A stretch of DNA of 38,947 bases, from the IMG/VR virus record IMGVR_UViG_3300047462_000130, positions 1-38,947 of that record; one strand, written 5' to 3'. The DNA comes from a virus. This document shows, piece after piece, positions 1-38,947 of the stretch. Positions within the stretch are counted from its first letter, which is position 1. Each line of letters starts with the position of its first letter. Made by a program: the position numbers and the translations under genes. The notes beneath the pieces are model-generated. The model had not been told where the DNA came from. It did not search any database and was given only the letters and a program-made list of their open reading frames with translations.

Positions 1-127
1 TCCACTCCAGGAGCTTCTGCCGCTTCGCGTCAGACTGCGTTTGGTTCGGGAAATTACGTTTAATTCGCTCCCGGACTTCCTCTAGCGTTGGCATCTCTGT
101 CCTCCATGGTTCGGAAGGGAGGGGGGA
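1..127. repeat. 127-bp terminal direct repeat, left copy
   Basis: Bases 1-127 are identical to 38821-38947. The copy holds the first 94 bases of the leftward gene that starts at 38914 (equivalent start at 94), its Shine-Dalgarno GGAGGA and part of the G-run leader. A length of 127 equals a commonly used maximum assembly k-mer, so this is most simply the overlap left when a circular or circularly permuted genome is assembled, not a physical terminal repeat. The seam falls inside a gene. Confidence 0.97.
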
Positions 128-145
128 AGCCCCCCCCACCCCCCC
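117..145 (-). other. G-run/C-run leader hairpin
   Basis: On the plus strand GGGA then six G (121-126), AAG, eight C, A and seven C. Six G can pair with six C across a three-base loop. Read leftward, the RNA has runs of seven and eight G just before the Shine-Dalgarno of the first gene of the operon, so it could fold as a hairpin or a G-quadruplex in the 5' leader. No function can be shown from sequence alone. Confidence 0.5.
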
Positions 146-275
146 GCGGTATGGCCCATCGGTCGGTACGGTCTGTGCCCGCCGCGCATTCGTTTCAACT
201 CGCGCACGGCATTACCCCCTGCGAGCGGGCGTAGGAAGAGTCCGACTGCGGGAAAAGCTGCGGCGGAAAGGGGGT

Positions 276-290
276 CCGAGGTAAACTCGG
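276..290. promoter_or_regulatory. Short palindrome CCGAG-gtaaa-CTCGG
   Basis: A 5-5-5 inverted repeat inside the control region upstream of the leftward operon. It could be an operator half-site pair or a small RNA hairpin. It shows no clear similarity to the candidate operator at 755-766. Confidence 0.25.
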
Positions 291-346
291 GGTCACCGAA
301 GATGCGCTGCTATCGCTTTTCCGGGAGTCGCGGCTCGTTACCGCGC

Positions 347-375
347 ACCAGACGCCCCTCACGGGGCGTTCTGGT
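347..375. terminator. Strong hairpin, probable terminator
   Basis: CGCCCC (353-358), loop TCAC and GGGGCG (363-368), extended by ACCAGA and TCTGGT to a stem of about 12 bp with one bulged base. On the plus strand it is followed by TTTA only. It lies about 25 bases beyond the stop of the leftward gene ending at 400, so it probably ends that short leftward transcript. In that direction there is no T tract, so it may work as a stabilising 3' end. Confidence 0.55.
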
Positions 376-399
376 TTATGCCGTAGGGCGACCATTACG

Positions 400-552
400 T
401 CAAGCGGCCAGGCGGGCTAGGACCGCTGCATTTATGTACAGGTCGTCATTGTCGGCCGCCTCGAACGCGCAGGCACAGTCGATCCAGCCCACCACGTAAC
501 CCTGGTAGGAGAGCTCAAATACGGGCATTTTCTCGTCCGTTCGGTCGTTCAT
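400..552 (-). CDS. Small acidic protein downstream of Cro-like gene
   Basis: A 50-residue frame starting MNDRTDEKMPVFELSYQGY and ending VLARLAA. It was found by reading the minus strand directly. Its start lies inside the end of the Cro-like gene (38-base overlap). A CAGGG sits a few bases before ATG at 552; an internal ATG at 528 is preceded by GGACGAG. A strong hairpin follows its stop by about 25 bases, so it is probably the second gene of a two-gene leftward immunity-type transcript. No family is recognised. Use of G/C at third positions resembles the real genes nearby. Confidence 0.6.
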   Translation of the reverse strand: MNDRTDEKMPVFELSYQGYVVGWIDCACAFEAADNDDLYINAAVLARLAA

Positions 553-727
553 AGACCCTGGGATCGACCTTGCATTTCCCTTTGCTGTGCGCCTGGAGGC
601 GCAGCGCCGATTTGATCGGCACCACGCCGGTTTTTTTCCACTGGTACACCGCCTGGGGCTTGATGTTGAGGATCCACGCGATGGCGCGGCCCGTCTTGAA
701 AAAGCCCATGGCTGTGTCGTACTTCAT
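515..727 (-). CDS. Cro-like DNA-binding repressor
   Basis: A 70-residue protein from ATG at 727. Residues about 8-40 form a helix-turn-helix of the Cro/YdaS type: KTGRAIAWILNI, then KPQAVYQWKK and VPIKSALRLQ, the usual order of support helix, recognition helix and trailing VP..A.RL motif. Phage Cro proteins are about this size and bind operators between divergent promoters. Here the gene is divergent from the rightward operon, and a palindrome lies between them. There is no Shine-Dalgarno before ATG 727, and the best -10 (TAGCAT) sits only about seven bases upstream, so the mRNA may be leaderless, as with lambda cI from PRM. The frame stays open to 790, but that extension would cover the promoter. 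Confidence 0.8.
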   Translation of the reverse strand: MKYDTAMGFFKTGRAIAWILNIKPQAVYQWKKTGVVPIKSALRLQAHSKGKCKVDPRVYERPNGRENARI

Positions 728-735
728 TGGGCGGA

Positions 736-764
736 ATGCTACGTGCGTCCCGTTACTTGTGCAA
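736..764 (-). promoter_or_regulatory. Leftward promoter of Cro-like gene
   Basis: On the minus strand TTGCAC (764-759), a 17-base spacer and TAGCAT (741-736). The predicted start of transcription is at or next to ATG 727. The -35 lies inside the palindrome at 755-766, which would allow autoregulation. Confidence 0.45.
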
Positions 765-766
765 GT
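755..766. promoter_or_regulatory. Candidate operator ACTTG-tg-CAAGT
   Basis: An inverted repeat with perfect 5-base arms overlapping the leftward -35 and ending five bases before the rightward -35 at 772. A related TTGC...GCAA pair follows at 772-787. The position is right for a Cro-like switch between divergent promoters. Confidence 0.45.
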
Positions 767-771
767 TCCCC

Positions 772-800
772 TTGCAATGGCCAGCAACAATGGCTTACAT
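772..800 (+). promoter_or_regulatory. Rightward early promoter
   Basis: TTGCAA (772-777), a 17-base spacer and TTACAT (795-800). This is a modest sigma70-type match, placed about 34 bases before the start codon at 834 and after the candidate operator. It would drive the rightward gene set 834-3780. Confidence 0.5.
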
Positions 801-833
801 TGGGCCCGTCGAAATCAACAGGAGTTCACCTCG

Positions 834-1016
834 ATGAAAACCTTCCAAATCTATAGCTCGCAGACCGGCGACACGTCGTTCGGCCGAGTCCAGGCCGACT
901 CGCAAGCCCAGGCACTCGATCGCTTTGCCCAACGCTTCGGCCACGCTGACCGAATCGCCATGTATCGGGATTCTCCCGTCTTCCAATGGGTGTCTGCTGA
1001 GGAGGTGCGGTCATGA
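834..1016 (+). CDS. Small unknown protein, first gene of rightward operon
   Basis: A 60-residue protein beginning MKTFQIYSSQTGDTSFGRV. The start at 834 is preceded by GGAG (821-824) within ACAGGAGTTCAC, a string that almost recurs before csrA. The frame is open far upstream, but only this start follows a promoter and a ribosome site. The residues LDRFAQRFGHADRIAMY look like a short amphipathic helix. No family is recognised. Its stop overlaps the next start (ATGA at 1013). Confidence 0.75.
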   Translation: MKTFQIYSSQTGDTSFGRVQADSQAQALDRFAQRFGHADRIAMYRDSPVFQWVSAEEVRS

Positions 1017-1228
1017 GCTGGTACCAGGTTTTCGTGCTCGACGCAGAGGGCTGCACGCTCTGCAACACCGAGGAAAGCAACCTGCGCCTCGCCAAAAACA
1101 GCGCACGGGAGAAACTCGTGGAGCGCGATCTGATCGACGCCGGCGCGCACAAGGTCGAGGTGCGCAACGAGGAGGGCGTCTGCCTCTACGACAAGTTCTA
1201 CCCCGTCAAGGTGGAGCACGTCCGATGA
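1013..1228 (+). CDS. Small unknown early protein
   Basis: A 71-residue protein, MSWYQVFVLDAEGCTLCNT at its start. A single CTLC pair gives two cysteines, too few for a zinc site in one chain. The centre is charged (KLVERDLIDAGAHKVEV). It overlaps the gene before and the gene after by four bases each, which implies translational coupling. No function is assigned. It may be one of the small host-takeover proteins usual in an early phage operon. Confidence 0.7.
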   Translation: MSWYQVFVLDAEGCTLCNTEESNLRLAKNSAREKLVERDLIDAGAHKVEVRNEEGVCLYDKFYPVKVEHVR

Positions 1229-1437
1229 GCCGAGCTGCCATTTTTGCCTTGGTACTGTCCCTCGGTGGCTGTGCAACCATCCAGGAGCACCCCTACGCCA
1301 CGTCGTTTGCGGTGGCCTTCGTTCCCGGCTCCATCGCCGCCTCCCAGCGTCACGACTTTCGCGAGTCGGCGGTGGCACATCCGCCGGGCACCGCCACCAT
1401 CGGCACGCGGAACCGCAGCACCGGGGCGTGCCAATGA
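1225..1437 (+). CDS. Small lipoprotein
   Basis: A 70-residue protein with a lipoprotein signal: MSRAAIFALVLSLGGCATI gives Ser-Arg, a hydrophobic stretch and the lipobox LGGC, with the lipidated Cys at about 16. The mature part has no recognised domain. Phage lipoproteins made early often sit in the inner or outer membrane and can block entry of a second phage, which is one possibility here. It starts by ATGA overlap with the preceding gene and ends by ATGA overlap with the next. Confidence 0.75.
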   Translation: MSRAAIFALVLSLGGCATIQEHPYATSFAVAFVPGSIAASQRHDFRESAVAHPPGTATIGTRNRSTGACQ

Positions 1438-1778
1438 GCGCCGCAGATCGCTTGATCGAGCTGGTCATCATCCGCCGCACTATTCGTGAACTCGGCAAGG
1501 CTGGCTTCGTGCCGGTCTCGGTCTGGGACAGCGAGGAATACGTGCCCGCCACGTCATGCCGCAAGGTGATCGAGACACTGCAGGCGGTGGACTACAACTG
1601 CACCGTGCACTTCGCCCCGGCGAGCGATGTCAGCGATTGGGGCCGCATGGGCGTGATGTTCGTGCTAGGCAACGGGATCGACGTGATTTCGGACTACCAC
1701 CTTCCTGTCAACAAGCCGGAGTTCGGCGCCGCGATGGAACGTATCGCCGAGTACGTCAAGCGGCTGGAGTCGGCATGA
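1434..1778 (+). CDS. Unknown early protein
   Basis: A 114-residue protein, MSAADRLIELVIIRRTIRE at the N-terminus, helical there and then mixed. It contains GVMFVLGNGIDVISDYHL and ends with a helix (MERIAEYVKRLESA). A GTG two codons upstream (1428) is an alternative start, but ATG at 1434 makes the usual ATGA overlap with the lipoprotein gene. Phage proteins of this size and pattern are common beside recombination genes. I do not recognise a domain. Confidence 0.7.
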   Translation: MSAADRLIELVIIRRTIRELGKAGFVPVSVWDSEEYVPATSCRKVIETLQAVDYNCTVHFAPASDVSDWGRMGVMFVLGNGIDVISDYHLPVNKPEFGAAMERIAEYVKRLESA

Positions 1779-1948
1779 GTCACGAGGTCCCCATGTCTGC
1801 GCTCGAGGAGGCCGAGTTCCAATTCCAGTGCGCGCGGCTCGATTACTTGCTGCAGGAGCGGCGACGGCGCCTGGAGCACGAGGCGGATGTCCGTGCCCAG
1901 GCCGAGCTGGAGCGCGTTCCGATGTTCCTTCGCCGGCAGGCGGAGTAG
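1775..1948 (+). CDS. Small coiled-coil protein
   Basis: A 57-residue protein, almost entirely helical and charged: EEAEFQFQCARLDYLLQERR followed by more Arg/Glu-rich sequence. It starts by ATGA overlap at 1775 and ends exactly where the next gene begins (stop at 1946-1948, ATG at 1949). It could be an accessory to the larger protein that follows. No family is recognised. Confidence 0.65.
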   Translation: MSHEVPMSALEEAEFQFQCARLDYLLQERRRRLEHEADVRAQAELERVPMFLRRQAE

Positions 1949-2839
1949 ATGGCTGCTGAATCCCGCGAACTAGTCCAGGTGGCGCCGCCCATGACGGTGG
2001 CGTCGCTGAAAGAACGCAGCCAGCACGTGCAGGCGCTCATCAAGGATCTGATGGTCGAGGGCGTGCACTTCATGATCGTGCCCGGCACCAAGGAGCGCAG
2101 CTTAACCAAGCAGGGCTCGGAGATGCTGCTCTCCGCCTTTCACATCGCGGTGGAGCCGGAGATCATCGAGACCAGCACGCCCGACTTCGTGCGCTACACG
2201 GTCAAGATCACCGGCCGGCACATGGGCTCCGGCATCGTGGTCGGGGTGGGCGTCGGGCGCTGCTCCTCGAACGAGGAGAAGTACAAGTGGCGCCGCGCGG
2301 TGTGCGTCGAGGAGTTCGAGGCGACGCCGGAATCGCAGCGCCGCATCAAGTGGGGCAGCGGCGACCGGGGCATCTACACCGTGCAGCAGATCCGCACCAA
2401 CCCCGAGGACATCGCCAACACGGTGCTCAAAATGGCGAAGAAGCGCGCGCAGGCGGATCTGTGCCTGACCGCGCTCGCGGCCTCTGACGCCTTCAAGCGC
2501 CAGCCATGCCCCGCCGATCCCGGTCCCAGCCGCGCTGACCTCCAGGCCCAGACGCGCGCCCGGCCTGCGGCTTCTACGGCGGCCACGGGCCCTGTGGATC
2601 ACCCGGTGAGTAACGGGGATAAGTCTCAACCGGCGGGTACCGGCCCCAGCGGGGAGAAGCCCGCGGAAACCCCAAGGCCCGCCACCTCCGCGCAGTTGGG
2701 GCTGCTGCGCAAGAAACTGGACGAGTCGGGGATTCCGGAGAACGCCTTTCTGGCGCAGTTCCAGTTGGGGCGCATCGAGGAGGTGCCGTTCACGCAGGTG
2801 GACGCCGCCTTGGCCTGGATCCGGGGCCTGACGCCATGA
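1949..2839 (+). CDS. Putative recombination or ssDNA-binding protein
   Basis: A 296-residue protein. Residues about 18-110 read like a widespread phage family: an N-terminal helix, then EGVHFMIVPGTKERSLTKQG, then a domain with GRCSSNEEKYKWRRA. Residues about 150-180 (NTVLKMAKKRAQADLCLTAL) echo a motif common in phage single-strand annealing proteins. A Pro/Ala/Gly-rich linker at about 190-245 is followed by a C-terminal helical domain beginning ATSAQLGLLRKKL, the type of tail seen on RecT- and Rad52-like proteins. It is the largest early gene. Annealing activity is inference; a replication or transcription cofactor is also possible. Confidence 0.5.
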   Translation: MAAESRELVQVAPPMTVASLKERSQHVQALIKDLMVEGVHFMIVPGTKERSLTKQGSEMLLSAFHIAVEPEIIETSTPDFVRYTVKITGRHMGSGIVVGVGVGRCSSNEEKYKWRRAVCVEEFEATPESQRRIKWGSGDRGIYTVQQIRTNPEDIANTVLKMAKKRAQADLCLTALAASDAFKRQPCPADPGPSRADLQAQTRARPAASTAATGPVDHPVSNGDKSQPAGTGPSGEKPAETPRPATSAQLGLLRKKLDESGIPENAFLAQFQLGRIEEVPFTQVDAALAWIRGLTP

Positions 2840-3078
2840 GCGGCTGGTCCTGTGTCTGGCCGGGGTGCCGGCAGCGCCATCGGCACCTGGAGTGGTGCTA
2901 TCAGCACTGGCCGGCGCTCGGCGAGGAGTTGCAGGCGCGCCTCACGCGGGCGTGGGGCACGATCGAGTACGACGCCGCGCGGGTGCAGGCCCATGACCAG
3001 GCGCTCGCCAGCATCGAGTGGGTCAAACACAACGTAACAGGAGGTTCACATGCTCATTCTGACTCGTCGGGTGAGTGA
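2836..3078 (+). CDS. Small Cys/His-rich protein
   Basis: An 80-residue protein with a probable zinc-binding N-terminus: Cys, WPG, Cys, then [11 protein letters not shown] (pattern C-x4-C ... C-x2-H). The middle is helical. It starts by ATGA overlap at 2836 and runs 29 bases into csrA, whose Shine-Dalgarno lies inside its coding sequence. Such small zinc proteins often occur beside recombination genes in phages. The function is unknown. Confidence 0.65.
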
Positions 3079-3556
3079 GACGCTCATGATCGGCGGCACC
3101 ATTGAGGTCACGGTGCTCGGCGTCAACCGCAACCAGGTGCGCATCGGGGTGAAGGCGCCCAATGACGTCTCGGTCGACCGGCAAGAGGTCTACGAGCGCA
3201 AGGTGATGCACGGCACGCTGGGACGGCCGCGAAGATATCGCGCGTGCTGGTGTGGCTCGTGGTGCCGGCGATCTTCGCGGCGCTCGGCTGGTGGTGGGGC
3301 ATCGCCTGCTTCGTCTGCCTCGAGGTCGGTTACTTCTGCGGCTAGGGCAGCGGCTTGCACGTTGGACGTCAGGAGGCACGCCGTGGCCGTTCCTGAGCCG
3401 GGCCAGGAGTCGTATCTGGGTGACGGTCTGTACGTCTCGCACGATGGCTTTCAGGTGCAGCTGCGCGCGGACGGCGAGGATCACATGAACGTCGTCTACC
3501 TCGAGCCGTCCGTGCTGGCTGGCTTCGAGGCGTGGTTGAAGCGACTGGGTCGGTGA
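3050..3556 (+). CDS. csrA: CsrA-family RNA-binding regulator with C-terminal extension
   Basis: The first 50 residues are clear Csr[17 protein letters not shown], then [15 protein letters not shown] and ending DRQEVYERK. The RNA-contact residues Leu4, Arg6, Arg7, Val42 and Arg44 are all present; position 43 is Asp where E. coli has His. CsrA binds GGA-containing leaders as a dimer and controls translation and mRNA decay. The start at 3050 follows a perfect AGGAGG with a 5-base spacer. Oddly, no in-frame stop follows the CsrA core; the frame runs on for over 100 codons, through low-quality Arg/Ser-rich sequence, into the gene starting at 3383. CsrA is normally about 60 residues, so this is a fusion, a lost stop or a frameshift in the assembly. 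Confidence 0.9.
3244..3345 (+). CDS. Possible tiny membrane protein
   Basis: In a different frame from the csrA extension, a GTG at 3244 opens a 33-residue peptide, [19 protein letters not shown] and on to VGYFCG, with one clear membrane segment. This frame has more protein-like composition than the csrA frame across the same bases, which suggests the csrA read-through is not the ancestral product here. There is no strong ribosome site, so it might be the end of a gene whose start was lost. Confidence 0.3.
3383..3556 (+). CDS. Small conserved-type phage protein
   Basis: A 57-residue protein from GTG at 3383, chosen because a perfect AGGAGG (3371-3376) lies six bases upstream. The sequence [19 protein letters not shown] followed by [19 protein letters not shown] resembles small beta-alpha proteins found in many phages near early genes; I do not know a function. 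It is in the same frame as csrA, so it could be made both alone and as the tail of a CsrA fusion. Its stop overlaps the next start (GTGA). Confidence 0.65.
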
Positions 3557-3780
3557 ACCGCTGTTTCTGGTGCGGTCGCTTCCTGCCGGCGGATTGGCAC
3601 GAGGGGTACTGTTCCACCCGCTGTCGGCGCCTGAAACTCACGCCCCGCCAGCTGCCGTTACGGGGACTTCGATTCGGGGTAGTGGTCGATCACCCCGTCC
3701 GTAATATTGAAGTGGCTGTGGCAGGGATGGCCCATGACCCGCAAGGAGCGGCTGCCGCGCGGCGCATCGACGAAGCTTAG
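3553..3780 (+). CDS. Zinc-ribbon protein running into convergent gene
   Basis: A 75-residue frame from GTG at 3553 (GTGA overlap). The N-terminus has two CxxC-type knuckles, CFWC and YCSTRC, about 15 residues apart: a probable zinc ribbon. From about residue 36 it reads antisense to the last 120 bases of the leftward gene 3658-3969, and that part ([12 protein letters not shown]...) looks unlike a natural protein. The original stop may have been lost, or the genes may truly overlap tail to tail. Confidence 0.55.
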
Positions 3781-3969
3781 GTTGGTCAGGTCCGTGCCGG
3801 TGACGGTCCAGGCGGTGCCGGTGGCGTGCTTCTGCGCGAACGGCATGCGCAGGCGGTGCGCGCGCTCGGTGCCGACGCAGCCCGGGCAATCGAACCACAG
3901 GCTGTCGGCGTCGGCGATCGTTGTCTCGCTGGTCGGCGTAAATTCGGGGTGCAGATCGGCAAGTTTCAT
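3658..3969 (-). CDS. DUF6527-like protein, last gene of leftward operon
   Basis: A 103-residue protein from ATG at 3969, preceded by AGGAGA five bases away. The order of motifs, DSLWFDCPGC, HRLRMPF, TAWTVTGTD, then [18 protein letters not shown], fits the DUF6527 pattern of small phage proteins with paired Cys and Cys-His elements, probably metal-binding. The biochemical function is unknown. It overlaps the previous gene by four bases and ends convergently with the rightward operon. Confidence 0.65.
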   Translation of the reverse strand: MKLADLHPEFTPTSETTIADADSLWFDCPGCVGTERAHRLRMPFAQKHATGTAWTVTGTDLTNLSFVDAPRGSRSLRVMGHPCHSHFNITDGVIDHYPESKSP

Positions 3970-4148
3970 GAGTTCTCCTGTCCGGTGAGACGCCGCCAGG
4001 CTTTGTGCACTCCGGTGCGGGTCATGGCGCTCGTGTCGATTTCCTCGACCACAATCGCGGGCGATGCTGCCGGTTTCGGCGCCTGCACCGGCACACGATA
4101 CGGCGGTATAAGGGGCGGTGTACGGCGTTTTGTCCACGGCCATCTCAT
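3966..4148 (-). CDS. Small proline-rich unknown protein
   Basis: A 60-residue protein, MRWPWTKRRTPPLIPPYRV at the start, then Ala/Pro-rich, with a C-terminal helix (TGVHKAWRRLTGQENS). ATG at 4148 is preferred over one six codons upstream because GGGTGA lies at a suitable distance. It sits just after the spanin genes and overlaps both neighbours by four bases. Basic and hydrophobic at the N-terminus but without a membrane segment. No function is assigned. Confidence 0.6.
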   Translation of the reverse strand: MRWPWTKRRTPPLIPPYRVPVQAPKPAASPAIVVEEIDTSAMTRTGVHKAWRRLTGQENS

Positions 4149-4588
4149 GGTGCTTTCACCCGGCACACGTGGGTGATGTAGTCCTGTAGGGCGGCTACTT
4201 GGGCGTCGGCTTCGTGGCCGACGAGCACGAGGGGTCGGCCGACGTCAGGCCCTGGCAGAGGATCGACAGGATGGCCTGCTGGAATGTCGGGGCTACCATG
4301 AGCGATGGGTCGGGCGGCGGCGGCTCCAGGCACGCTGGCGGGGGCCGCAACGTACTGCAGGCGCACAACAGGAGCGGCAATGGGATCGAGAGGCGCCTGC
4401 CCCATCTGGTGAGCTTCTTGGTTGATTCGCGCGGCATCGATCGACTCCTGTTTCTGGTTTTCGGCATCGCGTTGAATGGTCGCCCGCGCGGCGGCGAGCG
4501 CCGGCTTCATGCGCCCGACGTAGAAACCTCCGCCGAAAAGCCCCAGGGCGATCAGCAGAACGGCGATGCCTTTCACCCAGGCGAGCAT
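4145..4588 (-). CDS. Rz-like inner-membrane spanin
   Basis: A 147-residue protein. An N-terminal membrane anchor (VKGIAVLLIALGLFGGGFYV, about residues 5-24) is followed by a charged helical region (ALAAARATIQRDAENQKQ) and a Pro/Ala-rich periplasmic part. The i-spanin joins an outer-membrane lipoprotein to fuse the two membranes at lysis. The identification rests on topology and on the lipoprotein frame embedded in it. ATG at 4588 overlaps the previous stop (TAATG). The Pro-rich C-terminal half is unusual for Rz, whose periplasmic part is normally coiled coil. Confidence 0.7.
   Translation of the reverse strand: MLAWVKGIAVLLIALGLFGGGFYVGRMKPALAAARATIQRDAENQKQESIDAARINQEAHQMGQAPLDPIAAPVVRLQYVAAPASVPGAAAARPIAHGSPDIPAGHPVDPLPGPDVGRPLVLVGHEADAQVAALQDYITHVCRVKAP
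4195..4437 (-). CDS. Rz1-like outer-membrane lipoprotein spanin, embedded
   Basis: An 80-residue frame lying wholly inside the Rz gene in another reading frame. From MPRESTKKLTRWGRRLS, a basic N-terminus, it runs into a hydrophobic core IPLPLLLCACSTL. The second Cys follows Leu-Cys-Ala, giving a lipobox, and the mature part is strongly proline-rich (RPPPACLEPPPPDP), the signature of Rz1 proteins. Nested Rz/Rz1 architecture is classic in lambda-like lysis cassettes. An upstream ATG at 4467 would add ten residues. Confidence 0.75.
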   Translation of the reverse strand: MPRESTKKLTRWGRRLSIPLPLLLCACSTLRPPPACLEPPPPDPSLMVAPTFQQAILSILCQGLTSADPSCSSATKPTPK

Positions 4589-4839
4589 TACCGCAAGTCG
4601 CCAGGCAGCGTGGATCTGCCAATCCGGTGGTTGAGGGTGTCGAGCTCGTTGGTCAGCCATCGCACGCGCTCGCGGGAGAGGCTCGTGTGCATGCGCATCT
4701 CATCGACGATGTTCGAGATCTGGTGGCGCGCTGCCTCGAGCGAGTTGGCCGCGCGTTCGAGCGCATCCAGCATGGACTTGGTGTCACTGATGTCGATCCC
4801 GAGCTTTTTGGCGCGCTCGACCAGGCCGGTTTCCGTCAC
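4588..4839 (-). CDS. Coiled-coil protein in lysis cassette
   Basis: An 83-residue protein, helical and charged throughout (SMLDALERAANSLEAARHQI, then SRERVRWLTNELDTLNHRIG), with no membrane segment. It starts at GTG 4839 by GTGA overlap and lies between a holin-like gene and the spanins. It might be a lysis regulator or a small structural protein. No family is recognised. Confidence 0.6.
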   Translation of the reverse strand: MTETGLVERAKKLGIDISDTKSMLDALERAANSLEAARHQISNIVDEMRMHTSLSRERVRWLTNELDTLNHRIGRSTLPGDLR

Positions 4840-5111
4840 GGTGCAGATCCTTTCACGAGTAGCGCGACGATCACGCCGGCGACGATTTCAATGGCGGCGA
4901 CCACCACCACCCCGCGTACCAGCCAAACTAGCCCATCGACGCGCTCGGTCAACACCTTGAGGTCCGTCATCTGGTCTCTCTGGCGCTCGAGCTGTGCGGC
5001 CATCTTATTGATGTTCTCGGTGAGCGCACGGCGTTTGTCGGCCGCTGCCTCGCGCAGCACCAGTGCTTTCAAATCGCGCACTGTGTCGGTGTATTCGTTG
5101 CGCCGGGTCAC
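4836..5111 (-). CDS. XhlA-like lysis accessory membrane protein
   Basis: A 91-residue protein: a coiled-coil N-terminal part (ALTENINKMAAQLERQRD), then one C-terminal membrane segment (GVVVVAAIEIVAGVIVALLV) and a short basic tail. This topology, cytoplasmic coiled coil plus C-terminal anchor, is that of XhlA-type proteins, which work with a holin in several phages. The GTG start at 5111 overlaps the holin stop. The sequence likeness to XhlA is by pattern only. It could instead be an antiholin. Confidence 0.5.
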   Translation of the reverse strand: MTRRNEYTDTVRDLKALVLREAAADKRRALTENINKMAAQLERQRDQMTDLKVLTERVDGLVWLVRGVVVVAAIEIVAGVIVALLVKGSAP

Positions 5112-5329
5112 GGCGCACTCTGATGCTGGTCGTTGTAGTGCCCGATCGCCGCAACTAGCGCGCCAAGTGCGCACATCGGCCAGTGCTGGCCCCCGAGAAG
5201 GCCCACCTGGAAGGCGCCCACGATCACGCCCAGGTAGCCTGAGATTTTGGTGCGGTTGTGCCACAGGATCAGCCAAAACGCACGAGTTCTGCCAGGCGCT
5301 TTGCCCTCGTTCCCACTTCCGTCGCCCAT
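5108..5329 (-). CDS. Class II-like holin
   Basis: A 73-residue protein with two predicted membrane segments, about residues 29-46 (ISGYLGVIVGAFQVGLLGG) and 48-64 (PMCALGALVAAIGHY), a charged N-terminus and a short polar tail: the size and layout of a two-segment holin that opens the inner membrane to the lysozyme. ATG at 5329 lies within the lysozyme gene, so the genes overlap by 61 bases. It is placed directly after the lysozyme and before the accessory membrane protein and spanins. Confidence 0.7.
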   Translation of the reverse strand: MGDGSGNEGKAPGRTRAFWLILWHNRTKISGYLGVIVGAFQVGLLGGQHWPMCALGALVAAIGHYNDQHQSAP

Positions 5330-5736
5330 GGCTGCGATGACTCCAGGTTGTCGGCGGCAGCCGCGAACTGCCCAGCCTTCATCTGGGCGAGGAAGTTCGG
5401 CCACTTGGCCTCGAAGCGCGCAGGGTTGCCGAGGCCGACATTGAAGTACAGGGTATAGATCACCGTCTGGCGTGCGGGGGTGAGAAGCGTGATCCATGGC
5501 AGGCCCGGAGCGAGATCCGCCTCACATTGTGCGAGGTCGTTGGAGAGCATCTGCTCCGACTCGGCCGGGGAGAGCCCGCGGCCGGCTAAGTTGCGCCCGA
5601 CCCCGATGGTAGGGTTTCCCTGTACGAGGGTTCCCGGACCGATGGGGCGCCCGGTGGCATCGTCGTAGACCTTGAGCTTGATCCCCTCATCGCCGTGCAG
5701 TTCGGCGCGCAGCTGCTGCTCCGTGAGCGGGTTCAC
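5269..5736 (-). CDS. T4-type lysozyme endolysin (GH24)
   Basis: A 155-residue muramidase that cuts peptidoglycan. The GH24 triad is visible: Glu17 in HGDEGIKLKVY, Asp26 in DDATG and Thr43 in PTIGVGRNL. The C-terminal helices include LTPARQTVIYTLYFNVG. There is no signal or signal-anchor segment, so it needs a holin for export. The family is normally 145-165 residues. The start is GTG at 5736, overlapping the stop of the preceding small membrane protein gene (GTGA). Confidence 0.9.
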   Translation of the reverse strand: MNPLTEQQLRAELHGDEGIKLKVYDDATGRPIGPGTLVQGNPTIGVGRNLAGRGLSPAESEQMLSNDLAQCEADLAPGLPWITLLTPARQTVIYTLYFNVGLGNPARFEAKWPNFLAQMKAGQFAAAADNLESSQPWATEVGTRAKRLAELVRFG

Positions 5737-5915
5737 AGAGTGCGGACGAGGTGCCCGAGCAGGCCGCCCAAGGCGAGGCCCGCGAGGCCGGCCAGCAGCG
5801 GTAGGTGTTTCTCGTACCAGGTCTTCGCCTGGGCCTCGAGCGCCGTCACGCGCGCTTCCAAGGTCACGGTCTCGGTGACAACAGCGGCTTTGACTTCGTT
5901 GATGGGGCTGGCCAT
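5733..5915 (-). CDS. Small coiled-coil protein with C-terminal membrane segment
   Basis: A 60-residue protein: MASPINEVKAAVVTETVTLE, a heptad-like helix (ARVTALEAQAKTWYEKH), then a Leu/Gly-rich membrane segment (LPLLAGLAGLALGGLLGHLV). ATG at 5915 has GAGGAG six bases upstream. The topology repeats that of the gene at 4836-5111, so it may be a pinholin, antiholin or lysis accessory. It directly precedes the lysozyme gene. Confidence 0.65.
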   Translation of the reverse strand: MASPINEVKAAVVTETVTLEARVTALEAQAKTWYEKHLPLLAGLAGLALGGLLGHLVRTL

Positions 5916-5931
5916 GGGTGACTCCTCGGGT

Positions 5932-8547
5932 TTAGTAGACGAATCCCGCGCCGCTCGCCTTATGCTTCGACAGCGCGGAGTACTGCAGGGTGAAGGGCAC
6001 AGCGCCCGTGTTGTTGACGGTGATGTGGGTGCTCCCGCCGGCCCCATTCGCCGTGATGGTGTAGGTCACCGCGCCCGGCGAGGACACCGCTCCCAACGTC
6101 GTGATGGTGCCGTTGACGCCCGGAATCACCGTAAACGAGCGCCGATCGTACGTCCCGTTGGTGCCATCATTGAGGTAGAACGAGATCTCGCCCTGCCACA
6201 CCTGTCCGGCCGCGAGCACACACACATCCTGCGACGCGCCGTTCCCTACGGTGAAAATGGAGGCGCCATCGAAGCGCGCGCGCTCCAGGTCCGCGCCCCA
6301 GCCGAGCGCTGCAAAGCCGTCCGCCTGGATGTTGGCGGTCGCGGTCGCGGACACCTTGATCGCCGGCGCACTCGCGCCCAGCACCGGACCCGATTGCTCG
6401 GCGTAGCAGTTGATCAACTTCATGCCGGAGCCGCTGAAAATCGCGGCGCCGGGGGCGACGAAGATCGCGTTTGGCAAAGGCTGGAAATTCGGATCGCCGT
6501 TCCAGCCGTTGGTGAACTTCACCACATCGAAGGTCCAGGTGTCGCAGCCGTTGCCGGCGATGGCATCGAAATAAAGCGCGGTGCCGCCCGCCTGGCGCTG
6601 CGACGGGCTGCCGGTGACGCAGGTGGTCCATTTGCACTCGTTGGCGAACGAGCCGGCCGCCGGGTTGACGTAGATCGTGTGCCGCCCGGCGTTGATCGAC
6701 TGCACCACTTCGAACATGCCCTGCTGCACGAACGAGGAGGCGCCGGGGGTAATCGAAATGCCGTCGCGCTGCGCGTTGTGGATATCGACGTTTCTCACCA
6801 TCGGGGCTTCAAAGCCGCCGATCACCAGGGCATCGCGCCCGGCGAAACAGCAATCAACGGAAATGTCCTTGAGCACCGCGGCATCGGCCGAGCCCGCGGC
6901 TCCCAAGAGGATGCAGTCAGTCGCCGCATTGTTGATGCAAAGCGCGATGGTAGGACGGCCCTGCAGACCTTCCCAGCGGTGCGCCGTGGTGTTGATCGTC
7001 CCGCCGATCACCGCCTGGCCGGTCATCAGATAGATGCTCGGTCCGGTGAACGAGAGCGTGCCGTTGATGCTGTACAGGTTGTAGTTCACGCTCGATCCCA
7101 AGGACGCGCCCTGGGAGCCGACCAGCGCGTTCGCCGCATTGATCGGGATGGTGTCATCGGCGCCGAAGTAGTAGGTCAACGGGATTGCTGCGGTGAGCGG
7201 TCCGCTCGCGAAGGTCTGAGAGATCGACACCTTGTACGTGCCGGTGCTGCCGGCCGCGCCGGTCAGCTGATAGAGGATCGTGGTACCGCCCGCCGCCCCG
7301 GTGATGGTCTGCCCCGGCAGCAGGGTGCCGCTCGCGATCGCGGTCACGGTCATGGTGGTCGAGGCGGGGCCGATCGAGGCGGTGAAGGCACAGGTCGAGG
7401 CCCAGGGGGGCGCCACGTTTAAGGTGACGGCGGTGCCCGACACATAGCCTTGGATGGTGTTCAGGGACGTCGGAAAGGTGGTGTAGGGGGGCGCAACAAT
7501 GAAGATCACCTTGCCCACATCGGCCGCGACGAAGGCGGCGTTGGCATCGCTGAACGCGGTCCCGAGCATGGTGCCGTTGTTGCCGCGCTTGCCGTTGCCC
7601 AAGGCGCCGAACCATTCCGGGTAGATCGCCGGGGCGCGGATCTTGCCCGCGATGGTGCCCCCGGCGCTCTGATCAAAGATCTTCCACAGGCCGGCGTACA
7701 CCGGCGCGTTGATCGTAATGGTGATGCCGGCGGCGGGTTTCAAAATGGCGAGCGAGTCGAAAAAGAGCGGCACGTTGAGCACGAGGTTCGAGTTCACGAG
7801 ATATGTGCCCGGAGGGATGTAGAGCGCCGCTCCGATGCTGTTCGCGGTGGTCAGGAACGCCGCATTGTTGGTCGCCCCATCGCCCACCGCGCCAAAGCGC
7901 CGGATATCCTCACCGCGCCACGGTGCTTTGTCATAGCTGGTGGGCACCACGCCGGCGGCCGCCTCCGCCGCGGTCTGCGGGTACAGAATGCCGCCGATCA
8001 CCTGCTGCGTCAGCACGTCATAGAGCAGTTGCCAAACCGTGCCGGTCCACTCGAATTGGTAGATGCCGCCCGCCACCAGGCTCCCCGGCGGCAGCGCGCC
8101 ACCGCCCGGAATCTGGATCGACTGGTTGCCGGTGGCGTTCAGGTTCAGAGTGGAGGCGCCCGCGTTGCTGTTGCCGATCACCAGGGTCACTTTCAGGTTT
8201 GGGTACAGCGAGGCCGGGTAGGCCGCGTTGGTGAGCACGTAGGCGTTCGCGATGCCGCTGTCGGTACCGACCACGAAGCCCATGGGGTCGAGCATCTGCA
8301 CCGGGCTTTTGGTCTTGTAGACGGTCGCCTTGTACGAGTAGGTCAGCGTGTAGGCGCCGTCCGGCACGTAAAAACTCACCTGCCCGGTGATGTCCGACAT
8401 CACGGTCGAGGCGGCGATCGGGCTCGCGGTGCCGTTGGTGTTGTAGATGGTCGCGAGGCCGCCTCCCGGATAATTGGTGACGGTGACGGTGGCGCCGAGC
8501 AGGGAGTTGCCGGAATCGTCGGTCAGGGTCTCGAAATACTGCAGCAT
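5932..8547 (-). CDS. Tailspike with pectate-lyase-like beta-helix
   Basis: An 871-residue protein from ATG at 8547 (AGGAA upstream). The N-terminal 90 residues form a beta domain (LTDDSGNSLLGATVTVTNYP) probably attaching it to the tail. At about residue 215 comes GEDIRRFGAVGDGATNNAAF with IPPGTYLVNS soon after, the hallmark opening of pectate-lyase-3-like phage spikes. Repeated short beta strands follow, as expected for a right-handed beta-helix that binds and often cuts surface polysaccharide. The C-terminal 130 residues look like a separate beta domain. Catalytic residues cannot be picked out by eye. Confidence 0.8.
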   Translation of the reverse strand: MLQYFETLTDDSGNSLLGATVTVTNYPGGGLATIYNTNGTASPIAASTVMSDITGQVSFYVPDGAYTLTYSYKATVYKTKSPVQMLDPMGFVVGTDSGIANAYVLTNAAYPASLYPNLKVTLVIGNSNAGASTLNLNATGNQSIQIPGGGALPPGSLVAGGIYQFEWTGTVWQLLYDVLTQQVIGGILYPQTAAEAAAGVVPTSYDKAPWRGEDIRRFGAVGDGATNNAAFLTTANSIGAALYIPPGTYLVNSNLVLNVPLFFDSLAILKPAAGITITINAPVYAGLWKIFDQSAGGTIAGKIRAPAIYPEWFGALGNGKRGNNGTMLGTAFSDANAAFVAADVGKVIFIVAPPYTTFPTSLNTIQGYVSGTAVTLNVAPPWASTCAFTASIGPASTTMTVTAIASGTLLPGQTITGAAGGTTILYQLTGAAGSTGTYKVSISQTFASGPLTAAIPLTYYFGADDTIPINAANALVGSQGASLGSSVNYNLYSINGTLSFTGPSIYLMTGQAVIGGTINTTAHRWEGLQGRPTIALCINNAATDCILLGAAGSADAAVLKDISVDCCFAGRDALVIGGFEAPMVRNVDIHNAQRDGISITPGASSFVQQGMFEVVQSINAGRHTIYVNPAAGSFANECKWTTCVTGSPSQRQAGGTALYFDAIAGNGCDTWTFDVVKFTNGWNGDPNFQPLPNAIFVAPGAAIFSGSGMKLINCYAEQSGPVLGASAPAIKVSATATANIQADGFAALGWGADLERARFDGASIFTVGNGASQDVCVLAAGQVWQGEISFYLNDGTNGTYDRRSFTVIPGVNGTITTLGAVSSPGAVTYTITANGAGGSTHITVNNTGAVPFTLQYSALSKHKASGAGFVY

Positions 8548-8560
8548 GGCGGTGTTCCTG

Positions 8561-9265
8561 TCAGGCGAGCACGTAGGCAAATGAACCGGAGAAGAGCCGC
8601 TTGATGCCGGCCGCGGTCCACAGTCCCGAGGCGTTGTTGATGTTGAGCGCGACCGCGGTGCCGCCCACCTGGTTCTGGATCACCATGCTGGCGGCAGCCC
8701 CGGTGACGCTGTTGTCCTCGGCGGCGAGCAACGGCGATTGCACCACCTTTGTCAGCCCCTGTAGGCCGGGCAACATCCCGCTGAAGCCGAACCCGGTGGC
8801 ATTGCTGGTGAGTGCGCCCGTGTCGTCCCACGAGAGGATCACGAAACCGCCCGCGGGGCCGCCGGACAAGGCGTAGCGGAAGTTGACCAGCGGCAGCGTG
8901 GTCACGCCGGTCACCTGCATCTGGAACGTGCCGGTGATACCGGTCGAGACGGTCGGGTCATCGACGCCGGCGATGTTGTCGAGCACGTCCAGCTGGTTGC
9001 CGGCGGCATCGGTCGCGATGAACTTGACGACCGTCCCGGCGGGCACCCAGAAGGCGACCGGCGCGCCCGAGGCGGACACCGGCCGGCCCGCGGCCGAGAG
9101 TGTCATTGGGTTCGGGTTGGCAACGAGGCCGGTGTTGTCGGTGTAGGTGGTCACCGGCGTGGTCGTGCCGGCGAGGTAGGTAGTGATCTGTCCGCCGGTC
9201 GCTACCACCCCGATATTGGTGAACCACTGCGGGATGTACGAGAGTGGCAGGATGTACAGGGTCAT
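8561..9265 (-). CDS. Tail fibre or spike-adaptor protein
   Basis: A 234-residue protein beginning MTLYILPLSYIPQWFTNIG, beta-rich, with GGQITTYLAGTTTPVTTYTD and a run like NPMTLSAAGRPVSASGAPVA, which is typical of the N-terminal beta domains of short-tailed phage fibre proteins. The C-terminal part repeats Gly/Ala/Asn-rich strands. It precedes the tailspike by 13 bases and overlaps the ATP-grasp gene by four. It probably attaches the spike or forms a second, enzyme-free fibre. Confidence 0.65.
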   Translation of the reverse strand: MTLYILPLSYIPQWFTNIGVVATGGQITTYLAGTTTPVTTYTDNTGLVANPNPMTLSAAGRPVSASGAPVAFWVPAGTVVKFIATDAAGNQLDVLDNIAGVDDPTVSTGITGTFQMQVTGVTTLPLVNFRYALSGGPAGGFVILSWDDTGALTSNATGFGFSGMLPGLQGLTKVVQSPLLAAEDNSVTGAAASMVIQNQVGGTAVALNINNASGLWTAAGIKRLFSGSFAYVLA

Positions 9266-10587
9266 TGGAAGCTCCAGTCGGTCGCGATGCCGTGCGCCTG
9301 GAGCTTCGGGATCTCCTCCTCGAGCTTCTCGCCGATGTCATCGCGGTAGATCATGTTCGGGACGTGCAGCTCCTGCAGCGTGTCGTAGGCCCGGGTGGTG
9401 GCGCGCGTCACCGACTTGCCGGTCCCGGTCACCACGCACAGATAATCCCCGGTGGTGGTCCAGCAGTCGCGGGTTTCGACTGCCTTGCCCACCATCACCG
9501 GCTGCGGCGCGATCTTGACCGCCTGCGGCGCGAGGTACTGCAGGTTCTCGCGCGTGACCCCGGCGATCGGAATGCCCTCGACCTCCGCTTTGGTCAGGGT
9601 ACTGTACGGATAATCAGGCTGCGCGATCACGATGCCACAGGCATGCCGAGTGGAGACTTTAAGGGTGTCCTTGCCCTCGCAGGCGTCCCACATCCACTCG
9701 ACCGGATCGCCCTGGTGGGTCGCCCACATGATGTTGGCGGCAGGCCAGCCCAAGCGCGTGGTAAATTCCAGCGGCCAGGCACGCCCCTCGTCATCCACGA
9801 TGCAGTTCACGTCGATATCGCCCAAATGACCCAACGCGACCAGCTTTTCTTCGAGCGGTGCCAGCACCTCCTGAAACAGCTTCGATTCTCCGCCGGTGTA
9901 CTTCATTACCGTGCCGGCCTCGCCGCAGTTGGGCCCGCAGTTGCCCGAGAGGAGTTTCTTGAATTCGAAGTTCTCGTTCGGCGGCCCGACCCAGCCCTGG
10001 GCGCCCAACCATCGGGAGACGCCAATCTCGATGCCGTCAATGACCTCCTGCAGCATCACGGGCCCCTGTGGGTTCATCTGAAGCTTCTGCCAGCGCTCGA
10101 GGCGGGCGATCAGGTCGGCGGCACTCTTGCCGACGTAGCTCAGACTCTTGTCCTCCTCATCGCCGAGCGTTTTGAATACGAACCGCGCGCCCGTCTTCCG
10201 GACGTGAGCTTCCGCCTCCTTCAGGGTGGCAAATTGCTGGGAGGTTGGAATCGCGATGCCGGCGGCCTCGAAGAACTTCATGCCACGAGCGCGGTCAATC
10301 TCGAGCGCGGCTGATTTGACTGAAGGGCCGTACACACGGATTCCCTCGCGCCGCAGTTGATCGAATTTCGGCATGAACTCGTGGTTGCCGGTGGGCACGA
10401 TCAGATTCGACCACTTGGCGTGGGTCAGCCAGTTCTTCACCCGCTCGACGCCCTTGAAACCATCGCCCGTGGTCGGGTGATTGTCCTTCGAGTACCAGAT
10501 CTTGACGTCGTGCCCGGCCTTGGCCGCGCGAACGCCCAGCGCCAGACCTTCCCCGACCGAGTCCATGTTTACAATCAAGAGCTTCAC
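9262..10587 (-). CDS. PurD-like ATP-grasp ligase (phosphoribosylamine-glycine ligase family)
   Basis: A 441-residue protein, the length of bacterial PurD. N-terminal domain, then the ATP-grasp entry YGPSVKSAALEIDRARGMKF (86-105) and GIAIPT. The ATP-binding Lys139 lies in FVFKT, where PurD has VIKADG. QEVIDGIEIGVSRW (180-193) and GPNCGEAG (218-225) match the PurD active-site strand, and WPLEFTTRLGWP matches the metal-binding V(I)EFNCRFGDP. The C-terminal GARS domain is also present (GIVIAQPDYPYS). PurD joins glycine to phosphoribosylamine in purine synthesis. Changes at substrate motifs and its place between tail and ejection proteins suggest a different substrate. GTG start by GTGA overlap. 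Confidence 0.85.
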   Translation of the reverse strand: MKLLIVNMDSVGEGLALGVRAAKAGHDVKIWYSKDNHPTTGDGFKGVERVKNWLTHAKWSNLIVPTGNHEFMPKFDQLRREGIRVYGPSVKSAALEIDRARGMKFFEAAGIAIPTSQQFATLKEAEAHVRKTGARFVFKTLGDEEDKSLSYVGKSAADLIARLERWQKLQMNPQGPVMLQEVIDGIEIGVSRWLGAQGWVGPPNENFEFKKLLSGNCGPNCGEAGTVMKYTGGESKLFQEVLAPLEEKLVALGHLGDIDVNCIVDDEGRAWPLEFTTRLGWPAANIMWATHQGDPVEWMWDACEGKDTLKVSTRHACGIVIAQPDYPYSTLTKAEVEGIPIAGVTRENLQYLAPQAVKIAPQPVMVGKAVETRDCWTTTGDYLCVVTGTGKSVTRATTRAYDTLQELHVPNMIYRDDIGEKLEEEIPKLQAHGIATDWSFQ

Positions 10588-12779
10588 GGCGGGGGCGGTT
10601 CGCGCGGCGTGATGCCGGCCGCGGCGCCCAAGGTGGTCAGCTGGCGGCGCCGGGCCGCGTTCCGCAAGGCGGCGCGTGCCTCGCTCTCCGCGGCCGCGGT
10701 CTCCAAGGGCGAGCGCACCGCCTGAGCCGCTTCCTGGGCCGCCTTGCCGCGTTCGCCCAATGATTTGAGGGCATCGCGAGCCCCGATCACGTATTTCGCC
10801 CCCGGCACCAGATATTTGGTGGCCTTTTCGGCCAATACCAGCGCGTTCGGCACGGTGCCCGACTCGGTCACGCGTCCGGCGGGCTCGGTGCGGGTTATCT
10901 TTGCTGCCCGGAGGATGCGGTACAGCTCATCGGCGGTGGACTTGCCGAGGATCTCGTTCAGGCGATCGCGGCCGACGCTGTTGATCGACTTGCGCAACGC
11001 CGCGGCGGTGAGCACCTGGCGCTCCGCCTCATCGGTCGCGACCACGTTGCGCGCGTCCTCGAGGATGCGGTTCACCGTCTCGCCCTGCAGGTCGCGCCAG
11101 GCTTTTCGGCCCTCGAAACGGGCCGACCGCGGCCCCTCTTGGGTGAGCAGCGACTTCTTGACCTGGCGGATCTGATCGAGCGAGCCCTTGGCGATGGTCT
11201 GGGCGGTCTTCTCGAGCGCGAGCGCCCGGTCGCCGGCCTTGTTGGTGGTGAGCTTCTTGATGAGCGCCTGGTCCTTGAACTCCTGCTGGTGCTTGCGGAA
11301 CGCATCGTTCGCGGCTTTCCATGCTTTGGCGCCCTCCGGCGAGGCCTCCGCCATGGTCTCATCGATCGCTTTGCGCACTTTCGCGGCATAGTGGCCTTCT
11401 TTACCACCGGTGGCCGCGATGTCGTTCGCGTCCGAGCGCAGATCGTGTAGCTCGGCGAGCGTCGCGTCCTCGAACGGCACCGGTTCCGGGGACTTGGCCG
11501 CCAGTTGCTTGGCGCGCGCGGCCTTGCCCAGCCAGCCCTGTACCCAGCCCAAGTGCTGAATCTCCGGGTTCTTCTCAAGGAGCGCGGTCAACGGCTTGAC
11601 CGGCGCGCGCACGTCGGGCTCGGTCTCGCGGGCCTTTTTGTACAGCGCGTCGTAGTTGCGCTTGCTGGCCGCCGCCTTGATCCGCAGAGAGCCTTGCACG
11701 GAGCCGCCGACCTCCTCGGTCGGCTTGGTCGCGCGGCGCACGGACGGGCTCGACGGAGCGCCTTCCTCGGTCGGATCGTGCAGGCCGCCCTGCAGGCCGG
11801 CCTTGCGGCCCCTCAGAACTTCCAGGTTTGCTTGAATGTCTCGGTTTGCTCGAATGTCCGTTTGCCGGATGGGCTCACCCGCATCCGTTTTCGATGCGAC
11901 CGCTTCTCGACGTAGGTCGGCAGCGTTTCGGGTGAGTTTGCCGCGGGTGGTCTCGACCGGGATGCGCAGGCCCTGCAAGGCGGCCTGGCGCTCGATGGCT
12001 TTCGGATCCAGCTTCTCCAGATTGCCGGACTCCTTGGCGATGTTGGTGAGCGTTTTCCGCATCGCTGCAGGTAGCGAATTCCAATCCACACCAACACGAT
12101 TTCGAACATAGGACTCGGCTCTCGCTGCGGCGCCGGCGGCGCCCTGGGCGGCCGAGGCGGTGGCCTTGGGAATCTCGGAGGCCACCTTGGCGCCCAAAAT
12201 GTTCGGTGCCTGCTTGGTCGCCTCCTCGGCGGCGTTGCCGATGCTCTCGGCGATCGGCTCCGGCAGCCCGAGCATCTTGGCGGCGCCGCCGTAGTAGGAC
12301 TTCGAGAAGCGCCCCGCCGCGCCGATGGTGGCATCGCCCACCGCGCCGATCGCCTCGGTGGTCGCTTTGCCTAAGCCGGTGCGCGGGTGGTAGGTGAACT
12401 TGTCCTGCACCTCGCGCTGGAAACCGGCCGCATCGGTGTCTTGGTTGCCGGTCGCCATGTCGACGCCGGTGGCCACCAGACCGGCGATGTCCGCCACCGG
12501 CTTCGCGATCGCCCCCGTCACCGTGGCCGCCGCCGCCTCCACCGGGCCCGCTATCGCTTCGCCCCAGGCGCGGGCGCCGGCTTTGAAAAGATCCCCGAAC
12601 GTCCGGGGCTCCTCCGCCGGGCCCGGCGCCTGGGGCTTCTCCGGGGCTTTGGCGGGGGGTGCGGCGGCACCCGACTGGAGGGTGTACCCCGGCGGCAGCG
12701 GCGGCAGGCCTCCCGAGGGGGCGGCGGGTTGCATGCCCTGCAGGGTGTAGCCGGCGGGTAAGGGGGGCAGCTCAGCCAA
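10584..12779 (-). CDS. Large internal virion / DNA-ejection protein
   Basis: A 731-residue, Ala/Lys/Glu-rich, helical protein with two N-terminal copies of LPPLP(A/P)GYTLQ (about residues 4-14 and 25-35), a Pro-rich linker and a long helical body with many charged repeats. The size, composition and position between a smaller coiled-coil virion protein and the tail genes match ejection proteins of P22- and BPP-1-like phages, which leave the capsid ahead of the DNA and build a channel through the envelope. The start is an unusual TTG at 12779, overlapping the previous stop by eight bases; the next Met is at residue 16. Confidence 0.65.
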   Translation of the reverse strand: MAELPPLPAGYTLQGMQPAAPSGGLPPLPPGYTLQSGAAAPPAKAPEKPQAPGPAEEPRTFGDLFKAGARAWGEAIAGPVEAAAATVTGAIAKPVADIAGLVATGVDMATGNQDTDAAGFQREVQDKFTYHPRTGLGKATTEAIGAVGDATIGAAGRFSKSYYGGAAKMLGLPEPIAESIGNAAEEATKQAPNILGAKVASEIPKATASAAQGAAGAAARAESYVRNRVGVDWNSLPAAMRKTLTNIAKESGNLEKLDPKAIERQAALQGLRIPVETTRGKLTRNAADLRREAVASKTDAGEPIRQTDIRANRDIQANLEVLRGRKAGLQGGLHDPTEEGAPSSPSVRRATKPTEEVGGSVQGSLRIKAAASKRNYDALYKKARETEPDVRAPVKPLTALLEKNPEIQHLGWVQGWLGKAARAKQLAAKSPEPVPFEDATLAELHDLRSDANDIAATGGKEGHYAAKVRKAIDETMAEASPEGAKAWKAANDAFRKHQQEFKDQALIKKLTTNKAGDRALALEKTAQTIAKGSLDQIRQVKKSLLTQEGPRSARFEGRKAWRDLQGETVNRILEDARNVVATDEAERQVLTAAALRKSINSVGRDRLNEILGKSTADELYRILRAAKITRTEPAGRVTESGTVPNALVLAEKATKYLVPGAKYVIGARDALKSLGERGKAAQEAAQAVRSPLETAAAESEARAALRNAARRRQLTTLGAAAGITPREPPPP

Positions 12780-14226
12780 TGGGTCGCCCCGTTTGCGCGT
12801 CGACCCAGGACTTGCCGTCCGGCGACAGTTTCAGGGTGTGGCCGTTGGGACCCACCGCGGTCGGCGCCGCGCCGCCGGTTCCGCGGGGAACAGCGGGGCC
12901 GGCACCCGGTATGGCGCTCTGGCCACTGGTCTCGGCGATGGTCCTGTCCGCCGCATCGCGGGCGCCGACCGCTTCTTCCTTCAGCGACTTGACCAGGGTG
13001 TTCACCGCCTCGTCCGAGTTTGCGCTGTTGAAAAGCTCGTGGATGTGGGCGCGCTTGTCGACGTCGGTGCCAGAACGCGCGGCCAGCTGGTTGTAGGCGT
13101 TCTCGAGCGCCTGCATCTTGGTCTTGAAGCGCAGCAGGGCGGGGTCGGAGATCTTCGCGTCGGCCATCTGCGAGAGCTGGTTCCAGGGCACGAACTTGCC
13201 GCGCGGCACGCCCTTCGAGGCCTCGACGGTCTGATCGCCGAAGGTGTCCAACTCATTGGCGGCGAGCGCCACCTTGCCGATCTGCGTGCCGGCGGTCTGT
13301 GCGCCCTTGGTCTCGGCGGCCAGTTTGAGCTTGCCGGACTTGATGCCCTCGGCGATCTCGTCCGAGGTGAGATCGGGGTGTTTGGCGAGCAACCCGTCGA
13401 TGGTGGAGCGGATCTGCGCCTGCGAGCGAAGGCCGGCGGGGAGTGACACGTTCTTATCCGCGAGCGACGCCAACAGCTGCGACTCTTGATCGCTGAAGCC
13501 GGCGTTTTTCGCTTGCGCGGCCGCCTCGCTCGCCAGGTCATGGCGCTCATGCTCGCTCTCGGACTTCTCCTTGGTGGCCTCCGCCTTCGCCTGGGTGTCG
13601 GCCTTGAACTGCTCGAGGCGCTGCTTGATCTGGGCCTGGCCCTGTTTGGACTTCGCCTCGTAGCCCTCGAGCGTCGCTAAGGTGAACGGCTGCCCGGACA
13701 CCATTTTCAGCTGATCGTCCGGCAGAGCCGGCGCGCCATCGGGGAGCTTCTGATTGCGCAGCGACTGGATCGCTGCGGGCATGCGCTGCGTGATGAGGGC
13801 GTTCACATCGAGATCCGAGCCGCCGTTGTTCTTCAGCTGCCGGGCCTCCGCGATCACCCCGTCCAAGGTGTTGACGATCATGTCCTGGCGCTTCTCCGCC
13901 AGCGTGTACTGGTCCAACTGCTGCTGCACCTGGCCCGACTGGTACTGCTGGCCCTGTTTCATCAGGTCCATGGCGGCTTTCGGGCTCACGCGGTTGACGG
14001 CGGCCGCGGTCGAGGCCAAGCCCTGCGGGGTGGTGTAGTCGGACTTCTGCAGGATCGACTTGATCTTGGCCGAGTCGGCGAGGTCTTCCTTCGCCTGGCC
14101 CAACTGCAGGCTCTGCAGCTGGTTGCGGTCGGTCATGTCTCGCAGCGTCGCGCCCTTGGCGGCCGCGGCTACGGGGTCGTACTGGTTGTCGGCAATCGAG
14201 CCGATGACGGAAGGGTCGAATGCCAT
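12772..14226 (-). CDS. Internal virion protein, coiled coil
   Basis: A 484-residue protein from MAFDPSVIGSIADNQYDPVA, preceded by GAGGAGA. It is rich in Gln, Lys and Ala, with long helices (FKADTQAKAEATKEKSESEH) and a C-terminal part ending in a Pro/Gly-rich tail. It resembles the middle-sized ejection protein of podophages such as P22 gp20 or gp16 by position and composition rather than by any motif I can name. It probably forms the ejectosome with its two neighbours. Confidence 0.6.
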   Translation of the reverse strand: MAFDPSVIGSIADNQYDPVAAAAKGATLRDMTDRNQLQSLQLGQAKEDLADSAKIKSILQKSDYTTPQGLASTAAAVNRVSPKAAMDLMKQGQQYQSGQVQQQLDQYTLAEKRQDMIVNTLDGVIAEARQLKNNGGSDLDVNALITQRMPAAIQSLRNQKLPDGAPALPDDQLKMVSGQPFTLATLEGYEAKSKQGQAQIKQRLEQFKADTQAKAEATKEKSESEHERHDLASEAAAQAKNAGFSDQESQLLASLADKNVSLPAGLRSQAQIRSTIDGLLAKHPDLTSDEIAEGIKSGKLKLAAETKGAQTAGTQIGKVALAANELDTFGDQTVEASKGVPRGKFVPWNQLSQMADAKISDPALLRFKTKMQALENAYNQLAARSGTDVDKRAHIHELFNSANSDEAVNTLVKSLKEEAVGARDAADRTIAETSGQSAIPGAGPAVPRGTGGAAPTAVGPNGHTLKLSPDGKSWVDAQTGRPIG

Positions 14227-14256
14227 GGGATCTCCTCAGCGGGGGACGTTGACGCC

Positions 14257-14937
14257 TTAGCCGCCCGGGGCCAGGTTGTAATCGACGCCGCCACCGCCGG
14301 ACGTCACGGTGCTGCCACCCCCGGTCTGGCCCTGCAGCGCCGCCAGGGTGGTGTACTGATTACCGGCGTTGCCCGCGATCTTGGAAAGTCCCGCTGCCTC
14401 GTTCGCGTAGATTCCGGCGTTGGTGTTGCCCTGGTTGACTGCGATGCTGCCGATGTTGGTCGCCCCCTGTTGCACCGCCTGGGCCTGGCCCGCCGCCGCC
14501 GCCTGCCCGCTGCCCACCGCGTTTGCGATGTTGCCGACCGCGTTCTGGTAGGTCTGATCGGCCAGCCCGGTGTTGTACTGATCGAGCGCGGCCAGGGTAT
14601 TACCGCCGACCCCGCCGGCGGTGCTGGCAGCGTTCAGGATGCCCTGCTGCCCTTGGCTCTGGGTGAACTGGTAGCCCGGGGTGCTCTGCAGAGCGGCCAA
14701 GGTGGTGGCGGAGTTCGCGCCTGGGCCGATACCGAGCAGGGCCTCGTACTGCGGCAGGGCGGTGGTCCCCAGCGCCCGGTAGGGCGCGGACAGTTGCGCC
14801 GACTGGTTGAGGGCGTTCTGTTGCGCGTTAGCCGCGGTGTTGGCGGCCGATTGCGTGGCGCCGGCGGCCTCGGATCCCGCGACCGCCGTACCGACTCCGG
14901 CCACGACGGCGCCTCCAATGATTGCTGCGGCGACCAT
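14257..14937 (-). CDS. Small ejection (DNA-transfer) protein
   Basis: A 226-residue protein. It opens with a Gly/Ala membrane-like segment (AAAIIGGAVVAGVGTAVAG), then an Ala/Gln/Asn-rich helical region with ALNQSAQLSAPYRALG and repeated short motifs, and a Gly-rich tail. This layout is that of the smallest P22-type DNA-transfer protein (gp7 class), which inserts in the host membrane during injection. ATG at 14937 is chosen for GGGAGAG upstream; one six codons earlier overlaps the previous gene. It is first of three likely ejection genes. Confidence 0.65.
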   Translation of the reverse strand: MVAAAIIGGAVVAGVGTAVAGSEAAGATQSAANTAANAQQNALNQSAQLSAPYRALGTTALPQYEALLGIGPGANSATTLAALQSTPGYQFTQSQGQQGILNAASTAGGVGGNTLAALDQYNTGLADQTYQNAVGNIANAVGSGQAAAAGQAQAVQQGATNIGSIAVNQGNTNAGIYANEAAGLSKIAGNAGNQYTTLAALQGQTGGGSTVTSGGGGVDYNLAPGG

Positions 14938-14939
14938 GC

Positions 14940-15425
14940 TTACTCTCCCCACCAAGCGGTGAAATACCGCTCCACTTCGATCATCTGACGGCCCTCGACG
15001 AACAGCACCGCCGCGTCCTTGTGCAGTTTGGAGCCGTAGAACGCGCGCTGCACGCCGCGCCGGCGGCCTTCGTGCTCGACGGCGTCAAAGAGCTGCATCG
15101 AGATCATGTCGCGCTCGACCGCCTGCAGGCTGTCGCCGTCGCGGTAGTCCGGATCCAACCAGAAAATGTCCATCTGCAACGTGAGACAGGTCCGGTAATG
15201 CAGACCGGGGGCGATGAAACCGACGAAGTAGGCGACGATCGCGCCCGCATCGCGCAGCACCACGCACAGCACCTCACCGCGCCGATCGCGCTCGAGATAC
15301 ACCTCGTACTGGGGATCGAGCGGCACGCGTTCCCGGTCGAGCGCGAGCTCGTGCCAGTGCGGATCGAAGAACGGTTTCAGCTCCTCGAGGTTGTCGACCA
15401 GACGCTCGACGTGGGCGGTGATCAT
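14940..15425 (-). CDS. GNAT-like acetyltransferase
   Basis: A 161-residue protein: a strand-helix start, then LCVVLRDAGAIVAYFVGFIA and MDIFWLDPDYRDGDSLQAVE, followed by the helix and AFYGSKLHKDAA of a GNAT fold. GNAT enzymes move an acetyl group from acetyl-CoA to an amine. In short-tailed phages similar proteins lie beside neck genes and their target is unknown. The Gly-rich acetyl-CoA loop is not canonical (DYRDGDS where R/QxxGxG/A is expected), so activity is uncertain. ATGA overlap with the hydroxylase gene suggests the pair is made together. Confidence 0.6.
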   Translation of the reverse strand: MITAHVERLVDNLEELKPFFDPHWHELALDRERVPLDPQYEVYLERDRRGEVLCVVLRDAGAIVAYFVGFIAPGLHYRTCLTLQMDIFWLDPDYRDGDSLQAVERDMISMQLFDAVEHEGRRRGVQRAFYGSKLHKDAAVLFVEGRQMIEVERYFTAWWGE

Positions 15426-16015
15426 GGGGTCACCGGCTTCGTCGGCAGTTCGCCCTTCACGGCAGGGCGCGAGCTGTGGATGTCGACGATCAGGTGCAGG
15501 CGATCGTCGGGTGAGTTGTTGATGACCTCGTGCTCCATCGCGTTGTTGAACCACCAGGCTTCGCCCGTCGCCATGCCGAGCTGTTCTTCGCCGCAGCGGA
15601 ACAGCACCCCGGGCTGGCTGTGCAGCACGTAGTGGTAGCGGCTGTAGTAAGCGCAGTGCGCGGGCGTGTCGACGTGCGGGTAGATCACGCCGCCCGGGCG
15701 GATCTTGTTGATCATCACCCGGCCGAGCCTCTCACCCTCGACCGTCGCCATCAGGTTGAACACCAGCGGCCGCCAGGCCGAGAGCGCAATCGCCCCATCC
15801 ATCCACACGCACTCGTGCTGGTCGCGGGCATCGCGCTCGATCTCGGTGACGGAGGCCGGCGGGAAATGGATAAAAATGGTCTCGACGTCCTCGAACGGCC
15901 CTTGCGGGTAATCGCGCAAATACGTGTCCGCTTTCCACAGGAGGGGCGCGCGGGCGATCTGCGCCATTAGCGGGGTCATGTTCAGGCCCTGGGCCAAGCG
16001 GAAAAAGTTTTTCAT
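15422..16015 (-). CDS. Aspartyl/asparaginyl beta-hydroxylase-like dioxygenase
   Basis: A 197-residue protein with the iron site of Fe(II)/2-oxoglutarate oxygenases: His114 and Asp116 in IYPHVDTPAH, His162 in AMEHEVINNS and the 2-oxoglutarate Arg172 in DDRLHLIVDIH. The order and spacing fit the aspartyl/asparaginyl hydroxylase family, which hydroxylates protein side chains and related acids. Its neighbours are a GNAT gene (overlap ATGA) and neck proteins, so a virion protein is a plausible substrate. ATG at 16015 makes the ATGA overlap; the frame is open upstream without a better start. Confidence 0.8.
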   Translation of the reverse strand: MKNFFRLAQGLNMTPLMAQIARAPLLWKADTYLRDYPQGPFEDVETIFIHFPPASVTEIERDARDQHECVWMDGAIALSAWRPLVFNLMATVEGERLGRVMINKIRPGGVIYPHVDTPAHCAYYSRYHYVLHSQPGVLFRCGEEQLGMATGEAWWFNNAMEHEVINNSPDDRLHLIVDIHSSRPAVKGELPTKPVTP

Positions 16016-16260
16016 ACCGGGGCTCCAGCGGCGTTGTGCCAGACGATGGTGGGACTGATCGCGTTCACCCACACCGGGTACCCCAGGGTGGTGTCGTACC
16101 AGAACTGCCCGATGTAGAGATTAGTGGTCGGTCGAGCGGTGGTGGGCCCCGAGCTCGAGGTCGCCTGCAGGATCTTCTGCACGGTCGAGAACCAACCCGA
16201 CCACATGGGCTTGGTGAGATCGAGCGGCGGGGTGGGCTGGGCGCCCAGCGGGGTGGTCAT
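16012..16260 (-). CDS. Small neck/tail-associated protein
   Basis: An 82-residue protein: MTTPLGAQPTPPLDLTKPMW, then a short helix (GWFSTVQKILQAT) and a C-terminal beta motif NLYIGQFWYDTTLGYPVWVN. That YIGQ..fDTTLG.P.W pattern ends many phage proteins next to neck and fibre genes, where it packs as a small beta module. It overlaps both neighbours by four bases. The exact role is unknown. Confidence 0.6.
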   Translation of the reverse strand: MTTPLGAQPTPPLDLTKPMWSGWFSTVQKILQATSSSGPTTARPTTNLYIGQFWYDTTLGYPVWVNAISPTIVWHNAAGAPV

Positions 16261-17732
16261 GCGCCACCCTTGCCGCGCAGGCGCGACATCGTGGCGCCTG
16301 CGGTCACCACAAACGGCACGGGGTCGGTCATGCGCACGCGGAAGGTGAAGGCCCGGCCGGTGCCCCAGCGGCGGGTCATGATGCGCGTGGCGAACTGGCC
16401 TTGCTGCCCGAGCGGCACCAGGCGCTCCGGCCCGAAATCGCGCATGTCGCGCGCTCGCGCGATCGATACCAACGGGGCGTAGCCTTGCGCGGACGGGTTG
16501 TTCAAGCCGACGCCAGTCTCCATGTCGAGGTAGAACGCGGCTACCCGGTACTTGTTGAAGTCGTTGATGCCGGTTTTGGTCACCAGCTCGCGCAGGATCA
16601 CGTTGCCATTGTCCTGGTAGACCAGCGGCGAGGGGTTGTAGAGGTTGCCGCTAATCGAGTCGCTGACGTAGGTCTTGCCATAGGCCACGCAGCTGAAATT
16701 GCCCAAGTGACGGGCGCCCGCGCCGGGGGCGATGCCGGTCTGCGTCTCGCCCCAGGTATCCTCGGTCAAATCGTAGAGCAGCGAGCGCCCCAAGCCTCCG
16801 TTTGCGGAGGGCAGCGTGAGTTGGATGAACTTGTGGTTGTCCTGCTGATACACGAGCATCGTCGCATTCGTGACGGTGCTCGAGAGCGCGATGCTCTGCA
16901 GGATGTTGTCGACATCTGGGGTGGACACCACCTTCACTTGGTAGCCGTAGATGCGGGCGACCTGCAGGCCGCCCTCGCGGGTCTGGCACAGGAACACGAT
17001 CGAGTCGCCGGCATGCGCGCGGGCGTAGACGGCCGCTAGGCCGTATTCCAGCGCGGAGTTGGTGATGTACTGGAACGGCTGCGGGGTCGCGCCCACGTTC
17101 TGCCAGAACTCCAGGTGCCCGCTCGAGAACACCACCACCAGGCCGCCCAGCGCATCGACCGCCAACACCTGGTCGGTGTACTGCACCGCGTTGAAGAACG
17201 AGAGGCCGTTCCACGTGGTGCCATCGTTCAGCGCCGAGACCCAGATCGTGGTTGAGCCGGGCTGTTCGCACAGGAAAAACCCGTTGCACTGCGCCACCGT
17301 CTTGGCGCCGTTCGGGAAGGAGGCGCCGATGACGGCAAAGGTCGGGCCTCCCGGGGTGTAGATGTACCCCAAGTTGCCATCGACGATGATCGCCTGGGTG
17401 GGGTTCAACGCCAGCGACACATTACCCACGCTCGACTGCAGGGTGTTGGTGTACACCGCGGCACCGGCGGCCGAGAGCGACTGAAAGGTGCTGCCGGCGA
17501 CCACGTAAAAGGCGGCGAGATTCCCAATCATGCCGCGCACCGGGTAGGCGTTCTGGATCGACAGGCGAAACGCCAGAGACAAACCCGGGGTGCCGTACAG
17601 CACGATCGAGGACTTATCCCCGTCCTTGCGCACCTCGAGGTAGCAGTTCAGACGACGCTGGCGGGTGACCACCGGGGATTTCGAGTAAATCCCCTCGCCG
17701 AAGATCGCCTGCCGCTTGAGCTTGGTGGTCAT
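16257..17732 (-). CDS. P22 gp10-like packaged-DNA stabilisation protein
   Basis: A 491-residue beta-rich protein close in length to P22 gp10 (472). It opens with IFGEGIYSKSPVVTRQRRLN, then CYLEVRKDGDKSSIVLYGTP and GLSLAF, matching the gp10 start in which an R-x-N, an acidic stretch and the LYGTPGL turn occur. Repeated blade-like units follow, such as VAQCNGFFLCEQPGSTTIWV. Gp10-type hubs close the portal after packaging and bind the spikes. ATG at 17732 is selected; the frame extends upstream without a ribosome site. Confidence 0.75.
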   Translation of the reverse strand: MTTKLKRQAIFGEGIYSKSPVVTRQRRLNCYLEVRKDGDKSSIVLYGTPGLSLAFRLSIQNAYPVRGMIGNLAAFYVVAGSTFQSLSAAGAAVYTNTLQSSVGNVSLALNPTQAIIVDGNLGYIYTPGGPTFAVIGASFPNGAKTVAQCNGFFLCEQPGSTTIWVSALNDGTTWNGLSFFNAVQYTDQVLAVDALGGLVVVFSSGHLEFWQNVGATPQPFQYITNSALEYGLAAVYARAHAGDSIVFLCQTREGGLQVARIYGYQVKVVSTPDVDNILQSIALSSTVTNATMLVYQQDNHKFIQLTLPSANGGLGRSLLYDLTEDTWGETQTGIAPGAGARHLGNFSCVAYGKTYVSDSISGNLYNPSPLVYQDNGNVILRELVTKTGINDFNKYRVAAFYLDMETGVGLNNPSAQGYAPLVSIARARDMRDFGPERLVPLGQQGQFATRIMTRRWGTGRAFTFRVRMTDPVPFVVTAGATMSRLRGKGGA

Positions 17733-17745
17733 GGGCCCTGGTTCT

Positions 17746-18810
17746 TCATGGGGAATAGGGGCTCTCTGCGTTCGGCTCGAAGAACACATCGGTCGTGTTC
17801 GGATCCGCTTGCTTCGCGATCGCCAGGGCGTCCTGGTAGTTCTGCTCCATGGTTTGGGTCCATTCACAGTCGAACATCGGCGCGATCTGCTTGCCGTGGC
17901 CGAGCACCAGGGGTGCGTACCACTGCTGCGGATAGTCGGGCGCATCGCCGGGGTTCACCAGATCCTGGGTGGGAGAGAGGTACACGCAGTGCAGGTGCTT
18001 GGTCACGTCCTGGGCGCCGGCGACGTCGAGGTAGAAGAGCCCGTTGGGTTGCTGGTTCGTGAACTGACTCTCGTACAGGTACGCTGTCGGATCCGCGATG
18101 TTCGTCGGCGCGGTCTTGGTCGGCAGGCTTTCATAGCGCTCCGTGGTCATGTAGTTCATCGGCGTGTCGTTGTTGTAGATGTCCCTGAGCACGCAGCTGA
18201 CGATCGCGAGCGGCCGCACCCCCTTGGTGGTGTAGTTCCACACGTAGGAGACGCCCGAGGCCGGCACCGCTCCGGAGAGCCCCGGCGCGGCGATCGTCAT
18301 GGTCGGCGGCGAGGGCACCGGGTTCAACGCCGTGATGGTGGTCCAGTAAGTATCCGCGCCGATCAGGATTCCCACATAGTCGCCGATGTTCATCTGCGCG
18401 ACCGAGGCGACCGGAATCACGGTGGCGCCGGCGGCGACGGTGCTCGCTACGTTGGTCTGGCCGTACAGCTGCGGATAGGCGAGGCCGGTGGTCGAGGCCA
18501 CCCAGTTGTCGCCGAGCTGCCCCAGGTTGTAGGCGTACTTGGTGTAGCCCAGGAAGAGCTCGGCGCGTTTGCGGGTCCAGATCTTCAGGCCGGGCGCAAA
18601 GTCGGTGTTGCCCATCCACTGTTTGACCATCAAATTCAGCTTGAAGCTGCAGTCCGAGTACTCCTGCGCCGTCAGGTTCTCCTGCGGATCGATGGCGCCG
18701 ATGTCGATGGCGGCGGCCCGGATGATTTGCGCCTGGGTGACCGAAAACGTGTACACCCCGGAGGTCGACGGGGTGTTGGCGGTGAACAGGTTGAGGTTGA
18801 GCGCGGTCAT
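17746..18810 (-). CDS. P22 gp4-like tail adaptor with extra beta domain
   Basis: A 354-residue protein. The first 65 residues (TQAQIIRAAAIDIGAIDPQE, then SDCSFKLNLMVKQWM) correspond to the helical start of P22 gp4, the ring that binds the portal. P22 gp4 has 166 residues; here a beta-rich segment at about 110-200 (VIPVASVAQMNIGDYVGILI) is inserted before the helical C-terminus (DCEWTQTMEQNYQDALAIA). Position between portal-side genes and the gp10-like gene supports the call. ATG at 18810 overlaps the previous stop. Confidence 0.65.
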   Translation of the reverse strand: MTALNLNLFTANTPSTSGVYTFSVTQAQIIRAAAIDIGAIDPQENLTAQEYSDCSFKLNLMVKQWMGNTDFAPGLKIWTRKRAELFLGYTKYAYNLGQLGDNWVASTTGLAYPQLYGQTNVASTVAAGATVIPVASVAQMNIGDYVGILIGADTYWTTITALNPVPSPPTMTIAAPGLSGAVPASGVSYVWNYTTKGVRPLAIVSCVLRDIYNNDTPMNYMTTERYESLPTKTAPTNIADPTAYLYESQFTNQQPNGLFYLDVAGAQDVTKHLHCVYLSPTQDLVNPGDAPDYPQQWYAPLVLGHGKQIAPMFDCEWTQTMEQNYQDALAIAKQADPNTTDVFFEPNAESPYSP

Positions 18811-20474
18811 GCCAGGTGCGGATTGGCGCGCTCGGTGTTGATCGTGGTGTAGATGGCGTCGCGGATCGCATGCCAGGCCGCTTCCCCGTCGATGTCCGCC
18901 TGGCACTGCGCGATGCCCCGCTCCGGGTGCTGCCGGCAGAACTCCCAGCTGTAATGCAGCATGTGGCAGGCCGGCGCCTCGTTGGCGCCGCGGCCGGGGC
19001 AGTGCGTGTTCTCGGAGGCGATCGAGGTGGTGTTCACCCAATCCCGGCACAGGTTTTCTTCCGTGCTATGGGATAAAAACAGCACCTTCGGCTGCGGCAG
19101 CTGGCTCATGGCGTTCATCACGCCGGTTTCCGGGCCGATGCCGACGTCCACCACCTCGAGTAGGCTCATGGTTTCGCGGATCCCGTACTTGCCGCTCTTG
19201 CAGTGCACCCGGCGCTCGTTCTCCCAGCCCTGTTCGAGGATCGCCGCATCGGCGCCGCCGACGAACACCACGTGTGACCCGGGAAACTCGGTCAGGATGG
19301 ACGCCACCGTGCGATCCAGGCCGTCCCAGGTCTTGTGGACCGAGGAGCCGGCGAGAGCCCACAGTACCAGCGGTGCCCCACCCAACCGCGCCCGTTCGGC
19401 TTTCGCCCAGGCGCGTTCCGACTCGCGCGTGTGGAATTTCACCTGCGGGCGGTGGGGGATGTCGGCGATCAGGTGGCTGAACTCCACGTAGTTGTGGTTC
19501 ATGTAGCGGTGCCGCGCCGCCGGCGACCACAGGTGCGGCGTTTTGCCGGGGATGCAGAGCAGCGAGCCTTCCACGGACTCGCTCAGCTGCACCCACTTGT
19601 CGTACTTGCGGCGGTGGTAGGCCCAATAATCGCCCAGCATGTGATTGGGGACCTGGTCCTTGTCCTGCAGGTAAAAGGCGTCGATGTTCGGGTCGAACTC
19701 GATCACCGTGTGCGCCGGCGGGCTGGTCATCAGCGTTACGTGGAAGCCCTGCGCTTTGAGGCCCGCGCACACGCTCGAGGTCTGCAGCAAGTCGCCGAAC
19801 GCGCCGTAGCGCACCACGCAGGCGGTCTTCTTCGGTTTGTCCTTCTGCCAGCTGAAGTGACACGCCGAGCGGCGCTTCTGGAACACGAAAAAGAGCGAGT
19901 ACTCGATGCCCTCGTTGCGCTTTTGGAAGTCGACCAGGTCCCAACCGTGGCCGGTCTTCTTCATGAGCTCGACCACCTTGTCGTAGCTCACGTTCCAGCA
20001 GTGATCCGGGTTCGCGCCAGGCTCCCCCACCTTCGGATAGTCATCCTCGTCCGGCACATAGAGCACCAGGTAGCCGTCGTTTTTGAGGACCCGCAGCCAC
20101 TCCTTCAGGGCCTCCAAGGCAGTGTGCTTCTCGATGATCATCTTCTCGGCGAGGGCGCGCTGAATGGGGTCCGGAAAGGTGCGCGGATCGGTGCGCTCGA
20201 GCGGAATGTGTTCGAGCAGGTGGGAGCTGAACACGAAGTCCATCGAGCCGGAGGCAAACATCGGCAGATCCGCGGCGCTCTCGACCCACACGTCGGCGTT
20301 GACCGCCTGGCCGAAGAGCTGCCGGTCCTTGCCGTTGTCGACGCCGATGAAGTGCGGGTAGGTCTTCTGCAGGCCGCAGCCGAGATCCAATCCGCGGCCG
20401 CGGGTCCATTTCGTGATCTCCCACTTGATCTTTCCCGACTCGTTGCCGAGCGGCCCGTCGATCTTCCACACCAT
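18807..20474 (-). CDS. Methyltransferase-GT9 glycosyltransferase fusion
   Basis: A 555-residue two-domain enzyme. Residues about 1-200 are a class I SAM methyltransferase: GLDLGCG (28-34), GVDN after the next strand, and DFVFSSHLLEHI. Residues about 215-555 are family 9 glycosyltransferase, the heptosyltransferase family: ACVVRYGAFGDLLQTSSVC at its start, LVLWALAGSSVHKTW in the middle, and VDVGIGPETGVMNAMSQLPQ near the end. WaaC-type enzymes have His in the last motif (DTGxxH); here it is Asn, so donor and activity are unproven. The fusion, in a capsid-to-neck gene run and in a genome with heptose-activating enzymes, suggests a sugar-modification role. ATG follows GGGGAC. Confidence 0.85.
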   Translation of the reverse strand: MVWKIDGPLGNESGKIKWEITKWTRGRGLDLGCGLQKTYPHFIGVDNGKDRQLFGQAVNADVWVESAADLPMFASGSMDFVFSSHLLEHIPLERTDPRTFPDPIQRALAEKMIIEKHTALEALKEWLRVLKNDGYLVLYVPDEDDYPKVGEPGANPDHCWNVSYDKVVELMKKTGHGWDLVDFQKRNEGIEYSLFFVFQKRRSACHFSWQKDKPKKTACVVRYGAFGDLLQTSSVCAGLKAQGFHVTLMTSPPAHTVIEFDPNIDAFYLQDKDQVPNHMLGDYWAYHRRKYDKWVQLSESVEGSLLCIPGKTPHLWSPAARHRYMNHNYVEFSHLIADIPHRPQVKFHTRESERAWAKAERARLGGAPLVLWALAGSSVHKTWDGLDRTVASILTEFPGSHVVFVGGADAAILEQGWENERRVHCKSGKYGIRETMSLLEVVDVGIGPETGVMNAMSQLPQPKVLFLSHSTEENLCRDWVNTTSIASENTHCPGRGANEAPACHMLHYSWEFCRQHPERGIAQCQADIDGEAAWHAIRDAIYTTINTERANPHLA

Positions 20475-20477
20475 CGG

Positions 20478-21032
20478 TCAGTCCCCTTTGAGTTTTTCCA
20501 CGTAGCACTTCTCGGCGCGGTGCAATCGCACATGGCCTTGGCGTACCGTTTCATCGACCGCGCGGGTGGCGCCGCCCAGGCACTCGTAGTCGTCCAGCCA
20601 GATCATCCCGCCGGGGACCATGCGCAGCAGCAGGTAATCGAGGGCGTCCCGATAGCTTTGGTACTGATCGCAGTCGAGGTGCACAAACGCCACCGGTTCC
20701 ATGTCGAGCGCCGATTCCGGAAATACTCCCTCGATCACCAGGGCGGTGGGGATGTCCATGCGCACATGAGCGGCACTGGTGTCCTTGAAGTCCCCGACCA
20801 GGTGGCTGTCGCCGGCGGCCCGATCCGCGTAGGGGATGCCGGTGAAGGTGTCGTAGAGGTACAGCGTGCGGCCTTGCAGCTCGGCAGTCTTCGCCAGGTG
20901 CCAGGCGGTGCCGCCGTGGTAGACGCCGACTTCGACGAAACAGCCGGCCGGGGTCTTGGCGGCCAGTGCGCACAGCGCCGCGGCGACCTCGCGACTCACC
21001 AGAGAATGCGGTGGCGAGGCGCGCCCGACCAT
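20478..21032 (-). CDS. TylF/MycF-like O-methyltransferase
   Basis: A 184-residue SAM methyltransferase. Motif I is FVEVGVYHGGTAWHLAK (32-48); then LYLYDTFTGIP, VIEGVFPES and VAFVHLDCDQYQSYRDAL with Asp120 and Asp122, and GGMIWLDDYE with Asp147/148. This order is the TylF (macrocin O-methyltransferase) family, metal-dependent enzymes that methylate sugar hydroxyls in antibiotics and capsules. The neighbour is the methyltransferase-GT9 fusion, three bases on, so a methylated glycan is a reasonable inference. GGGAG precedes ATG at 21032. Confidence 0.85.
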   Translation of the reverse strand: MVGRASPPHSLVSREVAAALCALAAKTPAGCFVEVGVYHGGTAWHLAKTAELQGRTLYLYDTFTGIPYADRAAGDSHLVGDFKDTSAAHVRMDIPTALVIEGVFPESALDMEPVAFVHLDCDQYQSYRDALDYLLLRMVPGGMIWLDDYECLGGATRAVDETVRQGHVRLHRAEKCYVEKLKGD

Positions 21033-21050
21033 GGTGGTTGCTCCCTGAAT

Positions 21051-21482
21051 TTAAGCGGCCTGGACGATGCGCGGCCGCACCACGCCGACCAGTTTCGGGT
21101 TGAACGCCTTGGGGCTGCCCTTCGGCTCATCGCGCAGGTACTTGCGGTCGCGGCCGAACTGGTGCCCGCCCTGCACGAACGCCACCTCCGAGTCGCCGAC
21201 CACGATGCCGTGCGGCTCGGACTCTTCGAAGATCGGCTCACCGTCCTCGTTCCGGGGCGTCTGATTCGGCTCCGGCGCCCGCGGTTTGGCGCGCAAACTC
21301 GCCAGCTCCCGGTCGATCGCCTCGAGGCGCGCCTTCAGCAGCGTATTCTCGGCCGCTAAATCGTCCTTCTCGGCCAACGCCTCGGCGAGCTCGCCCGACT
21401 GGTCGACCAAAGCCAAGGGTCCTTGTCCGCTCGGCGTGGCGGCCGTCTGCGGGGCTTTGGCGGGGGGTGCCTTGTCGGCCAT
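21051..21482 (-). CDS. Coiled-coil structural protein
   Basis: A 143-residue protein: a Pro/Ala-rich N-terminus, one strong coiled coil (ELAEALAEKDDLAAENTLLK, continuing LEAIDRELASLRAK), and a C-terminal conserved-looking section SEPHGIVVGDSEVAFVQGGH with YLRDEPKGSPKAF. It follows the decoration-type proteins and precedes the sugar enzymes. It could be a head fibre or a scaffold for them. No family is recognised. Confidence 0.6.
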   Translation of the reverse strand: MADKAPPAKAPQTAATPSGQGPLALVDQSGELAEALAEKDDLAAENTLLKARLEAIDRELASLRAKPRAPEPNQTPRNEDGEPIFEESEPHGIVVGDSEVAFVQGGHQFGRDRKYLRDEPKGSPKAFNPKLVGVVRPRIVQAA

Positions 21483-21492
21483 GGACGGTCTC

Positions 21493-21891
21493 CTAGTCCC
21501 AGAGGGTGTTGTAGAGGCCCGCGGCGGTGCCGGTCATGATCACCACCAGGGTTCCTAAGAAGCGTACACCAACGCCTCCCGGGCCGGGAGCGATGACCTG
21601 GTCGGCGGCGGTGCCGGCGAGGCTCGCGGCCAGCGTGTTGGTGGTGGTCGCGGTGCCGGTGACGATCAGATCGTAGGCGGCGTAGCTCGAGGTGCCGGTC
21701 GAGAGCACGGTGGCCCCGAGGAAGATCCCGCCCGGGGTGGAGCGGCCGGTGGTGATGGTCTGGGTGCCGACCGTGGAGATCGGCGTGTAGTTGGCGACGT
21801 TCGAGGCGCCGTTCGCGCCGGTGACGTTGTCCAGGCCGACCATGCCGGAGGGCGCCTGCAGGTTCGGGATCGGGTACGGCGGGCCGGCCAT
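21493..21891 (-). CDS. Small beta-rich virion protein
   Basis: A 132-residue protein rich in Thr, Gly, Ser and Val with no charged helices, MAGPPYPIPNLQAPSGMVGL at the start and VVIMTGTAAGLYNTLWD at the end. The composition is like the two decoration-type paralogues upstream (22645-23773) but I cannot align it with them. Probably a capsid surface or decoration protein. It begins one base after the preceding stop. Confidence 0.6.
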   Translation of the reverse strand: MAGPPYPIPNLQAPSGMVGLDNVTGANGASNVANYTPISTVGTQTITTGRSTPGGIFLGATVLSTGTSSYAAYDLIVTGTATTTNTLAASLAGTAADQVIAPGPGGVGVRFLGTLVVIMTGTAAGLYNTLWD

Positions 21892-22317
21892 CTACATTCG
21901 GTCCAGCATGTTGTTGCGCTCGACAAAGCCTTCCACGCCGTCGACCTCGACGGTGTCGTAGAAGGCGTCGTTGTGTTCGCGCGTGTACTGATCGTCGGTC
22001 GGGCGCAGCGGCTTCCTGTCAAAGCCCTCTTTCAGGGACCGCACCGTCACATCGTCGGTGACTTGGGTGCCTGAGCCGAGCGCGCCGGCCATCGGCTGAT
22101 CGTGGATATCGGTGATCTCCTGATCGGCGATGTTCATGCCGGGGGGCAGCATGTTCAGGCGAGCGCCGCGCTTCTGGTAGCGGCCGAGCTCCGGACAGCG
22201 GGTGATGAGGCCGTTGTTGTCGCGCGCGCTCTTGTCGCTCACCCAGCCCGAGTGCGCGTCATCGTTCGGGTTCGCCGGCGCGTTGACCTGAAACTTTTCC
22301 TGAACGATCTTGGACAT
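21892..22317 (-). CDS. Unknown head protein with LPPGM motif
   Basis: A 141-residue protein, polar, with an internal LNMLPPGMNIADQEITDI that closely matches FNYLPPGMDIEDQMNADI in the gene just upstream (22352-22633), so the two are partial paralogues or share an assembly motif. The C-terminal part is acidic (YTREHNDAFYDTVEVDGVEG). It lies among genes directly after the major capsid protein, so it is probably a virion component. Function unknown. Confidence 0.6.
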   Translation of the reverse strand: MSKIVQEKFQVNAPANPNDDAHSGWVSDKSARDNNGLITRCPELGRYQKRGARLNMLPPGMNIADQEITDIHDQPMAGALGSGTQVTDDVTVRSLKEGFDRKPLRPTDDQYTREHNDAFYDTVEVDGVEGFVERNNMLDRM

Positions 22318-22332
22318 GCGAGAGGCTCTGAG

Positions 22333-22350
22333 AAGTATCCGGCGATACTT
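22333..22350. terminator. Perfect 7-bp hairpin between head genes
   Basis: AAGTATC, loop CGGC, GATACTT, immediately beyond the stop of the gene ending at 22352 and before the start at 22317. In the leftward direction no T tract follows, so it may be a weak terminator or an RNA-processing or stability element adjusting expression after the capsid genes. Confidence 0.45.
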
Positions 22351-22351
22351 T

Positions 22352-22633
22352 TCAGGTCCAGCCGTCGCCCGGGTAGCTGATGCCGCCCTTGTAGTTGATC
22401 ATCGTCTCGGAGCGGATGTCGGCGTTCATCTGATCCTCGATGTCCATGCCGGGGGGCAGGTAGTTGAAGTCCGCCTTGAGGCCCGAGGGCGTGCCTTTCT
22501 TGTCGAGGTAGCCCTGGTCCGTGATGCCGACCATTTCGTTGCCGGCCATCTTCTCGGACGTCGGCAGCACGCCCACGTCGGGGCGCTTCGACTTTTGCTC
22601 CTTGACGATCATGCCGGGGAAGGTTTTGTTCAT
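22352..22633 (-). CDS. Small head protein with LPPGM motif
   Basis: A 93-residue protein from ATG at 22633: MNKTFPGMIVKEQKSKRPDV, then EKMAGNEMVGITDQGYLDKK and the FNYLPPGMDIEDQ motif shared with the next gene. The DNA around the shared motif is also similar (the GGGGGGCAG tract), which suggests duplication. Polar, without membrane segments. Probably structural because of its place in the head module. Confidence 0.6.
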   Translation of the reverse strand: MNKTFPGMIVKEQKSKRPDVGVLPTSEKMAGNEMVGITDQGYLDKKGTPSGLKADFNYLPPGMDIEDQMNADIRSETMINYKGGISYPGDGWT

Positions 22634-22644
22634 CGCCTTGACTC

Positions 22645-23145
22645 CTACGCCACAACGGCGCCAAACGGATAATTCTGATAGTCGACCGTCATCGCGGTGA
22701 CCGCGGTCGCATCGGTCCCCGAGACCACATAGATCATCGCACCCGAGTTTACCAGCAGGCCGCCCTGGCCCGCGGTGCCGGCGGTGGTGTTGATGGCCCA
22801 CTGGTTGCCCCCGCCAACCTGGGCCGCCGTGCCTTGGCCACCCGCCAAGAACGGGCCGATGGTGGTCGTCGACATCGCCACCGTGGTCGTGGTCGAGGTG
22901 TTGGTCACAATGATGACCGAGAGCTGCTGACCGCTCGCCGTGCCGGTGCCGGTCGCGGTGCCGTTGACCGTTTGGGTGTAGGTCGAGGTGCCGAGGGTCA
23001 CCGTCTGCGTGGTGAGCCCAAAGATCAGCATGCTGGTGAAGGCGACGAACTTCGAGGTCTGGCCGCCGGAGCCCGCCGCCACGGAGCCGAAGTTGATGTC
23101 CCCGCGGGCACCATTGACCGCGGGGTTTTGGACGATCAGAGCCAT
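22645..23145 (-). CDS. Thr-rich capsid decoration-type protein
   Basis: A 166-residue protein, strongly rich in Thr, Gly and Ser (GTATGTGTASGQQLSVIIVT, then NTSTTTTVAMSTTT), beta-type. It is a paralogue of the gene upstream: FVAFTSMLIFGLTTQTV against FIAWTNMVLWGVSFSTA, GTSTYT then TVNGT in both, and GTDATA near both C-termini. Tandem Ig-like or jelly-roll proteins after the capsid gene are usually decoration proteins. The Ser/Thr-rich runs would be natural acceptors for the glycosyltransferase encoded nearby; that is inference. Confidence 0.7.
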   Translation of the reverse strand: MALIVQNPAVNGARGDINFGSVAAGSGGQTSKFVAFTSMLIFGLTTQTVTLGTSTYTQTVNGTATGTGTASGQQLSVIIVTNTSTTTTVAMSTTTIGPFLAGGQGTAAQVGGGNQWAINTTAGTAGQGGLLVNSGAMIYVVSGTDATAVTAMTVDYQNYPFGAVVA

Positions 23146-23155
23146 AGCAGCCTCC

Positions 23156-23773
23156 TTACGCGGTCACCACGCCCACCACCGGCGCGATCGACAGGTGCAG
23201 CGTCGCGATGAAGGTCGCGGTCGCATCGGTGCCGTTCTGCACGTACACCTGGTCCCCGATGTTCAACGGTAGCCCGCCAATGCCGGCGGCCCCCATGGGG
23301 TTGTTGGGGGCGGTGAAGGTCTGGGTCCCCCACGGCATGGTGGTGTTGGTCCCGCCCAAGGTGTTGCAGGCGTAAGGCCCGGAGGCGCCGTTCGCGATGT
23401 TCGGGCTGTAGCCGATGATGTTCGGCTGCGCCACGGTGTTCAGCGCGGTGCCGGCGATGACCGCGAAGTTCGCGACCGTCTGGGTGCTCATCGACACCGC
23501 CGTGCCGGTGGTGTTGGTGTTGGTGATGTACACCAGGGAGGCCGCATAGGCGGGGTTGAGCTGCGTCCCGTTCACCGTGTAGGTCGAGGTGCCGGCGACC
23601 GCGGTCGAGAACGACACGCCCCACAGCACCATGTTGGTCCAGGCGATGAACTTCGCTGGCGCTCCGGGCAAGCCGGCCGCGCCGGCGGCCGTCACGCCCT
23701 GTTGGATGGGCACCCGCACCAAGGCGTTCGGCTGATCGTAGGAGACCGAGCGAATCGTGTTTGCCTGAGCCAT
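23156..23773 (-). CDS. Capsid decoration-type protein, paralogue
   Basis: A 205-residue beta-rich protein, MAQANTIRSVSYDQPNALVR at the start. It aligns with the next gene over residues about 40-75 and near the C-terminus (VQNGTDATATFIATLHLS). It follows the major capsid protein after a hairpin and has a strong ribosome site (GAGGAG) eight bases before ATG at 23773. The second copy is shorter, so the two may occupy different capsid sites. Confidence 0.7.
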   Translation of the reverse strand: MAQANTIRSVSYDQPNALVRVPIQQGVTAAGAAGLPGAPAKFIAWTNMVLWGVSFSTAVAGTSTYTVNGTQLNPAYAASLVYITNTNTTGTAVSMSTQTVANFAVIAGTALNTVAQPNIIGYSPNIANGASGPYACNTLGGTNTTMPWGTQTFTAPNNPMGAAGIGGLPLNIGDQVYVQNGTDATATFIATLHLSIAPVVGVVTA

Positions 23774-23818
23774 TGTCTTTCTCCTCGCCGCCCCTGGCCA
23801 TCGGTGCCCTTCTCAGCA

Positions 23819-23840
23819 GGCGGGGAGATCGGCCCCCGCC
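23819..23840. terminator. GC-rich hairpin after major capsid gene
   Basis: GGCGGGG, an 8-base loop, CCCCGCC, in the 89-base gap between the capsid stop at 23863 and the next start at 23773. It may be a partial terminator or an RNA end that protects the capsid message, giving more capsid protein than the proteins downstream. No T tract follows in the leftward direction. Confidence 0.45.
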
Positions 23841-23862
23841 CCAGGCTGGTTAACTGCTTGTC

Positions 23863-24852
23863 TTAAGCCGCGCTGTCCCACTTCACGATGCGGGTGTTGA
23901 TGGCGATCGTGTGCACGATGCCGTAGCCGCCGAGGTAGTACCAGGCGATGCCCTTGCTGCGCCCGAAGTCGGTCGGGATCTTGCCGCGCATCTCCTCCGG
24001 GACCGCGATGCCCTCGGCCACCGTGTCGTTGCCGAAGAAGAAGATCCAGTCCGACTGGCCGTTGGTCCACTGCACCATGTCGCCGCCGGAGGCCGTGGCA
24101 ATGCCCGTGCTGCCGATGCCCTTGGCGATGTTGGTCTGCTCGATGTACCGCACGTTCTCGTAGCGGCCGATCTCCCCGTTCATGATGAGGTTGAAACCGG
24201 TGTCCGAGTACTGGTGGATGCCCTCGAGGGTGTTCTTGAAGGTGCGCAGCGTGGTCGGCCAGGCCAGGCTGTAGTAGTCGTCCGCGATGTAGGCGGGGAT
24301 GTTCCGCTCCTTCATCGCATCGACCACCGCCTTGGCGTGGGCGTTGCTGTACGCCACCGAGTTGGTGCCCGTCACGGTGCCGTTGGTGTAGAGCGTGATC
24401 GCCGAGGCCGAGGTGCCGCCGACCGGGATCACGCGAATCAGGGTCTGGTTGAACTGGCCCCACACCATGCGATCCAGGGTCTTGACCGTGTCGTTCTTCA
24501 GGCCCTTTTGGATGATATCCTGGACCGGGAACTTGGAGAGGTTGTCGAGCTTGCCGGAGTACGGAATGCTGTTGCCGGCCTCGGTGATGGTGAGAGTGCC
24601 CTGGGTGATCGTCAGGTTGGTCTCGGGCATGGTGTTCGTTTCGATGAGAACCGCGCCGACCTGCGCCACATCCGACACCACGTCCCAGGTGAAGGTGTCG
24701 CCCTTCTTCTTGCCCTGCTGGCTGATGTCGTGGACATCGGCGAACTGGCGAAACTTGACCAGGGGCTGCACGTTCATGCGCAGGACGTTGGAGAGCTGGC
24801 GGGCATAGAAATAGCCGCCGAGCGTGTTGACCGACCAGACTTGACCTGCCAT
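23863..24852 (-). CDS. Major capsid protein
   Basis: A 329-residue protein. ATG at 24852 is chosen for GGGAG six bases before it; the frame also opens seven codons upstream. The sequence resembles N4-gp56-type HK97-fold capsid proteins: GDTFTWDV (51-58), a central helix with TLDRMVWGQFNQTLIRV, NLIMNGEIGRYENVRYIEQT and a C-terminal RGKIPTDFGRSKGIAWYYLG. It follows the scaffold gene and precedes decoration-type genes, the normal order. Two short pieces of this gene are echoed in small genes at 29141-30176. Confidence 0.85.
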   Translation of the reverse strand: MAGQVWSVNTLGGYFYARQLSNVLRMNVQPLVKFRQFADVHDISQQGKKKGDTFTWDVVSDVAQVGAVLIETNTMPETNLTITQGTLTITEAGNSIPYSGKLDNLSKFPVQDIIQKGLKNDTVKTLDRMVWGQFNQTLIRVIPVGGTSASAITLYTNGTVTGTNSVAYSNAHAKAVVDAMKERNIPAYIADDYYSLAWPTTLRTFKNTLEGIHQYSDTGFNLIMNGEIGRYENVRYIEQTNIAKGIGSTGIATASGGDMVQWTNGQSDWIFFFGNDTVAEGIAVPEEMRGKIPTDFGRSKGIAWYYLGGYGIVHTIAINTRIVKWDSAA

Positions 24853-24894
24853 GTGTGACTCCCATCGAGTCACCGCGTGGCTGGTGATGACTCG

Positions 24895-25995
24895 CTATCC
24901 CGGTATGCGCCCGTGTCGCACCGCACGTTGCTGACCGCGGGCCTTGGCCATCCGGTCGGCGATCGCGCTGGGCGACTCCTCCTGATCGTCATCGTCTTCC
25001 GTGCGGGTCGCCCTCGAGGCGGCACGCGGCGGGTTGACGAGACTGCGCTTGCGAACGGCTTTGCCGGGATCGGTGTCGACAGCTGTCAGCATCGGAGCGA
25101 ACTCCTGGCGGATCTCGCGGCCGATCTTCCGGTAGGCGTCGATGATCTGGAGGTCCGGTTCATCGTGGGCCAGTTGGCCTAACCGCATGCGGAAAAAGCG
25201 ACCGAGGGACGCGTGCTTCAAGATGTCGGCCTGCTCTCGCTCGGCCGTATCGACTGCGCGCTGTGTTGCCAGTTGCTCGGAGACCTGTCGCGACACGTCC
25301 ACCGGAGTCTGGGTGGATGGCCTCGCTTTGATGACAGATACCAGCTTCTTGACCGCATCACCGTCACCGAGTGCTGCCGAGGCGATGACATCCTCGAGCT
25401 CCCCATCGGAGAGCTCGCTGGGCGTGTCCTTGGGTTGGAGCGCCAGCTGCGTGGCCTGTTTTACAGCGTCGTTGGCACGCTGTAAAGCCACCTCCACCGC
25501 CTCGGTCTTCTGTGCGGCGCCGCGAAGTTGCTCCAATGTGAGCCACTTCTCCTTTCCGTTGACGATGGTCAGGTAGTACTTCACCCCCCCGACCGTCTTC
25601 TCGTCCCCGGCCTGGTTGACCTGTTCATCGGTCTGCTCGAGGCGCCGGCCGCCGGCGTCATCAGCCCCTTCGCCCTGCAGCTCGCGCGCCCGCTGTTCCT
25701 CCTCGGAGATCGCCCGCGCGGCGGCGATGCGCTCCTCCTCGAGCGCCTCCTCGGCCGCCCGGTCGGCGATCTCGGCGGCGCGCTCGCGCGCTTCCGGGCT
25801 GTAGTCGAACTCGCCCTCGGCAAAGCGTCCGGTGCCGCCGGCGCCGTCCGTGTCCTCGAGATCCCGCGCGCGGCGGCCATCGGCGGAGCGGGCGATCTCC
25901 TCGCGCCGCGTGAGTTGCTCGGAGTTCCGGGCACCGTTCGCGGCGGCCGCGCGGGCCTGGGCTTGCCGCAGCTGTTCCTGTTCTTCGGGGGTCAT
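24895..25995 (-). CDS. Scaffolding protein
   Basis: A 366-residue, highly charged, mostly helical protein from ATG at 25995: MTPEEQEQLRQAQARAAAAN, then acidic coiled coil (EEALEEERIAAARAISEEEQ), a central section KYYLTIVNGKEKWLTLEQLR and a basic C-terminal tail (AKARGQQRAVRHGRIPG), the part that usually contacts the capsid protein. Length, composition and position just before the capsid gene are typical of P22-type scaffolds, which leave or are cut during maturation. Confidence 0.8.
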   Translation of the reverse strand: MTPEEQEQLRQAQARAAAANGARNSEQLTRREEIARSADGRRARDLEDTDGAGGTGRFAEGEFDYSPEARERAAEIADRAAEEALEEERIAAARAISEEEQRARELQGEGADDAGGRRLEQTDEQVNQAGDEKTVGGVKYYLTIVNGKEKWLTLEQLRGAAQKTEAVEVALQRANDAVKQATQLALQPKDTPSELSDGELEDVIASAALGDGDAVKKLVSVIKARPSTQTPVDVSRQVSEQLATQRAVDTAEREQADILKHASLGRFFRMRLGQLAHDEPDLQIIDAYRKIGREIRQEFAPMLTAVDTDPGKAVRKRSLVNPPRAASRATRTEDDDDQEESPSAIADRMAKARGQQRAVRHGRIPG

Positions 25996-26279
25996 GACGC
26001 GCCGTCCTCCTCTTGTTCGATGATGGTGCGCGCTTCCATCCCGCGCGATACCGCAGCCCCAAGCCACTGCCGGACCTGGCTCGCTACTCTAAACTTCACC
26101 TGGTGCTCTTGCATCTTCGCGATCTCGTGGGCGTTGCACTCCGCCATGGCCTCGGCCGCCTCGCTCATGTCGAGGATCGCGCACTCGAGCAGGTACTTGC
26201 CGATGCGGTCGTTCTCCAGGAAGTACTCGACTTCCTTCCCGAACGTCACCAGCTCCATCTGAATATCGCGGTCGCTCAC
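25992..26279 (-). CDS. Unknown helical protein before scaffold
   Basis: A 95-residue helical protein: MELVTFGKEVEYFLENDRIG then AEAMAECNAHEIAKMQEHQV. The start is GTG at 26279, read directly after the preceding stop (TAGGTG). It overlaps the scaffold start by four bases. Such small helical proteins often accompany head assembly genes. No family is recognised. Confidence 0.6.
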   Translation of the reverse strand: MSDRDIQMELVTFGKEVEYFLENDRIGKYLLECAILDMSEAAEAMAECNAHEIAKMQEHQVKFRVASQVRQWLGAAVSRGMEARTIIEQEEDGAS

Positions 26280-26555
26280 CTAGGTTGTCGCTGCCTCGAT
26301 GTTGCGGCTGTGATCCGCCCAGGTGAACCCGAGCTCGGCGCACAGCAACCGCTCGAGGTTCTCCGCGAAGCGGTGCTGCTTGCCGTAGGGGCAGTCGGGC
26401 ACGTCGCCCGGCTCCTCCGCATCGGCGTGGTCCTTATCCCACTGGTCGATCGCCTCGAGCTTGACCCGCGAGCGGCGCACCAGGAAGTACTCGACCAGAT
26501 CGTGCACGATGATCGCCGCCTCGCTGCGCCAGTCCTTGGCGGTCGAGATCCGCAC
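26280..26555 (-). CDS. Unknown protein, start at mosaic junction
   Basis: A 91-residue protein if begun at GTG 26555: RISTAKDWRSEAAIIVHDLV, EYFLVRRSRVKLEAIDQWD, then EEPGDVPDCPYGKQHRFAEN and ERLLCAELGFTWADH. The frame is open further, to 26744, but that part is antisense copy of another gene. The protein part looks ancient and well formed, so I take the true gene to begin at or near 26555, two bases inside the junction of the inverted repeat. Its own upstream region has been replaced. A weak GGGA precedes the GTG. Confidence 0.6.
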   Translation of the reverse strand: MRISTAKDWRSEAAIIVHDLVEYFLVRRSRVKLEAIDQWDKDHADAEEPGDVPDCPYGKQHRFAENLERLLCAELGFTWADHSRNIEAATT

Positions 26556-26556
26556 C

Positions 26557-26676
26557 AATTTCCCGAACCAAGCGCAGTCTGACGCGAAGCGGCAGAAGCT
26601 CCTGGAGTGGAACCGAGAGACCATGAACACCCTCGTCACCAGCTGCGGTCGCTTCCGGATCCACAAAGCCCAGGAC
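26557..26676 (+). repeat. Inverted 120-bp copy of 38756-38875
   Basis: 119 of 120 bases match the reverse complement of 38756-38875; the one difference is G at 26572 (T at 38860 on the plus strand). It copies codons about 14-53 of the gene at 38600-38914, placed in the opposite orientation. The translated plus-strand peptide NFPNQ...SDAKRQKLLEWNRE is a dead fragment here. Confidence 0.95.
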
Positions 26677-26708
26677 ACGTGGCCAAACACGAGAGTTTCT
26701 ACGTGTCG

Positions 26709-26759
26709 CACGTGCATCGGGGTCAGGAACACGTGGAACTTCACAGCCCCGCGTCCCCG
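26709..26759. repeat. 51-bp direct copy of 34360-34410
   Basis: Identical over 51 bases to 34360-34410, which spans the end of the coiled-coil gene 34392-35060 and the first codons of the gene 34168-34395. It lies 32 bases from the inverted copy 26557-26676. The transplanted start gives a minus-strand frame opening KFHVFLTPMHV. Confidence 0.95.
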
Positions 26760-26862
26760 TGTAGTCCTCGCCGGCGATCGCCGAGTCGATGAGGGTGGGT
26801 GTGAGGCGCGGGGCGTTTAAGCCCTTGGCCTGGATTTCGGATTCGATCTCGGTCTCGCTCAT
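26760..26862 (-). pseudogene. Truncated Gp49-family gene
   Basis: After the portal gene, ATGA overlap at 26862 opens MSETEIESEIQAKGLNAPRL, then TPTLIDSAIAGEDY. That is the N-terminus of the N4 Gp49/Sf6 gp66 family (AKGL.APR.TP..ID..I). The usual rest, with GFTV.G.SACVSPENFD and a C-terminal WPLEGY, is missing. At 26759 the sequence turns into the transplanted 51-bp piece; the frame then runs to 26434 as non-protein-like Arg-rich sequence. The gene is therefore broken after about 34 codons. Confidence 0.8.
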
Positions 26863-29141
26863 GCTGCTTTCCCGTTGCCTTGGACGTTGGGTGACGGTTT
26901 TGCCGCCTGGAGGGCCATCTGGCCGGCTTGGCCCTGATTCTGTTGGGTGATGGCCTGCTCACCCTGAAGCTCCTGCTGCTGGCGCTGCTGTTCGGCCTGG
27001 CGGTCGGCCATTTCGAGCTGCATCAGGTGGCCGACCAGCAGGTGCCGGCCCTCTTTCATGTGGGTCTTGTCGGTGGCGATGAGCTTGGTCAGATTCGCCT
27101 CGCGGCTGGTCTGCAGCTTCACCACATTCGACTCGTGTTTGTCGTGCACCTTTTGCTCGTACATCGCGAGCTTCTTCTGCAGGAGCGCGATCGTCTGGGT
27201 CATCTTGAGCTTGTCGGGGTCGTCCACGTTGAAGAACCGCATGCCGTCCTGGTAGCCGGCGAGCGCCATGAACTCCTTGCCCACTTCCTTGAGGTCGAGG
27301 CCCGGCGGGGGCTTCGCGCACACCTCAGTGTAGCCCTTCACGGCGCCCTGGAAGCGGTTCATCTTCATGACCGGATCCGTGGCGCCCATGCCGATGTTGA
27401 TGTTGACCGCGATGCGCTTCTCGAGGATCGCGTCCGTGACCTCGTTCACGCCGAAGCGCTGCGCGATCTTCGCCTTCTGCCCGGCGACCGCCAGCAGCAC
27501 CATGTCCGATTCGTAGTATTGCTCGAGCAGCACCAGCTGGCGCAGGCACGGCAGCAGGAAGGTCTGCACGTAGGTCATCAGCGTGTACTCGGTCATCATC
27601 ATCGAGGGCGCCTGCACGCCCAGCATGGTGCGGGTGGACTCGCGCGGGTTGCGGCCGCCGGCGCCCGCCGCCATCGGGTTGAAATTTCCTAGGAGCGCGT
27701 CAAAGTCCCCGTCGACGCGGTTCTGTTCCTCGTAGGCGCTCTGCGTCACGTCGGGCCAGGTCACCTCTTTCACGTCCTTCTCGACGTCGTTGACCATGGT
27801 CACGCCGCCGGGCACGTTGCGCACCAGGCTGTTGGTGTCGACATTCGCCGAGCGCTTCGCGAACCAGCGCTTGTTCAGCACCAGCTTGACGTTATCCGAG
27901 CGCTGGTTGCCGATGTCGTTGGTCTCATCCTGCAGGCCGCGCCCGAGGGTCGGGAGCGACGCCGGCATGGCCTTGTGGGTCTCGACCGTCCAGGCGCCCA
28001 TCACGTAGGGGCGCTCGCCGAACCACACGTTCGTGCCCAAGGGTTCGGGCTCGGTCAGCATGTGCTTGCTGGCCAGCATGTACCACTCGAAGTCCTCGCC
28101 CTGCCAGCGGTGGATGTGGCGGTGCACCCACACGATGTCGTAGTTCGTGACGTCGCGGTCCTGCTGGCTCGCATCCTGGTTCTGGTTGGTGCGGGCGGCG
28201 CGGGTCGAGTCGTCCGAGTTGTCGCGCGCCATCATCAGCACATCGTCCGAGAGCTGGCGCCAGCGCCGGCCCTTCGGGTCATCGCGGTTCATGCGCTCTT
28301 TCACGTCGCCGATGTACATGGGGATCAACTGGATCAGGAACGGGCTGGTGTTGATCGGGTCCAACCAGCTCGCCGATGGGTCGAAGCGCAGGTTCTCCAA
28401 CGGCACGAGCTCCATGCACGGCCGATCCTCGAGCACCACGTACTTGCCGTCCTGGCGGGTGATGCCGCGGTGGCACCAGTAGTTGTGGGCGATCACCGGC
28501 CCCTGGTTCATCGCGTCCTGCAGGCCGCCGATCGAGAACTTGAACCACGGGATCGACACGGTCAGGCGCTGCTGCAGCACTTCCTTCATGACGTCCGCCG
28601 AGACGATCTCCTCCTTGTTGGTGCCGTCGACCGCCGCGGTCTCGATCAGATCCAGATTGCTGAAGAGCGCCGAGCACAGCGCCGCCTCGTTCTTGCGCAT
28701 GATGGTGCGGGTCTTCGGCCGGTACAGCTTCGAGCGCTTGTTGAAGGTCTCGCTGTTGTATTTCGAGTCCGAGGGGTGCTGGTTGTTGAACGCCCGCAGG
28801 CTGTTGTCGAGATCCTTGCGGAAATTCGAGTCAAAGTAGGTGGTCGAGGTGCGGAACGCGTTCTTGCCGATCAGCTGGAAGTCGGGCAGATCCTCCTCGT
28901 CCCCGCCGCCTTCATCGTCCGCCTCCTGTTGCGGATCCTTGAACGCGAGGCGCTCCGAGTCGCCTATGCTGTTCTCGTTGAGGCCCTGCACCCCGCCGCC
29001 ATCGGCCCACTCCGACTCACTGACCACGTTCGAGCCGCCGCGGTCCTCCTCATCGCCCATGTAGTCCAGGGGTGCGCGGCCTTCGGGCGGCTCGGCGATC
29101 GCCGGCGGCTGGGTGCGCCACGGGACCGACGCGCGGGCCAT
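26859..29141 (-). CDS. Portal protein, P22-like
   Basis: A 760-residue protein (P22 portal 725). N-terminal acidic region, then RPKTRTIMRKNEAALCSALF, a core with VPLENLRFDPSASWLDPIN, the wing and stem region (GVQAPSMMMTEYTLMTYVQT), NINIGMGATDPVMKMNRF, and a long Gln-rich helical C-terminus (QLEMADRQAEQQRQQQELQG) like the P22 barrel. The portal is the dodecamer through which DNA is packed and ejected. It overlaps genes on both sides by four bases and lies between terminase and scaffold, as expected. Confidence 0.85.
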   Translation of the reverse strand: MARASVPWRTQPPAIAEPPEGRAPLDYMGDEEDRGGSNVVSESEWADGGGVQGLNENSIGDSERLAFKDPQQEADDEGGGDEEDLPDFQLIGKNAFRTSTTYFDSNFRKDLDNSLRAFNNQHPSDSKYNSETFNKRSKLYRPKTRTIMRKNEAALCSALFSNLDLIETAAVDGTNKEEIVSADVMKEVLQQRLTVSIPWFKFSIGGLQDAMNQGPVIAHNYWCHRGITRQDGKYVVLEDRPCMELVPLENLRFDPSASWLDPINTSPFLIQLIPMYIGDVKERMNRDDPKGRRWRQLSDDVLMMARDNSDDSTRAARTNQNQDASQQDRDVTNYDIVWVHRHIHRWQGEDFEWYMLASKHMLTEPEPLGTNVWFGERPYVMGAWTVETHKAMPASLPTLGRGLQDETNDIGNQRSDNVKLVLNKRWFAKRSANVDTNSLVRNVPGGVTMVNDVEKDVKEVTWPDVTQSAYEEQNRVDGDFDALLGNFNPMAAGAGGRNPRESTRTMLGVQAPSMMMTEYTLMTYVQTFLLPCLRQLVLLEQYYESDMVLLAVAGQKAKIAQRFGVNEVTDAILEKRIAVNINIGMGATDPVMKMNRFQGAVKGYTEVCAKPPPGLDLKEVGKEFMALAGYQDGMRFFNVDDPDKLKMTQTIALLQKKLAMYEQKVHDKHESNVVKLQTSREANLTKLIATDKTHMKEGRHLLVGHLMQLEMADRQAEQQRQQQELQGEQAITQQNQGQAGQMALQAAKPSPNVQGNGKAA

Positions 29142-29548
29142 CAGGTCTTGAACCGGCCGAGGAACATGTCGCCGCCTAACTCATTGACGCGGCCGGGATA
29201 ATCGATCGCCTCGAACGGCCTCGTCTCAGTCTCCTCCTGCATCCAGTGCGAGGTGTACCAGGCAAGGCCACGGGAGCGTCCGTAGTTGGTCGGGATCTTG
29301 CCGCGAATTTCGTAGACCCTCCCAGGGCCCAGCTTCTCCTTGGCGAGTTCGTGGAGCCGGGCAATGACCTGGTGCACGCCTGCGTTCCAGAAGGCATCGG
29401 GCGTCAGATCGGTCAGCTGCTTGAGGACCACCCAGTGAGCGCCGGTCTCGATGCACTGGCCGTCCTCGAGGTAGGCCGGGTTCTCCTCCGGCGTGTCGTA
29501 GGTCACGGTAAAGTTGCCCTTCTCCCCGAGCTTGTAGTGCGCGGCCAT
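29141..29548 (-). CDS. Small protein with capsid-like GKIPT motif
   Basis: A 135-residue protein, MAAHYKLGEKGNFTVTYDTP at the start and a central helix (AGVHQVIARLHELAKEKL). Its segment EIRGKIPTNYGRSRGLAWY matches EMRGKIPTDFGRSKGIAWY in the major capsid protein, and 21 of 22 bases at 29284-29305 equal 23967-23988. Whether it shares the capsid fold or gained this piece by recombination is unclear. It directly precedes the portal gene (ATGA overlap). Confidence 0.7.
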   Translation of the reverse strand: MAAHYKLGEKGNFTVTYDTPEENPAYLEDGQCIETGAHWVVLKQLTDLTPDAFWNAGVHQVIARLHELAKEKLGPGRVYEIRGKIPTNYGRSRGLAWYTSHWMQEETETRPFEAIDYPGRVNELGGDMFLGRFKT

Positions 29549-29943
29549 CAGCCTTGGCCCATGCCGCGGATCTGCTGGCCCTTCATAATCGTGTGGTAGA
29601 GCTCATCCGGGATCGTGGGGTACAGGTCCGGCACCGCGGCGCCGCGCGGCAGCTTGAACGCCTCGAGCAGGGCGCCTGCGAACTTGACCGCGGTCTTGCA
29701 CGCCTCCTGGACCGTGCCGATCTTGTTCCGCGGCAGCAGGCTGCAGAAGCCCTCCTTGCCGGTGGTGACTGTGACGGTGTTGGTGATCGCGACATGGGTC
29801 AGGCACAGGTTGTGGTCGCGAAAGCCGATCATCCAGTAGTGCCCCGGGTAGTGCAGCTCGAGCTCGACCGCGATGGCCTTGGCGATCGCGAGGTCGTTCG
29901 ACTCGTCCGGGTTGCCGGGGACAATGTGGACGATCTGGTTCAT
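29548..29943 (-). CDS. Unknown protein
   Basis: A 131-residue protein, MNQIVHIVPGNPDESNDLAI at the start, then HYPGHYWMIGFRDHNLCLTH and a helix TVQEACKTAVKFAGALLEAF. ATG at 29943 makes an ATGA overlap with the gene before; the frame opens earlier but reads as shadow there. It looks like a stable alpha/beta protein but no family is recognised. Position among small genes between terminase and portal. Confidence 0.65.
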   Translation of the reverse strand: MNQIVHIVPGNPDESNDLAIAKAIAVELELHYPGHYWMIGFRDHNLCLTHVAITNTVTVTTGKEGFCSLLPRNKIGTVQEACKTAVKFAGALLEAFKLPRGAAVPDLYPTIPDELYHTIMKGQQIRGMGQG

Positions 29944-30176
29944 GGGCTCGTCGGAATCCAGACGTCCCAAGTGAAGGTGTCGCCACGGCCAGCCTCTACA
30001 CGGCACGACTTGCGCAGATCAGCGATGCGCAGGTGTTGCTCGAACACGTTGCGATTGTCGAGGATCTTCTGAACCTCACGGCGAAACAGCCGAGACGCCG
30101 CCAACTCTAACAATAGCCGGCAGCGACGCTGGTACTCCACGTCCGTTTCACCGGGCATGCGGATCAGCGCCGCCAT
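29940..30176 (-). CDS. Small helical protein with capsid-like tail
   Basis: A 78-residue protein: MAALIRMPGETDVEYQRRCR then helical, ending ...GRGDTFTWDVWIPTSP. GDTFTWDV equals residues 51-58 of the major capsid protein, and 22 of 23 bases at 29962-29984 match 24680-24702. The match lies only in the last few codons, so the gene's end may have been rewritten by capsid-derived DNA. ATGA overlap with the next gene. Confidence 0.65.
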   Translation of the reverse strand: MAALIRMPGETDVEYQRRCRLLLELAASRLFRREVQKILDNRNVFEQHLRIADLRKSCRVEAGRGDTFTWDVWIPTSP

Positions 30177-30179
30177 GGG

Positions 30180-30398
30180 TCAGGTCGTTGCAGCTTTTGC
30201 CGGTTTCGTCTCGCCCGACGCGGCTTTTCTTGCAGCCGGAGGGTCTTTCGTCTCATCGGCGGCCGCTTTCGTGTCTTCCGACTCGACCGGCACCCACTCC
30301 GGCGTCGCGTCGGTGATGTTCGGGTGCGGCTCGTGCAGCTGGTGCAGGATTCCGTCGATGAACTTCAGGTGGTGGGTCTTCAAAAATCCGTCTTTCAT
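30180..30398 (-). CDS. Small protein with disordered tail
   Basis: A 72-residue protein from ATG at 30398 with GGAGTG seven bases upstream: MKDGFLKTHHLKFIDGILHQ, then PNITDATPEWVPVESEDTKA and an Ala/Lys/Glu/Thr-rich, low-complexity tail. It looks like a small accessory of the head module. The function is unknown. Confidence 0.6.
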   Translation of the reverse strand: MKDGFLKTHHLKFIDGILHQLHEPHPNITDATPEWVPVESEDTKAAADETKDPPAARKAASGETKPAKAATT

Positions 30399-30402
30399 GG
30401 GG

Positions 30403-30627
30403 TCACTCCGGGTAGCCTTCGGGGGGAACAAAGCCCGGCCGGCGGTAGATGCCGGTCGTGCCGATGTCGGTGGAGTCGAACTTGCGGGCCCCGCCGCCGA
30501 ACACGTAGACGCCGTGGTCCGGAGCGTTGAACGCCGCGCCCCACTCGCGCTCGACCATCTTTTGCAGACTGAACGTGCGGGTGGTGACCTGGCGGCCGAG
30601 AGTGGGAGAAAGTGGGGGCAGCGGCAT
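30403..30627 (-). CDS. Small unknown protein
   Basis: A 74-residue protein from ATG at 30627, chosen for GAGGGA upstream. MPLPPLSPTLGRQVTTRTFS, then KMVEREWGAAFNAPDHGVYV and a Gly/Pro-rich end with YRRPGFVPPEGYPE. Four bases separate it from the next start. No family is recognised. Confidence 0.6.
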   Translation of the reverse strand: MPLPPLSPTLGRQVTTRTFSLQKMVEREWGAAFNAPDHGVYVFGGGARKFDSTDIGTTGIYRRPGFVPPEGYPE

Positions 30628-30631
30628 CGTT

Positions 30632-30802
30632 TTATCCCTCGTCGGGCTCCAGATCGTACATGAACTGACGTTCTGCGTGCTGATCACGCAGTTCACGGTT
30701 CTCCGTCAGCAGCCGCTGCAGGTTGGCGCCGGTGGTGCGATCGCACTTCTGCTGCACCGCCGCCAGCAGGCGATCGATCTCGGCATCGGTCAGGTGGCTC
30801 AT
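30632..30802 (-). CDS. Small coiled-coil protein after terminase
   Basis: A 56-residue protein found by direct reading: MSHLTDAEIDRLLAAVQQKC, then LQRLLTENRELRDQHAERQF and MYDLEPDEG. Its ATG at 30802 overlaps the large terminase stop (ATGA), and its stop comes four bases before the next start. The heptads (LLTENREL) suggest a short coiled coil. Real gene on context; no function is known. Confidence 0.7.
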   Translation of the reverse strand: MSHLTDAEIDRLLAAVQQKCDRTTGANLQRLLTENRELRDQHAERQFMYDLEPDEG

Positions 30803-32319
30803 ACGATGTCCGGCTCAAGCGACTGTTGGTCAATGGCTTCCGGGGCTATCGGGTTGGCATCGTAGATGCGCGAGAGCGCGTCCACAAGGTCTTTGCGGCC
30901 GCCGAAGGGGTAAAGCGAGAGCTGGATCCGCAGCCGTTCGGCCACATCGTAGATCCGCCGCTCCTCGTCCACGCGCCGAATCGGCTGCGCCACCCGGTAC
31001 TCATAGCCGGCCCCGATCATGCTCCGCTGCAGGCGCGTCAGGCGCTCCTCATCGGTGGGATACGGCAGGTACAGCCGGTGTCCTTTGATGTCGGGCACCA
31101 GGCGTTGCACGCGGTCGTCCTTGCCGACCTCGCCCGCCTCCGGCCACTCCAACTCGATGATCTCGAAATGGTTCGCCTCGAGGCGCTGGCGCTCGTAGAA
31201 GTAATCCAAATCCGCGCGCGCGCCGAAGGACTCGTAACCGCAGATGATCCCCACCACCCCGGGAGCGCGCTCCCACTTGTCCTTGAGCTCGGAGAACTTC
31301 TCCCAGCGCTCCATCAGGTCCATCTTGTGATCGTAGCCATCGAGCAGGTACTTGTTGCCCGCGGCGTCGATGCCGAGCACCACCATGGCGGTGTTGGCGG
31401 AGGTCTTTTTCTTGCTGCGGGCCGGGTCGCACAGCAGGTAGCACTGAATGGTGCGGGGTCGCACCTCGTACACCTGCAGGTCGGTGGTGTTGAACATGCG
31501 CTGGCTGCCGGCCAGCGGGTTCAGCAGCATCTGGCAGGCCAGGGTGCTGTCCAGCATCTCGATCTTCTTTTTCGCCCACGCCTTGCGCGACAGCAGCACC
31601 GGCCGCCCGTCCTTCTGGCCGTTGTGCGTCGCCGGGTAGATCCGCGGCAGCGCCGCCTTGCGGTCCATGATCTCCTGGTACGTGTCGGCGAAATGGTAGC
31701 GGGTGCCGACCACCCACACCCGCCCCTCCGCGGTCCCTAAGTTCGAGCTCATCGACCAGCCCTCGGTGGTCTTGATGATCTGGTCGGGGGTGTTGACGGA
31801 GGCCGGCACCACTACGTCCTCGTAGATGCGCAGCATGAAGTGCGCGCCGATCGGCGTGCCGTCGATCAGGCCCCACGCCTCGAGCGTGCCCTCCTTGGGG
31901 TTGCCGCGGCGCTTGACCACCAGGCCCTTCTGCACGCTCCAGCGCTCCGGCGTCTCGCCATCGGCGTACAGGATGTCGGGGAAGGCGGCGCGCAGCAGGG
32001 CGTTGCGCTCGAGCTCGAGCTTGATCTGCGTGACGAACTTCTCGGCGATCGCCTTGGTGTGGCTGAAAATCGCGGTGGTCAGCTCGCAGTTGCGCAGGAT
32101 CTCCTGGATGCAGCCGGCGAAGGTGATGATGGTCGACTTGTAGTGATCGCGGGCCCACAGATCGATGTGCCCGTCCGGGTCGTTCTCGACCTCGCGGCAG
32201 CGGCGGTAGATCCAGGGGTGCAGGCAGTCGGTGCGGCCGAACACACGCACCAGCAGGTAGAAACGGTCAGCGAGGCTCAGCGTCCTCACTGCTGTCAGGT
32301 CCGTCCCCCCGTGGTCCAT
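30799..32319 (-). CDS. terL: Terminase large subunit
   Basis: A 506-residue packaging motor from ATG at 32319, 53 bases inside the small-subunit gene. Residues 46-63 hold ENDPDGHIDLWARDHYKST, the degenerate Walker A (ARDHYKST) of BPP-1-like terminases. MLRIYEDVVV may be Walker B. The nuclease domain shows CYLLCDPARSKKKTSANTA, ICGYESFGARAD and GGRKDLVDALSR, with Asp residues for metal. The frame stays open to 32460, but the N-terminus from MDHGG fits the family better. It cuts and pumps concatemeric DNA, probably by headful, given circular permutation. Confidence 0.9.
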   Translation of the reverse strand: MDHGGTDLTAVRTLSLADRFYLLVRVFGRTDCLHPWIYRRCREVENDPDGHIDLWARDHYKSTIITFAGCIQEILRNCELTTAIFSHTKAIAEKFVTQIKLELERNALLRAAFPDILYADGETPERWSVQKGLVVKRRGNPKEGTLEAWGLIDGTPIGAHFMLRIYEDVVVPASVNTPDQIIKTTEGWSMSSNLGTAEGRVWVVGTRYHFADTYQEIMDRKAALPRIYPATHNGQKDGRPVLLSRKAWAKKKIEMLDSTLACQMLLNPLAGSQRMFNTTDLQVYEVRPRTIQCYLLCDPARSKKKTSANTAMVVLGIDAAGNKYLLDGYDHKMDLMERWEKFSELKDKWERAPGVVGIICGYESFGARADLDYFYERQRLEANHFEIIELEWPEAGEVGKDDRVQRLVPDIKGHRLYLPYPTDEERLTRLQRSMIGAGYEYRVAQPIRRVDEERRIYDVAERLRIQLSLYPFGGRKDLVDALSRIYDANPIAPEAIDQQSLEPDIV

Positions 32320-32725
32320 CTCGACCCAGGTCTTTATCAGGGCGGGGATCGGCACGATCGGCAGCAATTCTCTTGAGGCGGTCGTAGTAGGCGCCCAAGA
32401 GTTCGGGCTCGGCGGCGACGGCGATGCCAACGGGCTTGCCGCCGGGTCCGGCAATCTCATGGCTCACCGTCTCGCGCCAGCCCATCTGCGTGGCGGTCCA
32501 CCACTTGACCATCGAGGGCACGCCTTTGCGCGCCTCGGCGAAGGCCACGCCGGCGACCGTGAAGCACGCCTTGGCCTTGCCCATATCGAGCTGCACGCGG
32601 TAGCGCTTCCTCAAGGTTTTCACGGACTTGACCCCGATCAGCACCGCAATCATCTCGTGCGGCATGCCGATCCCCGAGGCGTTCTCGACGGTCTTGCGGC
32701 TCTCCTCGGTGACCTGGTGTGTCAC
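32267..32725 (-). CDS. terS: Terminase small subunit
   Basis: A 152-residue protein directly before and overlapping the large subunit. MTHQVTEESRKTVENASGIG, then a helix-turn-helix-like PHEMIAVLIGVKSVKTLRKR, a central helix and a charged Pro/Asp-rich tail (DPRPDKDLGRDGPRGDGPDS). Small terminases bind the packaging site and regulate the motor. The identification relies on position, size and the N-terminal DNA-binding pattern. Confidence 0.75.
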   Translation of the reverse strand: MTHQVTEESRKTVENASGIGMPHEMIAVLIGVKSVKTLRKRYRVQLDMGKAKACFTVAGVAFAEARKGVPSMVKWWTATQMGWRETVSHEIAGPGGKPVGIAVAAEPELLGAYYDRLKRIAADRADPRPDKDLGRDGPRGDGPDSSEDAEPR

Positions 32726-33219
32726 GCGCCCTCATGGGTATGGGTACTTTTGGTCGCCTCCGCAAAGGTCAGGTCGCTCACGTGCTTCGCCTTTTTGCCC
32801 GTGTAGTCCTGCCACCGCTCGATGATCACGTCCGCGTAGTGCGGGTCTAACTCCATGATGCGGCAGCGCCGGTTCAGCTTCTCCGCCGTGATGAGGGTGG
32901 TGCCGGAACCGCCGAAGGGGTCGAACACGAGATCGGTCTCCTGCGAGCTCGCCCCCATCATGCGCTCGACCAGCGCCACCGGCTTCATGGTCGGGTGCAT
33001 CTCGCTTTTGGACGGCCGCGGCTCGCGCAGCACCGTGGAGCGCTGCGCGGCGATGGCCTTCTTGAGCAGCGCACGGCATTCGTCCGCTTTGAGCTTATCG
33101 ACGTTCACATCGTCATCGATCACCGTGGTCTGGGTGTAGTCGCCGGCGAAGTAGTGCCCGGCGCCTTCCTTCCAGCCGTACAGGATCGGCTCGTGCTGCC
33201 AGTTGTAGTCCTGGCGGCC
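32722..33219 (-). pseudogene. C-terminal remnant of DNA methyltransferase
   Basis: About 165 codons. From 33219 the frame gives GRQDYNWQHEPILYGWKEGA, HYFAGDYTQTT, then MHPTMKPVALVERMM and LVFDPFGGSGTTLITAEKLN, ELDPHYADVIIERWQDYTG. This is the second half of a beta-class adenine/cytosine-N4 methyltransferase, with the SAM motif FGGSGTT at the C-terminal side. The first half, with the catalytic (D/S/N)PP(Y/W), is missing upstream; in its place is a coiled-coil frame in another phase. ATG at 33123 could start a 133-residue fragment, but without the catalytic motif it should not methylate. Confidence 0.8.
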
Positions 33220-33314
33220 TTTTTCTCCAACGACTCGAGCCGCTCCTTGAGCAGCACGTTCTCATCCCACAGCTGTTTGTACGTGATCTTCGGGACAGTC
33301 TTTTTCTTGGTCAT
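33120..33314 (-). CDS. Chimeric coiled-coil ORF joined to methyltransferase
   Basis: A 64-residue frame, MTKKKTVPKITYKQLWDENV, LLKERLESLEKKAA, then Thr/Arg/Ser-rich out-of-phase reading of the methyltransferase DNA. The first 34 codons look like a real coiled-coil start. At 33220-33224 the minus strand has GAAAAAG: a -1 slip there would join LESLEKK directly to GRQDYNWQHEP of the methyltransferase. Either a deletion fused two genes out of frame, one A is missing from the assembly, or a programmed slip makes the fusion. No strong ribosome site is visible. Confidence 0.5.
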   Translation of the reverse strand: MTKKKTVPKITYKQLWDENVLLKERLESLEKKAARTTTGSTSRSCTAGRKAPGTTSPATTPRPR

Positions 33315-33482
33315 CGATGCTCGCGGGCCCCTGATCGGGGAAATTCGCGGTGGTTTTAGGTCTATCGGCGGCAGAGCCCAAGGCTTCGTTGAAGTCCCTC
33401 GAGGCTCGTTGCCGAGCCCCGAGGGGAAATTCAACGCCTGGGATGCAGCCTCTGGTGCTGCGGCGTTGAATGTGAGGTGCGG
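33315..33482 (-). ncRNA. Structured intergenic RNA with alternative stems
   Basis: The only sizeable gap inside the leftward operon. In the leftward RNA, TTCAACGCC (33470-33462) can pair with GGCGTTGAA (33438-33430), with an inner GCAGC/GCTGC stem. Alternatively TTGAA at the same place pairs with the later TTCAACG (33393-33387), enclosing CCCTCG/CGAGGG and GGCTCG-GCAA-CGAGCC, a stem capped by a GNRA tetraloop. The two folds share one strand, as in attenuators and riboswitches. No U tract follows. It lies before the terminase genes, so it might control entry into the packaging and head genes, or be a remnant of a mobile RNA. Confidence 0.6.
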
Positions 33483-33707
33483 CTAATCAAGCTGGGCCCG
33501 GTAGCCGTTGTAGGCGGTGCGCTGGGCGTAGGCATCGCGCTTGGTGTACATGGCGAGGCGGTTCGGCATGTCGCTGTTGCCGCGGTGTTCGATGGTGGCG
33601 TCCAGGTCGTAGTCCCCGGTCAGGTTCGGCACGTCGTGCCAGTCCTTCGGTGCGCACGTGGTGTGGCAGCCGCGGTGACCCATCGCCGTCATTTCGGTTT
33701 TCGTCAT
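33483..33707 (-). CDS. Small unknown protein
   Basis: A 74-residue protein, MTKTEMTAMGHRGCHTTCAP at the start and a conserved-looking Asp/Tyr/Arg-rich middle (VPNLTGDYDLDATIEHRGNS), ending in Tyr/Arg-rich sequence (YTKRDAYAQRTAYNGYRAQL). It overlaps the adenylyltransferase gene by four bases. No family is recognised. It is the last gene before the structured gap. Confidence 0.6.
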   Translation of the reverse strand: MTKTEMTAMGHRGCHTTCAPKDWHDVPNLTGDYDLDATIEHRGNSDMPNRLAMYTKRDAYAQRTAYNGYRAQLD

Positions 33708-34171
33708 GGTGGCGCAGTTTTATGCTCTGCGGGCTCTTTTTGCAAGCCGGAACGCTCGATTTCTGTACTGGTCGAATATCCAGGCAGGCGTGGGATGTAC
33801 ACGATCGGGATCACTTCGAAGCCGTGTCCTTCGGTCTTCCAGCCGATCTTGCGGAACCCTAAGCGGCTGTCCCCGGTCCTGTCCACCGGCCGGTACTCCT
33901 CGCCCTGGAACACCACCTGCGGGCGCATCTCAAGCACCAGTTTGTCCCAGCGGCCCTCGAACGGGATGACCGCGGAGGCAATGGTGCGCACGAACTTCAT
34001 GCGCCTCCCCCAGGTCCAGATCGGCCGGCCGGCGCCCTTCACCTCGGCGCAATAGCGGTCGGAATTGAGGGCCACGACCAGGTAGTCGCAGCCTTTCAGG
34101 CACTGCCGCAGGTAATGATCGTGGCCTGGGTGGAAGACGTCAAAGCAGCCGTTGGCGAAGCCGATCCTCAC
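33704..34171 (-). CDS. Heptose-1-phosphate adenylyltransferase-like (HldE C-terminal half)
   Basis: A 155-residue nucleotidyltransferase. Its start MRIGFANGCFDVFHPGHDHY carries the HxGH motif (HPGH at 14-17), followed by LVVALNSDRY and VKGAGRPI, matching the E. coli HldE C-terminal domain (TNGVFDILHAGHVSYL, VAVNSD, LKGDSRPV). Near the end, PGYSTSTEIER parallels GCSTTNIIKK. HldE-C turns heptose-1-phosphate and ATP into ADP-heptose. GTG at 34171 makes a GTGA overlap. It lies four genes after a kinase like the other half of HldE. A glycerol-3-phosphate or other cytidylyltransferase role is possible. Confidence 0.8.
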   Translation of the reverse strand: MRIGFANGCFDVFHPGHDHYLRQCLKGCDYLVVALNSDRYCAEVKGAGRPIWTWGRRMKFVRTIASAVIPFEGRWDKLVLEMRPQVVFQGEEYRPVDRTGDSRLGFRKIGWKTEGHGFEVIPIVYIPRLPGYSTSTEIERSGLQKEPAEHKTAPP

Positions 34172-34395
34172 GCCGCCGGGTCCGCCTTGGGGGTGTTCGT
34201 TGACACCAGTGTCAGGGGTGACACCGACGCCTTTTCCTTCGGCTCGACCAGGATCTGCATCCAGCCGATGCTGTTTTGGAACTCGGCAATGACCTGATCG
34301 CGCTTCGAGAAGCGATGCACGCCCGACACCTGGTCGTGCTGGTCGCACTCGACCTCTACCACGTGCATCGGGGTCAGGAACACGTGGAACTTCAC
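34168..34395 (-). CDS. Small unknown protein, source of the 51-bp repeat
   Basis: A 75-residue protein from GTG at 34395: MKFHVFLTPMHVVEVECDQH, then VHRFSKRDQVIAEFQNSIGW and a polar tail. Its first codons are copied at 26709-26759. It lies between a coiled-coil gene and the adenylyltransferase gene and overlaps both. No family is recognised. Confidence 0.65.
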   Translation of the reverse strand: MKFHVFLTPMHVVEVECDQHDQVSGVHRFSKRDQVIAEFQNSIGWMQILVEPKEKASVSPLTLVSTNTPKADPAA

Positions 34396-34410
34396 AGCCC
34401 CGCGTCCCCG
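34360..34410. repeat. Source copy of the 51-bp repeat
   Basis: Identical to 26709-26759. Here it is embedded in two intact overlapping genes, so this is the probable donor and 26709-26759 the scar. Confidence 0.9.
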
Positions 34411-35060
34411 GTGCAGAGGTTGATGATGTCCTCGAGCGCCTTGGTCTCGCCGCCGGTGCCCCAGGCGGGCCTGGCAATCGCCAGAATCCGGTCGAGGTGA
34501 CCCTGCAGCTTCTCGACGCGTGCGTTCTGCATCAGCGCTTCATCGACGGTCGCATCGCCTCTGTCGACCAGCGCCACTCCCTCGCGGGCGAGATCCTGGT
34601 AGCTCGGCCGGTCAGGCGCAATGCCCATGCGATCGAGCGGCGTCTCGCCGGCGCCGTCGCGCAGGTGCGGGTTCACGCCGCGGGATTTCAGCAGCAGCTC
34701 GATCTGAGCCTCGAGGTGGTGCACCAGCTTCTGCATGGAGCCGACCATGTCTTCGGATCTGGCGCCCAGGTTGTAGCGCAAGTACTTCAGCTCCTCCTTC
34801 ACCGGCACGATCGCCTGTTCGCGGAACTCGCCCAGGGCGGTGTTCAGGTGATGGATGTTGTCGCGGAACTGGCGGAAATCCGCGGCGATGGACCCGACAT
34901 CGCTCTGCAGGCGCGAGAGCGCGGTGGAGGCCATGAACTCGCCGAGCATGCGCTGCATGATCTGAGTCTCTGAGGCCGGCATCGGGACGTTGGCCACCTT
35001 CATGGCGCTGTCGACGATCTCGCCCACCGTAACCTGCTGTTTGGGCTTGCGTTTGAACAT
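34392..35060 (-). CDS. Coiled-coil protein of unknown function
   Basis: A 222-residue helical protein: MFKRKPKQQVTVGEIVDSAM, helices with LSRLQSDVGSIAADFRQFRD and LKYLRYNLGARSEDMVGSMQ, then a less helical end with VNPHLRDGAGETPLDRMGIA. No membrane segment. It lies between the two heptose genes and may be unrelated to them. AGGGAAG lies upstream of ATG at 35060. Confidence 0.65.
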   Translation of the reverse strand: MFKRKPKQQVTVGEIVDSAMKVANVPMPASETQIMQRMLGEFMASTALSRLQSDVGSIAADFRQFRDNIHHLNTALGEFREQAIVPVKEELKYLRYNLGARSEDMVGSMQKLVHHLEAQIELLLKSRGVNPHLRDGAGETPLDRMGIAPDRPSYQDLAREGVALVDRGDATVDEALMQNARVEKLQGHLDRILAIARPAWGTGGETKALEDIINLCTGDAGL

Positions 35061-35061
35061 C

Positions 35062-35136
35062 CTACTTCCCTCGGTTTTTGCGCCGGTAGGCGCCGTTGTG
35101 GATCAGGCGCTCGTGGCCCCAGGACTTCTCGATCAC
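35062..35136 (-). CDS. Very small basic peptide gene
   Basis: A 24-residue frame from GTG at 35136, which overlaps the kinase stop (GTGA): MIEKSWGHERLIHNGAYRRK and NRGK, ending two bases before the next start. The coupling and exact fit between genes support it, but a peptide this short needs proteomic evidence. Confidence 0.4.
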   Translation of the reverse strand: MIEKSWGHERLIHNGAYRRKNRGK

Positions 35137-35951
35137 GGCAGCCGGTCCCGCAAGACCGCCAGCGGGCAGGTGGTGGTGCCGACCTCACCGACCACGTAGC
35201 CCGCGGCAATATTGGCGAGCTCGCAGCCCTGCTCCAGGGTGCCCTTGGCGGCAAGCGTCGCGGCAATCAGCGCGGTCACGGTGTCGCCGGCGCCCGTGAC
35301 ATCGAACACGTGCTGGGCCTGTGCCGGGAAGTGCTGACGAGTCGATTCCGGCACCCCACACAGATGCAGGTATAGCCCGTCCGGACCGGCCTTGTGCACG
35401 ATGCGTCCCATTTTTGACACAGTGTAGTTGTGCCCGTGCAGCTCGGAGCTGTTCGGGGTGATGACATCGCAACCCTGGTACTTGGCCCAGTCCAGGCCCT
35501 TCGGGTCCACCACGATCGGCACGGCGGCCGCGTTGAAGGCGGCGATCTGTTCCGCCAGGCGCGGCCCGAGCACCGCGCCCTTGTTGTAGTCGGAGATCAC
35601 CAGCGCATGCCACTCGCGCGGCCGGCCGGCGCTGCTCCAGTCCGCCGCGACGTTCACGTCCTTGTCGACCCGGAACAGCTGCTGATGCCCGACCAGGTAG
35701 CGGTGCTTCTCGCTCCAGATGTCACACGGCGGAAACGTGTTGCCGGTGCGGATGCCGAGAGCGCGCAGTTGTTGCACCACATTGGCCGCACCACCCGGCC
35801 GCCGCGACACGCTGTCCTCGAGGAACACCGGCACCGGCGCTTCCGGGCTCAAGCGGTCGACGTGGCCGAAGTGGTAGACGTCGGCCATCGGGTCGCCGGC
35901 GACCAGAATCGAGAGCTCGGCGAAGGACTCGATAATCTCGCGCAGCTCCAT
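35133..35951 (-). CDS. Heptose-7-phosphate kinase-like (HldE N-terminal half)
   Basis: A 272-residue PfkB-type sugar kinase. Matches to the E. coli HldE kinase half: RLSPEAPVPV (33-42), RPGGAANV (51-58), QQLFRVD (90-96), LVISDYNKGA (117-126), VDPKG (148-152), TPNSSE (165-170), DVTGAGDTV (217-225) with catalytic Asp223, and AATLAAKGTLEQGCE. HldE-N phosphorylates heptose-7-phosphate at C1, the first activated step toward ADP-heptose. It is about 45 residues shorter than the E. coli domain; the gap is around 171-200. ATG at 35951 follows the previous stop with one base shared; an ATG six codons upstream is possible. Confidence 0.85.
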   Translation of the reverse strand: MELREIIESFAELSILVAGDPMADVYHFGHVDRLSPEAPVPVFLEDSVSRRPGGAANVVQQLRALGIRTGNTFPPCDIWSEKHRYLVGHQQLFRVDKDVNVAADWSSAGRPREWHALVISDYNKGAVLGPRLAEQIAAFNAAAVPIVVDPKGLDWAKYQGCDVITPNSSELHGHNYTVSKMGRIVHKAGPDGLYLHLCGVPESTRQHFPAQAQHVFDVTGAGDTVTALIAATLAAKGTLEQGCELANIAAGYVVGEVGTTTCPLAVLRDRLP

Positions 35952-36175
35952 CAACCGATCACCCGCCACGCCTCACGCAGCGCATGCACGGCGTAGAGCA
36001 CCAAGGCGAGGGTGCCGATGCCGACCAGAATCAGCAGCGACCAGAGCGCGATCTTGGTCCAGCGCACGGCGCCGCGATCGCGCCAGTTGCGCGAGGGCAT
36101 CGGTGGCGCGATGTACAAAAAATCGTACTCCTCGAGGCCGGTCTCGTCCTCGTGCTCCTGGCTGCGCGTGTTCAT
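35951..36175 (-). CDS. Small single-pass membrane protein
   Basis: A 74-residue protein from ATG at 36175 with GGGGA upstream. N-terminal acidic part (EHEDETGLEEYDFLYIAPPM), a basic stretch, then a membrane helix (ALWSLLILVGIGTLALVLYA) and a short C-terminus. It sits directly before the heptose kinase gene. It might anchor an enzyme or act in superinfection exclusion, but nothing in the sequence shows this. Confidence 0.65.
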   Translation of the reverse strand: MNTRSQEHEDETGLEEYDFLYIAPPMPSRNWRDRGAVRWTKIALWSLLILVGIGTLALVLYAVHALREAWRVIG

Positions 36176-36570
36176 TGCCAATCCCCTTTTTTGATGATCT
36201 GCACCTTGAAACCGTAGATCGCCTCGACCTGCTTGATCTTGTTGCGGCTGACCTGGGTCAGGTGGCCCTTGCAGTCCTCGACGATCACCGCGTCGCCGAA
36301 GCGCTCCCGCGCGATGGTGTAGTGCAGGTTCACCACCACGAAGTCGGCGCGCCAGATGATGCCCCCGGGCAGGTAAAAAGGCACCTGGCGCGTGAACCAC
36401 GCGATCGCCTTGATCTGCCACAGGTTGTGCCAGTACAGGTAGCGGCGGGCCTCGAGGCGGCTTTGGAACTTCCAGCCGTTCTCGATCGTGGTCTTGGCGC
36501 CCTTCACCTGGGCCCGGCCGGTCTTGAGACGGCGGAAGTCCGCCACCGACATGCGCTCGGTCGCGTTCAC
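36172..36570 (-). CDS. DUF1064-like phage nuclease
   Basis: A 132-residue protein with the DUF1064 pattern of restriction-endonuclease-like phage proteins: FQSRLEARRYLYWHNLWQIK, then VPFYLPGGIIWRADFVVV and VIVEDCKGHLTQ, with Glu, Asp and the Glu-Asp-x-Lys (EDCK) set making a PD-(D/E)XK-type centre. DUF1064 genes commonly occur in replication and recombination regions and may resolve junctions. GTG at 36570 by GTGA overlap. Confidence 0.75.
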   Translation of the reverse strand: MNATERMSVADFRRLKTGRAQVKGAKTTIENGWKFQSRLEARRYLYWHNLWQIKAIAWFTRQVPFYLPGGIIWRADFVVVNLHYTIARERFGDAVIVEDCKGHLTQVSRNKIKQVEAIYGFKVQIIKKGDWQ

Positions 36571-36821
36571 CGCTTACCCATCTCCGATTTGAACTTCGCC
36601 CAGACGTCCAGCATCTCCGCCGGTTTGATCCCTGGACGCAGGCAATTCTGAGTGAAAACGTAGCCCAGAAACATGATGATGAACGCCTCCGAGTGCTCGA
36701 TGCCCAGGATCTCGACGCAGTAGTCGGCGAGTTCCTGCTTGCACTCGGTGCACAGCGCTGGGCCGCCGCAGCGCGCCACCGCGCCGCTTTCGTTACGGCG
36801 CACCCAGCCGTGGCCGGCCAT
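36567..36821 (-). CDS. Small Cys-containing unknown protein
   Basis: An 84-residue protein, MAGHGWVRRNESGAVARCGG, then ALCTECKQELADYCVEILGI with a CxxC pair and a helical, hydrophobic C-terminal half. It may bind a metal through the Cys set. One base is shared with the preceding stop. No family is recognised. Confidence 0.6.
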   Translation of the reverse strand: MAGHGWVRRNESGAVARCGGPALCTECKQELADYCVEILGIEHSEAFIIMFLGYVFTQNCLRPGIKPAEMLDVWAKFKSEMGKR

Positions 36822-37384
36822 CAGTGTGTGTCCTTGCGGCTGCGCTTCTTGGCCGAGGACTGGATCCGCCGGCCGGTGCGCGACATGGGCTGATCCTCAT
36901 CCGGACTCTCCGGCACCAGGCCCTCGAGCGGCACGCCATCGCCGGCGCTCTCCTGGTGATCCAGCGGCAGCTCAGGGTCGTCCGCTTCTTCCTCCTCGAG
37001 CTCGGCTTTGAGCGTGATCGAGACCTTGGCGTTGATGAGCATCTGCGCGGACGGATCGCCGTTCTCCGGGTTGACCTGCAGGGTGCACGACATCAGCGTC
37101 ATGCCGCCGCCCGACAGTTTGATCGTCGCGTTCGAGAACTTATGGCCGAGGGTGCCGGGGTTCAGGGCCAGGATCCGCGGCACGTACTGATCGCCGTCCA
37201 TCTTGAAAAAACCAACGGCCGCGGTCTCCTCGTCAGTGACGGCGCACAGCTCCTCGGCGTTCAGCACGATACCGGCGATCGGAATGTCCTGGCCCGGCAC
37301 CTCGTCCTTGCCGTGCATCTCGGTGCGGGTGTTGACGCTTTTCCCAATCTTCCCGGGCCGCTTGGTCAGGTTCAGCTTCTGCAT
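36821..37384 (-). CDS. Conserved-type phage protein, possibly DNA-associated
   Basis: A 187-residue protein. Start MQKLNLTKRPGKIGKSVNTR then TEMHGKDEVPGQDIPIAGIV, a central beta section (NATIKLSGGGMTLMSCTLQV), and an acidic then basic C-terminal tail (MSRTGRRIQSSAKKRSRKD). This opening is shared by many phage proteins of unknown function near replication genes; the fold looks beta-rich like ssDNA-binding proteins, but I cannot confirm that. ATG at 37384 has GGAGAG six bases upstream. Confidence 0.6.
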   Translation of the reverse strand: MQKLNLTKRPGKIGKSVNTRTEMHGKDEVPGQDIPIAGIVLNAEELCAVTDEETAAVGFFKMDGDQYVPRILALNPGTLGHKFSNATIKLSGGGMTLMSCTLQVNPENGDPSAQMLINAKVSITLKAELEEEEADDPELPLDHQESAGDGVPLEGLVPESPDEDQPMSRTGRRIQSSAKKRSRKDTH

Positions 37385-37426
37385 GTAGGTCTCTCCAGAG
37401 TCGTTGTAGGGCGTCGAGGCGGATCA

Positions 37427-37684
37427 TCACGTCCAGCCCTGTTCGGCGATGCGCGCGAGGGTGGGGGTGGATGCAATCTGGTCCTGCAGGTCGCGGGCAA
37501 TCATGGTGGCCGCCTGGATTGGCACGGTGCGTGCGCCTTCGGGATGCTTCGAGGCTAACTGCACCGCCGCCATCAGGCACCACGCCTGGAACTTGCTCAG
37601 GCGCAGTTGGATCGGCTGACGATCGTCGTGCAGGGCCTTGAAATCGGCCACGAACTGCGCGCTCATCTCCTCCTCGGCCTTCAC
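37427..37684 (-). CDS. Unknown helical protein
   Basis: An 85-residue protein, MKAEEEMSAQFVADFKALHD, then QLRLSKFQAWCLMAAVQLAS and MIARDLQDQIASTP. Start GTG at 37684 by GTGA overlap; an ATG six codons later is possible. Ends 42 bases before the next gene. Short, helical, without recognised motifs. Confidence 0.6.
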   Translation of the reverse strand: MKAEEEMSAQFVADFKALHDDRQPIQLRLSKFQAWCLMAAVQLASKHPEGARTVPIQAATMIARDLQDQIASTPTLARIAEQGWT

Positions 37685-37905
37685 TTGCGCCGCCGGTGCT
37701 GGTCGGCGTTCGGGCAGGTGGCGAAGTGACTCTTGTGCCCGTCGTCCGGGTCGTACTCGGTGTCTTCAGGCTTCACCGTGTCGGCATCGACCGGCATGTT
37801 GTTGCCGGCGGCGGTCTTGAACCAGATGATCTGGGCCCGGCAGGAGCGGCAGCGCACGATGCGTCGCTCGTGTTCTTCGGTGGTGTCGGGTTCGTCGAAA
37901 CTCAT
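37681..37905 (-). CDS. Small zinc-ribbon protein
   Basis: A 74-residue protein: RIVRCRSCRAQIIWFKTAAG, NNMPVDADTV, then HKSHFATCPNADQHRRRK. A CxxC knuckle at about 18-21 and a later H...C pair suggest a zinc ribbon, a form repeated in many phages. The function is unknown; possibly nucleic-acid binding. Overlaps both neighbours by four bases. Confidence 0.7.
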   Translation of the reverse strand: MSFDEPDTTEEHERRIVRCRSCRAQIIWFKTAAGNNMPVDADTVKPEDTEYDPDDGHKSHFATCPNADQHRRRK

Positions 37906-38141
37906 CGCTTCGCCCGGCAGCGTTCGGTGGCGATCCCGGCTTCTGTTTGGATGAAGTGATCGATCCTCGCATCATCGAAAAACGGGTCGCCGGCAAGACA
38001 ATGCGGGCAGTCCCGTTCCGCCTGATTGACGGCCAGCGCCAACGCCTCGAGCGCGTCCATATCCCGCTGGGTGAGGCGCGCCCCACGCTTGCCCAGTCGG
38101 ACGTGCGCCACCGTGCCGTCGCTGAGGCGGATAAAGGGCAT
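37902..38141 (-). CDS. Small Cys-containing unknown protein
   Basis: A 79-residue protein: MPFIRLSDGTVAHVRLGKRG, a helix (DMDALEALALAVNQAE), then CPHCLAGDPFFDDARIDHFI. The opening resembles small phage proteins with a beta hairpin and a Cys pair CPHC. Probably a metal-binding accessory. No function is assigned. Confidence 0.65.
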   Translation of the reverse strand: MPFIRLSDGTVAHVRLGKRGARLTQRDMDALEALALAVNQAERDCPHCLAGDPFFDDARIDHFIQTEAGIATERCRAKR

Positions 38142-38338
38142 CAGCCCCGCACCTTGGCAATCAGGGCGAGAGCGTGGTCTTCGCGCTCGATGTCCGCTGC
38201 CTGTTCCATGCGGGCGTCGCTATGCGGGGATCCTTCGGGTTTGATCCGAAAGGCCGGAAATTCGGCGATGTACTCCGCCAGCACGGCAGCCAGCGCTTCC
38301 TGTTCCTCCTGGCATTCATCGCGGCCGCACAGTCCCAT
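38141..38338 (-). CDS. Small helical unknown protein
   Basis: A 65-residue protein, MGLCGRDECQEEQEALAAVL, then IAEFPAFRIKPEGSPHSDAR and a helical end. It shares a base with the next start. Between this gene and the upstream one (38339-38375) there is only a 13-codon frame starting TTG at 38379, which I do not call. No family is recognised. Confidence 0.55.
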   Translation of the reverse strand: MGLCGRDECQEEQEALAAVLAEYIAEFPAFRIKPEGSPHSDARMEQAADIEREDHALALIAKVRG

Positions 38339-38375
38339 CAGACGCTCCGCTCGAGCATGGCATCACGCGCTTCGG

Positions 38376-38603
38376 TCAATGGCTGCTCCCCATGAGGGCG
38401 AGCGAGCGCTGGTGACCCTCGATCACATCCTGGGCCAAGCGCCGCGCCTCCTCGGTGCTGCTGGCCTGGGCAGCCATCTGCAGGCCCTCGAGCAGGTTGT
38501 CGATCTGGCCCTGCAGGTTGTGGGCGACCTCAAACTTCACCCAGCGGCCGACCGTTTCGCCTTCGGGCCCGAGCAATGTGCCGGTGAAGATTCGGGCGTT
38601 CAC
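38376..38603 (-). CDS. Small unknown protein
   Basis: A 75-residue protein from GTG at 38603 (GTGA overlap): MNARIFTGTLLGPEGETVGR, WVKFEVAHNLQGQIDNLLEG, then a helical end EEARRLAQDVIEGHQRSLAL. Beta start followed by helices. No family is recognised. Second gene of the long leftward operon. Confidence 0.65.
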   Translation of the reverse strand: MNARIFTGTLLGPEGETVGRWVKFEVAHNLQGQIDNLLEGLQMAAQASSTEEARRLAQDVIEGHQRSLALMGSSH

Positions 38604-38914
38604 GTGAGATCCGCCTGCATCGGCTCACCGTTGACGAAGTCCTGCACCGCATCGCGACACTCTTTCGGCGTGAGATACGGACCCGCGACCTTCCTCGCGG
38701 GACCGCCAGCACCCGGAATGGTGTAGGCGGTGTAGTCGAAGGTCTCGCGCTTCGAGTCCTGGGCTTTGTGGATCCGGAAGCGACCGCAGCTGGTGACGAG
38801 GGTGTTCATGGTCTCTCGGTTCCACTCCAGGAGCTTCTGCCGCTTCGCGTCAGACTGCGTTTGGTTCGGGAAATTACGTTTAATTCGCTCCCGGACTTCC
38901 TCTAGCGTTGGCAT
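38600..38914 (-). CDS. First gene of leftward operon, source of the inverted repeat
   Basis: A 104-residue protein from ATG at 38914 with GGAGGA six bases upstream: MPTLEEVRERIKRNFPNQTQ, SDAKRQKLLEWNRETMNTLV, then FDYTAYTIPGAGGPARKVAG and ECRDAVQDFVNG. The helical first half is copied inverted at 26557-26676. The composition suggests a small DNA- or RNA-interacting protein, but no family is recognised. The same start lies at 94 in the left terminal repeat. Confidence 0.7.
   Translation of the reverse strand: MPTLEEVRERIKRNFPNQTQSDAKRQKLLEWNRETMNTLVTSCGRFRIHKAQDSKRETFDYTAYTIPGAGGPARKVAGPYLTPKECRDAVQDFVNGEPMQADLT
38756..38875 (-). repeat. Source copy of the inverted 120-bp repeat
   Basis: Matches the reverse complement of 26557-26676 at 119 of 120 bases. 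Here it is part of an intact gene, so it is the likely donor. Part of it (38821-38875) is also in the terminal repeat, equal to 1-55. Confidence 0.95.
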
Positions 38915-38947
38915 CTCTGTCCTCCATGGTTCGGAAGGGAGGGGGGA
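38821..38947. repeat. 127-bp terminal direct repeat, right copy
   Basis: Identical to 1-127. It includes the start region of the gene 38600-38914 and ends inside the G run. See the left copy for the interpretation as assembly closure of a circular genome. Confidence 0.97.

Follow-up and report, generated by a model that had tools for sequence, protein, structure and literature searches.

Genes of the capsid-to-neck interval

On the minus strand of the window (the whole 38.9-kb stretch analysed, an IMG/VR phage record), a gene for a TylF-type O-methyltransferase (20478–21032) was followed by a gene (18807–20474) encoding a methyltransferase (MT) fused to a GT9-fold glycosyltransferase. Three bases separated the TylF stop (20478) from the fusion ATG (20474), and the fusion stop overlapped the ATG of a neck gene as ATGA at 18810–18807. 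The annotated features, with the evidence for each, were as follows.

17746–18810, minus: neck / head-completion adaptor; placed like Ad3 of Vibrio phage 1.232.O
18807–20474, minus: MT-GT9 fusion protein, 555 aa; domain profiles, AlphaFold fold, dN/dS
18828–19835, minus: GT9-fold glycosyltransferase domain, residues 214–549; fold comparison and alignment of relatives
18903–19001, minus: C-terminal cysteine cluster, Cys492, 503, 513 and 524; near-invariant in alignment A1
19863–20474, minus: class I SAM-dependent methyltransferase domain, residues 1–204; PF08241 E 1e-7, fold Z ~16
20478–21032, minus: TylF-type O-methyltransferase, 184 aa; PF05711 E 1.8e-16, PDB matches
21051–21482, minus: conserved small protein of the head operon; relatives show a KPYGE-type motif
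21493–21891, minus: Thr/Ser-rich small protein, possible virion protein; sequence
22645–23145, minus: Thr/Ser-rich "decoration-type" protein, candidate acceptor; family in 78/86 GT9-bearing loci
23156–23773, minus: Thr/Ser-rich "decoration-type" protein of the same family, predicted all-beta, candidate acceptor; AlphaFold pLDDT 68
23863–24873, minus: major capsid protein, candidate acceptor; phrog_1357 E 1.2e-15, alignment A2
33704–34171, minus: HldE domain-II-like heptose-1-phosphate adenylyltransferase, GTG start; TIGR02199 E 1.8e-20, HPGH
35133–35951, minus: HldE domain-I-like heptose-7-phosphate kinase, compact, 272 aa; TIGR02198 E 1.4e-57, NxxE and GAGD

The first-pass annotation had placed these two enzyme genes three bases apart, before neck genes and directly after Thr/Ser-rich genes. 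The two ORFs and their position before the neck genes were confirmed. The third part held only loosely: Thr/Ser-rich genes were present farther upstream (21493–23773), and the immediate upstream neighbour of TylF (21051–21482), which also occurred in cassette-free relatives, was not Thr/Ser-rich. The search it had proposed for the same MT-GT9 domain order yielded 84 fused relatives. Because of these relatives and of a dN/dS of 0.09–0.15 for the fusion, indicating strong purifying selection, the fusion and TylF ORFs were not regarded as chance reading frames.

Assignment of the fusion and TylF proteins

The N-terminal part of the fusion exceeded the cut-off of PF08241, and its predicted fold resembled SAM methyltransferases. 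The GT9 profile PF01075 gave an E value of 0.02 and 14.7 bits with the fusion (cut-off, 22); since the domain scored under the threshold, a PF01075 profile search of the window's own record gave no match, and the GT9 identity of the domain joined to the class I methyltransferase therefore rested on the predicted fold and on the relatives. Thirteen of 31 relatives matched PF01075 at E ≤ 0.1, the best at 1.6e-5. In the AlphaFold model of the fusion (pLDDT 87.8), the GT9 domain gave VIA Z scores of 24.1 with 3tov (a GT9 enzyme), 22.6 with WaaF, 20.0 with TibC and 20.0 with WaaC carrying an ADP-heptose analogue, and Foldseek matched it to GT9 structures at E 7e-14, confirming at the level of the predicted structure a GT-B fold of the GT9 kind. 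When the fusion alignment was searched by sequence against solved structures, methyltransferases were returned and, for GT9, only a weak match (3tov, E 0.2).

The candidate catalytic residue Asp228 in RYGxxGD and the candidate donor-binding residue Lys381 in HKxW were invariant in 31 aligned sequences, and were placed against Asp110 and Lys230 of TibC by profile alignment and reading. The fold, the catalytic Asp in a GxxGD-type loop and the Lys-containing donor loop are shared with WaaC and WaaF; unlike these enzymes, the fusion has Glu and Asn for the donor-motif Asp and His, carries a methyltransferase and lies in a phage head operon. The WaaC-type donor motif, which we take to be Asp-Thr-Gly-x-x-His and which appeared as VDTGLSH in the bacterial GT9 proteins examined, was absent from the fusion. 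The corresponding motif was E449-T-G-V-M-N454 (pattern E449-T-G-x-x-N454), with Glu449 invariant in 31/31 sequences at the position of the WaaC-type Asp and Asn454, the His replacement already remarked on in the first-pass annotation, nearly invariant.

TibC/Aah (BAHT) and the fusion were alike in their GT9-type fold and C-terminal cysteine cluster, and the four conserved Cys residues of the fusion sit where the four-cysteine iron finger of TibC does. BAHT has an N-terminal beta-barrel whereas the fusion begins with a methyltransferase, the cysteine spacing differs, and TIGR04414 (BAHT) gave no match to the fusion at E ≤ 0.1. In the bacterial GT9 control, WaaF-like enzymes had similar clusters; the cluster, whose likeness to the TibC iron finger had pointed to a protein acceptor, was therefore dropped as a discriminator.

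The TylF protein scored 60.6 bits with PF05711 (cut-off, 23) and contained the acidic metal-site motifs HLDCD and WLDDY. In the PDB it matched O-methyltransferases, mycinamicin III 3''-O-methyltransferase and NovP among them, and its best phage matches included O-methyltransferases of Corndog-type mycobacteriophages. Only about 10 of 89 loci carried TylF; the same capsid-neck interval in relatives gains GT2 (L036 and L138), an FkbM methyltransferase (L126) or TylF. The methyltransferase domain of the fusion was itself variable: it formed a separate ORF in L134 and L135 and was degenerate in L031–L033, and a few divergent relatives had it in degenerate form or lacked it.

Distribution of the cassette and of heptose-pathway genes

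In 86 loci with both genes visible, bacterial chromosomes included, GT9 lay downstream of the capsid gene at a median distance of 2.9 kb, and nearly all close capsid relatives carried the cassette. It was found in none of the four isolated relatives, which form a small and more distant control, and a tblastn search with the fusion against 50,697 phage records gave no match. The assemblies with relatives were mostly from Gram-negative bacteria, and candidate integrated copies were found in cultivable strains, namely Paraburkholderia rhynchosiae WSM 3937, Paraburkholderia sp. C35 and Aromatoleum anaerobium (loci L037, L038 and L042). The carriers are a widespread, barely cultured lineage of short-genome, podovirus-like phages of soil and water bacteria.

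The HldE-like kinase and adenylyltransferase genes of the window lay 13–15 kb from the cassette, outside the head operon. The kinase scored 195 bits with TIGR02198, below the NCBIfam equivalog cut-off of 345, and about 37 profile positions were missing; its only PDB match was HldA (E 1e-34), and it evolved faster (dN/dS 0.5–0.6). The adenylyltransferase had TIGR02199 as the best match in its library at 73 bits, below the equivalog cut-off of 181.5 that the L029 record exceeded; it contained the HxGH motif as HPGH and matched phrog_7878 at E 2.3e-21. Both genes were rare across phages (kinase in 35 and adenylyltransferase in 76 of 50,697 records), and the adenylyltransferase was found in none of the four cassette-free relatives. 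Of the 18 GT9-bearing contigs with a length of 35 kb or more, 10 had an HldE-type adenylyltransferase, and the kinase was present in 7 of the 15 scanned for it; the eight carriers without the adenylyltransferase may rely on the host or may be incomplete contigs. GmhA was present in four related records and GmhB in five (one weak), and three relatives had the whole ADP-D,D-heptose route, while HldD was found in 0 of 20 records. The pathway occurred as split, operon and fused HldE forms, and its presence required at least five changes (gains or losses) on the GT9 tree. Heptose as the GT9 donor, suggested in the first-pass annotation, is likely: the HldE-, GmhA- and GmhB-like genes of this genome and its relatives lend it strong, independent support.

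Substrate of the cassette

The GT9 and methyltransferase genes lie among shell genes, and heptose-synthesis genes occur in many of the genomes, which suggests that the phage decorates its own particle. We place at roughly 0.55 the probability that the cassette heptosylates, and sometimes methylates, the phage's own head proteins. The GT9 domain of the fusion would move heptose onto a protein of the head; the major capsid protein and the Thr/Ser-rich proteins of the same operon are possible acceptors. The fused methyltransferase, together with TylF where present, would methylate the glycan; the benefit might be shielding, stability or adsorption. Head-operon position alone does not prove a virion substrate. 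Counted against this explanation were the WaaC-divergent donor motif, the gaps in HldE and in the Thr/Ser-rich family, the compact, faster-evolving kinase, the degenerate or missing methyltransferase domain of a few divergent relatives and the scarcity of TylF.

The first-pass annotation had proposed that the phage may modify its own decoration proteins, with evasion of binding or easier adsorption as possible purposes. Action on the virion was supported by the fixed head-operon position and by the mycobacteriophage precedent, and decoration proteins as acceptors were not established. The Thr/Ser-rich family went undetected in 8 of the 86 loci that keep GT9 and was not found in the four cassette-free relatives; its predicted fold was of low confidence, and the best Z in the structure comparison, 7.5, names no family. 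The family was thus rejected as the sole acceptor, being absent from those eight loci, and was kept only as a candidate.

Action of the enzyme on host LPS late in infection (inner-core capping, for example), which would keep released virions off debris or block superinfection, is unlikely. ADP-heptose is the donor for the LPS core, WaaF and WaaC are among the characterised GT9 enzymes closest in fold, and most assemblies with relatives are of Gram-negative bacteria. Yet E. coli-type LPS core heptosyltransferases work with the L,D epimer, and HldD was found in none of 20 records, although the host could supply that epimer; the gene keeps strictly to the capsid-neck interval and not to a lysogeny or conversion locus, GtrA/B-like membrane partners were not recognised near the cassette, and the WaaC-type Asp..His motif is absent. 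Slightly less probable still is a head-operon protein glycosyltransferase using another nucleotide sugar, with the HldE-type genes serving, for example, host envelope synthesis. The donor motif unlike that of WaaC, the lack of HldE-type genes in about half of the longer carriers and their distance from the head operon in the window would all fit; against it, phages overall very seldom carry HldE-type genes, whereas this lineage has them repeatedly and in different forms. That the enzyme glycosylates DNA bases of the phage is very improbable: virus-encoded DNA-hypermodifying glycosyltransferases are known (cited in PMC12619734), but the gene lies in a late head operon, and the scanned subset of window proteins yielded no recognisable gene for base hydroxymethylation or base precursors. 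Equally remote is a mainly structural head component with an enzyme fold but no activity, which would suit the head-operon location and the degenerate domain in L031–L033 but not the invariant catalytic Asp and Lys, the purifying selection or the co-occurrence with donor-synthesis genes.

The proposed modification of head proteins has parallels in known systems. As in phage virion glycosylation systems, the glycosyltransferase and methyltransferase genes lie inside the head gene run; the mycobacteriophages Corndog, Che8 and Myrna likewise carry phage glycosyltransferases and a TylF-like O-methyltransferase beside capsid genes (Firecracker gp33–36), in Corndog-type phages between the portal and capsid genes. 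PMC11600133 and PMC12363180, citing Freeman 2023, report that the Corndog-type enzymes modify the capsid and tail tube. Those systems have actinobacterial hosts and glycosyltransferases annotated otherwise, e.g. as polypeptide N-acetylgalactosaminyltransferase, whereas in the window lineage the hosts are Gram-negative, the enzyme has a GT9 fold and is joined to a methyltransferase, and genes for ADP-heptose synthesis are present. TibC uses ADP-D,D-heptose as donor and a protein as acceptor (PMC4358343). ADP-heptose pathway genes have already been annotated in T4-like cyanophages, which are a different lineage; here the HldE-type genes are linked to a head-operon GT9 gene.

We advance tentatively, at a little under even odds, that head heptosylation is a core trait of a large lineage of podovirus-like phages of Gram-negative bacteria, carried out by a fused MT-heptosyltransferase encoded in the head operon and fed by an ADP-D,D-heptose pathway that members of the lineage gained on several occasions. 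In the literature that we found, mycobacteriophages are the only tailed phages whose own enzymes have been demonstrated to glycosylate the virion. With candidate integrated copies in strains of Paraburkholderia and Aromatoleum that can be cultured, a direct test is possible. If the heads carry heptose, a second lineage, unrelated to the first and apparently common, would have particle glycosylation as a core trait, built on another enzyme family and on a sugar usually associated with LPS; this would be, as far as is known, the first heptose-based virion glycosylation, and would extend particle glycosylation beyond the phages of actinobacteria.

Position of the cassette in the head operon

The open reading frames of the window, a virus record from IMG/VR spanning 38,947 bases, bore out the first-pass annotation in placing a TylF-type O-methyltransferase gene and a class I methyltransferase-GT9 fusion gene within the head gene run. 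The genes concerned were:

18807-20474, minus strand: class I methyltransferase-GT9 fusion
20478-21032, minus strand: TylF-type O-methyltransferase
21051-21482: gene directly preceding TylF, not Thr/Ser-rich
21493-23773: Thr/Ser-rich genes
33704-34171: HldE adenylyltransferase-like gene (TIGR02199, E 1.8e-20)
35133-35951: HldE kinase-like gene (TIGR02198, E 1.4e-57; HldA the sole PDB match, E 1e-34)

Three bases separated the end of the TylF-type gene from the start of the fusion, and the fusion stop codon overlapped the start of a neck gene in the sequence ATGA, indicating that the cassette was part of the head operon. One detail departed from the first-pass annotation, in that the gene immediately preceding TylF proved not to be Thr/Ser-rich. 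Elsewhere in the virion gene run lay an aspartyl/asparaginyl beta-hydroxylase-like gene (15422-16024, minus strand; PF05118, E 9e-16), retained in several relatives; its product could hydroxylate a virion protein. At 32722-33434 (minus strand), a DNA methyltransferase gene looks decayed: no more than 133 aa from its C-terminal end were left, whereas the ORF in the equivalent position of the related locus L055 was 442 aa long.

Domains and motifs of the fusion protein

The N-terminal half was a class I methyltransferase (PF08241, above cut-off). The GT9 half scored 14.7 bits against a Pfam cut-off of 22, and relatives gave GT9 matches as good as E 1.6e-5. In an AlphaFold model built from 31 relatives (pLDDT 87.8, pTM 0.84), residues 3-204 resembled SAM methyltransferases (Z about 16), and residues 214-549 resembled a Veillonella GT9 enzyme (Z 24.1), WaaF (22.6), TibC (20.0), and WaaC (20.0). 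The catalytic Asp228 and the donor Lys381 were invariant in the family alignment, and dN/dS was 0.09-0.15 against close relatives. Whereas the WaaC donor motif contains Asp and His, the fusion family had an invariant Glu449 and a near-invariant Asn454; the Asn-for-His replacement had been noted at first pass. Conserved C-terminal cysteines occupied a position matching the TibC iron finger. They were rejected as a sign of a protein acceptor because ordinary WaaF-like GT9 proteins have comparable clusters; they favor GT9 kinship and do not discriminate a protein from a lipid acceptor.

Distribution and variation among relatives

Searches with the fusion protein, the fusion alignment, and the capsid alignment gave 34 viral loci, 15 loci in bacterial assemblies (including contigs of Paraburkholderia, Aromatoleum, Pseudothauera, and Nevskia), and 80 loci, respectively, some of the last sharing contigs with the earlier searches. 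The GT9 gene followed the capsid gene in 86 loci (median 2.9 kb), counted as loci that in part overlap and not as independent genomes. Where at least 4 kb lay downstream, 37 of 41 capsid-recruited loci had it; among the four exceptions, the record of L143 carried a GT9 gene further on. In the close capsid relatives L092, L117, and L142, whose sequence runs on for 4-6 kb past the capsid gene, no GT9 was found in that stretch; they are possibly natural cassette-free members or have displaced cassettes.

The same domain order, which the first-pass annotation suggested looking for in other phages, recurred as a fusion in 84 loci; in L134 and L135 each domain had its own ORF, and GT9 had no methyltransferase match in six divergent loci. 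TylF was optional (about 10 of 89 loci), and other relatives had GT2 or FkbM-type genes in the capsid-GT9 interval. Four isolated relatives that share this capsid type, PTXU04 and Bas95 from E. coli and 219E41.1 and 1.232.O from Vibrio, had no cassette in the corresponding interval, only small genes and, in 1.232.O, an HNH nuclease. In L074, L088, L103, L113, L139, and L015, large ORFs resembling fibre genes were inserted between the capsid and GT9 genes; one of these ORFs ended in a K1-lyase domain. In L033, an island there (4806-7836) held TylF, another methyltransferase, an unknown gene, and an ORF GT9-like by eye without a Pfam match.

Probable heptose donor genes and candidate acceptors

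The HldE kinase-like protein of the window has putative activity, given its compact size and a score short of the equivalog cut-off. Among contigs that carry GT9 and reach 35 kb or more, HldE adenylyltransferase occurred in 10 of 18 and HldE kinase in 7 of 15 scanned; by tblastn, they occurred in 76 and 35, respectively, of 50,697 phage records, a contrast that is indicative because these counts did not use profiles. The adenylyltransferase was found in none of the four cassette-free isolates. GmhA was present in four GT9-bearing records; GmhB was clear in four and weak in one, G004 (18802-19230, E 7e-10), in which neither an HldE-type kinase nor an adenylyltransferase was found. HldD was found in none of 20 GT9-bearing records searched. 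G015, G029, and G030 had GmhA, kinase, adenylyltransferase, and GmhB, fully covering the route from sedoheptulose-7-phosphate to ADP-D,D-heptose, in one run in G015 and G030 and with HldE as a single protein of about 470 residues in G029. Mapped onto the GT9 tree, the presence of the pathway calls for a minimum of five changes.

The Thr/Ser-rich family, a candidate acceptor, occurred in 78 of the 86 GT9 loci, and no member turned up in the four isolates that lack the cassette. No member was detectable in the other eight loci, including L029, where the full pathway was present. The model of the Thr/Ser-rich protein was all-beta and of low confidence, and structure comparison gave no firm match.

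The best phage matches of TylF were mostly mycobacteriophage O-methyltransferases, many Corndog-kind; in Firecracker, such a gene lies between the portal and capsid genes, adjoining glycosyltransferases. Two published reports (PMC11600133, PMC12363180) describe these enzymes as modifying proteins of the capsid and the tail tube. Heptose on phage virions was not described in the literature searched, of which coverage was partial.

The proposal that the phage glycosylates and methylates its own decoration proteins was partly supported, its donor side being strengthened by the HldE and Gmh genes of the window and relatives. Modification of LPS is the main rival; phage-directed heptosylation of its own head proteins, with optional methylation, is most likely.
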